Shown here piece by piece: positions 1 to 64,000 of a DNA stretch of 64,000 nucleotides; positions within the stretch are counted from its first letter, which is position 1, and the number at the start of each line of letters is the position of its first letter. Origin of the DNA: Halichondria panicea (taxonomy: Eukaryota; Porifera; Demospongiae; Suberitida; Halichondriidae); NCBI RefSeq assembly GCF_963675165.1, contig NC_087389.1, positions 2,080,001-2,144,000 of the forward strand. The letters run 5' to 3'. A model generated the notes under the pieces. It ran no database searches, was not told the DNA's origin, and was given only the letters and a program-made list of their open reading frames with translations. A program made the translations under genes and the position numbers.

Positions 1-472
1 CCAGTAGGCAATGGCTAACTTAAATTCCTATATACATCAACTAAAAATTTTATTTCAAGTACAGAGAATCTTTCAAATCTCACTAAATCTGTATAGGAGT
101 AGAGATAATAGCCAGCCAGTTTTAGCATTGTCACCACGCCCATTTCCGCCACGCCCACTTTTGACTGTTTGAAAACCTAGACTCTCTCCCCCGGGAGGAG
201 TCTGGCCTCGAGACTATGTAGAGGCTAGCCAGCACCTAGAGTCAGCACATTGTGAGAGATTTATGGAGTCAGCACTGTGGGATAGATCAGCAGGGAATTT
301 TACTTGAGCGAATGGTCAGCACTTTGTGGTTGCCCATGCAGATCATCTATAGGGGCCCCATATCGCTGGAGGGGCCTCAAAGCGCTAGTGAAATAGGGCC
401 GTAGGGGGGGCCCAAATCGCTAGCGTTTTAGGGCCGGGGGGAGCCCCATATCGCTTCTACACCGGTCTGCAG
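1..472. other. Non-coding stretch upstream of the first visible TIPRL exon
   Basis: No open frame here matches the missing N-terminal half of TIPRL, so this is probably intron or a repeat. Around 340-455 there are three loosely repeated blocks of the form 'ATATCGCT ... GGGGCC' or 'AAATCGCTAGCG', a degenerate tandem repeat. The stretch ends in the acceptor at 471-472. Confidence 0.5.
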
Positions 473-1798
473 GAGGTTGAAGTAGTAGTGAAACCGTTTG
501 ATTGGACCTACACTACCGACTACAAAGGAACCCTCTCCAGCAAAGGAACCACTAACTTGGAGGTGAGGGAGAATAGACGTACACTCTACCAGTCTATTGA
601 TCACTGTTGATTTTTTGTATCCCATCCCCACCGGCCCATTATAGGCTACAAGTTCTTTAGCAATTATAGACATTCCATGGCCTTCTAGAGATATTCCACT
701 AAGCAAATTGTCTACTCGCAGGTGACTGACACCAGTAATCGTAAAGACTTTGAGCAGCTTAAACAGCAAGAGCAGATACTCTTCTACGATGAGGTGATCT
801 TGTCCGAAGATGAGCTGGCAGACAATGGGACAGCCGTGTTCAGTGTGAAGATTGTGAGTTGGAGGGATGCATTCGGAGACTGTGAAATCCCTACCTGATT
901 GTAGCTTCTTAGATTTAGGCCGTCAGTAATCCCTATACTCATAATTATGTATCTTCAGTTTCAAGTCCAGTCAAAAGACACCTTTTGATACGGAACTATG
1001 TACTGTGTACAGTCTTTCTCTTCCATGCCTGCAAAGTGCTATTAATGTACATGTACATATAATTTATGTTATGTTTTTTTGTTCAATGAATTGCAGAGGG
1101 TGATGGCGAGTGGTTTTTTTATTCTGTCACGCTTCTTCTTACGAGTGGACAGTGTGTTAGTGAGGATGAATGAGAGTCGCTTCTAGGTGAATGCTCGTTG
1201 TAGATTAAAAAAATAAGTAATGTCCTTCCTTGCCTGAAGCGAGTTTGACACCACCACTTCACATTCTGGATAAGTGCATGTTATGTTATCAGGTCACATG
1301 GTGTTTCTCTTCTCTAGGCTGGCACCGACCATATCTTCCGTGAATACACGAGTAAGGAAGCAAAGATAGCAGATCTGAAGGTAAGCGAAAAACTGATACC
1401 CACGGCTTTAATGCTATTCTGCAATCTGTACCTTCTCGTTGTGCATTGCTGATTAAGCACCCAAAAATCACACGCTACACTCATGCATTTAGGTTTTCAA
1501 GATGTTAGGTGCCCTTCCGCTAAATTTATGGTGGTCCAGTTGGCATCGATGTGGACCCACATACCCCACTGACACCACCACCCTTTATTTTTGGCTTGAT
1601 AATTCATCGTGGTTGCTAGGCGATGATCCATACACATGCTATATATCCACACAGCGAAAGGAAATCTCTGTTCCTCACATACAGGTCAACCCCTCACTAC
1701 TCACTGACCCCAACAAACTGGGAAGCGTTCTACCCACCAAGGAACTCACTATTCACAAAATCACTATTCCTAAACAGACTACAAGTTTAACTACATAA
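473..1798 (+). CDS. TIPRL: TIP41-like protein TIPRL, 5' part outside the window
   Basis: TIPRL/Tip41 binds the catalytic subunits of PP2A-type phosphatases and tunes TOR and DNA-damage signalling in the cytosol (family knowledge). Exons seen: 473-562, reading VKPFDWTYTTDYKGTL; 722-853 (EQILFYDEVILSEDEL); 1097-1186 (FFILSRFFLRVDSVLVRMNES); 1318-1380 (FREYTSKEAKIADLK); and 1685-1798 (NPSLLTDPNKLGSVLP, stop TAA). Each aligns in order with human TIPRL blocks such as KPYDWTYTTDYKGT and REYTSRESKISSL. Introns are short, GT-AG and phase 0. The N-terminal third is missing, either upstream of base 1 or in the unassigned first 470 bases. Oddity: the only good donor for the third exon, GTGAAT at 1187, leaves an in-frame TAG at 1184-1186 exactly where the family has a conserved Tyr. 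An alternative donor at 1160 would avoid it but drop nine codons. The gene is convergent with AKTIP, with 103 bp between stop codons. Confidence 0.9.
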
Positions 1799-1901
1799 TT
1801 TTGTGGACATTATAAGTAAAATATTTATACGGGTATAAATTATATTCATGATAGAAATTTTGCAAAAAAGTGAAAAAGATAATTTTATGTCCCTCACAAA
1901 A

Positions 1902-3620
1902 TTATCTAGTAACCATTTTGTCCCACAGTTGCTTAACATGGCCAGTAACATTTGACAGCATGCTGTGCGTGTTTCCAGACTGTTTGGTAGTGGGAAGGTC
2001 CTGGGGTATTAGGTAAGGGTCATCACATCCATGGGCAAGTGGCAAACACACAACTTACCCCTTTAATCAATGTTTGGATAGCTGTTTCAAACTGGTCTGA
2101 ACTGAACTGGCTAAAGCAAATCGAATTTCTACCATCACCTGCAGAAAATAAAGGTTTAATACATTAACGCCGACATAATCGATGTGATTGGCCTCTAGCT
2201 AGTTACCTCCTGATTTATCAGTGGTAGGTTAAGGTTTTCATATGACAACTTTGGACAAAGGCAGCTGTATGCTCACATTGCCTTCTGTATACTCACAAGT
2301 AGGCCTCAGTAGTCTACAGCCTCTAGCTGAATAATTACTCAGTTCTATGGTAACACAATTGAGAGGTGCTGACATGTACAGTATCAGGTACTCATACCAG
2401 ACCGACATTGACCTACCATCCACGGGATCATACACATTCTTGAACGATTCTAAAGCAGAGGTTTGGGCCTGCGGTATCAATACATTCTGGTCAGCTTCTT
2501 GCCATGTCTCAGGGTTGTAGAAACAATCTTGTGTGTACCGAATAATGTTCCTGCAAGAGTAGTCAGTGTTACAAAGAATTGAGACATACAGTGGCAGCAA
2601 AGGAGAATACAGTACAGCTAGGTTCATGAATATGTAATGCTTTGTAAATGCTACAATCTTAAGCTTAAGGTCAACGCCACTGCACACACATCAATTTGGA
2701 GACTAGCTAGTAGATGCGCTCTAACCAGAGATGATGCTTCTGTGGGTCCCACGAAGGGAATGCTCTCATCATATTCAATACCCTGAGGGAGAGGTATAAA
2801 CAGTTGGGAATGGTACTTGAAGTGTTGTAGGACAGACTCACCTATTGCTTGAATGAATGTAGGGGTGATAGATCCGAGAGTGAAACCGAACCAGAGGACG
2901 TTGCTTGGGGAAACTGCACAAAAAGTAAACCACCACTATACACAGTGTGATCACAATATTATTGATAGTGGCTAGGGAAGAGCCAGAGGAGGTCCGACAT
3001 GCGTGCACGAATCACTACAAATCACTACAAGTTCAGTGCATTGATGTCATTCCAGCCACGTGATAACATCCAGGCCAAATACACTAGCACTTGTAGTGAT
3101 TCGTGCACGCATGTCGGACCTCCTATGGGGAAGAGCAGTATTGTACTTACCCATCTGGGATGAACATGGTAAACCTGAACACACCGTCTTTGAATGGCCC
3201 AGAATGGACAAAGATAACACCATGCCACTCTGGTTCGATAACAAAAGTTAATCATCACTGCATGCACTGAGTGGCTTAGTACATCACACTCACCGAACAG
3301 AGACTTTGAGGACGGTAGCACATACACTCCTTTAGTTGAATTCAAACACAACAGTTTACTGTGTCAAAAAATTAGTATGAAATACTCTAGTCACTGCACT
3401 TTCATGACTTTAATTACTATTCAATGAGGAGATCTAGCTCTGTGAAACGCTGTTGCAGATCAGAGGTTATTGTTCCACTAAAGTCTTGCTTGGTAGCCGT
3501 TCTTTCTGATTGTCGCACCGGAGTACCTGGTCCCCTAGCAGACAGGGTGATAGAGGAATGGAAGGACGACCACGGACTAGCCGACAGGGAACTCATGTCA
3601 TTGACTTCTTTTTCAGTCAT
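1902..3620 (-). CDS. AKTIP: AKTIP / Fused toes (FTS), inactive E2-like protein
   Basis: AKTIP is a catalytically dead ubiquitin-E2 variant of the FTS-Hook-FHIP complex that links vesicles to dynein; it has also been tied to AKT and telomeres (family knowledge). Seven exons follow with consistent phases: 3418-3620 (start ATG at 3620, Ser/Thr-rich N-terminus), 3294-3358 ([18 protein letters not shown]), 3151-3229 ([20 protein letters not shown]), then pieces near 2850-2915 ([20 protein letters not shown]), 2730-2785 ([16 protein letters not shown]), 2415-2550 ([11 protein letters not shown]), and two final exons near 2060-2135 and 1902-1995 ending [12 protein letters not shown]. The order and motifs follow human AKTIP (GVIFIRHGLYQDGVFKF, PRLVFDIPVFHPLV). 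No Cys lies at the E2 active position, as expected for this pseudo-E2. The intron at about 2916-3150 holds an inverted-repeat insertion. Confidence 0.9.
2987..3124. repeat. Inverted-repeat element (138 bp) in an AKTIP intron
   Basis: The left arm, starting AGGAGGTCCGACATGCGTGC at 2987 and running to about 3020, is repeated without mismatch as its reverse complement at about 3091-3124, giving arms of roughly 34 bp. Outside the arms, similar GGGAAGAGC strings occur on both sides (2975-2983 and 3129-3137), which may be remains of a target duplication. It looks like a young MITE or foldback. Confidence 0.8.
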
Positions 3621-4446
3621 TATGCATTGTCTTCCACCACATTCTATATGAAGTGCACCATAATGTGCCTCGAGGTATAGAGCGTATAAATAGTTGTGTA
3701 GCTTTTATGTGTTGACTGCATGATGACAGAGATACCATGATACCACAATAGTTTACCACTAAGTAAATTAGACAGGAGAAGGACTGTATTTCAATATAAG
3801 ATAATAAATAATTATGTTAGCCATAGCCAATTAGTGTTAATTGAATGAAGTGCAATGGTGTCTCGTAATTACCTCCCCTGTCTCCAAATCACTAAAATGA
3901 GCATTAGCTGCAAGTGCTTTAATTCATTCAAAACGTTTTGCTTTCATGCAAAGCCTATTGACCATCGTTGTTAATTAGTGCAGAGACTAGTTTGCTTCCT
4001 TCAGAATACTGTATGTCTCAGTAAAACAAGGGGGTTCATGATGTCTCATATTAGCCCCTTGTACTCTAATCAGCCACACCCAGAGCCGTACCTTTCATCT
4101 TACAGAGTCCTGAAAAGATGGTTTGCAATACCAGCAGAAGCCTTATCAAGTCAATTCTCATCATGCACACTCTGTCATGAAACTTCTTTGTTGTGCATGC
4201 TATGACCTAAGTGTAGGCACATAATTCGTTAGTGATTCACTAGCCTAGCTCCAGGCCCTTCGAAAGTGATCTCTCTCCCTTCTCTACAGCCTTGATTCTG
4301 AGGCTTGAATCGAGGCTGTTAAAAATGTTATACTGGTGATTGCATATTCTAGTGAAAATTCTACTTCTTCATGCACAAACTCAGGCTATACAAGGTTGAA
4401 TTGTGTGTCAGGCCTGTCACTCGTGACGTACACCAGAAACCTATAA

Positions 4447-4486
4447 CTTCGATCCCAGGCCAAATAAACTCAGCCTGGGATCGAAG
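4447..4486. repeat. Short palindrome, CTTCGATCCCAGGC ends
   Basis: Two 14-bp perfect arms (4447-4460 and 4473-4486) flank 12 bases. The same 'TAGCCTCGATCCCAGGCC' end sequence recurs at about 21840, 45530 and 46300-46320, so this is probably a minimal copy of the element whose long form sits in the SEC13 intron. Confidence 0.7.
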
Positions 4487-5485
4487 CTAACCAGAAACCA
4501 TGAAATACACGCTTCACCATATAGGCTAAGGTATAGCTGTGATACTACTTCCTGTACCATGGCATGCATCGAGCAGATATAGTCTCTGTTAGATACCTTA
4601 CATTTACCCCACTACTGTTCCTCCGCTCACAACAGGATACGTACCCATAACTACCAATTCTCTATCTAAAACGAATGAATTCACCTATACCTGCACTAAA
4701 CATGCCAGTGTCAGCAGACTCATCACCACCTGTGCACATATGTTAAGAATGCAATTGCTAAATTTGCTCTGTTTTGCAAAATGTTGGTAAAGACCCAAAC
4801 CCATGCAATGCATGTTGCACACAATTAGCACCAGGAGTACTGTTTGATAATCATGACCACCTGACTGATTCAAATTATGGCTCGAGGCTACGTAACCGTG
4901 TAATATAAACACGTACGGGTTTCCGACCGCTCGTTTTAATTTTAATTTTATTGGCCGGATTTCTGAGGGGCGCCATGCTCGGGTTTTACTCCCGGCCAAA
5001 GCAGTTGACATTATACTCATTATCAGTCAGTTACGGCAGTGCGAGGCTAGCTTATAACTAACCATGCACAGTCATAAAAGGACTTGAGGCTTAATTATAT
5101 AATTATACTGATCTATATAGGCTTTTTTCTCATGATGTTGTATGATGTAGACCATGTGTTGTGATGTATAGCTATAGATCTAGTACCTATAGATCTACTA
5201 TGTGTATATTTGAGTCTAGTTGTATTTACCATTCATAACATGCGCAGTAAGTTGTCGATGTGGAAGGATATTACATGTGATCATGCACCTTACCTTAAAT
5301 TGAGACAAACTCCGATTCCACCTAAAAAGGCAAACTTGGTTTGTGATGCATAGGCGTCTTTACAGCAGAAGCCCCATAGCAATTTTTATGTCGTGTCATA
5401 TTTCCCATGCAACACTCCCCATGATTCCACAATTTCCCTGTGTCTGCGCGAACTTCAAGGCAATTGCACTAATTGAATTGTTGTG

Positions 5486-5516
5486 CCATAGATACTATAA
5501 ATTATAGTATCTATGG
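5486..5516. repeat. Perfect 31-bp AT-rich palindrome
   Basis: CCATAGATACTATAA is followed by a single A and then its exact reverse complement. Arms are 15 bp with a 1-base spacer. No gene context explains it; it may be a bare terminal-repeat remnant. Confidence 0.75.
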
Positions 5517-5853
5517 TTGTGCTATGGCTGATAGGGTAGGAAGCCAGTGTAGTGGTAGACTAACAACTTCCCCTCACCAGGCTTGCCCACGTACATCATG
5601 TACACCATGCACTTCGAATTCCATATGGTATGACAGTGATACTTCCCTATATCCAGTCACAACATAGTGTCATACCTGTGCACCCATCAGTGGGCCGTGG
5701 TATAGTAGCTATATATAATTACACAGATTATTACACTTCAAATTCCATTTAGCATAGTATATCATATACAAACGCTGTACATTTCATCAAGAAAATATTT
5801 GGAGTGCAAAAGTAGTAACGAAAAAATAATGGGTGAATGTTCAAAAGAATTTG

Positions 5854-8346
5854 TTAAACATTGAGGCTGATTTTTGTAGACATATGATCTAGTGTTCTTT
5901 CGAGGGTGACCTCTGTTGTAGACGATTGAAGAGTTTTTTGCTGACTTCCAGTTGTACTCTCACCTGATTTGCTTGGCTTGGTGGTATCAAGGGTTGTGCG
6001 GCAAACTAGAAGATTCCAGTAAAGAGCCAACACACGTTTTGTTAACAGAAAGGCAACAAATATTACAAAACCTTGAGTACTGTTTAAGATGATAAAAGGA
6101 TACCAAGCCCAGTTAGTGCCAGCAAGCAATGCAATGAAACCAAACACCCAAGTCAGTCCAGTTACTGAAAACACAGCAGCGTTCACACGGAAGAAAGGAA
6201 GATTTTGTTTTTTGTCCAGTTTTGAACTTGATCGAGCTGCAAGACAGAGGTATGTAGTAACTACAAGAAACAGCACCATGTTGACAACGAGAGATATCAC
6301 CATAGGCACAATGAATGCAACAATGGCTGATTCGAGATGATTGATCCAACAACTTCCCAACCGACCATCTTCCAACACACCATACAAAACAAGATCTTCA
6401 GTTGTGAAGTCAACAAGAATCGATGTGACGGTAATAGCTAATGGTAAACTCCAACCAACAACAAAATACACACCAAATACTACCTTTTGCTTGTATTTAG
6501 AGTCCAACTTCATTTTAGTCGCTTGATAGAATGTCCTTGCCATCTGAAATGACATGATAGTCATCCATGAAAACTGTGACAAGAAGAAAAAATGAAGGCA
6601 AATTGCAACGCTCTTACAGAGTTCTATGTTGGGAAATGCTTGAGTAACAGGTCCACCAATGATAATGAAGAGATTGTTTAATAGAATAGCAGCAGAAACA
6701 TTCATAAGGATCAAACTAGGCAATGTTCGGAGGCTCTTGAATATTCCATATGTCAGCAAAACTATTGCACTACCAATAACAGACAAAGAACACCCAATGT
6801 ATGTGAGAATAAAGTAACCTTCAGGATAGGAGTAGATAGTCACACTTCTAACAATTGTAGTGCCATTTGGAGGACAAATAATTGGTCTGCCAAAGTCATC
6901 ATATTCAATAACACTGAACAATTCTTCTTCATACACAATTGTGTTGTTACCCAAATCCGTAAATTCTGAATTGTTGAGCGCAACCAAACCACTGGGACAG
7001 TCAAAAAATTCTCCAAATAGTGAGTTGTTTAAACAAACTACTGGCTGTCCAATAAGGTCAAACTCAACAATCATAAGCACCTGACCATTGTACAGCAGAG
7101 TGTCATTGTCAACAAAGACATAATCCGAGATGTTTAATACCACAAAGCCACTCAAACACTGTGTTGTAGTGTTAGCAGAGCTCCCAATCAGAAAAGCACA
7201 ACGACCTCCATTTTCAACGTAGCCTTCAGGACAGAGGGTAGGTCTACACTCCAACCCCAAAGCAGCTTCTCCATTAGGGCAATCTACAGTCACTATCACC
7301 ATCTCTGTCATTACTGACACTTGTACCTGTCCACCTCCCAAGTTACTAAGCGTTATTGTGAAGGGAATACCATTATTGGTTGGTGGTGGTATTGGTTGTG
7401 GTGGTGGCACAATCTCTCCAAGGGGTCTGTTCTCAGGCCGTGGGACAAAGGGGCGCACAGGGGGTTTAAATGGGTCAAGTGGTGTAGCAGGAGGCTCAGT
7501 AGTGGGGTTAGCTGGTGCACATTCTTGAGGTATTTCAGTTCTTGTTGATGAGTCGATAAGACATGCATAAATTTGTTCACCATTACACACTGCACAATTC
7601 TGGTTTCTGTACAGAGTTCCAGATTTAGTCATCACAATATCATATGGTCCATTTTCACATGTCTTAATCATTGCAGTATACATTTCTTCACTCAGTTCTT
7701 GTCCAGTTAGAATTTCCAAACTAGAGAGATCTAAGCAACTTGAAATCGAGGGAAAGCAGGACCTTGGTCTGGGAATAGAGGTGAGACTGGGTGCTTGGTA
7801 TGAGCAGGTTTGGCATTGTGTTTGGAAAATTGTGGGATCCATTGCAAGCAACTGTTGGATTCCTACTGCAGCAAGTTGCTCATACACGTAACTGGTACAG
7901 GCAAGGTTGGGTTGCCATACTGCAAATCCTTGAGCTCTATTGCAAATAGCACAGAAGTCATTGGAATAAACCATTCCAGTACTGATATCTGTAATTGGAG
8001 GGAGAGAGCTGTTCAAAGAGACACAGTTGTCCCTCACTAATGCTTGGGTGGCGTCATCAGTGGACCAACTGCTGGGGCAACTTGAGACCATCCAAAACGA
8101 TTCATTGACTTGTGGCTCGATTCTGTTGTCAGGATATATAGAACGACATACAAATCCAGGTGGCGTAATAGTATTTAGAGTGGATTCACAACAATCTCCA
8201 AACAATTCGCACTTGCCATCACATTTACAAAGGCCATTGAACTGACCATCACCTTCATTGCATGTACTGCAAGCACTTTGTCCTTGCACTCTAGTAGAAA
8301 TTGATACTAATATTGCTATAACAGAAAAGTAAGCTGTGTACTTCAT
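5854..8346 (-). CDS. Secretin/adhesion-like seven-transmembrane receptor, intronless
   Basis: A single 830-codon exon encodes a plasma-membrane GPCR. Residues 1-22 are a signal peptide. At about 26-55 a compact cysteine cluster (CKCDGKCELFGDCC) looks like a somatomedin-B fold, followed by further Cys-rich extracellular sequence with many N-glycosylation sites. A proline-rich linker (about 280-330) and repeated 'GEFFDCPSGLVALNNSEF' type units precede the membrane part. The seven helices run from about residue 505 (YFILTYIGCSLSVIGSAIVL) to about 775, with family-B features: cysteines before TM3 and in the second loop (LGSCWINH), and the TM6 string VTGLTWVFGFIALL. I see no clear GPS cleavage motif, so Methuselah-like or another secretin-related group is possible. 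The C-tail is Ser/Thr-rich. The ligand is unknown. Single-exon structure is unusual beside its intron-rich neighbours. Confidence 0.85.
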   Translation of the reverse strand: MKYTAYFSVIAILVSISTRVQGQSACSTCNEGDGQFNGLCKCDGKCELFGDCCESTLNTITPPGFVCRSIYPDNRIEPQVNESFWMVSSCPSSWSTDDATQALVRDNCVSLNSSLPPITDISTGMVYSNDFCAICNRAQGFAVWQPNLACTSYVYEQLAAVGIQQLLAMDPTIFQTQCQTCSYQAPSLTSIPRPRSCFPSISSCLDLSSLEILTGQELSEEMYTAMIKTCENGPYDIVMTKSGTLYRNQNCAVCNGEQIYACLIDSSTRTEIPQECAPANPTTEPPATPLDPFKPPVRPFVPRPENRPLGEIVPPPQPIPPPTNNGIPFTITLSNLGGGQVQVSVMTEMVIVTVDCPNGEAALGLECRPTLCPEGYVENGGRCAFLIGSSANTTTQCLSGFVVLNISDYVFVDNDTLLYNGQVLMIVEFDLIGQPVVCLNNSLFGEFFDCPSGLVALNNSEFTDLGNNTIVYEEELFSVIEYDDFGRPIICPPNGTTIVRSVTIYSYPEGYFILTYIGCSLSVIGSAIVLLTYGIFKSLRTLPSLILMNVSAAILLNNLFIIIGGPVTQAFPNIELCKSVAICLHFFFLSQFSWMTIMSFQMARTFYQATKMKLDSKYKQKVVFGVYFVVGWSLPLAITVTSILVDFTTEDLVLYGVLEDGRLGSCWINHLESAIVAFIVPMVISLVVNMVLFLVVTTYLCLAARSSSKLDKKQNLPFFRVNAAVFSVTGLTWVFGFIALLAGTNWAWYPFIILNSTQGFVIFVAFLLTKRVLALYWNLLVCRTTLDTTKPSKSGESTTGSQQKTLQSSTTEVTLERTLDHMSTKISLNV

Positions 8347-8586
8347 GTTGCACTCATAAACGGAGTCAATCTAATGGAGATGCATGTGGTGGTATCAAGA
8401 GTTTATAATTATGTACAACAATGATGATCAGTGGACACCAAAACAGGATGCATCCAGTCACATGGACAATGACTACATTGTCACGTCACATTTTCACCAC
8501 CGCCGCGGTGTCCAAGCGACAACGCTACTGTGCATGCACAAAATAATCAGAAAAGAACTTGTACTGTTGGATTTTGAATGGCTATT
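8347..8586. promoter_or_regulatory. Divergent promoter region, GPCR / ERICH3-like gene
   Basis: Only 240 bp separate the start codons of two head-to-head genes, so both promoters must lie here or extend into the genes. A GC-rich patch, CACCACCGCCGCGGTG at about 8495-8510, contains the palindrome CCGCGG. No TATA box is obvious. Confidence 0.5.
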
Positions 8587-11500
8587 ATGTCGACTACTCT
8601 ACCAAGAATACCTAAACTGCAACCTGATCTGGTGGCTGCAACTCCAGATGATGGTGCATGGAAATCAGCAACTGGTTTTAGGGTGAGCTTTCAATTTCTT
8701 TGACTGGAGTACAAATATTTACTGGAAATTGCTACCCTGATACTGAATTATGCCATAGCCAATTTCTTTTTTCACAGAATAAATATTACTGCTTTATGAA
8801 GGTCAAGGACCCACTCTATTACAATAGTCTGGCTGACAAGCATACTACCAAGTATGTCGAGAAACCTTCTGTTAAGAAACACCTCCACACAATGGGTCTC
8901 ACTTCTGTCGATGGAACGGTCTATCCCACAAGAGAAGAGCAGTTTGAAGCCAACCGAATCAATCGTCTCTATGAGGAACGTCAAGATATGCTTTGCAAGC
9001 TCGTCATGCGTGAGCAGTCCCATCTTCGCCACCTTAGGAGATCAGCGCGAGCCGGAGAACTGATGTTCACCAAGAACGGTGTGTTTGAGACCAACCCCTG
9101 TGACGACTGTCATATTTATCACAAGGTGACCTCTTATCTACCCAACAAACCTCTATGCCCATCCTCCTCTCTGGGGAGAAGACAAAAGAAGGAACGAGAG
9201 GCCAAGGTGGGTCTCGTGGACTGACTTGTTCTATTATACTTTGTATAGATGCTTCATTACAATAATTAGTTTAGAGTTCAACCAATACTATTTTTCAGCG
9301 TCTTCTCACCCGGAGACAAAGAAACTGTGTATCCACCCGAACCTCCCGTTTGAAAAGTACCCATGTTCACACCCAGACAATGGACCGTGTTACCACCCAG
9401 ACAGCCAAGAGAGAGCCTCCAAATAGGTCGACTTACATATTTCGAGGGAATATTCCTAAGATGGGTGTCGACACGTCTGAACCAGATTTTTCTGTGAATG
9501 AGTCTAGCTCTTGTATGTCGCGATACACAAGCAGCGACATATGGTCTGAGTCCTCAACTGACACACTCCTTCGTGAGATGTCATACTCTGATCTCGACTT
9601 TGACTCTGGTCTAGAGCTCATCCACCGTTTGTCATTAGAAAACAGAGAACTTGACAACAAGCTTTGTGAACAAATGCTCAGACTTGAGAAGGATACACTC
9701 GAGGAGATCTGGCAAAAGCTGACTGAAAAATACACTAAGGATTTCCAGTGAGTTTTGACCAACCATATTGTGTCATTATGTGATATGCTGTTTTGATTTA
9801 GGGATGTTGAAAGACTCAAGGCGGCTAAAGTAACAACATGTGAATTTAATGATCAAAATAAAGTTGACAATTGCAAAGTAGAATACAACCGAGAACTGAA
9901 GCGCAAGACATCACTGGAGGCCATTCTCAATGTTCTAGATGTGAGTTATCACACAATTATAGAGCTATATAAATATTCTTTATTTCACATTATAGAATGA
10001 GCAGAATAAAGTGGATGCTGCTATGATGAAGCAGAAAGCTGCTGATAAGCTTAGAAATGAGCGGTGCAATATGGATGAGCTCGTTGCTGAGCAGATCAAG
10101 CTCACAATTAAGGTATTATAACGAATATTTGTTATTATAATAGTGATAATGAAAGGTTGCTGCATTAATTCTGCAGAGGGCGTTTGAAGAAGAGCTTGAA
10201 GAACAGAAAGGAGTGCTCATTTCTACCAACAATAAAGCCAGGGGGAAGGCAAAGATGGAACTGGTTGGGAAGCAAGATGATGATCAGATCACAAGCTACA
10301 GACTGATCAGCCATGTTGTTCGGCAGGTACATTCCTCGGGGGTGCTATCAAGGCAGAGCAGACATGAATCTCCTCAGATTGGTAGCAACAATTTTGTTCT
10401 TATGAGTCCAACTGAGAAAGATGTCATACAAACTGTTCAGACTCTGCAGCAAATCAAATCGGACATGACCTGCATGTTTCCTCAAATCGAGAACATTCTT
10501 AAGAAAAGAATTCCAGGCGACTCTTCACTACATACAAATGTTCCAAACTGGAAATCCCAAGTGCCTATGGCAGTTCCCCAAGAAGAGCTGTGCTCCACTC
10601 ACGATGAAACTGAAAGCTCTTGCACAGCCCAAGCTTCCAAGTATGAATCAGCTAGTACTCTGGGAATTCTGAGCACAATATGGTCAACAATTCAAAAAGC
10701 CAAGGGTCCATCCTCTGATAAGGGTGGAACCTCCGAGCCTGGATATGCATCTACTAAAAGCAACGAGGAGACAAATGACGCTTTCACCAGCAACAGCATC
10801 AGTGAAAAAATTTCCTCTCTCAATTCAGGAGAGGAAGAGTTCACACAGACCTCTATTCCCAGAATACCAACCCCTCCAGCTTATTCCAGACCAGCAGGAT
10901 ACACTGTAAGAGGAGTGATCTCTTGTCAGTCATCTTTGCGACAAATCAAAGAAAATTCAGCGTCTGACTTTAATAATGAGTTTGTCAGCCCCTTAGCTGT
11001 TCACTCTCAGGGAGTATTTCCGTACCACTCACAGAGAACACATCTTGGTATCAAAAACAACATGGAAATAACTCCTGCGGATCGAAAGCAGTTCTATGAG
11101 GAGAGACTGATACGTTCAAGAGATGAACTGATCAAGCAGGATGAAAGGATCAGAAATAGTATGGAAGAACTTGTCCCACCAAAGAGAACACTGTTAGAGT
11201 TCTATACTGCAGAGGCCGAGGGCAACCCAATGCCTGCTCCCACCCCAGAGGTGACTCCCATGGTCAGTGAGACGTGTATGCAATTAGGGGTAAGTTTATC
11301 CAGATGTGGTTGTGACATTGATCACATAAATGTAATGAACACAGACAACAGCATTAACTGAGGAATCCATTGGTATCCCGAGAACAGATGCTGAAAAACC
11401 TGATGAGGTAAACATTTTGCCGCTTTAATTATTATGATATTTTTATGATAACAGAAGAGTGACAAGCCACTCATGGACAAGTACTTAGATAATGCCTCAA

Positions 11501-12458
11501 CATACACGTCCTCAGCAAAATCTTTAACATTATCAATAATCAATGCTTCAATTGCCAAGCTCAACACAAAAGCCCAGAGTACAAGCCAGCCTGAAATGCC
11601 CTCGGCTGATACCAAAATGGAGCCAGAAACAGTGGCCCTTTTGCACACAGAGGAAGCTAACGTTCCCAAAATTGGCAGTGCTTCCTCCACCATAATTTTA
11701 TCCTCCAAAAAAGGATCAAAAGCATCGTTGAATGAAACTTTGGGCACTGAGAAAGTCAGCAGCATGCAGAAAACAGCCAGTTCTGCTCCCACCAAGAAAA
11801 GTTCATGTTCATCAGCAGCGTCTCTAAAAGAAACTATGACTGCCAGCGTCCCAAAAACTGCCATTGTTGCCTCCACCAAATCATCTACAAAAGCATCGCT
11901 AAATGAAACGGTGACCACTGAAAAGGTTAGCGTTCCAAGTGCTTCTATAGTGCAAAAGAAGAAGTCCACAGCGAGCATCGCACCACCATCAGAAGTGTCT
12001 GTGGAGTCTTACATGGAGCCACTCTCCTCCAAGGTAGGTATTGTACATAATTATACATTTTAGCTAATACATTTATTTTAAAGAACAAGAAGACACTAAA
12101 AGAAGCTCCAGTAACTATTAAATCTCCAACTGAAAGCATGAAATCATTGAGGCCACTCAGATTATCTCTTTCTTTGAAATCCCTTTTAGATCTACTGCCG
12201 TCTAAATTGGTGAGTTGCTAATTGCATGCTCTATATAGGTTATAACCTATATATAGTATAGGTTGGGCAATATTTTACCGTGCAATCACACCGATGCATC
12301 AGTTCTCTTCACAGTTTGCCAAAACGTCAAGGAGTGGTTCTAGAAGCAACAACGATGTAACAAAATATTTGCTTTTGGTGAGTTTAAACGAAAAATATTT
12401 TCAATTTCTTTGAATTTTTTCTATACAGGGTTCAACGTCTTCGATTCACTCAAGCTAG
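8587..12458 (+). CDS. Disordered/coiled-coil protein with ERICH3-like N-terminal motif
   Basis: Start ATG at 8587 (MSTTLPRIPKLQPDLVAATP), stop TAG 12456-12458. Main exons: 8587-8683, 8779-9210, 9300-9749, about 9802-9940, 9997-10112, 10177-11290, about 11360-11407, 11456-12033, then short ones near 12084-12210, 12316-12378 and 12429-12458; phases agree throughout. Near the N-terminus, YYNSLADKH followed by KKHLHTMGL and DGTVYP resembles the human ERICH3 start (YNSLMDKH ... RRHLLRSGL ... SGRI); ERICH3 is a cilium-associated protein. The middle (about 9600-10300) is charged and heptad-like (LENRELDNKLCEQMLRLEKD), a likely coiled coil. The C-terminal half is Ser/Thr/Lys-rich and disordered, with repeated ASLNET motifs at about 11730 and 11900. 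A polyadenylation signal AATAAA lies at 12598. The function is not known; a ciliary or cytoskeletal role is only an inference from the short motif. Confidence 0.75.
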
Positions 12459-12850
12459 AACCCCAACTGAATGTGCCTGAGTTTAGATTTTGAACTATGG
12501 GACTACTCTTTTGTAGCTATGATATACAGTCTCTCTAAGTTATTGTAACTGGAAGAAAATTTAACAGTACTGTAGAGTCAGTGCACAAAACTCAGTGAAT
12601 AAACTTCACAAAAAGAGGGTGGGGCTGTGTTGAGTAAATGTACCGTCACATGATCAGAGAGTACGTAATTATATAAAATTATGAACCCCTTGGCCACTTT
12701 TGCCTTCTAATTATCTCTAGTTTAATATTTGACTCTACTCCATGATCCAAGGGTAAGTAAGATATGTCACCTGTTACTAACTTAAATCGCATCTTCCTCT
12801 TTTACCATTAATTTTAATATGCTTTCCATTTTAGCTGATAATCTAGTATC
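12459..12850. other. 3' UTR and promoter gap before TTC7
   Basis: The stretch holds the 3' UTR of the upstream gene (AATAAA at 12598-12603) and then the TTC7 upstream region. A pyrimidine-rich run ending in TTTTAG just before 12836 could be the acceptor of a 5' UTR intron whose donor is near 12753 (GTAAGT). Confidence 0.5.
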
Positions 12851-15199
12851 ATGGCCAAGAAGTTCAAGTCTATCTCGTCACTACTCGATGAGCTCGACAA
12901 GCTCCTGTACGAATGTCGCTGGAAGGAGATCGAAGCAATTCTTAAAAAGACGAAAAAGAAAGTTACAATTCCCAATGCATTTAACTGTTTTCTTGGAGGA
13001 CTGGAACTCGTCGAGAATCACTTACTTGGACCAGAAGCACTTACTCAAGAACAGAACACAAGTGTCAGCTCTGTACATCCCGACACAGCTCTGCTAGAAG
13101 CTGAGTCTAAGCTGAAACAGTGTATAAGCCTCTGCCAACCAGGCCACGATGCCTCCCTCCAGCAACTAGCCAAGATCAAACTGGGGCAACTGCTCTGTCT
13201 TAGAGGTGACTATGAAGAGGCTCTGGTTGCCCTGTTACAAGAGGTTCAAAATACAGTCGATTTGTCGCTGCTTCACAACTGCAAAGTACTACTCGAAGGC
13301 CACCTGTATGTTGCTCTGTGTAAAGAAGAAATAGCGAAAGGAAATGCTGATCAATACACGATCCTCCAAGCAATCAGTGCTTACGAAGAAGCTGTTCGCA
13401 TCTCTCTCAATTTGATGCTCAAAGCCAAATCTGTCACCGGTGTTACCATTCTTCACCACCCTGCTGCCCTGAAGGCACTCTCTGTGTCCATAGAACGAGC
13501 CCCTCTCCTTGCCATGCAGATGAATGCACGAAACCGAGCTATTGACATTTACCGACAAGTCTTGCAGTTCACAGACGAATCTCTCGAGGACATCCGACTC
13601 CTGTGTGCCACCAGCCTCGCCTCACTGCTCGTATTCCACACATCTCCGTCTTCTTTTGTTGCTCCGACTGTCAGCTCTCACACATCCTCCTTCACACCCT
13701 CAAACCACCAAGAAGAGATGATGCTTGTCTCGTTTCTTGCCAAATCACTGACAGATTCGTGGACAGTACGCAAGATCGATCCTATTCCAACTCCGTCCGT
13801 TATCTTCGACCTCGTCCTACTAGCCCTTCATGATGTGAAACTCCACGGGAATTTAATTCAGGTCATGGAAGACGGAATGCGATTTGCCTGTGATATGCCC
13901 CATCTATGGCTTCAATTTGCCCTCACTTTGGTTTCCTGTGGTCAGGACATGCAAGCAATGGCCGTCTTCCATGAATGTATTAGTCTATCTCCGAGTGACC
14001 CCCTGGTGCTTTGTACAGCTGCCAAATTTGCGGTGGAAAAAGCCGACAACCCTCAACTGGGTATAAAATGGGCAAGTCAAGCTAAAGAAGTTGCAAGTGG
14101 TCATTTTCTCGAGCCAAGGAGCGAATTTCTTCTGGGACAAGGCTACACTGCTCTTTCTGACAGGGAATTATCGTCAAGAAAACGTGGGGAACTACACAAG
14201 CAGAGTTTGGTGCATTTGAAACGTGCATGTGAACTGGATTCACAGAATGTCGATTTTTCGTTTCACCTTGCCTTAGGATTGGCCGAATCTAGAGATCTTG
14301 CATCTGCAAATACTGAGCTCCATCGGTCGTTGAAACTGAACACGGGTCATACTAGTTGTCTACACCTCCTGGCTCTGATACTCTCTGCTCAGAAGAAGTT
14401 TGTGGAAGCTCTCAAGGTGTGTGATTTTGCTCTGCAGAAACAACCTGAGAATTTCGGACTCCTTGAATGTAAGACCAAACTAGAAATGATTGCCGTCAAC
14501 ACTCACCAAGCTCTCAAAACTTGCAAGCATGCTCTTCAGATATGGCAAAAACTGTTCTCCCAAGACACGTCAGGACTGATTGGAATAGTGACTCAAGACC
14601 AGCACTCGCTTTTCGAAACACCCCTTGCCCCTTTCGAAAGAACCTCTCCCAACGATTATAACCCTGACCTTGCCTCCGATGCTGGCTCGTCTCACTTCAG
14701 TACAGTGGACACTCCTATCAACCAACAAAACTTATTGCAAGCAAGAATCTGGTGTACAATAGCTGAGGTGTATGTAAGTGCGGGCAAGATCAAAGACGCC
14801 TCATCTTGTGTACGAGAAGCCCAGTATCTGGCCCCTCATTTATCGTCGGTTTTGGTAACTCACGGTCGAATTCTTGAAATTGAAAAACAGCCACAGCAGT
14901 CACTAGACCAGTACCGCAATGCTCTCTCTCTTCAACCTAACAACTCGATAACTCTCACTCTAATCGGTCAACTGTTACATCACCTAGGAGACCATGCCGA
15001 AGCTGAAAAGTACCTTCGAGAAGCCACTACAATTGATCAACTCAATCACGAGGCCTGGTATTGGCTTGGAAAAGTATTTGCCACTCAAAAGGAAAGTGAC
15101 AAGAGTGCGAACTGTTTTAAGACTGCTCTCGAGTTTGAGAACACTTCACCAATCCAACCATTTTCTGCTGTACTATCTTCTTTTGTGCCTGCTACGTAG
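12851..15199 (+). CDS. TTC7: Tetratricopeptide repeat protein 7, intronless
   Basis: TTC7 is the scaffold that, with EFR3 and FAM126/hyccin, brings PI4-kinase III-alpha to the plasma membrane (family knowledge). A single 782-codon frame starts ATG GCC AAG at 12851. The N-terminus LDKLLYECRWKEIEAILKK matches the vertebrate ETEIERCRSECQWERIPELV pattern. Conserved landmarks follow in order: LHLLALILSAQKKFVEALKV, AEVYVSAGKIKDASSCVREA, LLHHLGDHAEAEKYLREAT and a C-terminus ending SPIQPFSAVLSSFVPAT, like the vertebrate ASSPAVPFTIIPRVL. TPR helices fill about residues 340-770. The length is slightly below the vertebrate 840-860. Unlike vertebrate TTC7 genes, which have many introns, this copy has none. 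No disrupted codons are seen, so it looks functional. Confidence 0.92.
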   Translation: MAKKFKSISSLLDELDKLLYECRWKEIEAILKKTKKKVTIPNAFNCFLGGLELVENHLLGPEALTQEQNTSVSSVHPDTALLEAESKLKQCISLCQPGHDASLQQLAKIKLGQLLCLRGDYEEALVALLQEVQNTVDLSLLHNCKVLLEGHLYVALCKEEIAKGNADQYTILQAISAYEEAVRISLNLMLKAKSVTGVTILHHPAALKALSVSIERAPLLAMQMNARNRAIDIYRQVLQFTDESLEDIRLLCATSLASLLVFHTSPSSFVAPTVSSHTSSFTPSNHQEEMMLVSFLAKSLTDSWTVRKIDPIPTPSVIFDLVLLALHDVKLHGNLIQVMEDGMRFACDMPHLWLQFALTLVSCGQDMQAMAVFHECISLSPSDPLVLCTAAKFAVEKADNPQLGIKWASQAKEVASGHFLEPRSEFLLGQGYTALSDRELSSRKRGELHKQSLVHLKRACELDSQNVDFSFHLALGLAESRDLASANTELHRSLKLNTGHTSCLHLLALILSAQKKFVEALKVCDFALQKQPENFGLLECKTKLEMIAVNTHQALKTCKHALQIWQKLFSQDTSGLIGIVTQDQHSLFETPLAPFERTSPNDYNPDLASDAGSSHFSTVDTPINQQNLLQARIWCTIAEVYVSAGKIKDASSCVREAQYLAPHLSSVLVTHGRILEIEKQPQQSLDQYRNALSLQPNNSITLTLIGQLLHHLGDHAEAEKYLREATTIDQLNHEAWYWLGKVFATQKESDKSANCFKTALEFENTSPIQPFSAVLSSFVPAT

Positions 15200-15502
15200 T
15201 GTTAACATTGTGTGACTAGTAAAGACTCTCTATAGGTTTTTTTGTAGATTGTGCAGGTAAAATTAATGTGAATATTTATTGGACCATTATTTAAATGTGT
15301 GGCAAAATCGTGTTTGTGGTAAAAATCGTTAATGAATTTGTGATATCAATGTGGTGGGAAGCCTTTACCCATAATAATTATCAGAAGCATAGTTATGAGG
15401 AAGTTATTACTATTTCATGTTGAAAGGAATAATGACAGTCAGGGGTAATATATTAATAGTGATGATCTAGCTATAATAACATACACAGTAGTTTCTTCCC
15501 TG
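15200..15502. other. Convergent 3' gap, TTC7 / astacin
   Basis: This is AT-rich 3' flanking sequence of two convergent genes. No coding potential or clear repeat was seen. Confidence 0.5.
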
Positions 15503-18500
15503 CTAAACACCTAATGCCATACAGCACATGATCTCCTCAACACATTTGCTGTCTTCGCTGCACTTCTTGTACATCCCCGTCACATGATAACCTTCCAGGT
15601 TGCACCTGTGCAAACCAGTATCCATAGCGGTTGTTCCATAGTCCTTGTAACAGTGCTCATAAACAACAGAGCTCAAGGGAGGCTTGCAGCACTTTACTTT
15701 CCAGATGTAATGTCCTAGCGTGTAAGGTCGTATTGTGATGAGGAAACTCTTTAAGAACATGCCCCGAGGACAAGAAAACCATCCCTCACTGATCAACGTA
15801 TCTTGCCAGTTCCACCACTCGATTTCAACACAATCTTCTTTAAGAATGGCTGGGGGACTGTCAGTGTGACCTGTGAAAATAGAGCCGGAAGGACAGCAAT
15901 TGATTCCTGTGAGAACTGCAGTTGCGCCATTTCCTGAGATTTGGTTTGTGTGGTAGAAGCCAGAAGCGTAGTAGCCTAGTTCTTCACAGCCTATCCAGTC
16001 AACGTAGAAGAAACGAAGTCCTGTCGACCCACTCATGTCCTTGTTGTAGCAGGTTGGTAGATTGTGCGACTCGGTAGTATTTATTGAGCATACGGACGGA
16101 CCAAGTTGTAAGCAAGTGTCATTATAGTATACCGAGTTCCATGTATCTGCTCCTTCAGTATGCTCACAGTAATCGAGTAAAGCCATTGTGGAATAGTTGG
16201 AGAGCTTGGGGTGTTCGAAAATAATTGGAAAGTTATACTTTTTCTTCTGTGTAGTCGAAACGGTTGTGTGTTCATCGGTCATGAACTGTTTGAGTTCGTC
16301 AGCCAGCTCCACCATAGAGTCTTCTTCATCCTTTTCTCTGTCATCTACGCCTCGTTTATTTCTCTGTTCACTATCGTGGACAGTCTTAACACACTTTCCT
16401 AGACTAGGGTTCTCCAAAAAATCATCAGCACATACCCAATGCTGTCGACCGTATCCAGAGCGGCAATGCATAAGCACCAATAAATCTGTTTCAAAAAAGT
16501 TCATAGGGACATTTAGGGCTTCTAGAGCTGTTAGACATAAGAATGTTCCAAGATGAAGAAGAGAGCCATCTCTTGTCCATTGCCAGAACTGATCTCGGCT
16601 TTCTGGCCAGCATTCAGTGAGCGATACATAGTAGAACCCAGTGTAGTCGTGCTGGTCCATTATGGGAGCGGTCCAATCGGTGGTTCTGTTTGAGACATCG
16701 AGGCAAGTATGGGTTTGTGAGTTCAGTATTAGAAATGAGTCTTTAGGTATCGCATTTGTGAAATTCACATTCTCACCCTCAATACTTCTGGTCACTGCAA
16801 ATGGGAAGAGGAATTATGTACATGGACTACTAGCTACTACCAGGAGCTACTACTGAATCACCTACTAAAATAATGTACATACCGTATAACCAACATTTTT
16901 GCGAGGTGCAACATTTTGCGTTATTCGAGGGCAGGGCAGTAAACGCGAAAAATAAAACTGGGAGAAACTCGTATGCACAGTATTTCACAGCAGAGCTCTT
17001 GGTGGGTGTGTTTTCCTGGCATTTAAACGCGCATATCACAACCGCGAAAAGTTATTTTCTTTTGAGGGCTCTCGAGCCAAATAGGGAAAATTTGCACCTG
17101 CAAAAATGTTCCTACTATACTGTAATCATTAATGTAAATTGGATGGAGCAAAGATACATGTAAGACACTGTTGTATCTGTGCAACGGACGGAATGTGCAT
17201 GCTTGTAAGTATAGGTTACATGTAAGTACATGCAAGTACCTTCACAGTTGTACAGGAGGTTGGTGAGTTTAATGTCCAGTGGACTGAGGCTCTTCCTTTG
17301 TCCCATCACCTTTACATTAGGATTCAAAGCAACAATCGTCAGCTCATCGTTTCTTGAAAAAGCCTATAGAATAATATGATTTCATTATTAAATTTTTATC
17401 GTTTTAACTACTGTAGTTAGGATTGACAGAGCGTCAGGAAAATGTTTAGCAATGTTAGTTTTTAAGCCCGTAATGCAATAATTACATGTATGAACAAACA
17501 AGAAGTTGAACACGTACATTTTCTGGATAATGCATGATACTTTCGTAGTCGTAGGGTAGTGAGAAACTCTTCACTTCTGATCGGCTGTACTTGTAGAAGC
17601 TCTCGTACGCATCAGGCTCGATATTATGCCACAAGATTCTAATGTATTGATCGCGGTCTGGTCGAGACTGTTCATGCCAGTGTCCAATTGCATGGCCCAA
17701 CTCGTGATTCACCACCCCGTCCAGCTTGCAGTAAGACCTCACCCCTCTGCCCAGAGACAGCAACTGCATTCCTCCCTGCATGCCCACGTACGACCAACAG
17801 CTAAAAGAAAAGAGAAGGAAGGTCCCAACAAAAAACAACAAAAACAATGTCCTACTATCATAAAAATGAAAGACGGATTCAAACCAGTGATCTCCTGTTT
17901 TTAATTGACAGATGCCTTAGCCAACTAAGCTGCAAGACCACACATGCATAACGTCAAACACGATAAATCATTGTGTTAGGCGACACAAACAAAATCACCT
18001 GCTTCTCAGGCCTCTTCTTCAAAATTTGATCTGGCGTAAAGCTGACATCATAGTGCATAAAAAAACGTCAAGGTTGTTATGTTTATTGTTTTACTTTATA
18101 AAAAGGAGCAAGCGCAGGGTCAAAAAACTTGGCCTTATCCACCAAGGGAAGCAAATTAAGCATAGACTAATTTCCTCACCCATCACGTTCAGCAAACTGA
18201 ATGTAGTCGATGTCATTTTCCCCTCTGGGAACAAACTGGAGACAGGTGTGTTGCATCCAGTGATCCATCCCTTTCAATGCTGCCATTCTTCCAGCAGAAC
18301 CTGAAAATTATTATAAATGTAGTGATTTGCAAGGGCCAAGACCAGTGGGTCAACCCTAGCTCGCAGTGTTCATGCTAAAAAATCCACGCTATCATCTGTA
18401 TTTGAGAACTCACTGACTGATGATTCAAAAACGTATGGGATACGTCCCTCAGGCCAAAGATAGTCGCTGTTCACTCCAGCTGTTTTACGCTCTCTATGCA

Positions 18501-18933
18501 GCATCCCCTCCTCAGAGTTGTGTTCAGGTTCAACCAGCCCGTTGCTCTCTAGCACAGTCTTCACAGTGCGACTGTTTTTGACTATGTCCATCTCAAACAG
18601 CCAGCTGTACAGTTCAGGAGATAACTCTGCAGAAAGGGAGGGGGATTGGATGCATGCATGCCTCCGTTTAGATTTTCAGGCACTCGTTAGAGACTTACGT
18701 TCGTAAGTGTGGTAGATGAGGTCCCCTGCAGTGAGCAGCTCCGGGTCAATGGTAGCAGACCTCTTGCGATCTTCTTCAGTCTCTTGAGTAAACACATCAT
18801 CAATGGCATGCCCATCTCTAGGGAGAAAGTTATCTTCTCCAGGTTGCTGAGCCTTGACAGGGAAAGCTGCTACTGTGGACAGCTGAATGATTATGATTAT
18901 GGATAGAGTGCAAATGCACAAAGGAGCCTTCAT
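15503..18933 (-). CDS. Secreted astacin metalloprotease with ricin-type beta-trefoil segment
   Basis: The gene encodes a zinc endopeptidase of the astacin family. Exon 1 (about 18702-18933) carries a signal peptide with the run IIIIIQL and a propeptide. Exon 2 (about 18410-18630) ends the propeptide and begins the protease (LWPEGRIPYVFE). Exon 3 (near 18180-18301) reads MDHWMQHTCLQFVPRGEND. Exon 4 (about 17519-17801) has the zinc site HELGHAIGHWHEQSRPDRD and the Met-turn SIMHY. Exon 5 (17239-17364) closes the domain at LLYNCE. The large last exon (15503-16795) adds a beta-trefoil lectin-like part with DQFWQWTRDGSLLHLG and a later QHW, then a basic KR site in QRNKRGVDD, and a C-terminal Cys-rich region of no recognised family. 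All phases match, including the YNC-E/V-TRSIEGEN join, so this is one gene rather than two. The substrate is unknown; extracellular matrix or glycoconjugates are plausible. Confidence 0.88.
16880..17124. repeat. MITE of the TACCGTATA family in an astacin intron
   Basis: The element begins TACCGTATAACCAACATTTT and ends with the inverted counterpart AAAATGTTCCTACTATACTGTA. Internal TTTTGCGAGGTGC and GCACCTGCAAAA also pair. It is about 245 bp, without coding content, and belongs to the window-wide family described in the findings. Confidence 0.75.
17872..17939 (-). repeat. tRNA-like sequence, probable SINE head
   Basis: Read on the minus strand it starts GGTCTTGCAGCTTAGTTGGC, has a box-A-like AGCTTAGTTGGCTAAGGC, a short anticodon-arm-like CTGT...ACAG pair, and a box-B-like GGTTTGAATCC. 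The acceptor ends do not pair well and a T-rich run follows at lower coordinates, which fits a decayed tRNA-derived SINE or tRNA pseudogene inside an astacin intron better than a working tRNA gene. Confidence 0.5.
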
Positions 18934-19278
18934 TTCTTCTGAGAGTCACACTACTATACAGAAGCAAAAACAGAGACTGAAAGTGCCAGTGTTTGATATG
19001 TTACTATATGAAGCAGTGAGAAGGAAATGTTACCAATGCATGCATCACGTACTAAAGCCATATTGTTTTACCAGTATAGTATCTAAAAAGAAAAGTGTAA
19101 CTAGCGCATCATAACTACTATTGGTACGTTGAACCCCAACAAGGGTGTCGTAGCATGTGAAAATAAAAACATAAGTACAGCAATGCTGAATGGTAGAAAT
19201 ACAACACACAATAACACAAAATACCTACCTGTTGGCACAAATCATTTGAAGTGTCATAAAAAACAGTAAATAATTAGT
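18934..19278. other. Gap between astacin start and membrane-protein gene A
   Basis: This contains the astacin upstream region and the 3' flank of the next gene. No extra gene or repeat is evident. Confidence 0.45.
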
Positions 19279-21765
19279 TCAGTTCATGTTCTCTATTCTT
19301 GCAGCATGGTGGGGGCACTGGAAGGGGAGATATGAAATTGATGATATGTAGTGATTCAATAGCCTTGGAAGACTCAAAATGGCAGCAAACTTTTAAGAAT
19401 TTTGTAAGTCGTTGCTCTATAAAAGTGAAGAAACACTTTTTTGTGATTAGACAATCAAGTCACAGGCACTGAATGTTAGTTGGCAGTGAGGCTTACATTT
19501 TGAAAAAAATCACATGTAGACGCTGTTACACAACAAAACTCACATCTTGTCTTTAGTCCTTTGCCAAAGTTTCTCGTGGAGATCATCATGAGTATATATG
19601 TGGACATGACACACAGTAGTCCACAAGCACCTGTACAGGATAATGTCTCATTGTTGTCTTACAACTTTTGTAGAATAGTAACAATGAGATATGCATGTGA
19701 ACACTTGTAACAAGTTCCCAAATCACGACAACTGTACTTACACAAAACTAGTATTAACGAAGCATCAATAATGAAATAGGCCACGTCTGGTGGGTTGCCA
19801 TTGAGGTAGTACTCTGTGTACTCTTTCTCGTACTGCTTCCACTGAACTGCCACCTGAAATTAAGCAGAACAAAATTAATATAATAGCAAGGGGGTAGTGA
19901 ATAAACACAGGCCTGCTTACATTGGCGATCTTGTAAACATAGAAGCCCATGCCTGGTGTGACCAAGAAGAACCACGCAACAGAGAGAGGCATCAACTCCC
20001 ACACCACCTGAGAAGTGAAATCGTGAACTCATGATCTGAAAAGCTTGTAACAGTTAGACTTACGGTGACCCATCCCAGGTAGGACACTACCATCATATAA
20101 ACCAGCAGTATTGGTACTCCCACCTTCTCCCATAGAGTAATAAATTGGCCAGCTTTGGCCCAAGAGAGGACCAAAACATTTACCTATAATTATGAAGAAA
20201 TAAAACTCTGTTTTTTAATTAGTGATGAAGTCACCAAGATTTGTAGGTTGAATCGCTGAATGATAATCAATAACGAGCGAGAGTGGTACGCCCCTGAAGA
20301 GATTTTAAAGTGTAGGCATTGAAAGCAATTAAGTATAACTGTAGCACTCATGAATATTTTTGAGATAGCATGCTATACAATTTCAAAGCTACACACCGCT
20401 CACTTGTGAGTGACTGGTTGCTGCCTATGGTGTTGAGCACTAGATAACCCATCCTGTACTGCACCACAAATGCCAGTACAATGTTCTGAGGGCCCAATAC
20501 AATCACCAGTACTAAACGAACCTTCGCATGGGGAAAGAATATGTAGATACAGCTAAATTGAAGGTGACACACAACGACTTGATGGTTCAAAAGCTAGCTG
20601 GATGCACTTGATGGTCTTTGCATATAAGGAAACTATAATTCAACATTACAGCACTCACAAGTCTGTAGATGTCCCCTTGGTTACCCTCCAGTGAATAATC
20701 CACGATCACATAGACCATTATAATGAAGATGCCCACTGCAAACCCTATCATCTCAAACGGCCGCTCACGAAGGATGCCATCATAGCAATAAACTGCTGAG
20801 AAACCTGTAACACATCGTGGCTGTTAAAATTGATGGGAGAAACCTGAAATAGCACATTGTTGATAATCGGGAGAAACCTGAAATAGCACATTGTTGATAA
20901 TCTTCAGTATCCATAGGATAATATCAGGGGCGTAGGCAGAAATTTCAAGAAGGGAGTCTTAGCTAGACTGTTAAAACGGACAGGAGCACACTCCTTAGTC
21001 ATACAAAGTTGCCAATAGTGATAAGCACACCTCTAGGCAATCAGATGTGGGGCTAAATATTTTTATAAGCTAACAGTTCCCCCTCCAAATTCACAAGTAT
21101 GCACGCTTACCAATGTTTACAAGCAACAGGATTGCAAAAATATAGTTGTTGAGACAGGTCCAGATATTACAGTCACTCGCAGTATCATTATTCCCTACAC
21201 TGTCAGTCCACCCATACTCCCCCGGCACTCCAATTGGTTGAAAACTGCCAAGGTACGTCACTCCACTGTCACTCGAGTCTGTGAAGTTGTAGAATGAGTT
21301 GTGGACACTGACGAGCCTCTCTATAGAGATACCCAGGAGACCAAGGAGTGTGACTGTTGCCATGATGATAAACACCCATTCCACCCATCGGAGTCTCTTC
21401 ACATTGCGAACCTGTGACCGCGTGTACGTGTACGTGTATGTAGTGTGCATAATTTATATAGATCTATTATTAGACACATAAACTCTTGTTAATAGACATT
21501 ATAGAATGTGTACGTGTGTGGTTCTTTGTGTATAAGATTTCAAGATTTCAAGGTTTCAAGGTGAAATCTATATCTAGTACATGTAGAGTCCTTTGATCCC
21601 TCAGTAACATGAGCAAGGTGCTCAGCTCACCTCTAGCTCTCCAAACACAGTTTTCTTGGCTAGTGTATGGCTTCTCTCCTCCTCTTCCGTGTTTATTAAG
21701 CCCCTGAAATTATCCTGAACACTATGGGCTAATAGTGAAGTGGTCTCCCTTTCCCTGGTCACCAT
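19279..21765 (-). CDS. Multipass membrane protein, tandem paralogue A
   Basis: I do not recognise the family. Ten exons are supported by phase and by match to paralogue B. They are: 21631-21765 (start MVTRERETTS), 21111-21411 (RWVEWVFIIMATVTLLGLLG and a second helix NNYIFAILLLVNIG), 20659 to about 20805 (YCYDGILRERPFEMIGF), 20396-20520 (VRLVLVIVLGPQNIV, YRMGYLVLNTIGSN), a 20-codon exon near 20245-20305 (RAYHSRS), about 20064-20180 (LWEKVGVPILLVYMMV), about 19920-20007, about 19742-19855 (YYLNGNPPDVAYFIIDAS), near 19545-19630 (NFGKGLK), and a tentative last exon near 19279-19395 (stop TGA). The protein is about 420 residues with roughly seven hydrophobic helices and a soluble acidic N-terminus. 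The glycosylated loop between helices 1 and 2 varies most. The last exon is the least certain. Confidence 0.72.
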
Positions 21766-22152
21766 TGCAACAATTCTCTTGCAGCTAGCTAGCTAGCTAC
21801 GTACGTACGTACGTACATGTATGTACATTATTACTATAAGCGGCCTGGATTCGAAGCTAACTTCCAACAATTAATTAACCAGGTTATCTTTTTGAGGCAC
21901 TCAATTTTCGCAGATTGCCCAAACCATGTACCCAGGAGCACATTACAGAATGTAATGGCTCCTGCCCAAACCCAGGAGCAGATTACAGAGTCTGTAATCT
22001 GATTCTCCTGCCCAAACTCAAACCAAAAATGACCACACCCCTACAGTAGAGAGGTTTCAACACCAGACGTAATACATGTATAAACCGATTTTCGAGGCAC
22101 TAAATTTCGTGTTTTATAATTATAGATTTAGACAAAAAGTCAAGCACAAGAG
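21766..22152. other. Gap between the paralogues: microsatellites and small palindromes
   Basis: Runs of (GCTA) and (CGTA) occupy 21784-21830. At 21840 there is a single end of the GGCCTGGATTCGAAGC repeat. Between about 21905 and 22015 a unit 'CCCAAACC-CAGGAGCA-ATTACAGA' is duplicated, and the second copy contains the exact palindrome CAGATTACAGAGTCTGTAATCTG. Confidence 0.6.
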
Positions 22153-24807
22153 TCAAGTGTTCATTAGTTCATCACTTAATGGTACTCGCCGTGGCAACCA
22201 CTTATGCATTGGAGGGTGAACTGGAGAAAAACAAGAGCATTGACATAAAACTTATTACGTCGGGCACGAAGAAAATTACCCTAGATTCATAGCTGGGATA
22301 GTTTTCTGGGACACACATCTTATAATAATTATATGACTGTACTATACTATAATAAGCACCTCCATACACTGGAGCTATAAGGACATACACTTAAGTAATA
22401 ACCTATGGAATGCAGAACACTTTCTGTGTTAGGTATAGCCATTACACTAAGCTTACTTTTGTCTTTAAGACCTTTCGTAAAGTTAACGAGAGACAGGGTC
22501 ATGAAGAGCACCAGTATAGCCAGCATCACCAATCCAGAGGCACCTGAAACACATGCATGTGAGCGCAATCAGGAGCAGATGGAGCGTCTTACTATATGCA
22601 GTATTGCGGATTCACTATACTGTCTTAATCACATTTAATGTGCTAGTGCTCTGTACACGCGTTTGATCTAATAATAGTGAATATCATTAAGAAATGTTAG
22701 CAGCACTTAGCGGTTTCACATATATGGCATAATTTGTACATATATAGTTAGCCGATACAGAATCCGCGTAAGTAAGACGCTCCATCCCCTCATCTTCTCC
22801 TGGCGCAATAAATCCACAAAAATATCAACTGTTTATAGCTCTAAACTCCTACTCTTTATTACATGTAGCTTGTGGGGAATGCTTACGTATTCAGTTGGAG
22901 ATTATATTTGTCTGCAGTGTTCGAACACACAATGGGCACACAAACATAACTGACTGGATTGTTCAAAACTACTATAGATTAAAAGATCACATGCAAAAAT
23001 ATCCTAAAGTTTACCCCTCCACACTAAAGTAGTACTATAATGTACAATGTGAAACCTTGCGAGGATGGTTTTAAGACAACAGTCAATGAGCTCACACATC
23101 CCTATTAAGCAAAGCCTTACATGCTAACAGAAGCACGACTCCGATGTACTTGGTGTCCACCACAGCTGGGAAAAGGTCACGTCTGTACTCATCGTATATA
23201 GTATTGTATTTCCCACCAAAGTTGAGGCTGACCTGTGATTCGACCAGACGTAAAGGATGCACAACATAGTTCAACAGTCAAGCACTCACCTTGATCAGTT
23301 TATAGAGATAGTAAACTCCACAAGGAGAAATTAGTGGATACCAAATATATGACAGCAACTTAATCTCCCACAAAATCTATAAGGAACGAGTTTCATGTAA
23401 AATCAATTCAACGCAAGTTGAGAGTCGCTCTTACAGTGATGGCTCCCAGTAGAGAGACACAGAAGGTATAGACAAGGAGTAATGGGAGGACCACCTTCTC
23501 CCATTTGTCCAGAAGATTTCCATCCTGAGCCCAGGCAAGGACACATATGCTGCACTGCATGTGAGAGATAATAATTGCGACGTATTAACTATATATTATA
23601 GTGTTTCAAACTTACTAGAAGTTCTAGGTGAAACAATTGTAGAGTCTGAAAGAAGGACCTGATTCTATAAGCCCCTGAGGGTAGAGACATAAATGATCAT
23701 GCATCAAGTGCACCATGTTCAGTGCACTCACTTATGAGGGTAGTGTTGGACCCGATGACGTTCAAAACTAGGTAGCCCATTTTCCACCAGCTCCACAGAG
23801 CAAGGAATATGTTCAACGGCCCAAGTACGCAGATCAATACAACTCTGACCTAAGGGGAAATAACATGCAAACATACTGCTAAACAAAGCGAACACTGATA
23901 TTCATGAGTCACTTGACATAAGGTCAGCTGGATACTACTTGATATTGCACTATTGTTAAAAGTGTACTCAAGGCAGGAAGGAAGGAATACCCGCGGTATA
24001 GAGGAAGTTTTAAGCATTCAAATGTAGTTTACCTATAGTCAGTGAAAGATATCAAGGGGCCATGCAGGGCTACTTGACTCACAGTTCTCAAGGGTTGTTC
24101 CTCCCAGCCAGTTGCAATAAAGTTGGCAATGATGTAGACTATGATGACAATGGATGCAGCCACATACGCTAAAATCTCAAATGGTCGCTCACGAAGCAAA
24201 CCGTCAAAGCAATAAAATATGCAAAACCCTGCAAGAGGAACCCCAAACATGTACTCCATTGGCAGATATCAGACCATGCATAAAACGATCTCCTTATACG
24301 CACTCACCTATGTTGACCAGGACCATGATGGCATAGATAGAGTCGTTAGTGCATACCCATGACTTGCACTGAACAGGCTGCTGCTCCATGGAGGAGTCAT
24401 TTATATAGGTGAGATTGATAAAGTTAGCCTCAAAGTAAACGAGTCTCTCTATGGTGACCCCCAGCACAGCTAGGAGCGAGAGAGAGGCCACCACCATAAA
24501 CACCCACTCTACCCAAGAGATTCGCCTCGGGTTGCGGCACTGAGGGAAAAGTAGATCAAGTGTTGTGCAATTGTTGTCTACACAGCTAACTGATTGAACT
24601 GACACGTTGCTACGGAATGGTGTTAGAACTAGCAATAACAGCTCATGCTTAGATTGGCAGTTAAGGTACCTCTCCAATGATAGTTTCTTGAGCAAACTCT
24701 ATCTTCCGGTTGCTAGAGTCGTGTCTCTGAAAAATGGCCTCATAGTCAACTGCTTTGTTGGGGATTGCACCGGAGCTGTGCTTGAGGGGAGCTTTGTCAT
24801 CAGACAT
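22153..24807 (-). CDS. Multipass membrane protein, tandem paralogue B
   Basis: This is a paralogue of gene A with the same ten-exon plan and intron phases. Start ATG at 24807 (MSDDKAPLKHSSGAIPNKAV). Later exons read WVEWVFMVVASLSLLAVLGV and DSIYAIMVLVNIG (24308-24539), YCFDGLLRERPFEILAYVAA (about 24084-24228), VRVVLICVLGPLNIFLALW with KMGYLVLNVIGSN (about 23735-23848), RAYRIRSFFQTLQLFHLELL, DKWEKVVLPLLLVYTFCVSL (about 23435-23555), ILWEIKLLSYIWYPLISPCG (23289-23375), YDEYRRDLFPAVVDTKYIGV (about 23122-23231), and SGLVMLAILVLFMTLSLVNF ending NFTKGLKDK. A short last exon (22153-22207) ends LSDELMNT. Shared strings LRERPFE, GYLVLN-IGSN and F-KGLK mark the family. About seven helices are predicted by eye; the role is unknown. 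Its start faces the next gene across 324 bp. Confidence 0.75.
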
Positions 24808-25131
24808 GGTTGCTATTGCAGGTAGTATCCAGCTAGCTAGCTAAATGATTTGCATTGCATATCATGCAGACACTATAGAGACTAGTTGGGCGTGGCCCGA
24901 CGGGAGCCGATCGAGCCACGCCCAACTAGTCTAGCTAGAGACCACACCTTTTCTACCCTGGAGACATAAAATTATTGGAGGTCAAAGGTAATTGAGAGCA
25001 CGGCTTTTGAAATTTGTGTTCTCACACGTACACAACATTAACAGTCTCTGTGTACGTGTATGTAGATCTTCGCTACTAGAATCTGCTTAGGCTTATATAT
25101 TTAGTGTGAGTATATAGAGGCAGGAAGCAAA
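24808..25131. promoter_or_regulatory. Divergent promoter region with GC-rich hairpin
   Basis: This lies between the divergent starts of paralogue B and the disordered-protein gene. It contains perfect 17-bp arms AGACTAGTTGGGCGTGG (24879-24895) and its reverse complement (24916-24932) around a 20-base loop. The arms include GGGCGTGG, a GC-box/CACCC-like string on both strands. It could be regulatory or only a small inverted-repeat insertion. Confidence 0.5.
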
Positions 25132-28020
25132 ATGTCTGAAGAGCAACAGAGTCAACACTTGTGGATGGAAGACAAGCTCACAGGTATGTGTACGTGTACG
25201 TGTGAAATGATGATCTGTGTTCATACACTTACCTGTTTTCTCCTTATAATAGGAATGGATATGATCGGGGATGAACATTTTGAACCCACTGGTGAACTAT
25301 ATGACTTTCTGACAGAAAGGTAGGCCTTTACTTTTAATATGTCTAGATTTCACCAACCTTCCATGCCGGTCCAGTTGCAGTCCTCCCAAAAACAACAGCT
25401 CCTTGATAAGTAGTGCAAGCAGTGCATCGAGTCCAAGCAGCTTTGAGTCTAGCTTTGCCGAGAGCATCCCTGAGCCATCACCTAATACAGAAGGGGCGGA
25501 GGGGTGTGTCAAGATGGTGGAAGAACTGCTCTCTCAAAATGTACAGGAGAAACCAGTAGAGCCAATCGATTTCTCTGAACTTGCAACTGAGATGGAGACA
25601 GTCGATGGCTCACAGCAGAATACTACTGGTGGCGATGACATTGATGCTGTGTCGACTACTCGCAGTAAATTGAGACAATCGAGGTTGCAAACACCTTCAA
25701 AGAGCCTAAAAAACTGTAGCGCTTTCAGCAGTTCTGTAAGTCAAATAATGATGTGTACCCACTGTTACTCCCCAGTAGTCTAGTCGAGGGCTATTATTGT
25801 ACACGGTGTTATGTTACAGATTTTCAATTGATTCCCCCTCCACTGTGCCTCCTCTACAGCCCATCAAGGATGCCCAGCTGGACTACCTAAAAGAGCTGAG
25901 AGACTTTGACACCACAAAGATGGCCTTGTCCAGTCAGAGGGAGTCCCAACTCTCCAGTGGGCGGTCCTCCTCCAACGATACGTACATAGTCTCCCAGAGC
26001 AGCAGTGAGGAGAGAGCGTCGTCGGACACAGCTCTTAATGAGTTGGAAAGGTCAGAGACGTCCAGTATGGGCTCTTCAGTTTCTGTGGAGGGTGGCAAGA
26101 AGTTAAAGCCACCCAAAACTGGATCTAGCATTGCCCGCAAATCTATTGGAGGGTAGGTTTGATTGTATAACCTAGTGGAACAGTTTTGCATTGTACATGT
26201 AATCTGCTAATATAATGACAACATTTATTTTTGTCCCCCATAGTTTAAAATTCACTAAGCCTACTACCAAACCATCCCTGCTACCCTCTAAACCGTTGAA
26301 TCAATCTAAAAGCCTGCTTCAGCAACCTCTCCGTAAAGTCGGTGTTCCTGCCAACAGAGTCCTTGCAACCAAAAAGAACACTAGCCTCAGAAACCAGGAG
26401 AATAAAGGAATCCTATTTGTTACCTCAATTCCACCTTCAAAGGTCACAAAACGAGTTCCTGTAAATAAAAACCGAATTAGAAGGTCCAGCATTCCTAAAC
26501 CAGTTGCAGTCTCTGAGTTACAGAGGAAGCAACTATCCAAGAACTCGAATGCAACTCGAGTGCTGAAGTCGGCCTCTGTTCCTGTTGTACAGTCCACACC
26601 CATCCCCCTGAAAAACAAAGCCATAACTGACACAACACCAAACAGGAGACGATCACTGGCCACTAACAGCCCTCCTATGGGTACTAGAGAGGGTCACAGG
26701 GAGGTTGAGCCAAGGATAAAACCTTCCTTCAGGTACATGTACTTTGCTGTGTTGATTTGCTTGTAACACACACACATTCTTTGAACTACATGCACACTGT
26801 ACGGTAGCTTCATTGTTTTTTTCAGACTATGTAGACTAGGTAGGGGGTTCTCTTTTAACCTACACGTATTGTCCAAGAGCAAATGTACATGTAGGCAACC
26901 AGAAAATGTCTCTTTCCAGTCTTAGTTCAATAGAGGGCAGTGCATCTGCTAAAAGGAATGAGACAGCACTCATCCGAGAAGCCGAAACCAGCATTATCAA
27001 AACTCCTAAGACTGTGAAAAAGAGAAGGTCTCTACTTCCAACACCAGGAGGAAAAGTGAGTGCGGTTTAGAAGTACCACCTCTGCCTAACTGTACGTGCT
27101 TATATGTAAGGTTTGGTATTGCCTGTTGTTGAGCATTTGGTTCTCATATAAACTATATTATGTTTTTGTTCTCGTTGATTCCAGGAGCTAAACATTCTTT
27201 CGTTAGACATTGGAACGTCAGATAGGAAGTCACATGACGCTATGCAGCAGCAGTCATCTGCTTCCCCTCACCTTAATGATGACGAACGAGCTATGCCTCC
27301 GCCCAAAAGGTCCTCGAAACTACAAGTAAAGGGATATGGACTACAGAAACTCACGGCTGGTTCCAGGAGGATGGTCTTCAAACCCAGGAATGGACCTGCT
27401 GTTAGGCCAAAGAAGACTGGACCAGTCAAACCAGTGGTGAGTTTATATTATAGTTACATTGTGTGTGCACTACATCAACATTTACATGTATGTATGGCAG
27501 TAAACCTTTGAGAGCCAAATGGTTTATGTTATTTTACTCTTATTTTTTGCAGGTTTCATACCATAGGGAAGACTTTCAGGTACATGTATAATTATAATTA
27601 TATGCGCTCTACTGTTCTGCTAGCACGTTGTATGTATACTCTTCTGTATAAATAATTAAGTTACTGTGATTGTTGCTTACATGTACAGTACAAGAATTGT
27701 ACTATAATTTATACGCTTTTGCCATTCAAAAACGATGTTGCCATACATGTACATTTTTTGCTCTGCATAATTATTCCACCTCATTATAATTATACGCACA
27801 TGACTTTCTATACATGTACATACCTGTATATTTATTTTTATAATATTGTACTGCTCTTTAGATGGTCCCAAAGGTGAGTGGTTCCAAGGTGGTTCACTCC
27901 CCACTCAACAAAGAGAATTCCCCCTCCATCCCTCACTCGAAATGGTCACCTGTCAAGAAGAAGAAAGACTATGAGAGGGACGATGCTTGTTTCATGTGCA
28001 CAAAGAGAACTGTCAAATGA
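25132..28020 (+). CDS. Basic Ser/Pro-rich disordered protein, unrecognised
   Basis: Start ATG at 25132 (MSEEQQSQHLWMEDKLTG), stop TGA 28018-28020. Exons: 25132 to about 25182; 25253-25319 (GDEHFEPTGELYDFLTE); 25379-25738 (Ser-rich, SSASSASSPSSFESSF); 25860-26153, entering through an acceptor at 25859 that restores frame (PIKDAQLDYLKELRDFDTTK); about 26244-26731; 26920-27055 (KKRRSLLPTPGG); 27185-27436; a tiny 27553-27579 (VSYHREDFQ); and 27862-28020, ending in ACFMCTKRTVK. The protein is about 560 residues, with an acidic start and a strongly basic remainder rich in K-P-S and in LPTP/SIPKP-type proline sites that CDKs might phosphorylate. This composition is common in microtubule- or chromatin-binding proteins such as the GTSE1/PSRC1 type, but I see no diagnostic domain. 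Function is therefore unassigned. Confidence 0.7.
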
Positions 28021-28593
28021 ACACCTACCTGACTTAATACCTAGTGTGCAGTCATGTATTGTATACGTTTATCTGTGCACTAACAGGATGTTTGGTCTGA
28101 AACTTATAAATTGTGATCTGACATGTACACGTACTATACGTACATACACCTTAAAGTTCTAACTGCATGCGGTATAGTTGATGCGTGGGTCTCAATAGAA
28201 CTTCTGCAAACCGACAGAATATAATTATGGCGCTCGCTTTAAGATCATAGAAATGTACATTAAAAATGCAGAGGCACAACACGACATGTAACATATGCAG
28301 TCATCATTCGCCAGTGCATGCAGTCCTGAGGTGTTAATCTTGCACTCAGGGAACACGGCATCATCCTAGCCTCGAGACCAGCCGTTTGTCAGCAGATTAA
28401 GGAACGGCTGGTCTCGAGGCTAGCATCATCCTTGACGTAGGAACATGTCTATGGTTGGGAAAGTCCCCCATGGAAGGGCGGAGACAAAACCATGTGACAA
28501 AACAAACCTAAACAACATCTTCATCATTCTTTTAATTTTTATAATACTGTTACTATACTCATCAACTACAGCTTACAATATAAAGAGATCAAG
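28021..28593. other. Gap with a hairpin repeat upstream of the kinase gene
   Basis: Besides 3' UTR and promoter sequence, it contains a perfect inverted repeat of 21-bp arms (28366-28386 and 28403-28423, CTAGCCTCGAGACCAGCCGTT). The flanking GCATCATCC-like bases also mirror it, which suggests a small inserted element. Confidence 0.65.
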
Positions 28594-31500
28594 ATGTCAA
28601 GCAATCTATCCTTGTCTGATGCCCAATCACTACACTTAGACTCTGACAAAGATGAGTTCATAAGCTTAATCAACATTAGCCTAGTAAGTTCAGCTCCAGT
28701 TGAAGAAGTACAAGGCGATGATGAACACTTTCTGTCCAGAGGAGCTCAAGAACCTGTATTGACCGTTGGCCAGGATCATGTTGAAAATGAACACCCCAAG
28801 TTGTTTGGGGAGATTACTGAATGTGGTGTCAAAACACCCAACCCTCAAGTTGTGGAGGCCGGTTTGGAAAACCTCACCGAAAAAGACATCCAGGAAGTCA
28901 ACAATAAAGATCAAATGCCAGATGCAGTCTTTCCAACTTTACAACCATCTAACGGGTCTGTTCTAACTGTGGAAAATGTTGATGAGGTGAATTCTGAAGC
29001 TCGAGATCCGCAGCTTGTGGTCACTATACAAAACCCAATGCTACTAGAGGGACGAGCGCAGTCACCAGTTTTACCACCACCTGCAGTGTCTATCAAGCAC
29101 CAAGAAACAAGTAAAATTGGTCAGTGATGCAAGGCTTATATATACCTATTATTGGTTTTATCTAGCTAGTGCGGGGGGGGGGAAGCTTTCCTTCCAAAAT
29201 ACTCATGATTAGCTTACCCCAGAGCATTATAGAGTATGAAACTGTACTACACACAGAATGCTTATACATTTCATAAATTGCATAATTATTCCCCCCCCCC
29301 CAACTATGAATTCTAGATGAAACCCTCATAGTAATAGATCTAAGGCTAACCATGGGCCTGGCATGCGGTTAGACACTTACAACGGTCACGTAGCCTTGAG
29401 GCATAATTTGGATTTGGTGATGGTCGTCGTGATAATCATAATATTATATGTAACAAATTATAGCATGAAATTCCTTGTGTTGTAAGCAATATACAGGCAG
29501 CTCTCCCTCAGGCTTTTGCCTGTGTATATCTCTATCTCCGGTCAGGCTATATCTATTACACAGGTACACCTACTATTATAAACGGGTGCTAATTTAGCCA
29601 ATTAGCGAATATTTGCAAATAGTTATAAGTTAGCTAGCCCCTCTTTTCCTAACACTCATTCCACCTCATACTTGTGTACATCATAAAATTTTGACGCATA
29701 TCATTCTAATGAATTTGTTGCAAATCCGCTAAAATTAGTACCCTAAAAACTATTTATGAAAACGCTAAAATTTGAGCCCGTTAATACTAAAGTAGCTGTA
29801 CATAAGTATATGTATGTCTGTGTATATTGCATGGGGTATACATGATTTTACATGATTGTGTAATGATTATTGTTCACATTTTATTATTTTAGGTGTTCAG
29901 GCTCCCAGATTTAAAGCCACTTCTGTCAATTCGAGTGAACTCTCTAGTACTAGTAGTGGACCTTGCTTCAAAATTCTCGAAGTGAAACCTAACCCTACGT
30001 TTACAAATAGCCAACAGTCTAATCCCCAAGCAAGGGCTAATGACAGTGTAGATGGCCAATCAAACACAACAACGAAGTTTCCACAACAAGTTGCAGACGC
30101 AAACCAGGGAAGCTGGGGTTACATGGACTTACCAAAGATACAACTTCAGTATTGTCGACCAACTCGTACTAATCCTAATGGAGGGGATAGTCTCATTAAA
30201 CAAGTGGAGGCTGGACAGTTTCCGAAGTATGAATTACTTCACAAAAAACCTGGACACATTCTCTATAGCATTGAGGTGCTTACAGTCATAGTTACATATA
30301 CTTGTGTATTTAATGGTTTTATATACATAACTATGTATATGTGGTCGATTATACTTTTACTTGATCACACATGCATGCATGTAGGAAGAGGAAGACCTGG
30401 TTGCTGGGAAGGACTTCCCACACTTCAAGCCGCAGGAACAACGCAACTCAGAAATATTGGGAAAAGGAGGCAATGGAAAAGTTGTTTCTTTCACATTCAG
30501 TAATAAAGAATATGCCGTCAAGGAGGTAAGTGACTATTGTCCAGTATAACATATTTTTACCAGGTCTTAAAATGGTGGTGCTTGCTAATTAATAACTCAG
30601 ATTGGATTTGCTGGTGTAAAACTTGCAGGACGTAAATGTACATGGAATAGATACAACTTTTAAGTTGCGACTAGAATTTACTGGATGATGGCCGAGAAGG
30701 GTAACCCGCCTCCGCCTACCACCACAATGAACCGCGTGTGCGGTTGTTTTTAATGCTCGCGCGCTGGTTAAACAAAGAGCTGCCAACAAATCTTAAGATC
30801 AGTCACAAGGTCAAATCATATCTGGATTCTAATTAACGCAAAGTATTCCTTGGCTATTGATGCAGGACATGATTGATTGACCTTTGACCTTTGATCTTGT
30901 GCAGACTGATGAGAAAATTTGTTGGCGGTTCTTTGTTTAACCGCGTACGGTTAACAAAACATCTTGCGGCAGTAGGCGGATGCGGCACCCCTCTCGGCCA
31001 CCGTAAGATTGGATCAAATAATAAGTCTTTCTTTAATATTAGGCCTTCTAGAATGAGTTTGCTTGTAATGCTTATTTTTTTATTATACAGACCCGGTATC
31101 GTAAGACCGAACTAAACATTTGGTCCAAACTACAACACCCAAACATCGTCCTTCTTAAAGCCGTGATGATTGGAGAAAAGTACAAAGAGTGCTACCAGTT
31201 CATGCCACGGATGTCCGGAGACCTTCGCTCAATTATGACCAAATGTGGTGACCTTCGTACCCTATTAGAACAGCAACCTCAGAATTGGGAAGCTTTTCTT
31301 GAAAACACTAAATATATTCTTGCCGGGGTTTCAAAGGGATTGAAGTATTTGGACCAACATGGAATACAGCACAGTGACATCAAAGGTGCATCGTATGAAC
31401 ATTTACACATGCACTGTAGTCGCAAAGTAACGTTCCATACTAATAGCTCACTGTTACCATGTACACCACTTACCGTGTACCGCGAAATTTTCGAGGCACT

Positions 31501-32939
31501 TATATTTCGTGGAATAGCCTCTAAAAGCATTTTGTTGCACATGCAATGTTTACTGCTTACCGGAAGCCATATGCCTTTAATCTTTGCACGTTATAGCAGA
31601 TAATTCTATTTTCGTGGACCTAATTGTAGGATTGGTAACCCACGAAATCAGCGAAAATTAAGCCCCTTGAAAATTTCGCGTCATACGGTATACTCCCGCC
31701 TCTACACACACACACACAGCTGCCAATGTTCTGGTCCAAAAGGAGTGTAGGTGTCGTACTATTCTCCATTGCGAATGTGATAACAAGTACATCATCAATA
31801 TATCGGATTTTGACTCAGCAAGGCAAACCGAATTTTTGCGGAAGCCCAACCAGTTCTCTGTCTGTAAGACAAGCATGAGTGATTATCAAATGTTGTTTGT
31901 GAACGGCACTAAAGGTCACAGGGCTCCTGAGGTAAGTCATATGACATGTTGTTCACTTACTTACAACAGAGTTTAACGTATCATACATGCATGTAGAACA
32001 TTTACATGTGTAGGCCACTTGAAAGTTGTTACCCAGCATCCAAAAATTTGATAAGCAAACATTTAGCCACAAGAAGGCTGTTAGTGTCAGAGGGGTGGGG
32101 CAACGGGCCAGGATGGCAACAACTCAGAGGAGGTTGGACATCACTTGACTTTTCTGCTAATTAGACATGAAATCCTCACGTGATGTAATCATTACCCACA
32201 TGGAAGTTCCTGCATTCTACCTTTTTTTTATGACCTTCTCTGGCATTACAACTGTTAGAACACGTATATATCTTACACGTACCTTAACCTATAGTTGAAA
32301 TTCACTTGACCATGCATCTCGAGTCATAAAAACATCATACTATAGTGTATACCCAGTTACTTAATGCTAAATAAATTATTATGACGGCGCTGATAATAAA
32401 ACACATAATGAACACGGCATTAATTTATGGAATGGGTCCAATTATGTATGTTTTATGCAGCAATTCAAGCAATGTCCATATGGAGCTGCTGAGTATAAGA
32501 AGACGCTGAAGGATGGCAAACCACTCTACGATATGGAAGGTCCATGGTGTGATATCTGGAGTATGGGTGTGATGTTGCTTCAATTAATTCTGGTCAAGGG
32601 ACTTGCTGTTCGTGAGGTATTTTGTTATACTAAGTTAACGTCTTTATATCAGTCACTTAATCGATACACACATAATGCAAAAATTACTATACTACTTGCC
32701 TGCAGGCTGGAATGCTGACTAACTACGAAGGCAACGATATGCATCCCTGTATCGAGCCCATATCTGTAACGGTTTGCCTGAAGGAACTGTTGATGATTTG
32801 CTTGGATCAACCCGAGTTGAACCCTCTTGCTAAAGTAGCAAGTAAATGCCTAATAATTGACTGTACAGAGAGGCCTACAGCTGAAGGAATTCTCAACATC
32901 ATTAATCCTTCCGACTGTAAAGATGGTAGCCATGCGTAG
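28594..32939 (+). CDS. Protein kinase with HSD and DFD motifs, long disordered N-terminus
   Basis: Exons: 28594-29121 and 29894-30274 (disordered, start MSSNLSLSDAQS); about 30385-30524 (GEILGKGGNGKVV-type glycine loop, AVKE lysine); 31091-31387 (αC Glu in KTELNIWSKLQHPNIVLL, then LKYLDQHGIQHSDIK); about 31720-31931 (AANVLV, ISDFDSA, GTKGHRAPE); 32459-32616 (GPWCDIWSMGVMLLQLIL); and 32705-32939. Joins are phase-consistent (IK-A-ANVLV). The fold is a typical Ser/Thr or TKL-like kinase. The catalytic loop reads HSD instead of HRD and the magnesium loop DFD instead of DFG; the Asp residues themselves remain, so activity is possible. An inserted loop between APE and the F helix is unusually long (QFKQCPYGAAEYKK...). 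Two introns hold MITEs. The substrate and pathway are unknown. Confidence 0.82.
30689..31002. repeat. MITE-like long inverted repeat in a kinase intron
   Basis: Left arm (about 30689-30790: GGCCGAGAAGGGTAACCCGC ... GGTTAAACAAAGAGCTGCCA) and right arm (about 30902-31002) are imperfect reverse complements over roughly 100 bp each. The element is about 310 bp with no coding content. Confidence 0.75.
31471..31690. repeat. MITE of the TACCGTATA family in a kinase intron
   Basis: It starts TACCGTGTACCGCGAAATTT and ends AAATTTCGCGTCATACGGTA, with internal TTTCGTGG/CCACGAAA pairs. About 220 bp. Confidence 0.75.
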
Positions 32940-33254
32940 TAGTATAAAGAAGACGCCACTCGATCCTCTATAATTATTTCGTATACTTTAATGAAACATT
33001 CATTGCTAAAACAGTAGACTATTAATTTTTACTATTAACTATTAATTTTTACCACATATAGCAATTAACTAAGAATTTGGTAAAGAGCACTTATTATACA
33101 ACAGTGGTGCAGCAAGAGTTCAGCTATATAACAATGCAATGCACGATAATTATAGCTAGCTAATACTACGGGTACTGAAGCTTCTAACAGCTATAGTCTA
33201 GTTGTATCATCAAACGAAAGAATTAAGTGGTCTTTCCTATACACATATTCAGTA
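32940..33254. other. Convergent 3' gap, kinase / laccase
   Basis: AT-rich 3' flanks only. TATTAACTATTAATTTTTA is tandemly repeated near 33020-33050. No gene is seen. Confidence 0.5.
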
Positions 33255-35561
33255 CTATAGTGAGATCTGTACAAGGGCTATGGCTACACCCAGAATGGTC
33301 GCTCCAATATGTATCGTATATATGCTAACAGCACCCCCTGGAGTGCCAACAATTTTTTTATAATCCTCAACACTCCACACAAAATCCCCGACCTTGTTAA
33401 TACCATCCGGTGCCGCAACGTGTGCACTCTCGTCGTACTCTCGAATGATGACACCCATCCCCTCGAGCTGATGAGACTCAATGTGGCAGTGCATGAACCA
33501 GTAGCCGGGATTGTCAGCTTGGAAGGCAATCACAACATAACCTCCAGCCGGGACGATCACAGTGTCCTTTTGGATTTTCATATTTATGTTAGTATTGCTA
33601 AAATCTGGTGGCTCTTTTGTAGAATTCCATCGTGGGTTACGGCACAATTCGTTATTGCAGACTACATCACAGTTGCTCTCCAAAAGCATACCAGTACTTT
33701 CATTGTATTTCCCATGTTCTACACTAAGTACATTGAATGAATGTCCATGAAGATGAACGGGATGTGAGAACTCTCTATTATTATTATTTTCATATCCCAC
33801 TGCACTTAGGACAAATATAATGGTTGGAATGTTTTCGCTATCAAACAACGAATTGCCAATTTCCACAACGTAAGTGCATTCACACTTGGTACTATCACTA
33901 TTTTGATCACATTTTCCACAACCTCTCTGTATGTTTTTATCATTTTCGTATGCGTCCACATACGTCTGGTACGGAGTTACTGGGAGTTTGAAATTTCGGC
34001 CATTAATTGCACTAGTGGTCCCACTTCCCTCAAAGCCAAAATTGAAAAATAAAGCAGAACTAGAATTAGCAATGCTCTGAATTTTGGAGGGAAAGAGAGC
34101 ACTTAGTTCATGGAGATGAATACAGTTCATGTCCGGAGCTTCTCCAAATGGGCAATTAACTACTTTGCATTTATTGCCTGGAGTGCATTGCCTTTTTGAA
34201 GTCGAAACACTGCCATACTCAGAAAGACCTTCAACATCAAGCACACCTAGTGCATTATAGTGAAGAATGGCTTCTGCAGCATTTTCAACACCAGTTTCCA
34301 ATGTTTCTGCTCTAATCCAGTAATTATTCGTAGATTGATCAGCAGTTACGATCACATCGTAGCGTTCTCCAGTGTGCACTATAACATAATCGACATCTTT
34401 TACAGGCTTAAAAAAGTGTCCATCTGAAGCTATTACAAGGAGTTTATGTCCATCGATAGAAAATTTGTATGCAAACAAGCTTTGGGCACCAATCAATCGA
34501 AAGCGGTATCTTTGATCTTTGACAACATTGAAAATACTAAGTTTACTAGGTGCGAAACTTGAGTCTACTTTGCGGTGTCTCCCTCTTCCATTTATCAACC
34601 CAGACCAATATGGTTGTGGGCCAACTTCAATATAATCAGAGCTTCTTGTACGAAGATACAGTGTATTAGCACTTGTGGGAATTTCCCCAACAGGTTTGTT
34701 GGGATAAGATCCGAGAGCAGAATGCAGTTGAACAAACAAATTAAGAGAAGATTCCCGTTGCCAGTCAAGAAAAGTCAAAGTGTGTTCTTTTGTCGAATCA
34801 GGGAGCGGCACACCTAATAGAGCTGAAACAAGCTTTCTTTTATCGACACTCTCCTGTACAATAAGTGCTCCAAACAAACCGTCAGTCCTCTGAGCACCAG
34901 CGTGCGAGTGGTACCAATGTGTCCCGGGAGGAGTGGCCTCAAAAATGTATGTAAACTTTGCACCGGGAACAATAGGAGGCTGCGAAATAAAGGCAACACC
35001 ATCCATCCAGGAAGATTTGTTTTGATGCATTCCGTGCCAATGGATAGTAATGCCTTCACTTCTTAAATTGTTGGTAACATTGACCATAACAAGTTGTCCT
35101 TCTGTAACTACGAGGTCTGGCCCCGGGATACGTCCGTTTACGGCAATGAAGAGACGATAGGTACTTCCATCCACAGTCATTGGCATACTACAACTTCGTA
35201 AGGGAAAATCAGACAAGGATAAATGATTATTAATAGAGCAGCGGTGCTGCGAACATTCTGGCAGAGAACGACCATTCATTTCACAATTAATTGATGGTGT
35301 GAATGCATTGTTATCCAAATAGTATGTATGTCCTGGTATGCCTCGAGTCACATCACCATTTTGGAGTTCATAACTGGTGAACGTTTGTAGTTCTTCAACA
35401 TCTAGTTCAAAGGAACACTCAGTGGCACTGGTGCTACATACACACTTCTCTTGTTGATGACCACATCGAACATTTTCAAGTAGACCTTGAGCAAATGTTG
35501 ATAGTAGAAACATAGCATAAATAGCAAAAAGGAGACGTCTGGACTCCATCCTATATTGCAT
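33255..35561 (-). CDS. Laccase-type multicopper oxidase, intronless
   Basis: Laccases oxidise phenols and similar substrates while reducing oxygen to water at a four-copper centre. One uninterrupted 768-codon frame has a signal peptide (YAMFLLSTFAQG), an N-terminal Cys-rich stretch, then three cupredoxin domains. All four copper signatures are present: ITIHWHGMHQ, GTHWYHSHAGAQR, HPVHLHGHSF and WFMHCHIESHQLEGMGV, with Met in the axial T1 position. A hydrophobic C-terminus (IYTIHIGATILGVAIALVQI) suggests a membrane or GPI anchor. It therefore looks active at the cell surface or outside it. The ORF has a nearby in-frame second ATG (MESRRLL) that the truncated copy at 41504 also uses, so the true start may be there. 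There are no introns. A cut duplicate of its 5' half lies at 40480-41504. Confidence 0.92.
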   Translation of the reverse strand: MQYRMESRRLLFAIYAMFLLSTFAQGLLENVRCGHQQEKCVCSTSATECSFELDVEELQTFTSYELQNGDVTRGIPGHTYYLDNNAFTPSINCEMNGRSLPECSQHRCSINNHLSLSDFPLRSCSMPMTVDGSTYRLFIAVNGRIPGPDLVVTEGQLVMVNVTNNLRSEGITIHWHGMHQNKSSWMDGVAFISQPPIVPGAKFTYIFEATPPGTHWYHSHAGAQRTDGLFGALIVQESVDKRKLVSALLGVPLPDSTKEHTLTFLDWQRESSLNLFVQLHSALGSYPNKPVGEIPTSANTLYLRTRSSDYIEVGPQPYWSGLINGRGRHRKVDSSFAPSKLSIFNVVKDQRYRFRLIGAQSLFAYKFSIDGHKLLVIASDGHFFKPVKDVDYVIVHTGERYDVIVTADQSTNNYWIRAETLETGVENAAEAILHYNALGVLDVEGLSEYGSVSTSKRQCTPGNKCKVVNCPFGEAPDMNCIHLHELSALFPSKIQSIANSSSALFFNFGFEGSGTTSAINGRNFKLPVTPYQTYVDAYENDKNIQRGCGKCDQNSDSTKCECTYVVEIGNSLFDSENIPTIIFVLSAVGYENNNNREFSHPVHLHGHSFNVLSVEHGKYNESTGMLLESNCDVVCNNELCRNPRWNSTKEPPDFSNTNINMKIQKDTVIVPAGGYVVIAFQADNPGYWFMHCHIESHQLEGMGVIIREYDESAHVAAPDGINKVGDFVWSVEDYKKIVGTPGGAVSIYTIHIGATILGVAIALVQISL

Positions 35562-36422
35562 GTATGTATGTATGTACTGTTTGTGAGCAGAGAATTAAAA
35601 AATTATTCATTATAATTATTGTTGTGGTTAAAATTAATGTTTTAAATTATATGCACGGCGACTCTTGAAATACGATGCAGTATAGCAGGAAATGTTCGCT
35701 GTTGTAACATTCGCATTTCAATTTCAATGCCAAAAACCACCAACAAGCTTTGTAGACTATATAATTATTATGTGCAAACGTAAAAATATTGGTGCATGCA
35801 TTGGAGTTTCTCCTTTTCGCGTTCAGAACTGCATGCTCTACCACCTACACTAACACAACATGGCGACCCAACCATGCAGGCCATTCACATTTTGAGGTTA
35901 GATCTATAATCACAGTTTTTGATACAATGCAGCGATAATAATTAAGTAACTTACATCAAACAGCAATATACACATGTAATTACCCCATGCAGCTTGCAGT
36001 TTATGTTGCAAACAACAATGAAAAGACTACTATAGTCTACAGTATAGATATAATTATTGTACTCACCTTATTTATAGATACCAAAAATGTATCAATATTC
36101 TGCATAGATTCTACTTTATATACTGTATAGTGCTGGATCACATGATCTCCAGCCAATCAGCTTATCTAGAAGTAGCCAGGTGACCATGCTTTAAATACTT
36201 AATCCACCACACTCAAAGTGCTTTAAGTTGCTGGGATGAGGCTACTTTATACCTCACACTGCCAGGAGTGCATGAATTCATGAACTTCTGATCACACTTA
36301 TAGCTAGCAGTAAGTGTTTTTAATGTGTACATGAGGATGATGCTACTGCTCTCGTTGAGTAACGGCACAAGCGTAGTGAGTGCATTACGTAACCATGAGC
36401 ATTATTGCATCATCCAAGTGCA

Positions 36423-36594
36423 CCAGCATTAAAACATGTTGGCTAGCTACAAGCTGTTATCGCACAACTATTCTTCATCATAATTATTTTAAGTCATCCA
36501 TCTCAAAAGCCGGTGCATGAAGCTATAGGTAGCTTGAATAGGGTCTTCAGCTTCGTGATCAGCACTTAGCTAGCCAACGTTTTTTTTAATGCTG
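36423..36594. repeat. Small inverted-repeat element
   Basis: CCAGCATTAAAACATGTTGGCTAGCT on the left pairs with AGCTAGCCAACGTTTTTTTTAATGCTG on the right, about 27-bp imperfect arms around a 120-base centre. Confidence 0.65.
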
Positions 36595-38716
36595 AGTTGA
36601 TGGATGTCATTGGCTGTAGGTTACATGATCAGCAATAAGTTAGAACACACCTACAATAGTGTTTTAATCTGTGTGGAGGAAGGACTCGATGTTAAATAAC
36701 GTGATGCTTTTTTACCAATTGAGGCATTGAATGAATATATCCATGCAGGTACAAAACTGGTTTAACAGGTCAAGCTGTCCAAATTGCAGGTTACATGCAC
36801 GTACACGAAGCTGGAGATTATACATGACATCACTAAAATTCTTTGGAACACACCTAGCCAAAATCATGTGTTTTGATGCTATATAGTGCACTCGGATGGA
36901 CTCTCGGTTACTATAAGCACTCGGCGCATTGAGTCCATCCTCGATTGGCACACAGATTATAAATTAAAACTTGGCGAGGTGTGCTCTAAATAATCATTGC
37001 ATGGAATCAATGCACCCACCATAGATATATATAGGCCCATAAAATTTCCAAGCAGACATCTATAGCTGAAATGCATGCATTCTTTATAATATGTAATAAC
37101 CATGCCTGGCTGTCTCAATTATATTCATGAGGTCAAATTTTTGGGGGTCATGCATGCAAAACTTTTGTAGTTGATATAATAATAATATAGCCAGTTTGTG
37201 GATATTATTTTGTGGTTGCTGCGGCAAAGGTATATAGTCAAGGTCGTCTCATTTGTGGGTAAAATATTCGTGCTCAGAAATTCTACATGAAATGTTTGCC
37301 CCCTATAAATTACCCATGAAACTGTACACGATGAATAAGTAAGGTATAGCGAATATATATAGGGGACCTGTTACCAAAAGCTGCTGTGAAAGCCAAGACA
37401 AGCTTTGCCAATTAGCATGCTTCAGCCAATGTCCTCTACTCTTTCCCCTTCCCTTCCTTTCCCATATTACTCCTATAGGCCTATATATACTGCATGTCTT
37501 CCTCTTTCTTTACACATTTTCCCCCACTAACCCCACACTCTACTCTTTCCCCTACTTTTGGGGGTTTCCAAATTAGGAAAGAGACAATCTAGAGCCTCGA
37601 AGACTACATTGAAAGTGAAAAATTTACAATGTCTCAACATGGCCAAACGCACATGCATATACCCTATGGTTGCAATAATAAACTGATAGTAATGGAGTAC
37701 CGATAAAAGAATTATTACTTATAGGTAAATTAATTAAGTTTGGGAATAGATAGAGTATCAAGTTAATAGACAATTAAGTTTCAGAGGAAATTCTGAAGCA
37801 AATGGTATTATATATATTTGGGAGAGCCTTTACAATTATACAAGCTAGAACATGCATTAGATTTAGGATGTTCACTTATGAGGTTTGTACATAATTATAA
37901 TTGTATAGAATGTATGAACCAAAATTACACCCACTAATAATTATAAGTACACAAAAGGGTGCTTTCCCAGGGAATTTTACAAGACAAAAATGGTGCTTTC
38001 CCAGGGAAGTTCCAAGCAGGAGTGCTACTAAGTGCCTGCACTTAGAACACCACAAATGTAATTATAACAGATGTTTAGACTTAATTATTACTGGTCTCAT
38101 TGGCCATGCATGTACAGTTTTGCCTCCTTGGAAACCTTTCATTCCACAAAGAAATGGCACTTTTTCTTTTTCATTAAATTTCTGGCAGCGCTTTTGCCCT
38201 TTCCCTGAATAGTTTTCTGGCTGAAGGCTTAATTACTGAGGATCCAATTAAGGAAATTCAACACTGTCAGCATGCTGGTATTATAATTGGATAGATCCCT
38301 GCTGAGTGCTGACTCTGTTCTGAGATTTTTCCGATGTGGTTTTCCGATGTGGTTTTCCTTTGATGCTCATGAATACAGGATATACACATTATGGTAAATG
38401 TCGTGTATATATATATATAGCAGGTAATTTTCATTGTAATGTTTTCATTGTTATGTAGCCCATAAAATAACCAATACCAACCCATCTTGTTCACGTACTC
38501 TTTGTGTTTGAGCGGCGGCTCATCCAACCCTAGCTACTAACCCTAATTTTTCAAAAAAAATGGTTTTCGCACTTGTACACTTTACTTATATAGTTAGCCA
38601 TGGAGATCTTGAGAATTTGAGTCCAGAATAAGCCTGGACTAAGCAAATGACCCAAAGTCATATCACCTTGTAAAATAGTGTACTACCTCACAGTTGCCAT
38701 GCAGTATTAACACTGA

Positions 38717-39110
38717 TAAGAGAAGAGTGTCGAACTACTGATACCTCTTCACAAAAACTGTGCACAAAGTAACATGACTCTCATGTGATGAGTATTGTAG
38801 TAATCTTCAAGTAAATGTTAACCGTGACAATTTTAGGGGTGTGGTAATTGAATAAAAACAGTTTGCGTTCAACGTTCAGAGCTGCTCACTGCACACTAGC
38901 TGATAGGAGACGATCTCTTCACAGAAATCATCTAAATAGAGACAATAGTCGGGTTGATCCTCTTCACTTGCACTGTTTACTCACTGTTAACAAATTCTGT
39001 GCGTTGCGCAAACATTGAGAGTTGCTCACGTGCAATTGACAGGATGCCACGTTACTTATTGCGTAGTTGTTGTGTAGAGGTATCGGTAGTTCGACACTCT
39101 TCTCCTCTTA
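38717..39110. repeat. MITE with long terminal inverted repeats (394 bp)
   Basis: The left end TAAGAGAAGAGTGTCGAACT ACTGATACCTCTTCACA is mirrored on the right as TGTGTAGAGGTATCGGTAGT TCGACACTCTTCTCCTCTTA. Arms are about 40 bp with few mismatches. The centre is non-coding. Confidence 0.75.
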
Positions 39111-39224
39111 TAATTATATTCTGGATAATAGTATAGCAATCGTCATCATTACAAACATGAAAATCATTGGTAAATACAGTACTAAGTATAGCCGTCAATC
39201 ATGATTGTGCTGTTGACACACACA

Positions 39225-39905
39225 CCTTGTTGTTTCCCCGTGAGAGAAAGTGGATGTCCCCGCGGTGATGGACCCAGCTGGCATTCCACACCATGCACAT
39301 GCATCGCTGAATGTGTTCAACACCTATAGGAGGGATAGCAATACAGTGTGATTGTATACAAATTTAATTATAGGAAACAAGTTCTGCCAAACTTTAAGAA
39401 CTGTTAAGGAATTTAATATAATTATAGCACAAGCATATACACGATGGTCACAATATCTCACACTTTCATTCTAACAACACACAATATCCTTATATACGTG
39501 TGAGCAATGGGCCACTCTACTACAAGGCAGCCCTACACTGGGACACCAGGCCACGTCCCTCACCCAGTCATGGTGAGCCTCCAGTTTCTCACTAAACACG
39601 GGCCATGCATCATTCTCATAATGCCTATATAATTACGTGAACAGTGTAGGGGTTGGTAGAATGTATAAATCTATTGATGTGTGAGATCGAGAGTCCCCAT
39701 GTCAATACAACTCCTTTGATAAAGTAATGAACGAAAGTTAGCTATAGGAAATATAAAGTGACTCAACCCGTACTATATCTTGTATAATTATATAGGTATG
39801 CTTCTAGTTCCTCACCTCTAGGTTGTCTTCTCCCCTGTGACCATGCACTCTTCATGCACACCTTCACAGAACTATAGACCTACCCTGCAACAAATAGATC
39901 TATCA
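39225..39905 (-). pseudogene. Truncated SEC13 copy (3' exons only)
   Basis: Three blocks match SEC13 exons and their flanking introns in the same order and strand. 39230-39345 matches the exon at 43604-43690 and its intron; 39470-39625 matches the exon at about 44795-44910; 39825-39905 matches the exon at about 46605-46675 plus intron bases. Reading frames are decayed by small indels. Homology stops after the last block, so the copy never contained the 5' half of SEC13. It pairs with the truncated laccase next to it. Confidence 0.8.
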
Positions 39906-40131
39906 ACACTCAGCACACGAAAAAAACAAAAAAACAGTCATGCATGCTGGCAACAATATTAAAGCAAGGTAGATTCTAATATAATATATGCACATCACTG
40001 ATGTAACCAAATTATAACCATGCACACTACACATGATGTGTGGAACCATTCTCTAGTATCTATGCATGGTGGAACTAGAATGAAATACAGAGATACATTT
40101 CAACTAATGATATACATTTCAATGCACAAGG

Positions 40132-40341
40132 TACCGTATAGCGGGTAATTTTCGGGGGACAAAATATTCGTGGTTCAGCAATATTGAGACATTTCGTGGG
40201 TAATATTTTCGTGGTTGGAGCTTGCACTGCAGGTAAAGGTAGGCAAGGTCGCTTCATTCGTGGGTAAAATATTCGTGGTTAGACCTCCAACCACGAAAAC
40301 CAAAAATATTTTGCCCCACGAAAATTACACGCTATACGGTA
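40132..40341. repeat. MITE of the TACCGTATA family
   Basis: The best-preserved copy in the window: TACCGTATAGCGGGTAATTT at the left and CCACGAAAATTACACGCTATACGGTA at the right, with repeated 'TCGTGGGTAAAATATTCGTGG' units inside. It sits in the 575 bp between the truncated SEC13 and laccase copies, beside the duplication junction. Confidence 0.85.
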
Positions 40342-40479
40342 TACACATGTACATGCAAAGGTTTAAAGTTCAACAAAATTATGTCAAATTTGAAATGAGG
40401 GGTTGACTTTTTATGCTTGTGATCAGTATAGAGACAAATTGATAATAAAAGACATGCACTGCATGCAGGAAAAGATCAC

Positions 40480-41504
40480 CATTCATTGCAGGTCGTAGAA
40501 TTAATATTTCCCTCACATGAGTCTACATTGCAGTGTCTCCCTCTTCCATTTATCAACCCAGACCAATACAGCTGTGGGTGGCCAACTTCATTACCATCTG
40601 AGCTTCTTGTACGATTATACGATTCATTGCTGCGTGTGGGAATATCGCCAACTGGTTTGTTTGGATAAAATCCAAGAGTGGAATGGAGTTGAACAAACAA
40701 GATTCCCGTTGCCAGTCAAAGTGTGTTCTTTTGTCAAAATCAGGGAGCGGCAGGCCTAATAGGGCTGAAACAAGCTCTCTTGTATCGACACTCTCCAGTA
40801 CAATAAGTACTCCAAACAAACTGTCAGTCCTCTGAGGACCAGCATGTGAGTGGTACCAATGTGTCCCAGCTGGAGTGGCCTCATGCAAATATGTATGTAA
40901 ACTCTACTGCACCGGGGACAATAGGAGGCTAGGTAACACCATCCATCCTGGGAGATTTTCTTTGATGTATTCCATGCCAATGGATTGTAATTCCTTCACT
41001 TGTCAATTTGTTGGTAACCTTGACAACAACAATTTGTCCCTCTGTAACTACGAGGTCTGGTCCCGGGATACGTCTGTTTAGAGCAATGAAGAGACGGTAT
41101 AGGTACTGCCATCCACAGTCATTGGGAGGCTGCAGCTGGGTAGTTCTTGAGAAGTATATAGGTATAGAAGGATTAAAACGATATCCGCGAGCAGTTTCCA
41201 CATTCAGGGACTTTAGCAGTATAGGGCAGTTAATCGAAGGAGTGAGCTCATTCCCTTCCCAGTAGTAGGTATCTCCTGGTGTGCCCCGAGTCACAATCTC
41301 TCCCTGTGCCGGTGTCAAGCGTGTAACTGGTGAACATTTGCAATTCTTCAACATGTAACACTCAGTGGCACTGCTACTGTAGACACACTTCTCTCTTGCT
41401 GATCTGCACATGCAAGTGACATAATGACGATCGGGTTGACCTTGAACAAAACTTGATAGCATAAACAGAGTACAAACAGCAAAAAGAAAGTGTTTAGACT
41501 CCAT
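40480..41504 (-). pseudogene. Truncated, decayed laccase copy (5' half only)
   Basis: The frame starting at 41504 (MESKHFLFAVCTLFMLSS) matches the intact laccase from its second Met through IHWHGIHQ. The reading then shifts to other frames, which show THWYHSHAGPQRTDSLFG and INGRGRHCNVDS. Homology ends near the laccase position equivalent to 34,550, so the second half with the last two copper sites is absent. Several small indels break the frame. The 5' flank TGTATGTATGTACTG is shared with the intact gene, as expected for a DNA-level duplicate rather than a retrocopy. Confidence 0.85.
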
Positions 41505-41944
41505 CCTGTGTATGTATGTACTGTGACGAGCAAGAAAACAATTTCTGTTTTATACCCTGTAATTTCCAGGAATTCTAAAGCTATATCGGATGGAAAGATC
41601 AGTCGTGAATAATTAGAATTATTATTACCATAGATACCAACATGAACCTATTGACCTCTATAAAAGACACCTTTATTGGAACTGCTTTAACTAAATTATG
41701 AAACAAATCGATATATGACGTTACAGTTCTGGAGCAAAAAGGTACTGCGTAAACAACAGAATCATACGCGCCACTTACACCCACAATATATACTCCTGTT
41801 ATAATTAGTCATGAGTCACTAAATTGTCTCACTTTTTAAATGGAAATCATAACAGGAGCCAATAGACAATGCTATTGACTCATACAGGAGCCAATAAAGA
41901 CAATGCTATACAGCATTCCCATCCCCTTAGAAACAGCTAACAAA

Positions 41945-42285
41945 CTTTTGCTGTAAAGGGGTGGGTTTATTTTCACTTTCTCCTTTATGTATAATTTTGT
42001 TACCATCTTACTCAGTAATTGCATTTCTTGGAAGCCAGGCTCCATTATTAATTTGTTATACACTTTGGGGGATAAAATAGCATGCATATAGGTACGTAGC
42101 TGCTATCAGCTGCTTATAATATTTTTTATATACATCATAAATTTCACAATAACCCCTCACCCCCCCCCACTGTACAAGGCCAAAAAAATTAATAATGGAG
42201 CCTGGCTTCCAATTACTGAGTAAGATGGTAACAAAATTATACATAAAGGAGAAAGTGAAAAAAGCCCACCCCTTTACAGCAAAAG
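41945..42285. repeat. Near-perfect foldback, arms of about 115 bp
   Basis: The left arm (CTTTTGCTGTAAAGGGGTGG ... GGAAGCCAGGCTCCATTATTAATT) is repeated in reverse complement with only a handful of differences, ending CACCCCTTTACAGCAAAAG. A partial further copy of the same arm (CCCCTTTACTGAGTAAGATCG) follows at about 42323-42385. High arm identity implies a recent event or gene-conversion between the arms. Confidence 0.85.
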
Positions 42286-42636
42286 GCTAATAACAAGTGA
42301 TGGTTCCAATAAAAGCAAACCACCCCTTTACTGAGTAAGATCGTAACAATAATAATTGACTACATAAAACGAGAAAGCGAAAGTTGAATGCACTTCACAC
42401 TACATACATGTACATGTACCGTACCATCTGATGATAATAATGATATCGGTGTAGGCGCCAAAGCTTTATGGCAATTGTAATAAATAAATTGTGGCAAATG
42501 TCACTTTTTTACCTGATATTTGTATGTACTTGTGTGTGAAAACCACACATCATTTTTACAGTGTATTAATTATTAATGGTTGCAAGCTCATAATTATGGT
42601 GCAGCTTTGCAGCTGTTTTCTTACTCTTGCAGGCAC

Positions 42637-42845
42637 TACCATATAGCGGGTAATTTTCGTGAAGTAAAATATTCGTTATTTTCGTGGGCAAGCTGACCTC
42701 CACGAAAATTTAACGTAGGCATGGCTTACCGGAACGTAGGAATGCAGTGCAGGCAACGAGACTAAACGAAATTTTTACTCACGAAAACCACCGTTTCTCG
42801 AGTTGAACGAATTTTTTACCCCACGAAAATAGCAAGCGTTATAGT
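42637..42845. repeat. MITE of the TACCGTATA family
   Basis: TACCATATAGCGGGTAATTT at the left and CCACGAAAATAGCAAGCGTTATAGT at the right, more diverged than the copy at 40132. Confidence 0.7.
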
Positions 42846-43369
42846 GCAGAGCTAACTACTAAGTAGAATACCTAAGTTAGATTTTAAAGAGTCGCAACGG
42901 CTTTCAAAGTAAGCAAACTTAGCCATAACTCGAGAACGAAGCATCAATCCAATAAAACATTGAAAACATGACTAAAAGCCTACAGAAACTTATTTTATCA
43001 TCGGGCAGCTGTAGCAGTCTACACAGACACACAAACACACTACCGTACACCTCACTCCGCATGCGCAACCGAGGCATAACAATGGTGAAGGTAATCGGCT
43101 GAACAGCAAAAATATCTACTGTACACTGCAGTAACCTCTCAGGTATACACTTTGTACGATTGCAAATTGGCCAGAGTTATAATCCACTTTAAAGATAAAC
43201 ACGGGTCACACAAAAAGTAACTTATTTTGACAGGAGGAAATTGGAATAAATTCTGAAGAGATGTACATGTACCAGTGATATAATTAATAAGCACAAACGT
43301 ACAACAGTAACTGCAATTGATTCCATAATAAACGAGTAACATAAGAATGTCCCTATAGTGAATAATTTA

Positions 43370-46300
43370 TCATTGTGTTTGTTGTTGCACCTGCTGTCCT
43401 TTGTCTACCTCGCTCACACACACCCACTGACCCTCAGGCGTCTCCTTCCACAGGGTCACCTGCACACGGGGAAGAGCAATAAGTGGCAGTAATGATAGAA
43501 TTGTACACTAGAGTTAGTAGCCATCCTAGTATGTGCCATAACTAGTATGCCGAAAATTTTCACTTCACTTCATTCCATATATGAAAACTGTAAGCACACC
43601 CACCTTGTTGTCTCCGCCCGAGATGGCGAGGATGTCTCCGGTGATGGACCAGCTGGCATGCCACACTACATCATTGAATGTGTTTAACACCTACAGGAGG
43701 GATAGCGATACGGTGTGATTGCATATACACAGACAACACAGACTCAGCATTACTACTGCACATGTAGGAAACAAGTTTTCTGCCATACTAATACAACTAG
43801 CAGTAAATGAGACAGACTATGAAGCACAAGCATACATGGGACTAAACATCAGAACATAATTATCGTATAGCGGGTACGTTTCGAGGGTATAAATGTTCGT
43901 GGTTTTCGCTGATCAAACGTCTACCCCGAACATTTACCACGAATTTACTATCGCATGCATGCATGCTGCAGAAAGGCTGCTATTCTGGAAAATTAAATCC
44001 GCGAAAACCTTTCTAATGGTCATTCCGCGAAAGTTTATACACTCGAAATATACCTGCTATACGATACACAATCCAATGTAACATGCCATGTGAAGTACAA
44101 GCTAAAAATAATCATACACTAACAATGATTGTGTTTAAGCATGTAGTCACAATACCAACCAATTAGTCACATACATGTACTCGGTGTGCGCATGCGCAGC
44201 AAGGTATACGGTACTGTGTTTGTGTATGTGACTGCTCAAGAGTCAAATAAATAATGTATAAATTGCAAGTAAGAGCTTCTATATAAGCACTGGAATTCCA
44301 TTTGTGGATTTGCAAAATATTGCTTCATTCTCAAGTTACCCCTAGTTTTGCTCACTTGCTATTCTACTTAGCAGTTAGCTCTGCATTAAAACGCTAGGTA
44401 GTGATAGCTGCAAGAAGGAGAAAAAGAGCAGCAAAACTGTGTTGTTTCATGAGTAGCAGCCATTAATTAAGTATGGACTAAGAAACATTTTAGCAACTAT
44501 CATGGTTGATCATTTCCCATATGCAGCAAATGTAAACAATTTTGTACATCATCACAACTGTATGTATTTAATAGCTAGTAAGCTTCATGTAGCTTTGATG
44601 CATCAATCGAGGCAAAGTGGGTGCTTTTTATGTAGTATATTGGATGTACAACGTTATTTATCACAAAAATGCACTCACGGCTGAAGCCCATGAATCTCCT
44701 GAATTCTCATCTTTGGTCCAGATGATAACCTTACAGTCCTGCAGATGGTCACAATATAACAATTTTCATTTCCACACTACACAACATCTTACCTGTGAGC
44801 AACTGGCCACTCTACTACGAGGCAGCCCTACACTGGGACACCAGGCCACGTCCCTCACCCAGTCAGTGTGAGCCTCCAGTTTCTCACTAACCCACGCCTC
44901 GTTCTCCTCCCTAGGTGGAGAGTGAAGGGGATGGTAGAATATAAGTACCAGTTGTGTAGAGACGTTCCACAGCTACATGTACTAACTTTAGAGGTTGTGC
45001 TAGAAAACAAGCAACCACTATTATGTATCAGGAAGTAAGGTATTTGTTACCCAAGGCGCATGGGTGCCCACGGGTATAGTAGTACGTTGGTTTGTTTGTG
45101 TGTAACTACTCATCTGGATGCCATAGCGTTGCGTTTACAGGATGGATAGCCTCTACATAAGTTAGTTTTAAAAGTGGCAGATTTTGATTCGTTGTCAAAT
45201 AAAAGCTACTTACACGTTGGCTGCATGGCTAGCTAGATACCAGAGGAGGCTGGAATGAACCACCTGGCTAGCTACATGTACATGCGTCCTTTATTCGAGG
45301 TACGTATTTTATAGCTGCAGTGATCCCGTACCAGGAACAAAGGAACAGGGTCACTAAAGTAGAGAGCTAGAATTATGATTGTTGTTGCATCTTTCCTCAT
45401 TCTAGTTTCTTTGCTGACTTTGCTGTGATCCTATTTGGCTCCAGAGCCCTCAGCAGAAATGTTCGTGGGTTCTAATATTCGCGTTTCAATGCCAAAAAAC
45501 CACACCCACTTTGCATGTTACTAGCCTCGGTCCCAGGCCGATTTTTTTTAATAGAACGAAGGTGAAAAATACGGCCTGGTATTGATTGTATCTGGGCGTG
45601 GCAGGAACCAGAAACAAAAGCAGAGATTCTTCACATTTTGTTTCCTGCTTTTTTTCTGTAATACTAAAGGTGTACGTAGAGGCATTTACTCCCGTAAAAG
45701 TTACAGTAATGTAGCTCCGTGTCATGTTCTCATTTATAGCTAGCTAGCTATGGCATGCAACGCGTTGTCTTGTTTGAAGCAAGATGGCCTCACTCTCATG
45801 GCAGAACAAGCCCAGGCTCTCAAGCTCCTGTTTGAGGGAAGGGACGTGTTTATCTGGTTCCCAACGGGGTATGGCAAGTCTCTCTGCTATATCAGTTGCT
45901 ACCCTTTTTAATGGACTACAAGCTAGGTAGGACCAAGGCTCCTCCTGTTGACAAAAGTGTTGTTCTTGTTAATTGTCTCTCCCCTTGTATCTCTCATCAT
46001 GAGACTCATGATTGACCAGGTCAGGAGTCTAAACGTGTTTCTGCTGCCATCCTCAGTAGCAATAAAGGAATCGACAAAGATTTGGTAGCCACTGCCAAAG
46101 AAGTGTCTTCTGGGAAGTATTTCCTGCTGTATACTGCCCCAGAGGCTGTTGTTGAAGACCACCACTGTTGGAGGATTCATTTTTTGTTGTACCACAGAGT
46201 CAATTTGTTTTATGTATTAAAAAACCACGCCCAGATCACGCCCAAATACAATCAATACCAGGCCTAGTAGGCAACCTAGCGTTCAATTGGAGACGAATCG

Positions 46301-47945
46301 GCCTGGGGTCGAGGCTAGTGAAGTACCAGTGTTTGGGAGTTCATCCCAGTTTTAAATTTTGCGTCTTTTGTCTGCCCTTGAAAACACAAAATTTTGCACC
46401 TCACAAACATTTCCCGCTGTACGGTACCACTAAAACTCGTTCTCAAAAGTTTCAGCATGCCTCCACATGCCTCTAGCTCTGTTATTTGCTGCTTAGCCAG
46501 CATTTATTCTTTTAAAGGTTGTTATAGATCTTTATTATGTCAACAGCTGAGGGTTAGCACTGCAGTGCTCTAGACAGCTGACACTTAGGTAAGCCTCTCA
46601 CCTCCACACTCTGACCAGGTTGTCTCCGCCTCCAGTGACCAGCCTTTTCACGGCACTAGACCCTTTAGAACCACCCTGCAACATACAACGATGTCAACAT
46701 TCGGCACATGGAAAGAGGATAAACATTGTAACAAGCAAGCACGGCACACACTTCCCTGGTATGTGCAGTAACTGCATTAATTCTAACCACAGTACACTGA
46801 CCAACAAGGTAACTACACAAACGGACACACTTACAATGCAGAGTAACAAGTTCCTTGTGACTCTATACAATCATTGAGCTAGCTGCTTACAGGGAATGAA
46901 ATGTCTACACGCTAGAGAGAGTAACTGACCTCCACTAGAGAGCCAGGGTTGAGTGCAGGTGCCCAGCTGATGGCATTGCAACCAAGCTGTGAACAGACAG
47001 AGTAGTCAGACACTTTGCTAATGATAGGTGCACATTATACTCAACGTACCGTGTGAGCATTCTCATGCTGTTGATACTTCCAGTTACCGTCACCTGGGGA
47101 GCAAGCAATGTTAGAGTACAGCCACAACACAGTATTATACAAATAGATATGTGCAATACCGCATTTTGGTAAATACAGCATATAAACGTGACAATCCCAC
47201 TTGATCTGGGACTGCTCTCAAATAGGAAGGGCGGACTTCTTAAACTCAGTACCGTGGTGCTAGAAAGTTTTGATCGATTTTAAGGCCACAAAAACATTAT
47301 AATTTTATGCAATTAAACTTGCACGCTGTGACTTCAATGGGGACTAGAATGAATTGTGCGATACAAACGAAAGTGAGCAGTTCGCTTAAATAGCATTACC
47401 GTATATCTTCTAATTTATCGGACACTTCTAATTACCCGGACACTCTTTTGGGCAATTTTCGTTGTTCTAATACAACGGACACTCCAGTACTTTAATATTA
47501 CATTTGTTCTAAATATCCGGACAATACCTTGAAAAGTTGAGTTACCATTCATAGACGGCAAGTAAGACTTAGAGTGCTGCAGTTAGATAGCCTTTGAGTA
47601 GCTAGTTTTAGATAGCTAGTGCAACTATTCAGTCGTACCCTGTTCTATTAAACTTAGCTAACTCGCATGCAGCTGCTTGCTTGTTCTAATTATTCCGGAC
47701 ACTTCGCATGCTCTATAAAAGTCTGTTCCAATTATACCCGGACAATTTCCAAAATAATTATTTTTTGCTGTCCGATAAATTAGAAGATATACGATAGTTA
47801 GTATCGTACATTAATTTCTAGCACTACGGAATCACCATAATTATAGTAATTTCTCTGACCTGATGTTGATATAATAGAGAATGATTCGTCGGATGAGGCG
47901 CATGCCAGAACCAGGCCGTACTCGTGGGGACCCCATTGGATGCTA

Positions 47946-48012
<67 letters not shown>

Positions 48013-49119
48013 GGGGGGGGGGGGGTAAAGTACATGGGAATCCTCAATTAGAGTGTATAGGAGGATTCAGGGTGTTATAAGGGTGATATCCCTGGCTTAA
48101 TTCTTCCCTCTCTAAAATTTGCATTTAGGTACTAGAGAAATTACATATATGACTGAGAACTGAGATGCACGGAAAAATCTAAACTTTAATGCAAAGGCAA
48201 CCCCAAAACCCACCAGAATTCACTTACGACTACCTAAATATTTCGGGGGGAGCATGTCCCTGGACCAGTCAGCGACACACTCCACAAACCCTATTCTCCC
48301 CCTACTTCAAAATCCTGTATGACAGGGTCCCTATGTACATGTATATATAGTACCTGACGACTTGTGCTCACAGAACTCGTACAGTTTTCCCCAACTGCCA
48401 TTAGTCTCCTTCCAGATAATAACCTGGGAAACAGATGAGAGCTGTTTAATAACAGAGCTTGGTGGAGGGATTAACAGTAAAAGTACGATTCTTAAGCGTT
48501 AATACTTATATAGCAGTACCTTACCTTTCTATCATATGAGCAGGAGGCCACTATATTCCCAAACTTAGGATGTGCCCATGCCACTTGCCACACTGGACCT
48601 TCATGGCTGCACAAACATACAACATACAATCATAGTTGCCTTTAAATTCACTGCATATGGACATACGTTTATATGGACAGTTTCGAAAAACCTGTGTATA
48701 AAACTACCATGGACCACAGCTAGAACTGACTTTGATGTACCAATTCTCAACTTCATACATGTAGCACACAATAAACTTACCCCACTAGAGTGGCGACCAA
48801 GTTTTGGGTGTTATTAACTATCTCGAATATCCTAACAGTACGATCGGAGGAACAGGTGGCTAACTTCCTCCCATAGTAGTCCAACTGGGCATCATGCTGC
48901 ATGGGGTTGTATATAGTTGGGACACCAAGTGGATAGAAGACACAATATCAATAAATTTGAAATTTATAACGTTGTCAGTATGTCAAATGAGAACGTTTAC
49001 ACTCTGCACTAGTGGCAGCTACCGTATAAAATGAGGAAGCATTGAGTGTGTTGTGCTCTTACAATCATGTCATCATGCCCAGTATCCACTGTACTCTGTA
49101 ATGACACTGATCCTGACAT
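43370..49119 (-). CDS. SEC13: SEC13, COPII coat and nuclear-pore WD40 protein
   Basis: SEC13 is a six-bladed WD40 propeller that pairs with SEC31 in COPII coats and with NUP145/NUP96 in the nuclear pore Y-complex (family knowledge). Start ATG at 49119 ([19 protein letters not shown]). Following exons read [20 protein letters not shown] (about 48780-48900), [20 protein letters not shown] (about 48525-48600), [20 protein letters not shown] (about 48355-48423), [20 protein letters not shown] (about 47860-47945), [13 protein letters not shown] (about 47050-47095), [16 protein letters not shown] (46931-46988), [16 protein letters not shown] (about 46605-46675), [18 protein letters not shown] (about 44795-44915), [14 protein letters not shown] (about 44685-44745), [20 protein letters not shown] (43604-43690) and [20 protein letters not shown] (43370-43459, stop TGA). 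This covers human SEC13 from end to end. Introns are enlarged by inserted elements. A 3'-only duplicate lies at 39225-39905. Confidence 0.93.
43861..44066. repeat. MITE of the TACCGTATA family in a SEC13 intron
   Basis: Ends TATCGTATAGCGGGTACGTT and CTCGAAATATACCTGCTATACGATA form matching inverted termini; about 206 bp. Confidence 0.75.
45055..45440 (-). repeat. Dispersed repeat copy in a SEC13 intron
   Basis: This shares blocks in reverse orientation with 50815-51215. Examples are GATCCCGTACCAGGAACAAAGGAACAGGGTCACTAAAGTAGA (split by small gaps in the other copy) and the 'GGATGGATAGCCTCTACATAAGTTAGTTTTAAAAG...CAGATTTTGAT' block. Related pieces are at 54755-55005 and 58335-58470. No coding content. 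Confidence 0.65.
45530..46320. mobile_element. Inverted-repeat element carrying a helicase fragment
   Basis: The ends CTAGCCTCGGTCCCAGGCCGAT (45531 on) and ATCGGCCTGGGGTCGAGGCTAG (to 46318) are inverted. Internal blocks TACGGCCTGGTATTGATTGTATCTGGGCGTGG and CCACGCCCAGATCACGCCCA...ATACAATCAATACCAGGCC also pair, giving terminal repeats of about 80-90 bp. Inside is a RecQ-like helicase fragment. The element sits in a SEC13 intron and shares its end sequence with the small palindrome at 4447-4486. Confidence 0.7.
45750..46165 (+). pseudogene. RecQ-like DNA helicase fragment
   Basis: The frame from ATG 45750 reads [20 protein letters not shown] and then the Walker A string [11 protein letters not shown], the pattern of RecQ-family ATPases. 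Other frames continue [18 protein letters not shown], then SPL-SLM-DQV-like residues, and later [20 protein letters not shown], which matches the expected order of RecQ motifs I to II. At least two frame changes and a stop break it, and no helicase C-terminal or RQC domain follows. It is a decayed fragment rather than a gene. Confidence 0.75.
47251..47829. repeat. Outer inverted-repeat element split by a second MITE
   Basis: ACCGTGGTGCTAGAAAGTTT at 47251 and its inverted counterpart ATTTCTAGCACTACGG ending at 47829 bound the element. A different inverted-repeat element (47400-47793) lies inside, close to the right end, so this is a nested insertion within a SEC13 intron. Confidence 0.7.
47400..47793. 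repeat. Inner MITE with 25-bp perfect terminal inverted repeats
   Basis: CGTATATCTTCTAATTTATCGGACA at the left is matched exactly by its reverse complement at the right (47769-47793). The interior repeats short TTCTAAT-TACCCGGACA-like units several times in both orientations. Confidence 0.85.
47950..48026. repeat. (TG)n microsatellite followed by a G run
   Basis: About 30 TG units (47950-48010) run straight into about 15 Gs. Such tracts are Z-DNA and slippage prone. It lies in a SEC13 intron next to the exon at 47860-47945. Confidence 0.9.
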
Positions 49120-49414
49120 GGTGGTCTCTTATCAGAATAATAAAATCTAATTCACAAGCAGAAAACTCTATCGACTATTAACATGTAGAAGATGTAGAAG
49201 ACGCCTCACGCTATAAGGAGGGTATCTCTTGGCTGAATATAAAGTTGATTTGAAGAGGTCTTTGTCCACATAAACAATACTAGCTGCGTACGTAGATTTA
49301 CGTGACTATTACGTGGTCAATTTTGCGTCAGTGAAGTCCACGTGCATGATGTGGAAATGTGGATTTAACCAGTGTGATCTTTACCATAATACACACGTGG
49401 CTGCAAAGACAATC
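49120..49414. promoter_or_regulatory. Bidirectional promoter region, SEC13 / RRP9
   Basis: 295 bp separate the two divergent start codons. Repeats of ACGTG-type strings (TTACGTGACTATTACGTGG at about 49298-49316, CCACGTGCATG at 49338, ACACACGTGG at 49391) are E-box/bHLH or CRE-like; whether they act is not known. The distance leaves little room for separate promoters. Confidence 0.55.
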
Positions 49415-52400
49415 ATGTCCAGTTTCTTCTTACCTTCCAAGAGCAAGTCCAGAGACAAGAAAGCCAAAAAGCAACAGAAATTGAAGAAGGTAGATCTAAT
49501 GGTTGTCTAGTCCACCACTTGAGGCTGGCTTGCCTACAATGTATAATATTTAAATAGATATAAAATGAGACAAGTGTTTTATGACAGGCACAAGCGTAGG
49601 CGAGTTGCCATAAAACACATGAGAATCCTCAATGTATATTGTGTTTTATGTTTTATATCACGGCGACCATTACCAATCGTGCCTCGTGGCTACACGACGT
49701 GTAATCATCATAACACGGACTGTATGACTTTTATCAGGAGTACATTAAGATGTACTCTTGCTTTTATTATGTACTGATGGCTCTTTTTTAATAAATTATG
49801 TAGAAACAGGATGGCAAGACGTCTGCGACTGGTGCAAAACGGAAAAGAAGGCCAGAGACATTTAATGAAGAGATAGAAAGTGATTCAGAGGTCGAAGGGT
49901 GAGCTATAGTTCAATCTGTTGATAACTGTATTAAACCACTGTCGTGCATGCATGCTATAGTGATGATGTCAGGAAGGGTTTAACAGCTCTCAGCTCAGAG
50001 GACGAGTATGATGTGGAGACTGCTCCAGAGAAGAGGCTGCGGCTTGCCAAAGAGTACCTTTCCAATCTACAGGAAGAAGGTGAGGAGAGTGATAGAAAAA
50101 TTGGGGTTTCTGGTTTTGTATTGTGATCCTTGATCCGTAATCTAAATACACTATGCAATAGAGCTCCCCTATTTTACACTCAATGTGAGCAAGCAAAACA
50201 GAGTTCACAATTAAATTCTATAATTTATGACATTGCTGTGCTGGTGTATTTGGCCTACAGAAAGAGCCAAGACCGATGATGCTGACTTTGACCAAGATGC
50301 AATTGCACATCGCTTAAGAGATGACATGGTAAGTGTATTCAAAAATGTATAATGCAATTTCGTTATAATAATAATCACAGTTGGAGCAAGCTGGAAGGTT
50401 GCAAAGAAAAGTTGCTGATAAGGTATAAATGGTAATGAGTGTATCCAACACTTTGTTTGTACTCCATACATTAGTACGAATTTTGTTGGTTGTATTGATA
50501 ACGTCATATTATCATTATGCTCCACCCGGACAGTACATTGCCCCTGATCCTGGTGATATTCGTAAGCTGAGAGGCCATCGACTGCCGGTGACTTGTGTGG
50601 TCGCCACACCCGACGATAAGTATGTCTACTCTGGAGCAAAGGACTGTTGCATCATCAAGTGTAAGTTACACCATGTCCATACTTACAAGTGGGTATGTGA
50701 TATTTAAACATCGTTTACTTCAGGCTGCTCTGGTTATCAGTACTGTAGTGCTGCAAAGTTAATTCAAGTTTATCACACATCATAATTATATATACCGTGG
50801 TTCAAATCCGTTGCATTGAAGTGCTAACCCTCCGCTGTTGAGATGAATAAAGATCTATATACCAACCAAAAGAGTGTTATACAATAAATGCTGGCTAAGC
50901 AGCAAGTAACAGGATCTAGAGGCTGATCAGGATAAGCAAAGAAGCAACAACCACAATCATAATTAATTTTATTTCTACTTTAGTGACCCTGTTTCTAGTA
51001 CGGGATCACTTCAGCTGTAAATACGTACCTCGAATAAAGGCCATGTGTAGCTAGCCAACCGTGCAGCCAATGTGCAAGTTCAATCTTAGCTTTTACTTGA
51101 CAACAAAGCTTTAACATCGAAATCTGCTACTATTAAAACTAACAACTAGTTGTGTAGAGGCTATCCATGCTGTAAGTACAGTACTATGGCATCCAGGACG
51201 AGGTGAGTAGACTCAGATGTCACAAATAAACAAACAAACGAACTTCTACCGTATAGTGGGTAATTTTCTGGGGGCAAAACATTCGTGGTTGCTGCTTGCA
51301 CTGCAGGTAAGGTAAGCAAAGTCGCTTCGTTCGTGGGTAAAATATTTGTGGTCAGAGCTTCAACCACAAAAATTACTCGCTACATGGTATAACCCGTGGC
51401 TGCTAATGACAAAGTACAAGCCTTACTACCAGCCTTATTACGTTTCCAACTATTGCAGTTGCATGCGAAACTGTAATCGCAAGAGCTCACTCTTTGCGTG
51501 TATTTCCTTTGGAATCTATGCAAAAACTAAATTCGCAATCGAAAGAGCCCCGCATTTGAAACCCAGCATACGGTACTCATATTTCACTTTTCTTTCGTTC
51601 AAGTGAGCGTCATTTACCAATGCAACATGCACTCAATACCCCCCCTACCCCCACGCACATACAGGGCTGGTAGAAACAGGAGTGAAGGAGGTGATATTCT
51701 CTGGCCACAGAAAGGGTGTGGAGGGAGTAGTGGGACACACTGGTCACGTCCTCGCTCTGGCTGTCAGCTCGGATGGGAAATTCCTAGTAAGCGTCCTCAC
51801 ATGCAACCAGCATAATTTTTTCATTCAGAAACTGCCTGCTTGACTCCAGTGCTCGGTGTATGCACATATGTACATTGCATGTGCGAGCATTATTTTGGTT
51901 CTATTGTAGCGGCCACAGTTGTGCTTTAACGAGCCTTGATATGTCTTTTCACATTCAGGCAAGTGGTGGCCAGGACAGAGTTGTTCATGTTTGGGACGTC
52001 AAGACCAACTCTCATGTACACACATTCACAGGGCACAGGGACACTGTCTCTGTGAGTGCTTACATGTACCTTTGTTTACATTTTGTACGGAAGCATTGTC
52101 TAATGTCCCTTATTGAAGATGTTTTATTGGAGGTTCTATATACTCTACATTTTGACTGTTCGTTTTGTTTTGGAATATGGTATATATATAATTATTGCTT
52201 CTTCTATTTTCCAAGCTGGTTAATGCCTTTGAAAAAGTTGTCATTAGTTTAAATATGTAGAAGGACGGCTTATGTGTAATAAACTGAATATACATTGTAT
52301 ACTAATTGCAGGGGCTGTCCTTCCAAAGAGGCACTCATGAGTTATTCAGCTGCTCTTTTGACAGGACTTTGAAAGTATGGAACCTTGATGAAATGGCCTA

Positions 52401-53862
52401 CGTAGAAACGCTGTGAGTCAGTTACCCTATAAATATTGGCGTGGCACATTGTGATACCCTAAATGCACTGTACATGTTAGCAGTTTAGATACAGTCAAGA
52501 GTAGCTACTCTTGATACAGTGCATACGGAATGTCTCCTACAATAAGGTTCATACGAGATTAGTGAATTATTATACCACCACCCTCCCACATCAGGTTTGG
52601 ACATCAAGACAGTGTGTCGTCCATCGACTGTATGCTCAGAGAGCGACCAATCAGTGCAGGGATGAATGATCGGAGCGTGCGGATATGGAAGGTGGCAGAG
52701 GAGTCACAGCTTGTCTTTCATGGGCACAAGTAAGTACTTTTCTGCAGTTTTTCCAGAATAGAAAGCTATCTCTTTAATTTATTGCTGGAATTCTTTGTAC
52801 ATACCTATAGTATAATTATTATGATTCTATCAATCTTCGATTTTTGCAGGTCGTACATTGATGCAGTGCGATACGTAAACGATGAGTATTTTATCTCCGG
52901 ATCCCAGGATGGGTAAGTTTCTCCATTAGTGGCTGCCCGTAGCCTACACTGTACAAAGTACTGCATGAACTATGCCTATTTGTAACTGTTTTTGACACTG
53001 TTTTGTAGGTATAATATCTATGTGATGTAGAAGACTAAAGGGGCTGTACGTAATATTCTAAATCTTAGTCGCTATCAGGGAGCTGGATTCTATTAACTTT
53101 CTATTGAGAATAGCAACCCTCTCAGAGTAATCTTCTCTCTCCCCAGTAGTGTTGCTCTGTGGAATGTAATGAAAAAGAAGCCGATGGCCACTCGTCCCCA
53201 CACTGCTCACAAGGGTCACACTGAGCACTGGGTCACAGCTGTTGCTGCCTATACCAACACAGATTTGGTTGCATCAGGTAACTAGTGCAGTCAACCAACC
53301 TAAACATAATATAAATGTATAGTAACATGCATACAGACTATTGAGTTAGTTTATAATGTGTATACGTTTCCTCATAGGGTCCAACGATGGTCAGGTGTGT
53401 GTGTGGAAGTGTGGAGAAGGATTTCGTTCTCTGGAGCCATGTTTCTCCATACCTCTGGTGAGTGGTTCACTTCAAGTTGGTGTTACAAGCATTATAGATT
53501 GGGCTCTTGAACGCACTCATACGCATGTCCATGCACATAACTATTTACAATGTACAAATCGTCCACCAGTTATTACATACAATCCTCCCCTTTTCAGGGG
53601 CATATTTTTGGAGCTCTCTTGTAATGCACTCACACATATGCAAACGACACCAATTGTAACGATTCTGGTATTATGTGCATTATGTGTAACCCCCTCCCCC
53701 TCCCCCTCTTTGCAGAATGGCTTTGTAAATTCCCTGATGTTCTCTCACGGCGGTACGTTCCTGGTGGCAGCCATAGGGCAGGAACACAGACTGGGACGAT
53801 GGTGGACAGACAAGTCAGTCAAGAACACTATTGCTATCATACCACTAAAACACTCTGTCTAG
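49415..53862 (+). CDS. RRP9: RRP9 / U3-55K, U3 snoRNP WD40 protein
   Basis: RRP9 binds the box B/C motif of U3 snoRNA in the nucleolar small-subunit processome needed for 18S rRNA maturation (family knowledge). Start ATG at 49415 (MSSFFLPSKSKSRDKKAKKQ); an upstream in-frame ATG at 49313 is not favoured. N-terminal exons give a basic nucleolar-type region, an acidic stretch, and KRLRLAKEYLSNLQ, as in human EKKLRLAKLYLEQL. WD40 blades follow: IRKLRGHRLPVTCVVATPDD (about 50534-50660), GHTGHVLALAVSSDGKFL (about 51665-51786), VHVWDVKTNSHVHTFTGHRD (about 51960-52050), LSFQRGTHELFSCSFDRTLK (about 52312-52411), GHQDSVSSIDC (about 52595-52730), a short exon near 52850-52914, SVALWNV (about 53147-53278), VCVWKCGEGFRSLEPCFSIP (53379-53460) and a last exon with IGQEHRLGRWWTDKSVKNTI (53717-53862). 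The gene looks complete; its third intron holds two repeats. Confidence 0.93.
50815..51215 (+). repeat. Dispersed repeat copy in an RRP9 intron
   Basis: Shares blocks with 45055-45440 (opposite orientation), with 54755-55005 (GCTTTAACATC-AAATCTGC, GTTGTGT-G-GGCTATCCATG) and with 58335-58470. Non-coding, with no clear terminal repeats. Confidence 0.65.
51247..51389. repeat. Short MITE of the TACCGTATA family in an RRP9 intron
   Basis: TACCGTATAGTGGGTAATTT and AACCACAAAAATTACTCGCTACATGGTA are inverted ends; 143 bp, the shortest clear copy. Confidence 0.75.
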
Positions 53863-54754
53863 TGAGCTATGGTGCTAGCTTTTCACAGTAAATTTAATGT
53901 GCAATCAATATTATTTTCTGCATTAGCACGATTATCAGTGTTCAGTCCAATGGTGATTATTCATCAGCCTCTGAAGTCTCTATAGTCACTATTAGTTGTT
54001 CACTGCAATAATTCGAAGATGATTATATTTGAATGTAGGTACCCGTACCCCACTCACTTTTTTTCTGTTTTGCCTCCATTTTTGCCTGAGCTTTCTGATT
54101 TCTGTAGTCGCTACGATTGCTGATCCCTTGAACCAGGACCGTTGCCGCAATAGGCATATCACCACCCTCAACTAATGAATTGTAAAATAATTAAAGGCTC
54201 GATCACATGCTGCACTTGATGCATCACTCCCTAGATAGCCAATGTACGTGCACACGCGGTAACATGTAATATGGGTGTCACTATTCACTGGCTCATAGAA
54301 ATTCTTCCTTATGGTAATCAAGGTCAAAGGTCATTCAAGTCCAGTGAATAGAGACACCCCATGTAATACAGAGGTAGATTGCTAATACAGGCTCTTAATT
54401 CGACTTTTCAGCATACCTTTTTCACTCTTTCCATTGACTTCCTCCTGCTCTGGATTTGGCCTCACCTCACACTGTATCTTATTGTCGGCCATAGCTTTAG
54501 ATACTGCAAATTTAGCCAGCCAAACTTTTCACTACTAAAACAGATAATGACCAAAGTGTTTGCATGACCTCTGAACACATGAGTTTGTTTAATTAATAGA
54601 TGTGTGTGATGTACTACCTTTTGTCCCTAATTGCTTGATGAAAGGGAGCCAGTCATTGATCGATGTATGTAGCTACATGCATGTATTAGTGAAATATTTT
54701 AGTTCACCACGTCCACTTAAATTTTCACTGTCACATACTTCATTTGCAGAAGAT

Positions 54755-55005
54755 AACTAGAGCACTGAAGTGCAAACCCTCGGCGTCAAAGGTGTGTGTA
54801 CATCTAGGCTAACGTGCAGGTTCGAGCTTTTTAGCTTCTTAGCTTTTGCTCGCTTTTATTCGACGCTTTAACATCAAAATCTGCCAAATTTAAAACTACT
54901 ACCTTGTTGTGTTGGGGCTATCCATGGTACAAACAGTACTATCGCATCCATGTGAGTATACACACAGACAGATTGACCGACTACTATAACCCGTGGCGTG
55001 CTTCT
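54755..55005 (+). repeat. Dispersed repeat copy
   Basis: Shares GTGTTG-GGCTATCCATGGTACAAACA, GACAGATTGACC and CCGTGGCGTGC blocks with 58335-58470 and others with 50815-51215. Confidence 0.65.
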
Positions 55006-55056
55006 GGTTAATAACCTTATGTTGGTAGGCTTAGATAACAATACCATTGGGTCCTA

Positions 55057-55090
55057 CCAAGGGCGTATCAGGGTCGATACGCCCTTGGTC
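55057..55090. repeat. Short perfect inverted repeat
   Basis: ACCAAGGGCGTATC, six bases, then GATACGCCCTTGGT: 14-bp arms, with GGTCCTAC bases before and after that extend the symmetry in direct orientation. Confidence 0.7.
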
Positions 55091-55181
55091 CTACAGTGCA
55101 TATAATTATAGTCATAATCGCATGTTGTCCTATTGTTCACTGTGATTCGTACAGTGATTAATCGCGTATCAGTAATTGCAC

Positions 55182-55240
55182 GTCGTCAAGGCAGTAATTG
55201 CATGTCGTCATTAACGACATGCAATTACTGCCTTAACGAC
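55182..55240. repeat. Hairpin, 21-bp arms
   Basis: AAGGCAGTAATTGCATGTCGT (55188-55208) is followed after a few bases by its exact reverse complement ending at 55234; partly matching GTCGTC/AACGAC bases extend it. Confidence 0.8.
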
Positions 55241-55321
55241 TGCACGTTCGCGGCTAATTTTTTTACTGAAACTGCAGCTAAAAATGTCCTTAAAACTGCA
55301 TCACAAACGATTAACAATCAA

Positions 55322-55480
55322 TAGTACATGTATGGCTACTCGTGCAATAAGGGATTAATAGCACTCATAACAAGCACTGGCAATGTTAATAGCACTCGGC
55401 TACGCCTCGTGCATTAGTATCCTTGCCATTGCTGGTTACTCGTGCTATTAATCCCATATTGCACTCTTAGCCATACTATT
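55322..55480. repeat. Imperfect inverted repeat, about 155 bp
   Basis: TATGGCTACTCGTGCAATAAGGGATTAATAGCAC at the left pairs with GTGCTATTAATCCCATATTGCACTCTTAGCCATA at the right; internal ACTCGGCTACGCCTCGTGC is also partly symmetric. Confidence 0.75.
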
Positions 55481-55728
55481 AAATATTCATTACCCATGTA
55501 CCATAATTCATGATACAATAATATTCTCAGAATTCTGGGTACATGTGACTCACTAGATTTCCATACAAAACCATGTTCAAGGAAACAATAACAACAATTC
55601 CTCTTAATCTGGGCACACTGGGACTGGCTAGATCTAGGTATTATATGTAAAAACAAAGTTGTAATTGAGTCATGTGTACCATAATTATAACTATAGTTTG
55701 TAGTCATTAAAGCTCTGAGTTGCAAGCA

Positions 55729-57095
55729 ATGGCAGATGGTCCAACCCCACCAAGGTCCAAGGTATCTTCATGTAATTAATATCAATGAGAGACTGCATTA
55801 CTGAAATAGCACTGAGCTTGGGAGTGAGTAGTGACAGTGGCTTAGAAAAGTACCTTATATACCACATGCATGCATCAAAGGCTCTTGACATGTGTGGTAC
55901 AAGACTGCATGTACATATATACATACTTCAATACATGCATGTGTACATCAATTATATTCTATAATTATTATGATGTCTCACTCTGATATGTGGCAGAAGT
56001 AAAGTGTATGAATGAATACAGAGGAAGGATTGCATGGAATTTTTTATACTGTTATTACCATACTGCTACCTATATACATGTATCCTATTTCTAGTACATG
56101 ACGGCTGAATTCAAGTGTCCTAAATGTCATAATGGGTGGATCAGTATAAGGTCTCTCAATCTCCCTGAGAAATGTGACACACCAGGCTGTAAGCATGATT
56201 GCAGGCCCATCAGGTATCGACTGGCTACTCATCAAGAGCAGCTACAAGGAGAAAGGGTATTATTAAACAATAATTAGGTACACGTAATAGTTTATAATGA
56301 TAAAGCGCGTCCCTATAATACACAGTGACTTCACTTCTAGTATAACTGTTGCTTGCAGATGAAGATGGTGGCCAAGTACAAGTGCAATAAGTGCAACACG
56401 AGATGGAGGAGCTCCAATTCATCTGGAAGCTGTAAAGCTTGTCCACACTGCGAAGCACAAGGAATAACGAACATGGTCAAACCATACAGATACCAGTCTA
56501 CGACAAAGATCAAGCCTAGTGTAAAGCACACATAAAATACGTGCATGAATATATGGACTCTAAATATTAAATATGTGCTAAAGTATAAATTTTACGCTAG
56601 CTGTATACATGTTACACCACATAGAACAAAAAGAAGATTGGCAGAAGAGGATATCGTAGATGGTTCGGTTCTTTTGAGTGTGATTGTGGAAATGAATGGA
56701 AAAGTGCTTATGCTTGGGAGGGCATGCATCAAGAGTGCCGAAATTGTAAGACGGCAGTACTCCCAAACACTTTGGACCCCTTAAAGTACACTGGTGGCGT
56801 CGGTAAACAGCCGCATCAGGAGGACCTTTGCGAAATGTGCCAGAAGCTAGGGCACAGCTGCAAAAATTTTACTCCAGTTACCACAGAAGAATTAACCGTA
56901 ATTGAAGATGAGGACATAGAAGACAAAGATAACCATGCTGATGATGAGAGTGTCGTATCCCTCCTAAGCAGCACCAGCACCGACTCAGGAGTTGACCAAG
57001 AAGATAACGAGAACACACCAGTAGCCACTGATGATGAACAGGTCGATACACTTTTGGCGGATAACGTGGCGAACCTTGCCATTAACGATTACTAG
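55729..57095 (+). CDS. Three-module zinc-binding protein, C-terminal module 3CxxC/ZAR1-like
   Basis: Start ATG at 55729 (MADGPTPPRSK). Exons: 55729-55761; 56098-56258 (FKCPKCHNGWISIRSL, then CDTPGCKHDC); 56359-56520 (YKCNKCNTRWRSSNSSGSCK, CPHC), using donor GTAAAG at 56521 which keeps phase; and 56625-57095. The last exon reads KIGRRGYRRWFGSFECDCGN, WKSAYAW, QECRNCK and LCEMCQKLGHSC, the spacing seen in 3CxxC zinc fingers such as vertebrate ZAR1 (ESAYVW ... FCRTCQ). Three similar CxxC-x-W modules in a row suggest internal duplication. The C-terminal 75 residues are acidic (IEDEDIEDKDN). ZAR1 proteins bind mRNA in oocytes (family knowledge); an RNA-binding role here is inference only. The frame reading MLGRAC in the last exon is a shadow. 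Confidence 0.75.
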
Positions 57096-59170
57096 TCATT
57101 AATTAATGAACATGTAGACTGTACAAGCGTTCATAGAAAAACTATATAGCTATATAGTAGCGTGAGTATTACTCTTTGAGCGAAACAACATGGCCTAAGG
57201 CCTTTTAGTACTGCGATACTTGTTGAACTTTGCATTCCATGCATGTGCTGTACATAGTTTTATTGTTTTTGTGAGTGATGTATAATAATTCATATGAATA
57301 GTTGGAGGACATTGAGCTGGAGATAATATCATGCAGTGATTAGCTGACTGCCCTTGAAGCCTGGCTTGACTGACCATTATTGTTCGATTGAAGTTTCAGT
57401 TGTATTATGATTTTTATCCTTCATGCAAGGTGTATATACACCCTGCGCATGGTTGGAGTATACCAGTACTTTTCAATGGTTTTGAGTTGAGTTTGTAGAA
57501 AGTAATCCCAGAAGAGTCTGATTGTGGCTACGATCTGGAAGGATAATTATAATTGCAACAGTAATTATGTGCATTTCCTGCAGATGAATAATATATAGAT
57601 CTAATGGCTGTGGTTAACCTAGCCGAGGAAGTTACAACTCGCATATCCTATACATGTTGGTGTGGTCTATCTATATTTGACTACACAGTTTGCATGCACT
57701 GCATATTATTTGGTAGAGTTACATAAGCTAGGCATGTATGGTTATAGCAATTATTATCGACAGAGACATCCCAAATGTCATCACTAGATGTGCGGTTGGT
57801 GTGAACACATAGTCAGTAATAATTGACCAAGGGAACCTACTCCTTAATTTACAGTGTACGAGACAAACGAAGAGTCCAGAGGTCGATATGCTTCACTTAA
57901 CTTACTATTTTTCAGTCAAAGAAATGCATAGATTCATATGTAGTCAGGTACTGACAAATATTCAAACATTTTTTTCAATTATCAGGACATGACATTATTA
58001 ATAACCTGTACGTGCTGATCGTGTAATTTCAAGGATCAAATTTTACCTATAACCTCTGATGTATATACATGTATTATATAGCACCAAGATAAACATAAGA
58101 TATATATGGACCGATCAGATTAATTGCAGGACTGCACTGCACGCATCAATGCACTCTAGTTTGCACTCTATAGTTTCTTATAAAAGCGATGCAAGCTAAT
58201 AGTGGTAGGTGGTGCTTTAGGCTATAATTTATCATCCAGGTATATTGACCACATCTGGGTGATATTCATATTACCTTTCTAGGCATGTACGTATGTACTG
58301 TATTTACAACGGTGTAGTACAATCCTTTGATGTCTGACCACATGTGCTTGTTGTGTTGAGGCTATCCATGGTACAAACACAGCGCCATCCAGGTCAGCAG
58401 ACTTAGAATACACAGAACGACAGACAGATTGACCAACTATATACTTTTACCTTGTGGCGTGCCTCGGGTTAATAAATAACGAGGATAACACGAAGATACC
58501 TGTATATATATAGGTACCATTGCATGCATGGACACCTGCATGTAGATACTGTGGGATATACCGGTAGATATCATACACCTGAGTTCTTGATAGCAATAGT
58601 ATACCGCATATTTCGAAGGTATATATGAACATTTGCATTTTTCGCTCATTAAGCATGTACAGCGAAATTTATACCCACAAATATTGATGTAGTAGGTGTG
58701 GTCAATATAACTATAGTCCACGAAAATTAAATCCGCAAAATCATATAATTTTCGTGCCGTCTTGTATGATATGCAGCGATCTATATTATTATATCAAAGA
58801 CAAAGTGACTACTCCTACAGCATGTAAGTGACCATGCAAAACGCTCTACTGTTACAATACCGTAAATAATACAATATTTGGGTCATCTGTTTGAGGTAGC
58901 TGGTATTAACTGCTCCTGTATCGGCTCTCACTTCCTGACAGTGCATGCCATCATGCAGGTCATATCACGCAATGCTGGCTTATATGGTGTGCGACAGTTT
59001 TGTACTGTATATAGAATGGAGAGTGATTTCGTAACACTCACTCTTGACGTGTCCACTTGACAATAGTGTCTGTTAAACTGCTTAACATTAGATAGGACTG
59101 TGAAACTGTAAGTGGAGAGATTCAGTTTATTGCTAAGTATTAGTACTGCATTTCTGCTGCTGTGCATGCT
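57096..59170. other. Intergenic region, repeats only
   Basis: No gene is supported. It contains a dispersed-repeat copy at 58335-58470 and, at about 58602-58762, a weak TACCGCATATTTCG-type MITE remnant. AT-rich elsewhere. Confidence 0.5.
58335..58470 (+). repeat. Dispersed repeat copy
   Basis: Matches 54755-55005 over GTTGAGGCTATCCATGGTACAAACA, CAGACAGATTGACCAACTAT and TGTGGCGTGCC. Confidence 0.65.
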
Positions 59171-60853
59171 ATGTTTCAAGAAGAGCTGGATCACATCAAG
59201 GTTGCCATTGCTGATGATGGGATGAAGAGACACACACTCCAAAACCTCGACTGCTTTGTGCTGGACAATTCCATAAGAGAGAGCACTGTAGGCCAATTGC
59301 GCGGTCATACCATCGATAACAAATGGAAAATCTACAATGAAGTGAAGAAATGCGGCTTTAAGAACATCATAGTCGCGGCTTTCTCGCATATGACACGAGT
59401 TGATGACACTTTTATCAAAGAGCTGATGGAAAAAGGTGAAGATCCGAGCACACTCTATGCATTCTCTGAAGTCACAGCAGGCATTTCGAAAGGAGTGATC
59501 GACAGAGAAACCATTCCAGTTGGTCTGGCTAAGATGAAAGAACATGGACTGACAAACCCAATCATCGAATTCGATCTTGTCGACAAATCTGTGGATTGGG
59601 AGTCCTGTTCAGTGCAAGACATATGCGAGCTGGTTATGAAATGGATCGAATGGTCTCGTACTAACCTTTCAAAAGATTCCAAAACGTTCGTCAACTTCAG
59701 GGATTTCCCGATGGCAATGACTCAAGTGCCAGAACGTGTACTCGCTGCAGTTGACTACTTTGCATCCCTGCCACAGGAGAAACGATTGCTGGGTATCATT
59801 TTCGAGGAACCTACTGGAAACTACTTCCCAGAAGAAGTTGGGGCATGGACAAAAGCTCTACGAAAACTGATGAATGCCAGGAAGTGGAATAACGGACTTT
59901 TGCTGGTTCACGTGCACAAGAAGTGGGGGCTGGCTGAGGCTGTACAACTCGAGTGTTTATGCAGTGGAGCTGATGGTATTTGGGCTAGTCTAGCTGAAGA
60001 GGGAGCAGCCATGGGCCATGCTTGCTCATCCATCACCCTGATGAATCTAATTCGAATGGGGAACAAGAAAGTACTTGAGCTATATAACTGCACCCATCTG
60101 CGAAAAGCTGCAATAGCTGTTACTAATATCACTACCGGTGATGACCCTCACTCCAAGCAGGTGGTGTACGGGGAGAGAGCTTTAGATATTAGCTTTGATT
60201 TTGGTGGTATCGCTGGGGGCCGTGTGGGAAAAGGTGAATTCGATATTGCAGAATTCTTTGGTGAGAAGCCACCGGTTAGGATCAGCACACTTGCTTCAAC
60301 TGCCATGATTATCACTCGGCTCAAAGATCTATTTGGAAGCAATCAACAATTCAACCAGCAGATAGCTGAAAAGATGAAAGAAACAATGCTGGACGATCTC
60401 CGCAGCAACAGGAAGGAAGAATACATGAGTGAAGCAGGCCTGGCTGTCTTGTTTGATCGATCTGGAGGGAAGCTAACGAAAAAGATGGGAGATGTAATTG
60501 CTGACATGGAAGCAGGAACAGATCTCGAGAAACGCCTGGTTGCGGAAGTTAAAGAGAGGTGGGACACATGGGACCTTCAAGACAAGGTACAGGGGGATGA
60601 TGCCCTGCAATTTGACTCGTTCTACAATGGTTTCATGGCACCCTACTTTGGTTGTTTCAAATGCGACGATACTAAGGCAGGACTAAAGGCAATAGACATG
60701 GATAATGATGGCTTTGTCGATTGGAAGGAATTCCTTACCTATCTGAAGTGGGCTATTCATGAATATGACGTCAAGACTGCTGATGAGCTTTTGTCGATCA
60801 CATTTCGTAAAGGACTAATTCCTGCTATGCGTGACGAACTACGTCAGTCTTAA
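59171..60853 (+). CDS. HMGL-like (DRE-TIM metallolyase fold) protein with C-terminal EF-hand, intronless
   Basis: A single 561-codon exon. I take ATG at 59171 (MFQEELDHIKVAIADDG); an upstream in-frame GTG at 59162 is not a normal start here. Residues about 25-300 look like the pyruvate-carboxyltransferase/HMG-CoA lyase TIM barrel. FVLDNSIRESTVGQLRG fits the D-x-T-x-R-E/D active-site strand, and at about 246 the HVHKKWGLAEAVQLECLCSG string fits the H-x-H metal motif followed by GADGIWAS. The later G-x-GN element reads AAMGHACSS, so the usual Asn is not evident. Residues 508-519 (DMDNDGFVDWKE) form a canonical EF-hand loop, and the sequence between (LTKKMGDVIADMEAG) is helical. The predicted reaction is C-C lyase or acyl transfer, perhaps calcium-gated, but the substrate cannot be told. 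No targeting peptide is evident. The gene stands alone, with no neighbours in its pathway. Confidence 0.8.
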   Translation: MFQEELDHIKVAIADDGMKRHTLQNLDCFVLDNSIRESTVGQLRGHTIDNKWKIYNEVKKCGFKNIIVAAFSHMTRVDDTFIKELMEKGEDPSTLYAFSEVTAGISKGVIDRETIPVGLAKMKEHGLTNPIIEFDLVDKSVDWESCSVQDICELVMKWIEWSRTNLSKDSKTFVNFRDFPMAMTQVPERVLAAVDYFASLPQEKRLLGIIFEEPTGNYFPEEVGAWTKALRKLMNARKWNNGLLLVHVHKKWGLAEAVQLECLCSGADGIWASLAEEGAAMGHACSSITLMNLIRMGNKKVLELYNCTHLRKAAIAVTNITTGDDPHSKQVVYGERALDISFDFGGIAGGRVGKGEFDIAEFFGEKPPVRISTLASTAMIITRLKDLFGSNQQFNQQIAEKMKETMLDDLRSNRKEEYMSEAGLAVLFDRSGGKLTKKMGDVIADMEAGTDLEKRLVAEVKERWDTWDLQDKVQGDDALQFDSFYNGFMAPYFGCFKCDDTKAGLKAIDMDNDGFVDWKEFLTYLKWAIHEYDVKTADELLSITFRKGLIPAMRDELRQS

Positions 60854-61382
60854 AAAGATTGCTCTTTAACACGTAGTTTGTAATTATTATGTGAACATAA
60901 AGTTGCACAACTTAGTAGTGTGTACGTAGCTATACACAACTTGTTCCTAAAATTTCAATACTGAACTAGCCAGACAGTCTATGTACGGGTGTGTAACCAT
61001 TAATTTTTTATCAAGCTGACTACTGTATAGCGGGCAGCAATTTTGTGGTTAAATCTTTGAGCACGAATACTTTACCCACGAATGAAGCAATCATCAACCA
61101 CTTTTACCTGCAGTGCACGCAGCCAACAAATTATATATCCCATGCTCAACCATGCACGAATGTTTTGAACTGCGGAAAATACCCTACCACACAGTCGGTC
61201 ATCGAGCAATTTCCGAGCAATTACATGTAGCCTATTCGACCGACCATTTAACTATTTGCTCAGTCATAGTGTCCTAGCATGCAATTATTGAAGGTCAAAC
61301 GTTATAGTTATGATGCGTGCGCACTAAAATAATAATCTCATATCAGCCATGTGTATTTGTTCATTGCACAAGAGCAGGTCTA

Positions 61383-61598
61383 TACCGTAATAGCGCGAAA
61401 TTTTCGCTGTTTTGGTGGGTTAGCAACCACACGAAAACTTTGTCCACGAAAATTGTTCTTTTATAATTACTATAACGTACAAAGATTAAACAAAGGTACA
61501 AAGGTAAGCAGTCAACCCACGAAATTTATTCAATGAAATGCTTTTAGAGGCCATTCCACGAAATTTACGTGCCTCGAAAATTTCGCGCTAGCTATGTA
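61383..61598. repeat. MITE of the TACCGTATA family
   Basis: TACCGTAATAGCGCGAAATTT and CTCGAAAATTTCGCGCTAGCTATGTA are inverted ends; close to the copy at 31471 in its GCGCGAAATTTTCG variant. Confidence 0.75.
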
Positions 61599-61738
61599 GC
61601 ATAGAGTCACAAGACGACTATAGGTAAGCTTCTATTTTATATGCTATACCTTCTGTGAATCATCTTTTTATTGAGATTACTAAGGATATAGCATGGATAA
61701 TTTAGTGTCCGATCACCTGATGACAGAAAAAAGTGTAT

Positions 61739-61904
61739 TACTGTACAGCGGGTTATTTTCGTATGGTGGACATTTTTGTACATTTTGTATTGAATAATTA
61801 TTCTACTGCTAAACGTCACTATCCTGAGCTGTACGAATATTTAAAATACAAATGTACGAAAATTTGCACCCAACGAAAATTACCCACTATATATATATAC
61901 GGTA
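61739..61904. repeat. MITE of the TACCGTATA family
   Basis: TACTGTACAGCGGGTTATTT and AACGAAAATTACCCACTATATATATATACGGTA are inverted ends; 166 bp. The right end has gained extra TA units. Confidence 0.7.
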
Positions 61905-63909
61905 TGCTAGGACAACTTGTCAGGACAATTAAGATGTGTTATTTATACCTCTGCACTATACGGTATAAAGCCAAAAATTATGATATACCCAGACAGTTTA
62001 CAATAATTATACACATCATGCTATATAGGCCCATCACCTCATGAGTGCACTGACAGGAGGGGGTGATGAAGACAGCCACTCCATTTAATTGTCAGCAACC
62101 AGAGCTGTAGAGATCGATCAGTCACACCACCTGAATAAAATATAAACGTACTTATTATGCACTGATAATAACAAAAACACGTACATAGTGTTTTTATGAC
62201 TGCAAGCTTCTTTATTAAAATGATTATATGCAGTGGTTAGCAAAACTCATCGAGCATTGATAAACACGTGTAATTGCCAGTATAGTATTTCGATTAGTTT
62301 GCAGCTGGTTAGTGCATGTATCCTGACTGCCTGTGAGCGTAATCGGGGAGCATGCAGACGAGTCCCACGACGACAGGGGAGCAGACCAGGTGAGGAAGAA
62401 AGTGGCATGGACAACAGTGGGATCATCTTTGTCCAAACACAGACCTAGAACGTTCCTCCAGCAGGGGGGAACCTGGGGGGAAGGAGTCGCTGCGCTTTTA
62501 ATATGCATGTCATTAATTTTGAAAAATACTTGAGGAAAATAGTATCATAGTAGTAAAGCAACAGGCTCGATGCTGTCTGCTAACAGTGCTACCAAAGCCT
62601 ATCTATAGCAACACTTGGAAGATGCATTACTGTGTCACCTAACCTACTCAAGTCATGCATACAGGTGAGCAAACGTGGTGGCTGTACTACCATAATTATA
62701 GCACTATACTTTTGAGAAGCAACATTTCCCGGATTTGACAGAACCTTGAAGTCATGCTGCTCTAAAATCAATGGTATTGTAAACACTCCTATACTGTATA
62801 TATCTATATGGGTATAATTTTATACGTGTGGTAAATTAAACCTCTATCCTCGAAACGTTATTTGGAGCAACCTGCGAAATATTTGTTTCTCGAAAATAAA
62901 GCGCTGTACGCTATGTACACATTGGGGAGCACATTCACCTAGCTCTTTCTGGGTACAAACACAAGTAGAGAGATTGCAGCTGTATACAGTTATTGATGTT
63001 GCACAGTTCTACTGCTTGTCTTCTGCGGATGGTCCCAGAGTACCTATATAAAAATTGAAAAATACAACAAGCATCCTAAACACGTCACGACAATACACAC
63101 ATCAACACTATAGGTATTAAGTCACATGATTGACTTCATAGTACTAGAAACTAATTATACGAGCGGTTAATCACTTTTGTAATGTGCAATTAATTATTTG
63201 AGGCCTGTACAATCTCGTTGAAGTCCCGGCGTTTAATCGAGGAAACAAGTTAATTACACAAATAAATATCGCGTTAACGTTTTTGGAGCCTTTTAATTGA
63301 CCAAAACGCATAATTTTATGTTCGCATATATTTCTAGCACTATACGGTATGGCTCTCCCCCTGGATTTGTTTGGTGTGCTTTCCCAGGCTAATCATAACA
63401 ATGATTACATTGTGAAAGCTTTAGTTTGTACAATCGTCATACTGACCCGTATACCGGGCTTCACACGTAAGACCCTTTCGATTACAGCTCTTTCGATTAC
63501 GACTTGCTAGTTATTGCATATAAGTCGCAAATGAAAGACTCGCAAGGAGAGAGAATGCAAAACGCAATCAGGCTTGTATAGTGTCCTTTGCAATTGATAA
63601 ACTATGCATTCAAAACCAGATACACAATGTATAATTATATGGCGACATTATTGTGCACCAAATTGTTTGGGACTAAACTTTTTTATTGCCGCATAATATT
63701 ATACATTTAATTGTACTGCCTGGCACACCTAAACCATACCTTGCATGTAGGCTTGACGCGTTATAATAATAGTCATTACAACGCACTGTAATTATTGACA
63801 CTGCTGAATCTGTCTTAAGTACAAATAAGTCATAGAGATCTACTATAAATAATACAAATGATATAATGCATGAGACTTGCATCAAACAATATAATGTAAG
63901 AGCATCCAT

Positions 63910-64000
63910 TCAGTCAGTTTGGATGTCCATTTTGTCTATCTCTTCACTATCATCCAAATCTTCAGCACACTCCAGCAGATCAGTCACCATGGCAACTGCA
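63910..64000 (-). CDS. C-terminal fragment of an unknown gene, continues past the window
   Basis: On the minus strand an open frame enters at 64000 and reads VTDLLECAEDLDDSEEIDKM then DIQTD and stop TGA (63910-63912). The acidic tail looks coding in composition, and the frame is the only one open across the edge that ends in a plausible tail. Too little is visible to name the protein, and it may not be coding. Confidence 0.4.
   Translation of the reverse strand, partial: AVAMVTDLLECAEDLDDSEEIDKMDIQTD

What the first reader, a model, noticed from the sequence alone, without database searches (positions are those of the whole stretch)
33255..49119. One tandem duplication with breakpoints inside both laccase and SEC13
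Order along the sequence: whole laccase, SEC13 3' exons, laccase 5' half, whole SEC13, all on the minus strand. The truncated SEC13 stops just past the exon matching 46605-46675. The truncated laccase starts at the position matching about 34550. This is exactly what a direct duplication of the segment from mid-laccase to mid-SEC13 gives: one whole and one stillborn copy of each gene, with no need for separate losses. The junction must lie in 39905-40480, where a MITE (40132-40341) now sits. The two copies are 5-6 kb and differ mainly by inserted elements.
Basis: partly seen in the sequence, partly recalled or inferred. Interest (0 to 1): 0.72.

Follow-up and report, generated by a model that had tools for sequence, protein, structure and literature searches.

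The report
Two broken gene copies, not one duplication
Between an intact laccase gene and an intact SEC13 gene of an animal genome lie broken pieces of both, but the broken laccase is closest to a laccase on another contig rather than to its neighbour, so this looks like ordinary decay of gene copies made in several steps and not one neat duplication.

Summary
The layout is real: whole laccase L1 (33255-35594), SEC13 fragment SEC13a (39210-39947), 5' laccase fragment L2 (from 40519), whole SEC13b (43370-49119; 12 exons, 314 aa), all minus strand. The missing halves were not found, and the broken ends face each other across 39.95-40.52 kb, where a TA-flanked MITE sits. The one-step explanation fails its main prediction. 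L2 is 92% identical (929/1007) to an intact laccase on contig C15 and 78% (774/994) to L1. L1 carries 165 private substitutions against 43 for L2; a stillborn copy should have at least as many as its parent. Against my reading: an AU test does not reject L1+L2 (p 0.083), and silent-site dating of SEC13 is inconclusive. Best reading: several steps, namely an older laccase duplication, a SEC13 duplication, an L2-type gene on C15, then deletion of the facing halves of SEC13a and L2. A partial tandem duplication from a C15-type parent that has since left the locus is not excluded. Low interest.

The parts
33255..35594 (-). L1, intact laccase / multicopper oxidase ORF (779 aa stop to stop, one open frame)
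   Evidence: Cu-oxidase_3, Cu-oxidase and Cu-oxidase_2 domains; phmmer to ascorbate oxidase and laccases, E down to 6e-53
39210..39947 (-). SEC13a, SEC13 pseudogene fragment: relics of exons 8 (degenerate), 9 and 11 with short intron flanks; exons 10 and 12 and the exons 1-7 not found
   Evidence: blastn blocks, alignments, tblastn of exon peptides
39948..40518 (.). junction between the broken ends; outside the MITE no homology to either gene was found, and 39948-40131 and 40342-40530 found only themselves in the genome search
40132..40341 (.). MITE-like element with 44-bp inverted ends (89%), TA at both ends, inserted in the junction
40519..41550 (-). L2, 5' half of a laccase, frameshifted pseudogene; best match is an intact laccase at G000:C15:5068170-5070494
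   Evidence: homology start 40519 = 34561 in L1; 13 indels in the coding part against C15, 9 of them not multiples of three
41551..41830 (.). 5' flank of L2, homologous with many gaps to the 5' flank of the C15 laccase
   Evidence: blastn to 41681; score 126.5 against a shuffle maximum of 8.5 over 41540-41830
43370..49119 (-). SEC13b, intact SEC13 gene, 12 exons, 314 aa

Best explanation
The segment is a decayed duplicate cluster built in several steps. L2 belongs to a laccase lineage that had already separated from L1; the intact member of that lineage now lies on contig C15. SEC13a is a pseudogene of the neighbouring SEC13b. Because the missing halves of SEC13a (5') and L2 (3') would lie next to each other, one deletion, or overlapping deletions, across 39.95-40.52 kb most likely removed both after a fuller laccase-SEC13 tandem duplication, and a MITE-like element entered the scar. 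Shown: the layout, L2 nearest to C15, absence of SEC13 exons 10 and 12 from SEC13a, frameshifts in L2. Inferred: that L2 was once whole at this place, that one deletion took both halves, and the order of the steps. No function is proposed for the fragments.
For: Up to the break, L2-C15 929/1007 against L1-L2 774/994 identical; site patterns L2=C15 165, L1=L2 21, L1=C15 43, p 5e-18 for 165 against 43 (the first count had 59 because it ran 16 sites past the break). Leaving out the first 500 alignment columns: 47 against 17, p 2e-4. Four-fold sites differing: L2-C15 6/134, L1-L2 26/104, p 5e-6; L1-C15 24/115 against L2-C15, p 7e-5. Rooted tree joins L2 and C15 with support 95/99, and L1+C15 as a clade is rejected at p 0.017. 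L2 and C15 share up to about 290 bp of 5' flank. C15 is a whole 775-aa ORF. SEC13a has lost an internal exon (10) and the last exon (12), so deletions have acted there. The broken ends face each other; the C15 3' half finds in the genome only itself, L1 and four weaker places on C7. The one weak intergenic match would fit an old tandem duplication.
Against: The AU test does not reject L1+L2 as one clade (p 0.083), the outgroups are distant and the program warns that long branches meet. A full tandem duplication should leave more intergenic identity than one weak 74-bp match. Silent divergence of SEC13a-SEC13b (4/25) fits both the L1-L2 and the L2-C15 value (p 0.43 and 0.052), so the laccase and SEC13 duplications cannot be shown to be one event. 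No SEC13 relic was found within the 30 kb fetched around the C15 laccase. The genome search with the L2 flank did not find the C15 flank.
Confidence: 0.55

Rival explanations
1. One partial tandem duplication as the reader says in mechanism, but from a C15-type laccase that then stood between L1 and SEC13; that parent was later lost here and survives on C15.
For: Explains order, orientation, the shared junction and L2-C15 closeness. Four-fold divergence of SEC13a-b (4/25) is above that of L2-C15 (6/134) only at p 0.052.
Against: No relic of a second laccase is seen in 35.6-39.2 kb (window against itself; window against C15); exon 12 and nearly all of the intergenic part are missing from copy 1.
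Confidence: 0.2
2. One partial tandem duplication of the present L1 and SEC13, later masked by gene conversion of L2 by the C15 gene.
For: Layout and facing broken ends; L1+L2 as a clade has AU p 0.083; a weak collinear 74-bp intergenic match.
Against: No L1-like patch remains in L2: the L2=C15 pattern outnumbers L1=L2 in 10 of the 11 windows of 100 columns before the break (4 against 5 in the other); the similarity to C15 runs on into the 5' flank; private changes are 165 in L1 and 43 in L2.
Confidence: 0.08
3. L2 is a fragment of the C15 laccase with its 5' flank inserted between two SEC13 copies, independent of an internal SEC13 duplication.
For: L2 closest to C15; SEC13a covers only exons 8-11 without exon 10 and not the 3' end; an 80-bp piece like SEC13a exon 11 lies on C5, so small pieces do disperse.
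Against: Needs the insert to land in the same order and orientation as L1-SEC13 by chance; I did not define insertion ends.
Confidence: 0.13

Closest known systems
Partial gene duplicates with breakpoints inside ORFs (review PMC3449122, passages read)
   Same: Truncated paralogs without homology beyond the break; the passages say that partial duplicates are frequent in worm and fly and that duplications across two adjacent genes were observed directly in D. melanogaster.
   Different: Here the truncated laccase's nearest relative is not the neighbouring gene, so truncation by later deletion is the more likely cause for it.
Local clusters of laccase / multicopper oxidase genes in the same genome
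   Same: Of 14 places matching the Cu-oxidase family, four lie within 16.6 kb on C9 and two pairs lie 33 and 56 kb apart on C7.
   Different: In the window a SEC13 fragment lies between the members and one member is half gone.

Membership tests
Single partial tandem duplication (L1/SEC13 parent) | Collinear order and orientation of both copies | tested here: met
Single partial tandem duplication (L1/SEC13 parent) | Truncated copy is nearest to the neighbouring whole copy | tested here: not met
   L2: C15 92%, L1 78%; tree 95/99, though AU p 0.083 for L1+L2
Single partial tandem duplication (L1/SEC13 parent) | Intergenic sequence duplicated too | tested here: inconclusive
   no blastn match; one weak 74-bp match above 200 shuffles; divergence may have erased the rest
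Single partial tandem duplication (L1/SEC13 parent) | Copy 1 holds SEC13 from the break to its 3' end | tested here: not met
   exons 10 and 12 not found; later deletion could explain it
Single partial tandem duplication (L1/SEC13 parent) | Both gene pairs equally old | tested here: inconclusive
   SEC13 four-fold 4/25; L1-L2 26/104; L2-C15 6/134
Multicopper oxidase (laccase) for L1 | Three Cu-oxidase Pfam domains above cut-off | tested here: met
SEC13 for SEC13b | Full-length match to solved SEC13 | tested here: met
   residues 5-308 of 314, E 1.9e-137

The most novel reading that the evidence does not exclude
The stretch is a place where gene pieces are exchanged between chromosomes: L2 pairs with C15 and the exon 11 piece of SEC13a pairs with C5, each closer than the neighbouring parent gene, so dispersal of fragments rather than local duplication would have shaped it.
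Probability: 0.08. Interest if true: 0.4.

Novelty: new member of a known kind. Interest (0 to 1): 0.18.

Why it matters
It is a worked example of how a tidy tandem-duplication story read from gene order alone can be overturned by one genome-wide comparison; for the animal itself it only adds two gene relics.

Tried and rejected
Assembly of two haplotypes: not testable without reads; the divergence (22% L1-L2; 14/120 and 15/90 bases in SEC13 exons 9 and 11) makes it unlikely. Mobile element carrying the C15 laccase between inverted repeats (near 5067.5 and 5071.5 kb): rejected, because the repeat belongs to a dispersed family (2442 first-look candidates, of which 40 were scored). L1 made different by conversion from another laccase: no donor seen, since the six other laccases in the tree are 40-53% identical to L1; the six laccase matches not in the tree were not compared. 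Dating by SEC13 silent sites: inconclusive. Gap-free identities from the loose aligner are not informative, as shuffled sequence gave 84-87%; only its scores against shuffles were used. By those, the L1 5' flank scores 3.2 against the C15 flank (maximum of 30 shuffles -1.3, so a trace is possible) and -10.0 against the L2 flank (maximum 1.7). SEC13 intron flanks, L2-C15 5' flank and L1-C15 3' flank were all alignable, so flanks did not separate the ages. Windowed dN/dS failed in 4 of 10 windows. The stretch 39948-40131 had a weak match to 45588-45627 (6 of 200 shuffles as good) and none elsewhere in the genome search. Paper search on sponge laccase: 30 papers hold the terms, the 10 listed were not to the point by title; searches listed 8 and 5 papers, of which passages of one (PMC3449122) were read.

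The first structure search, with stops read as X, found nothing; exon peptides then matched. The first SEC13b splice had one wrong exon start and was corrected.

Full report
What is there. On the minus strand lie, in order, an intact laccase ORF L1 (33255-35594; three multicopper-oxidase domains), a SEC13 fragment SEC13a (39210-39947), a laccase 5' fragment L2 (from 40519), and an intact SEC13 gene SEC13b (43370-49119), which splices into 12 exons with GT-AG introns and a 314-aa protein that matches solved SEC13 over residues 5-308 with E 1.9e-137. A strand-specific comparison finds four collinear blocks between the left and right halves; on the opposite strand the best of three matches is at E 4.1.

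SEC13a. Alignments and exon peptides find relics of exons 8 (poorly preserved), 9 and 11, with short intron flanks. Exon 10, and exon 12 with the stop codon, are not found (which use an older numbering in which these are e9 and e11). Homology stops just beyond exon 11 on one side and in the intron upstream of exon 8 on the other. Thus the fragment as it stands does not reach the SEC13 3' end, as a copy running from mid-SEC13 into the laccase should unless it was later cut.

L2. The homology to L1 begins at 40519, matching 34561. A genome search with L2 gave three places: itself, C15:5069448-5070488 at 87% and L1 at 75%. The C15 place is an intact 775-aa laccase. In a three-way alignment cut at the break, L2-C15 is 929/1007, L1-C15 837/1037 and L1-L2 774/994 identical; sites at which two agree against the third are L2=C15 165, L1=C15 43, L1=L2 21. 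The uncut alignment gave 165, 59 and 21, with 16 of the 59 lying beyond the break. Against C15, L2 has four deletions and nine insertions in the coding part, 9 of the 13 not multiples of three.

Why this contradicts one step. If L2 were born truncated from L1, it would have changed without constraint since then and L1 under constraint, so L2 should carry at least as many private changes as L1. It carries 43 against 165 (p 5e-18); with the first 500 columns left out, 17 against 47 (p 2e-4). At four-fold sites L2-C15 differ at 6/134, L1-C15 at 24/115 and L1-L2 at 26/104. A tree of 9 rows joins L2 with C15 at 95/99; the AU test rejects L1+C15 (p 0.017) but leaves L1+L2 open (p 0.083), and the program warns of long branches. 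The tree holds 8 of the 14 laccase matches plus L2; six were left out by choice: three further members of the C9 cluster (L007, L008, L019), L020, L021 and L024. L2 and C15 share 5' flank up to about 290 bp (score 126.5, shuffle maximum 8.5); L1's flank scores 3.2 against C15 (shuffle maximum -1.3) and -10.0 against L2 (maximum 1.7). The coarser genome search with 41540-41830 found only itself and missed the C15 flank.

Other tests of the one-step model. The intergenic stretches show no blastn match. Of five 400-base chunks of the right-hand one, four scored like their reverse-strand controls; one gave 42539-42612 with 35733-35806, score 22 against a maximum of 19 in 200 shuffles, forward and collinear, A+T-rich and beside a dispersed repeat. 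This may be a trace of common origin and counts for some tandem duplication. Neither laccase 3' half nor SEC13b 46741-49119 matches the junction better than shuffles, and its two parts outside the MITE found only themselves in the genome search. The MITE-like element at 40132-40341 has TA at both ends. Silent divergence of SEC13a-SEC13b (4/25 four-fold sites in exons 9 and 11) fits either date, so equal age of the two gene duplications is neither shown nor excluded.

Reading. The most economical account that keeps order and orientation is a fuller laccase-SEC13 duplication, or a laccase pair plus a SEC13 duplication, with the L2-type gene copied to (or from) C15 and a later deletion that took the facing halves of SEC13a and L2. 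The direction of copying between C13 and C15 is not known. Partial duplicates and duplications across two adjacent genes are documented (PMC3449122, passages read), so the kind is known.

Noticed in passing
window 39203-39282; G000:C5:6269610-6269686: An 80-bp piece on contig C5 is 89% identical to SEC13a around exon 11 (79% to SEC13b over 73 bases) and shares with SEC13a changed residues near the end of the exon; it looks like a dispersed copy of the pseudogene piece.
   Followed up: partly
window 47951-48010: A 60-bp perfect TG repeat runs right up to the 3' splice site of SEC13b exon 5 (exon 47860-47949).
   Followed up: no
window 42637-42831 and 42835-43090: A high-copy MITE (query 42500-43590: 3560 first-look candidates, 40 scored) and an adjoining dispersed repeat (2442 candidates, 40 scored); copies of the latter also lie on both sides of the C15 laccase in opposite orientations.
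   Followed up: partly
L003 and L004 (L1 and the C15 laccase): Identity between L1 and the C15 laccase swings from 50% to 97% in 150-column windows along the gene, as gene conversion or uneven constraint would give.
   Followed up: no
window 51791-52252 and 31052-31603: ORFs that look by eye like a WD-repeat protein (plus strand, near SEC13b) and a protein kinase; named from recall, not searched.
   Followed up: no
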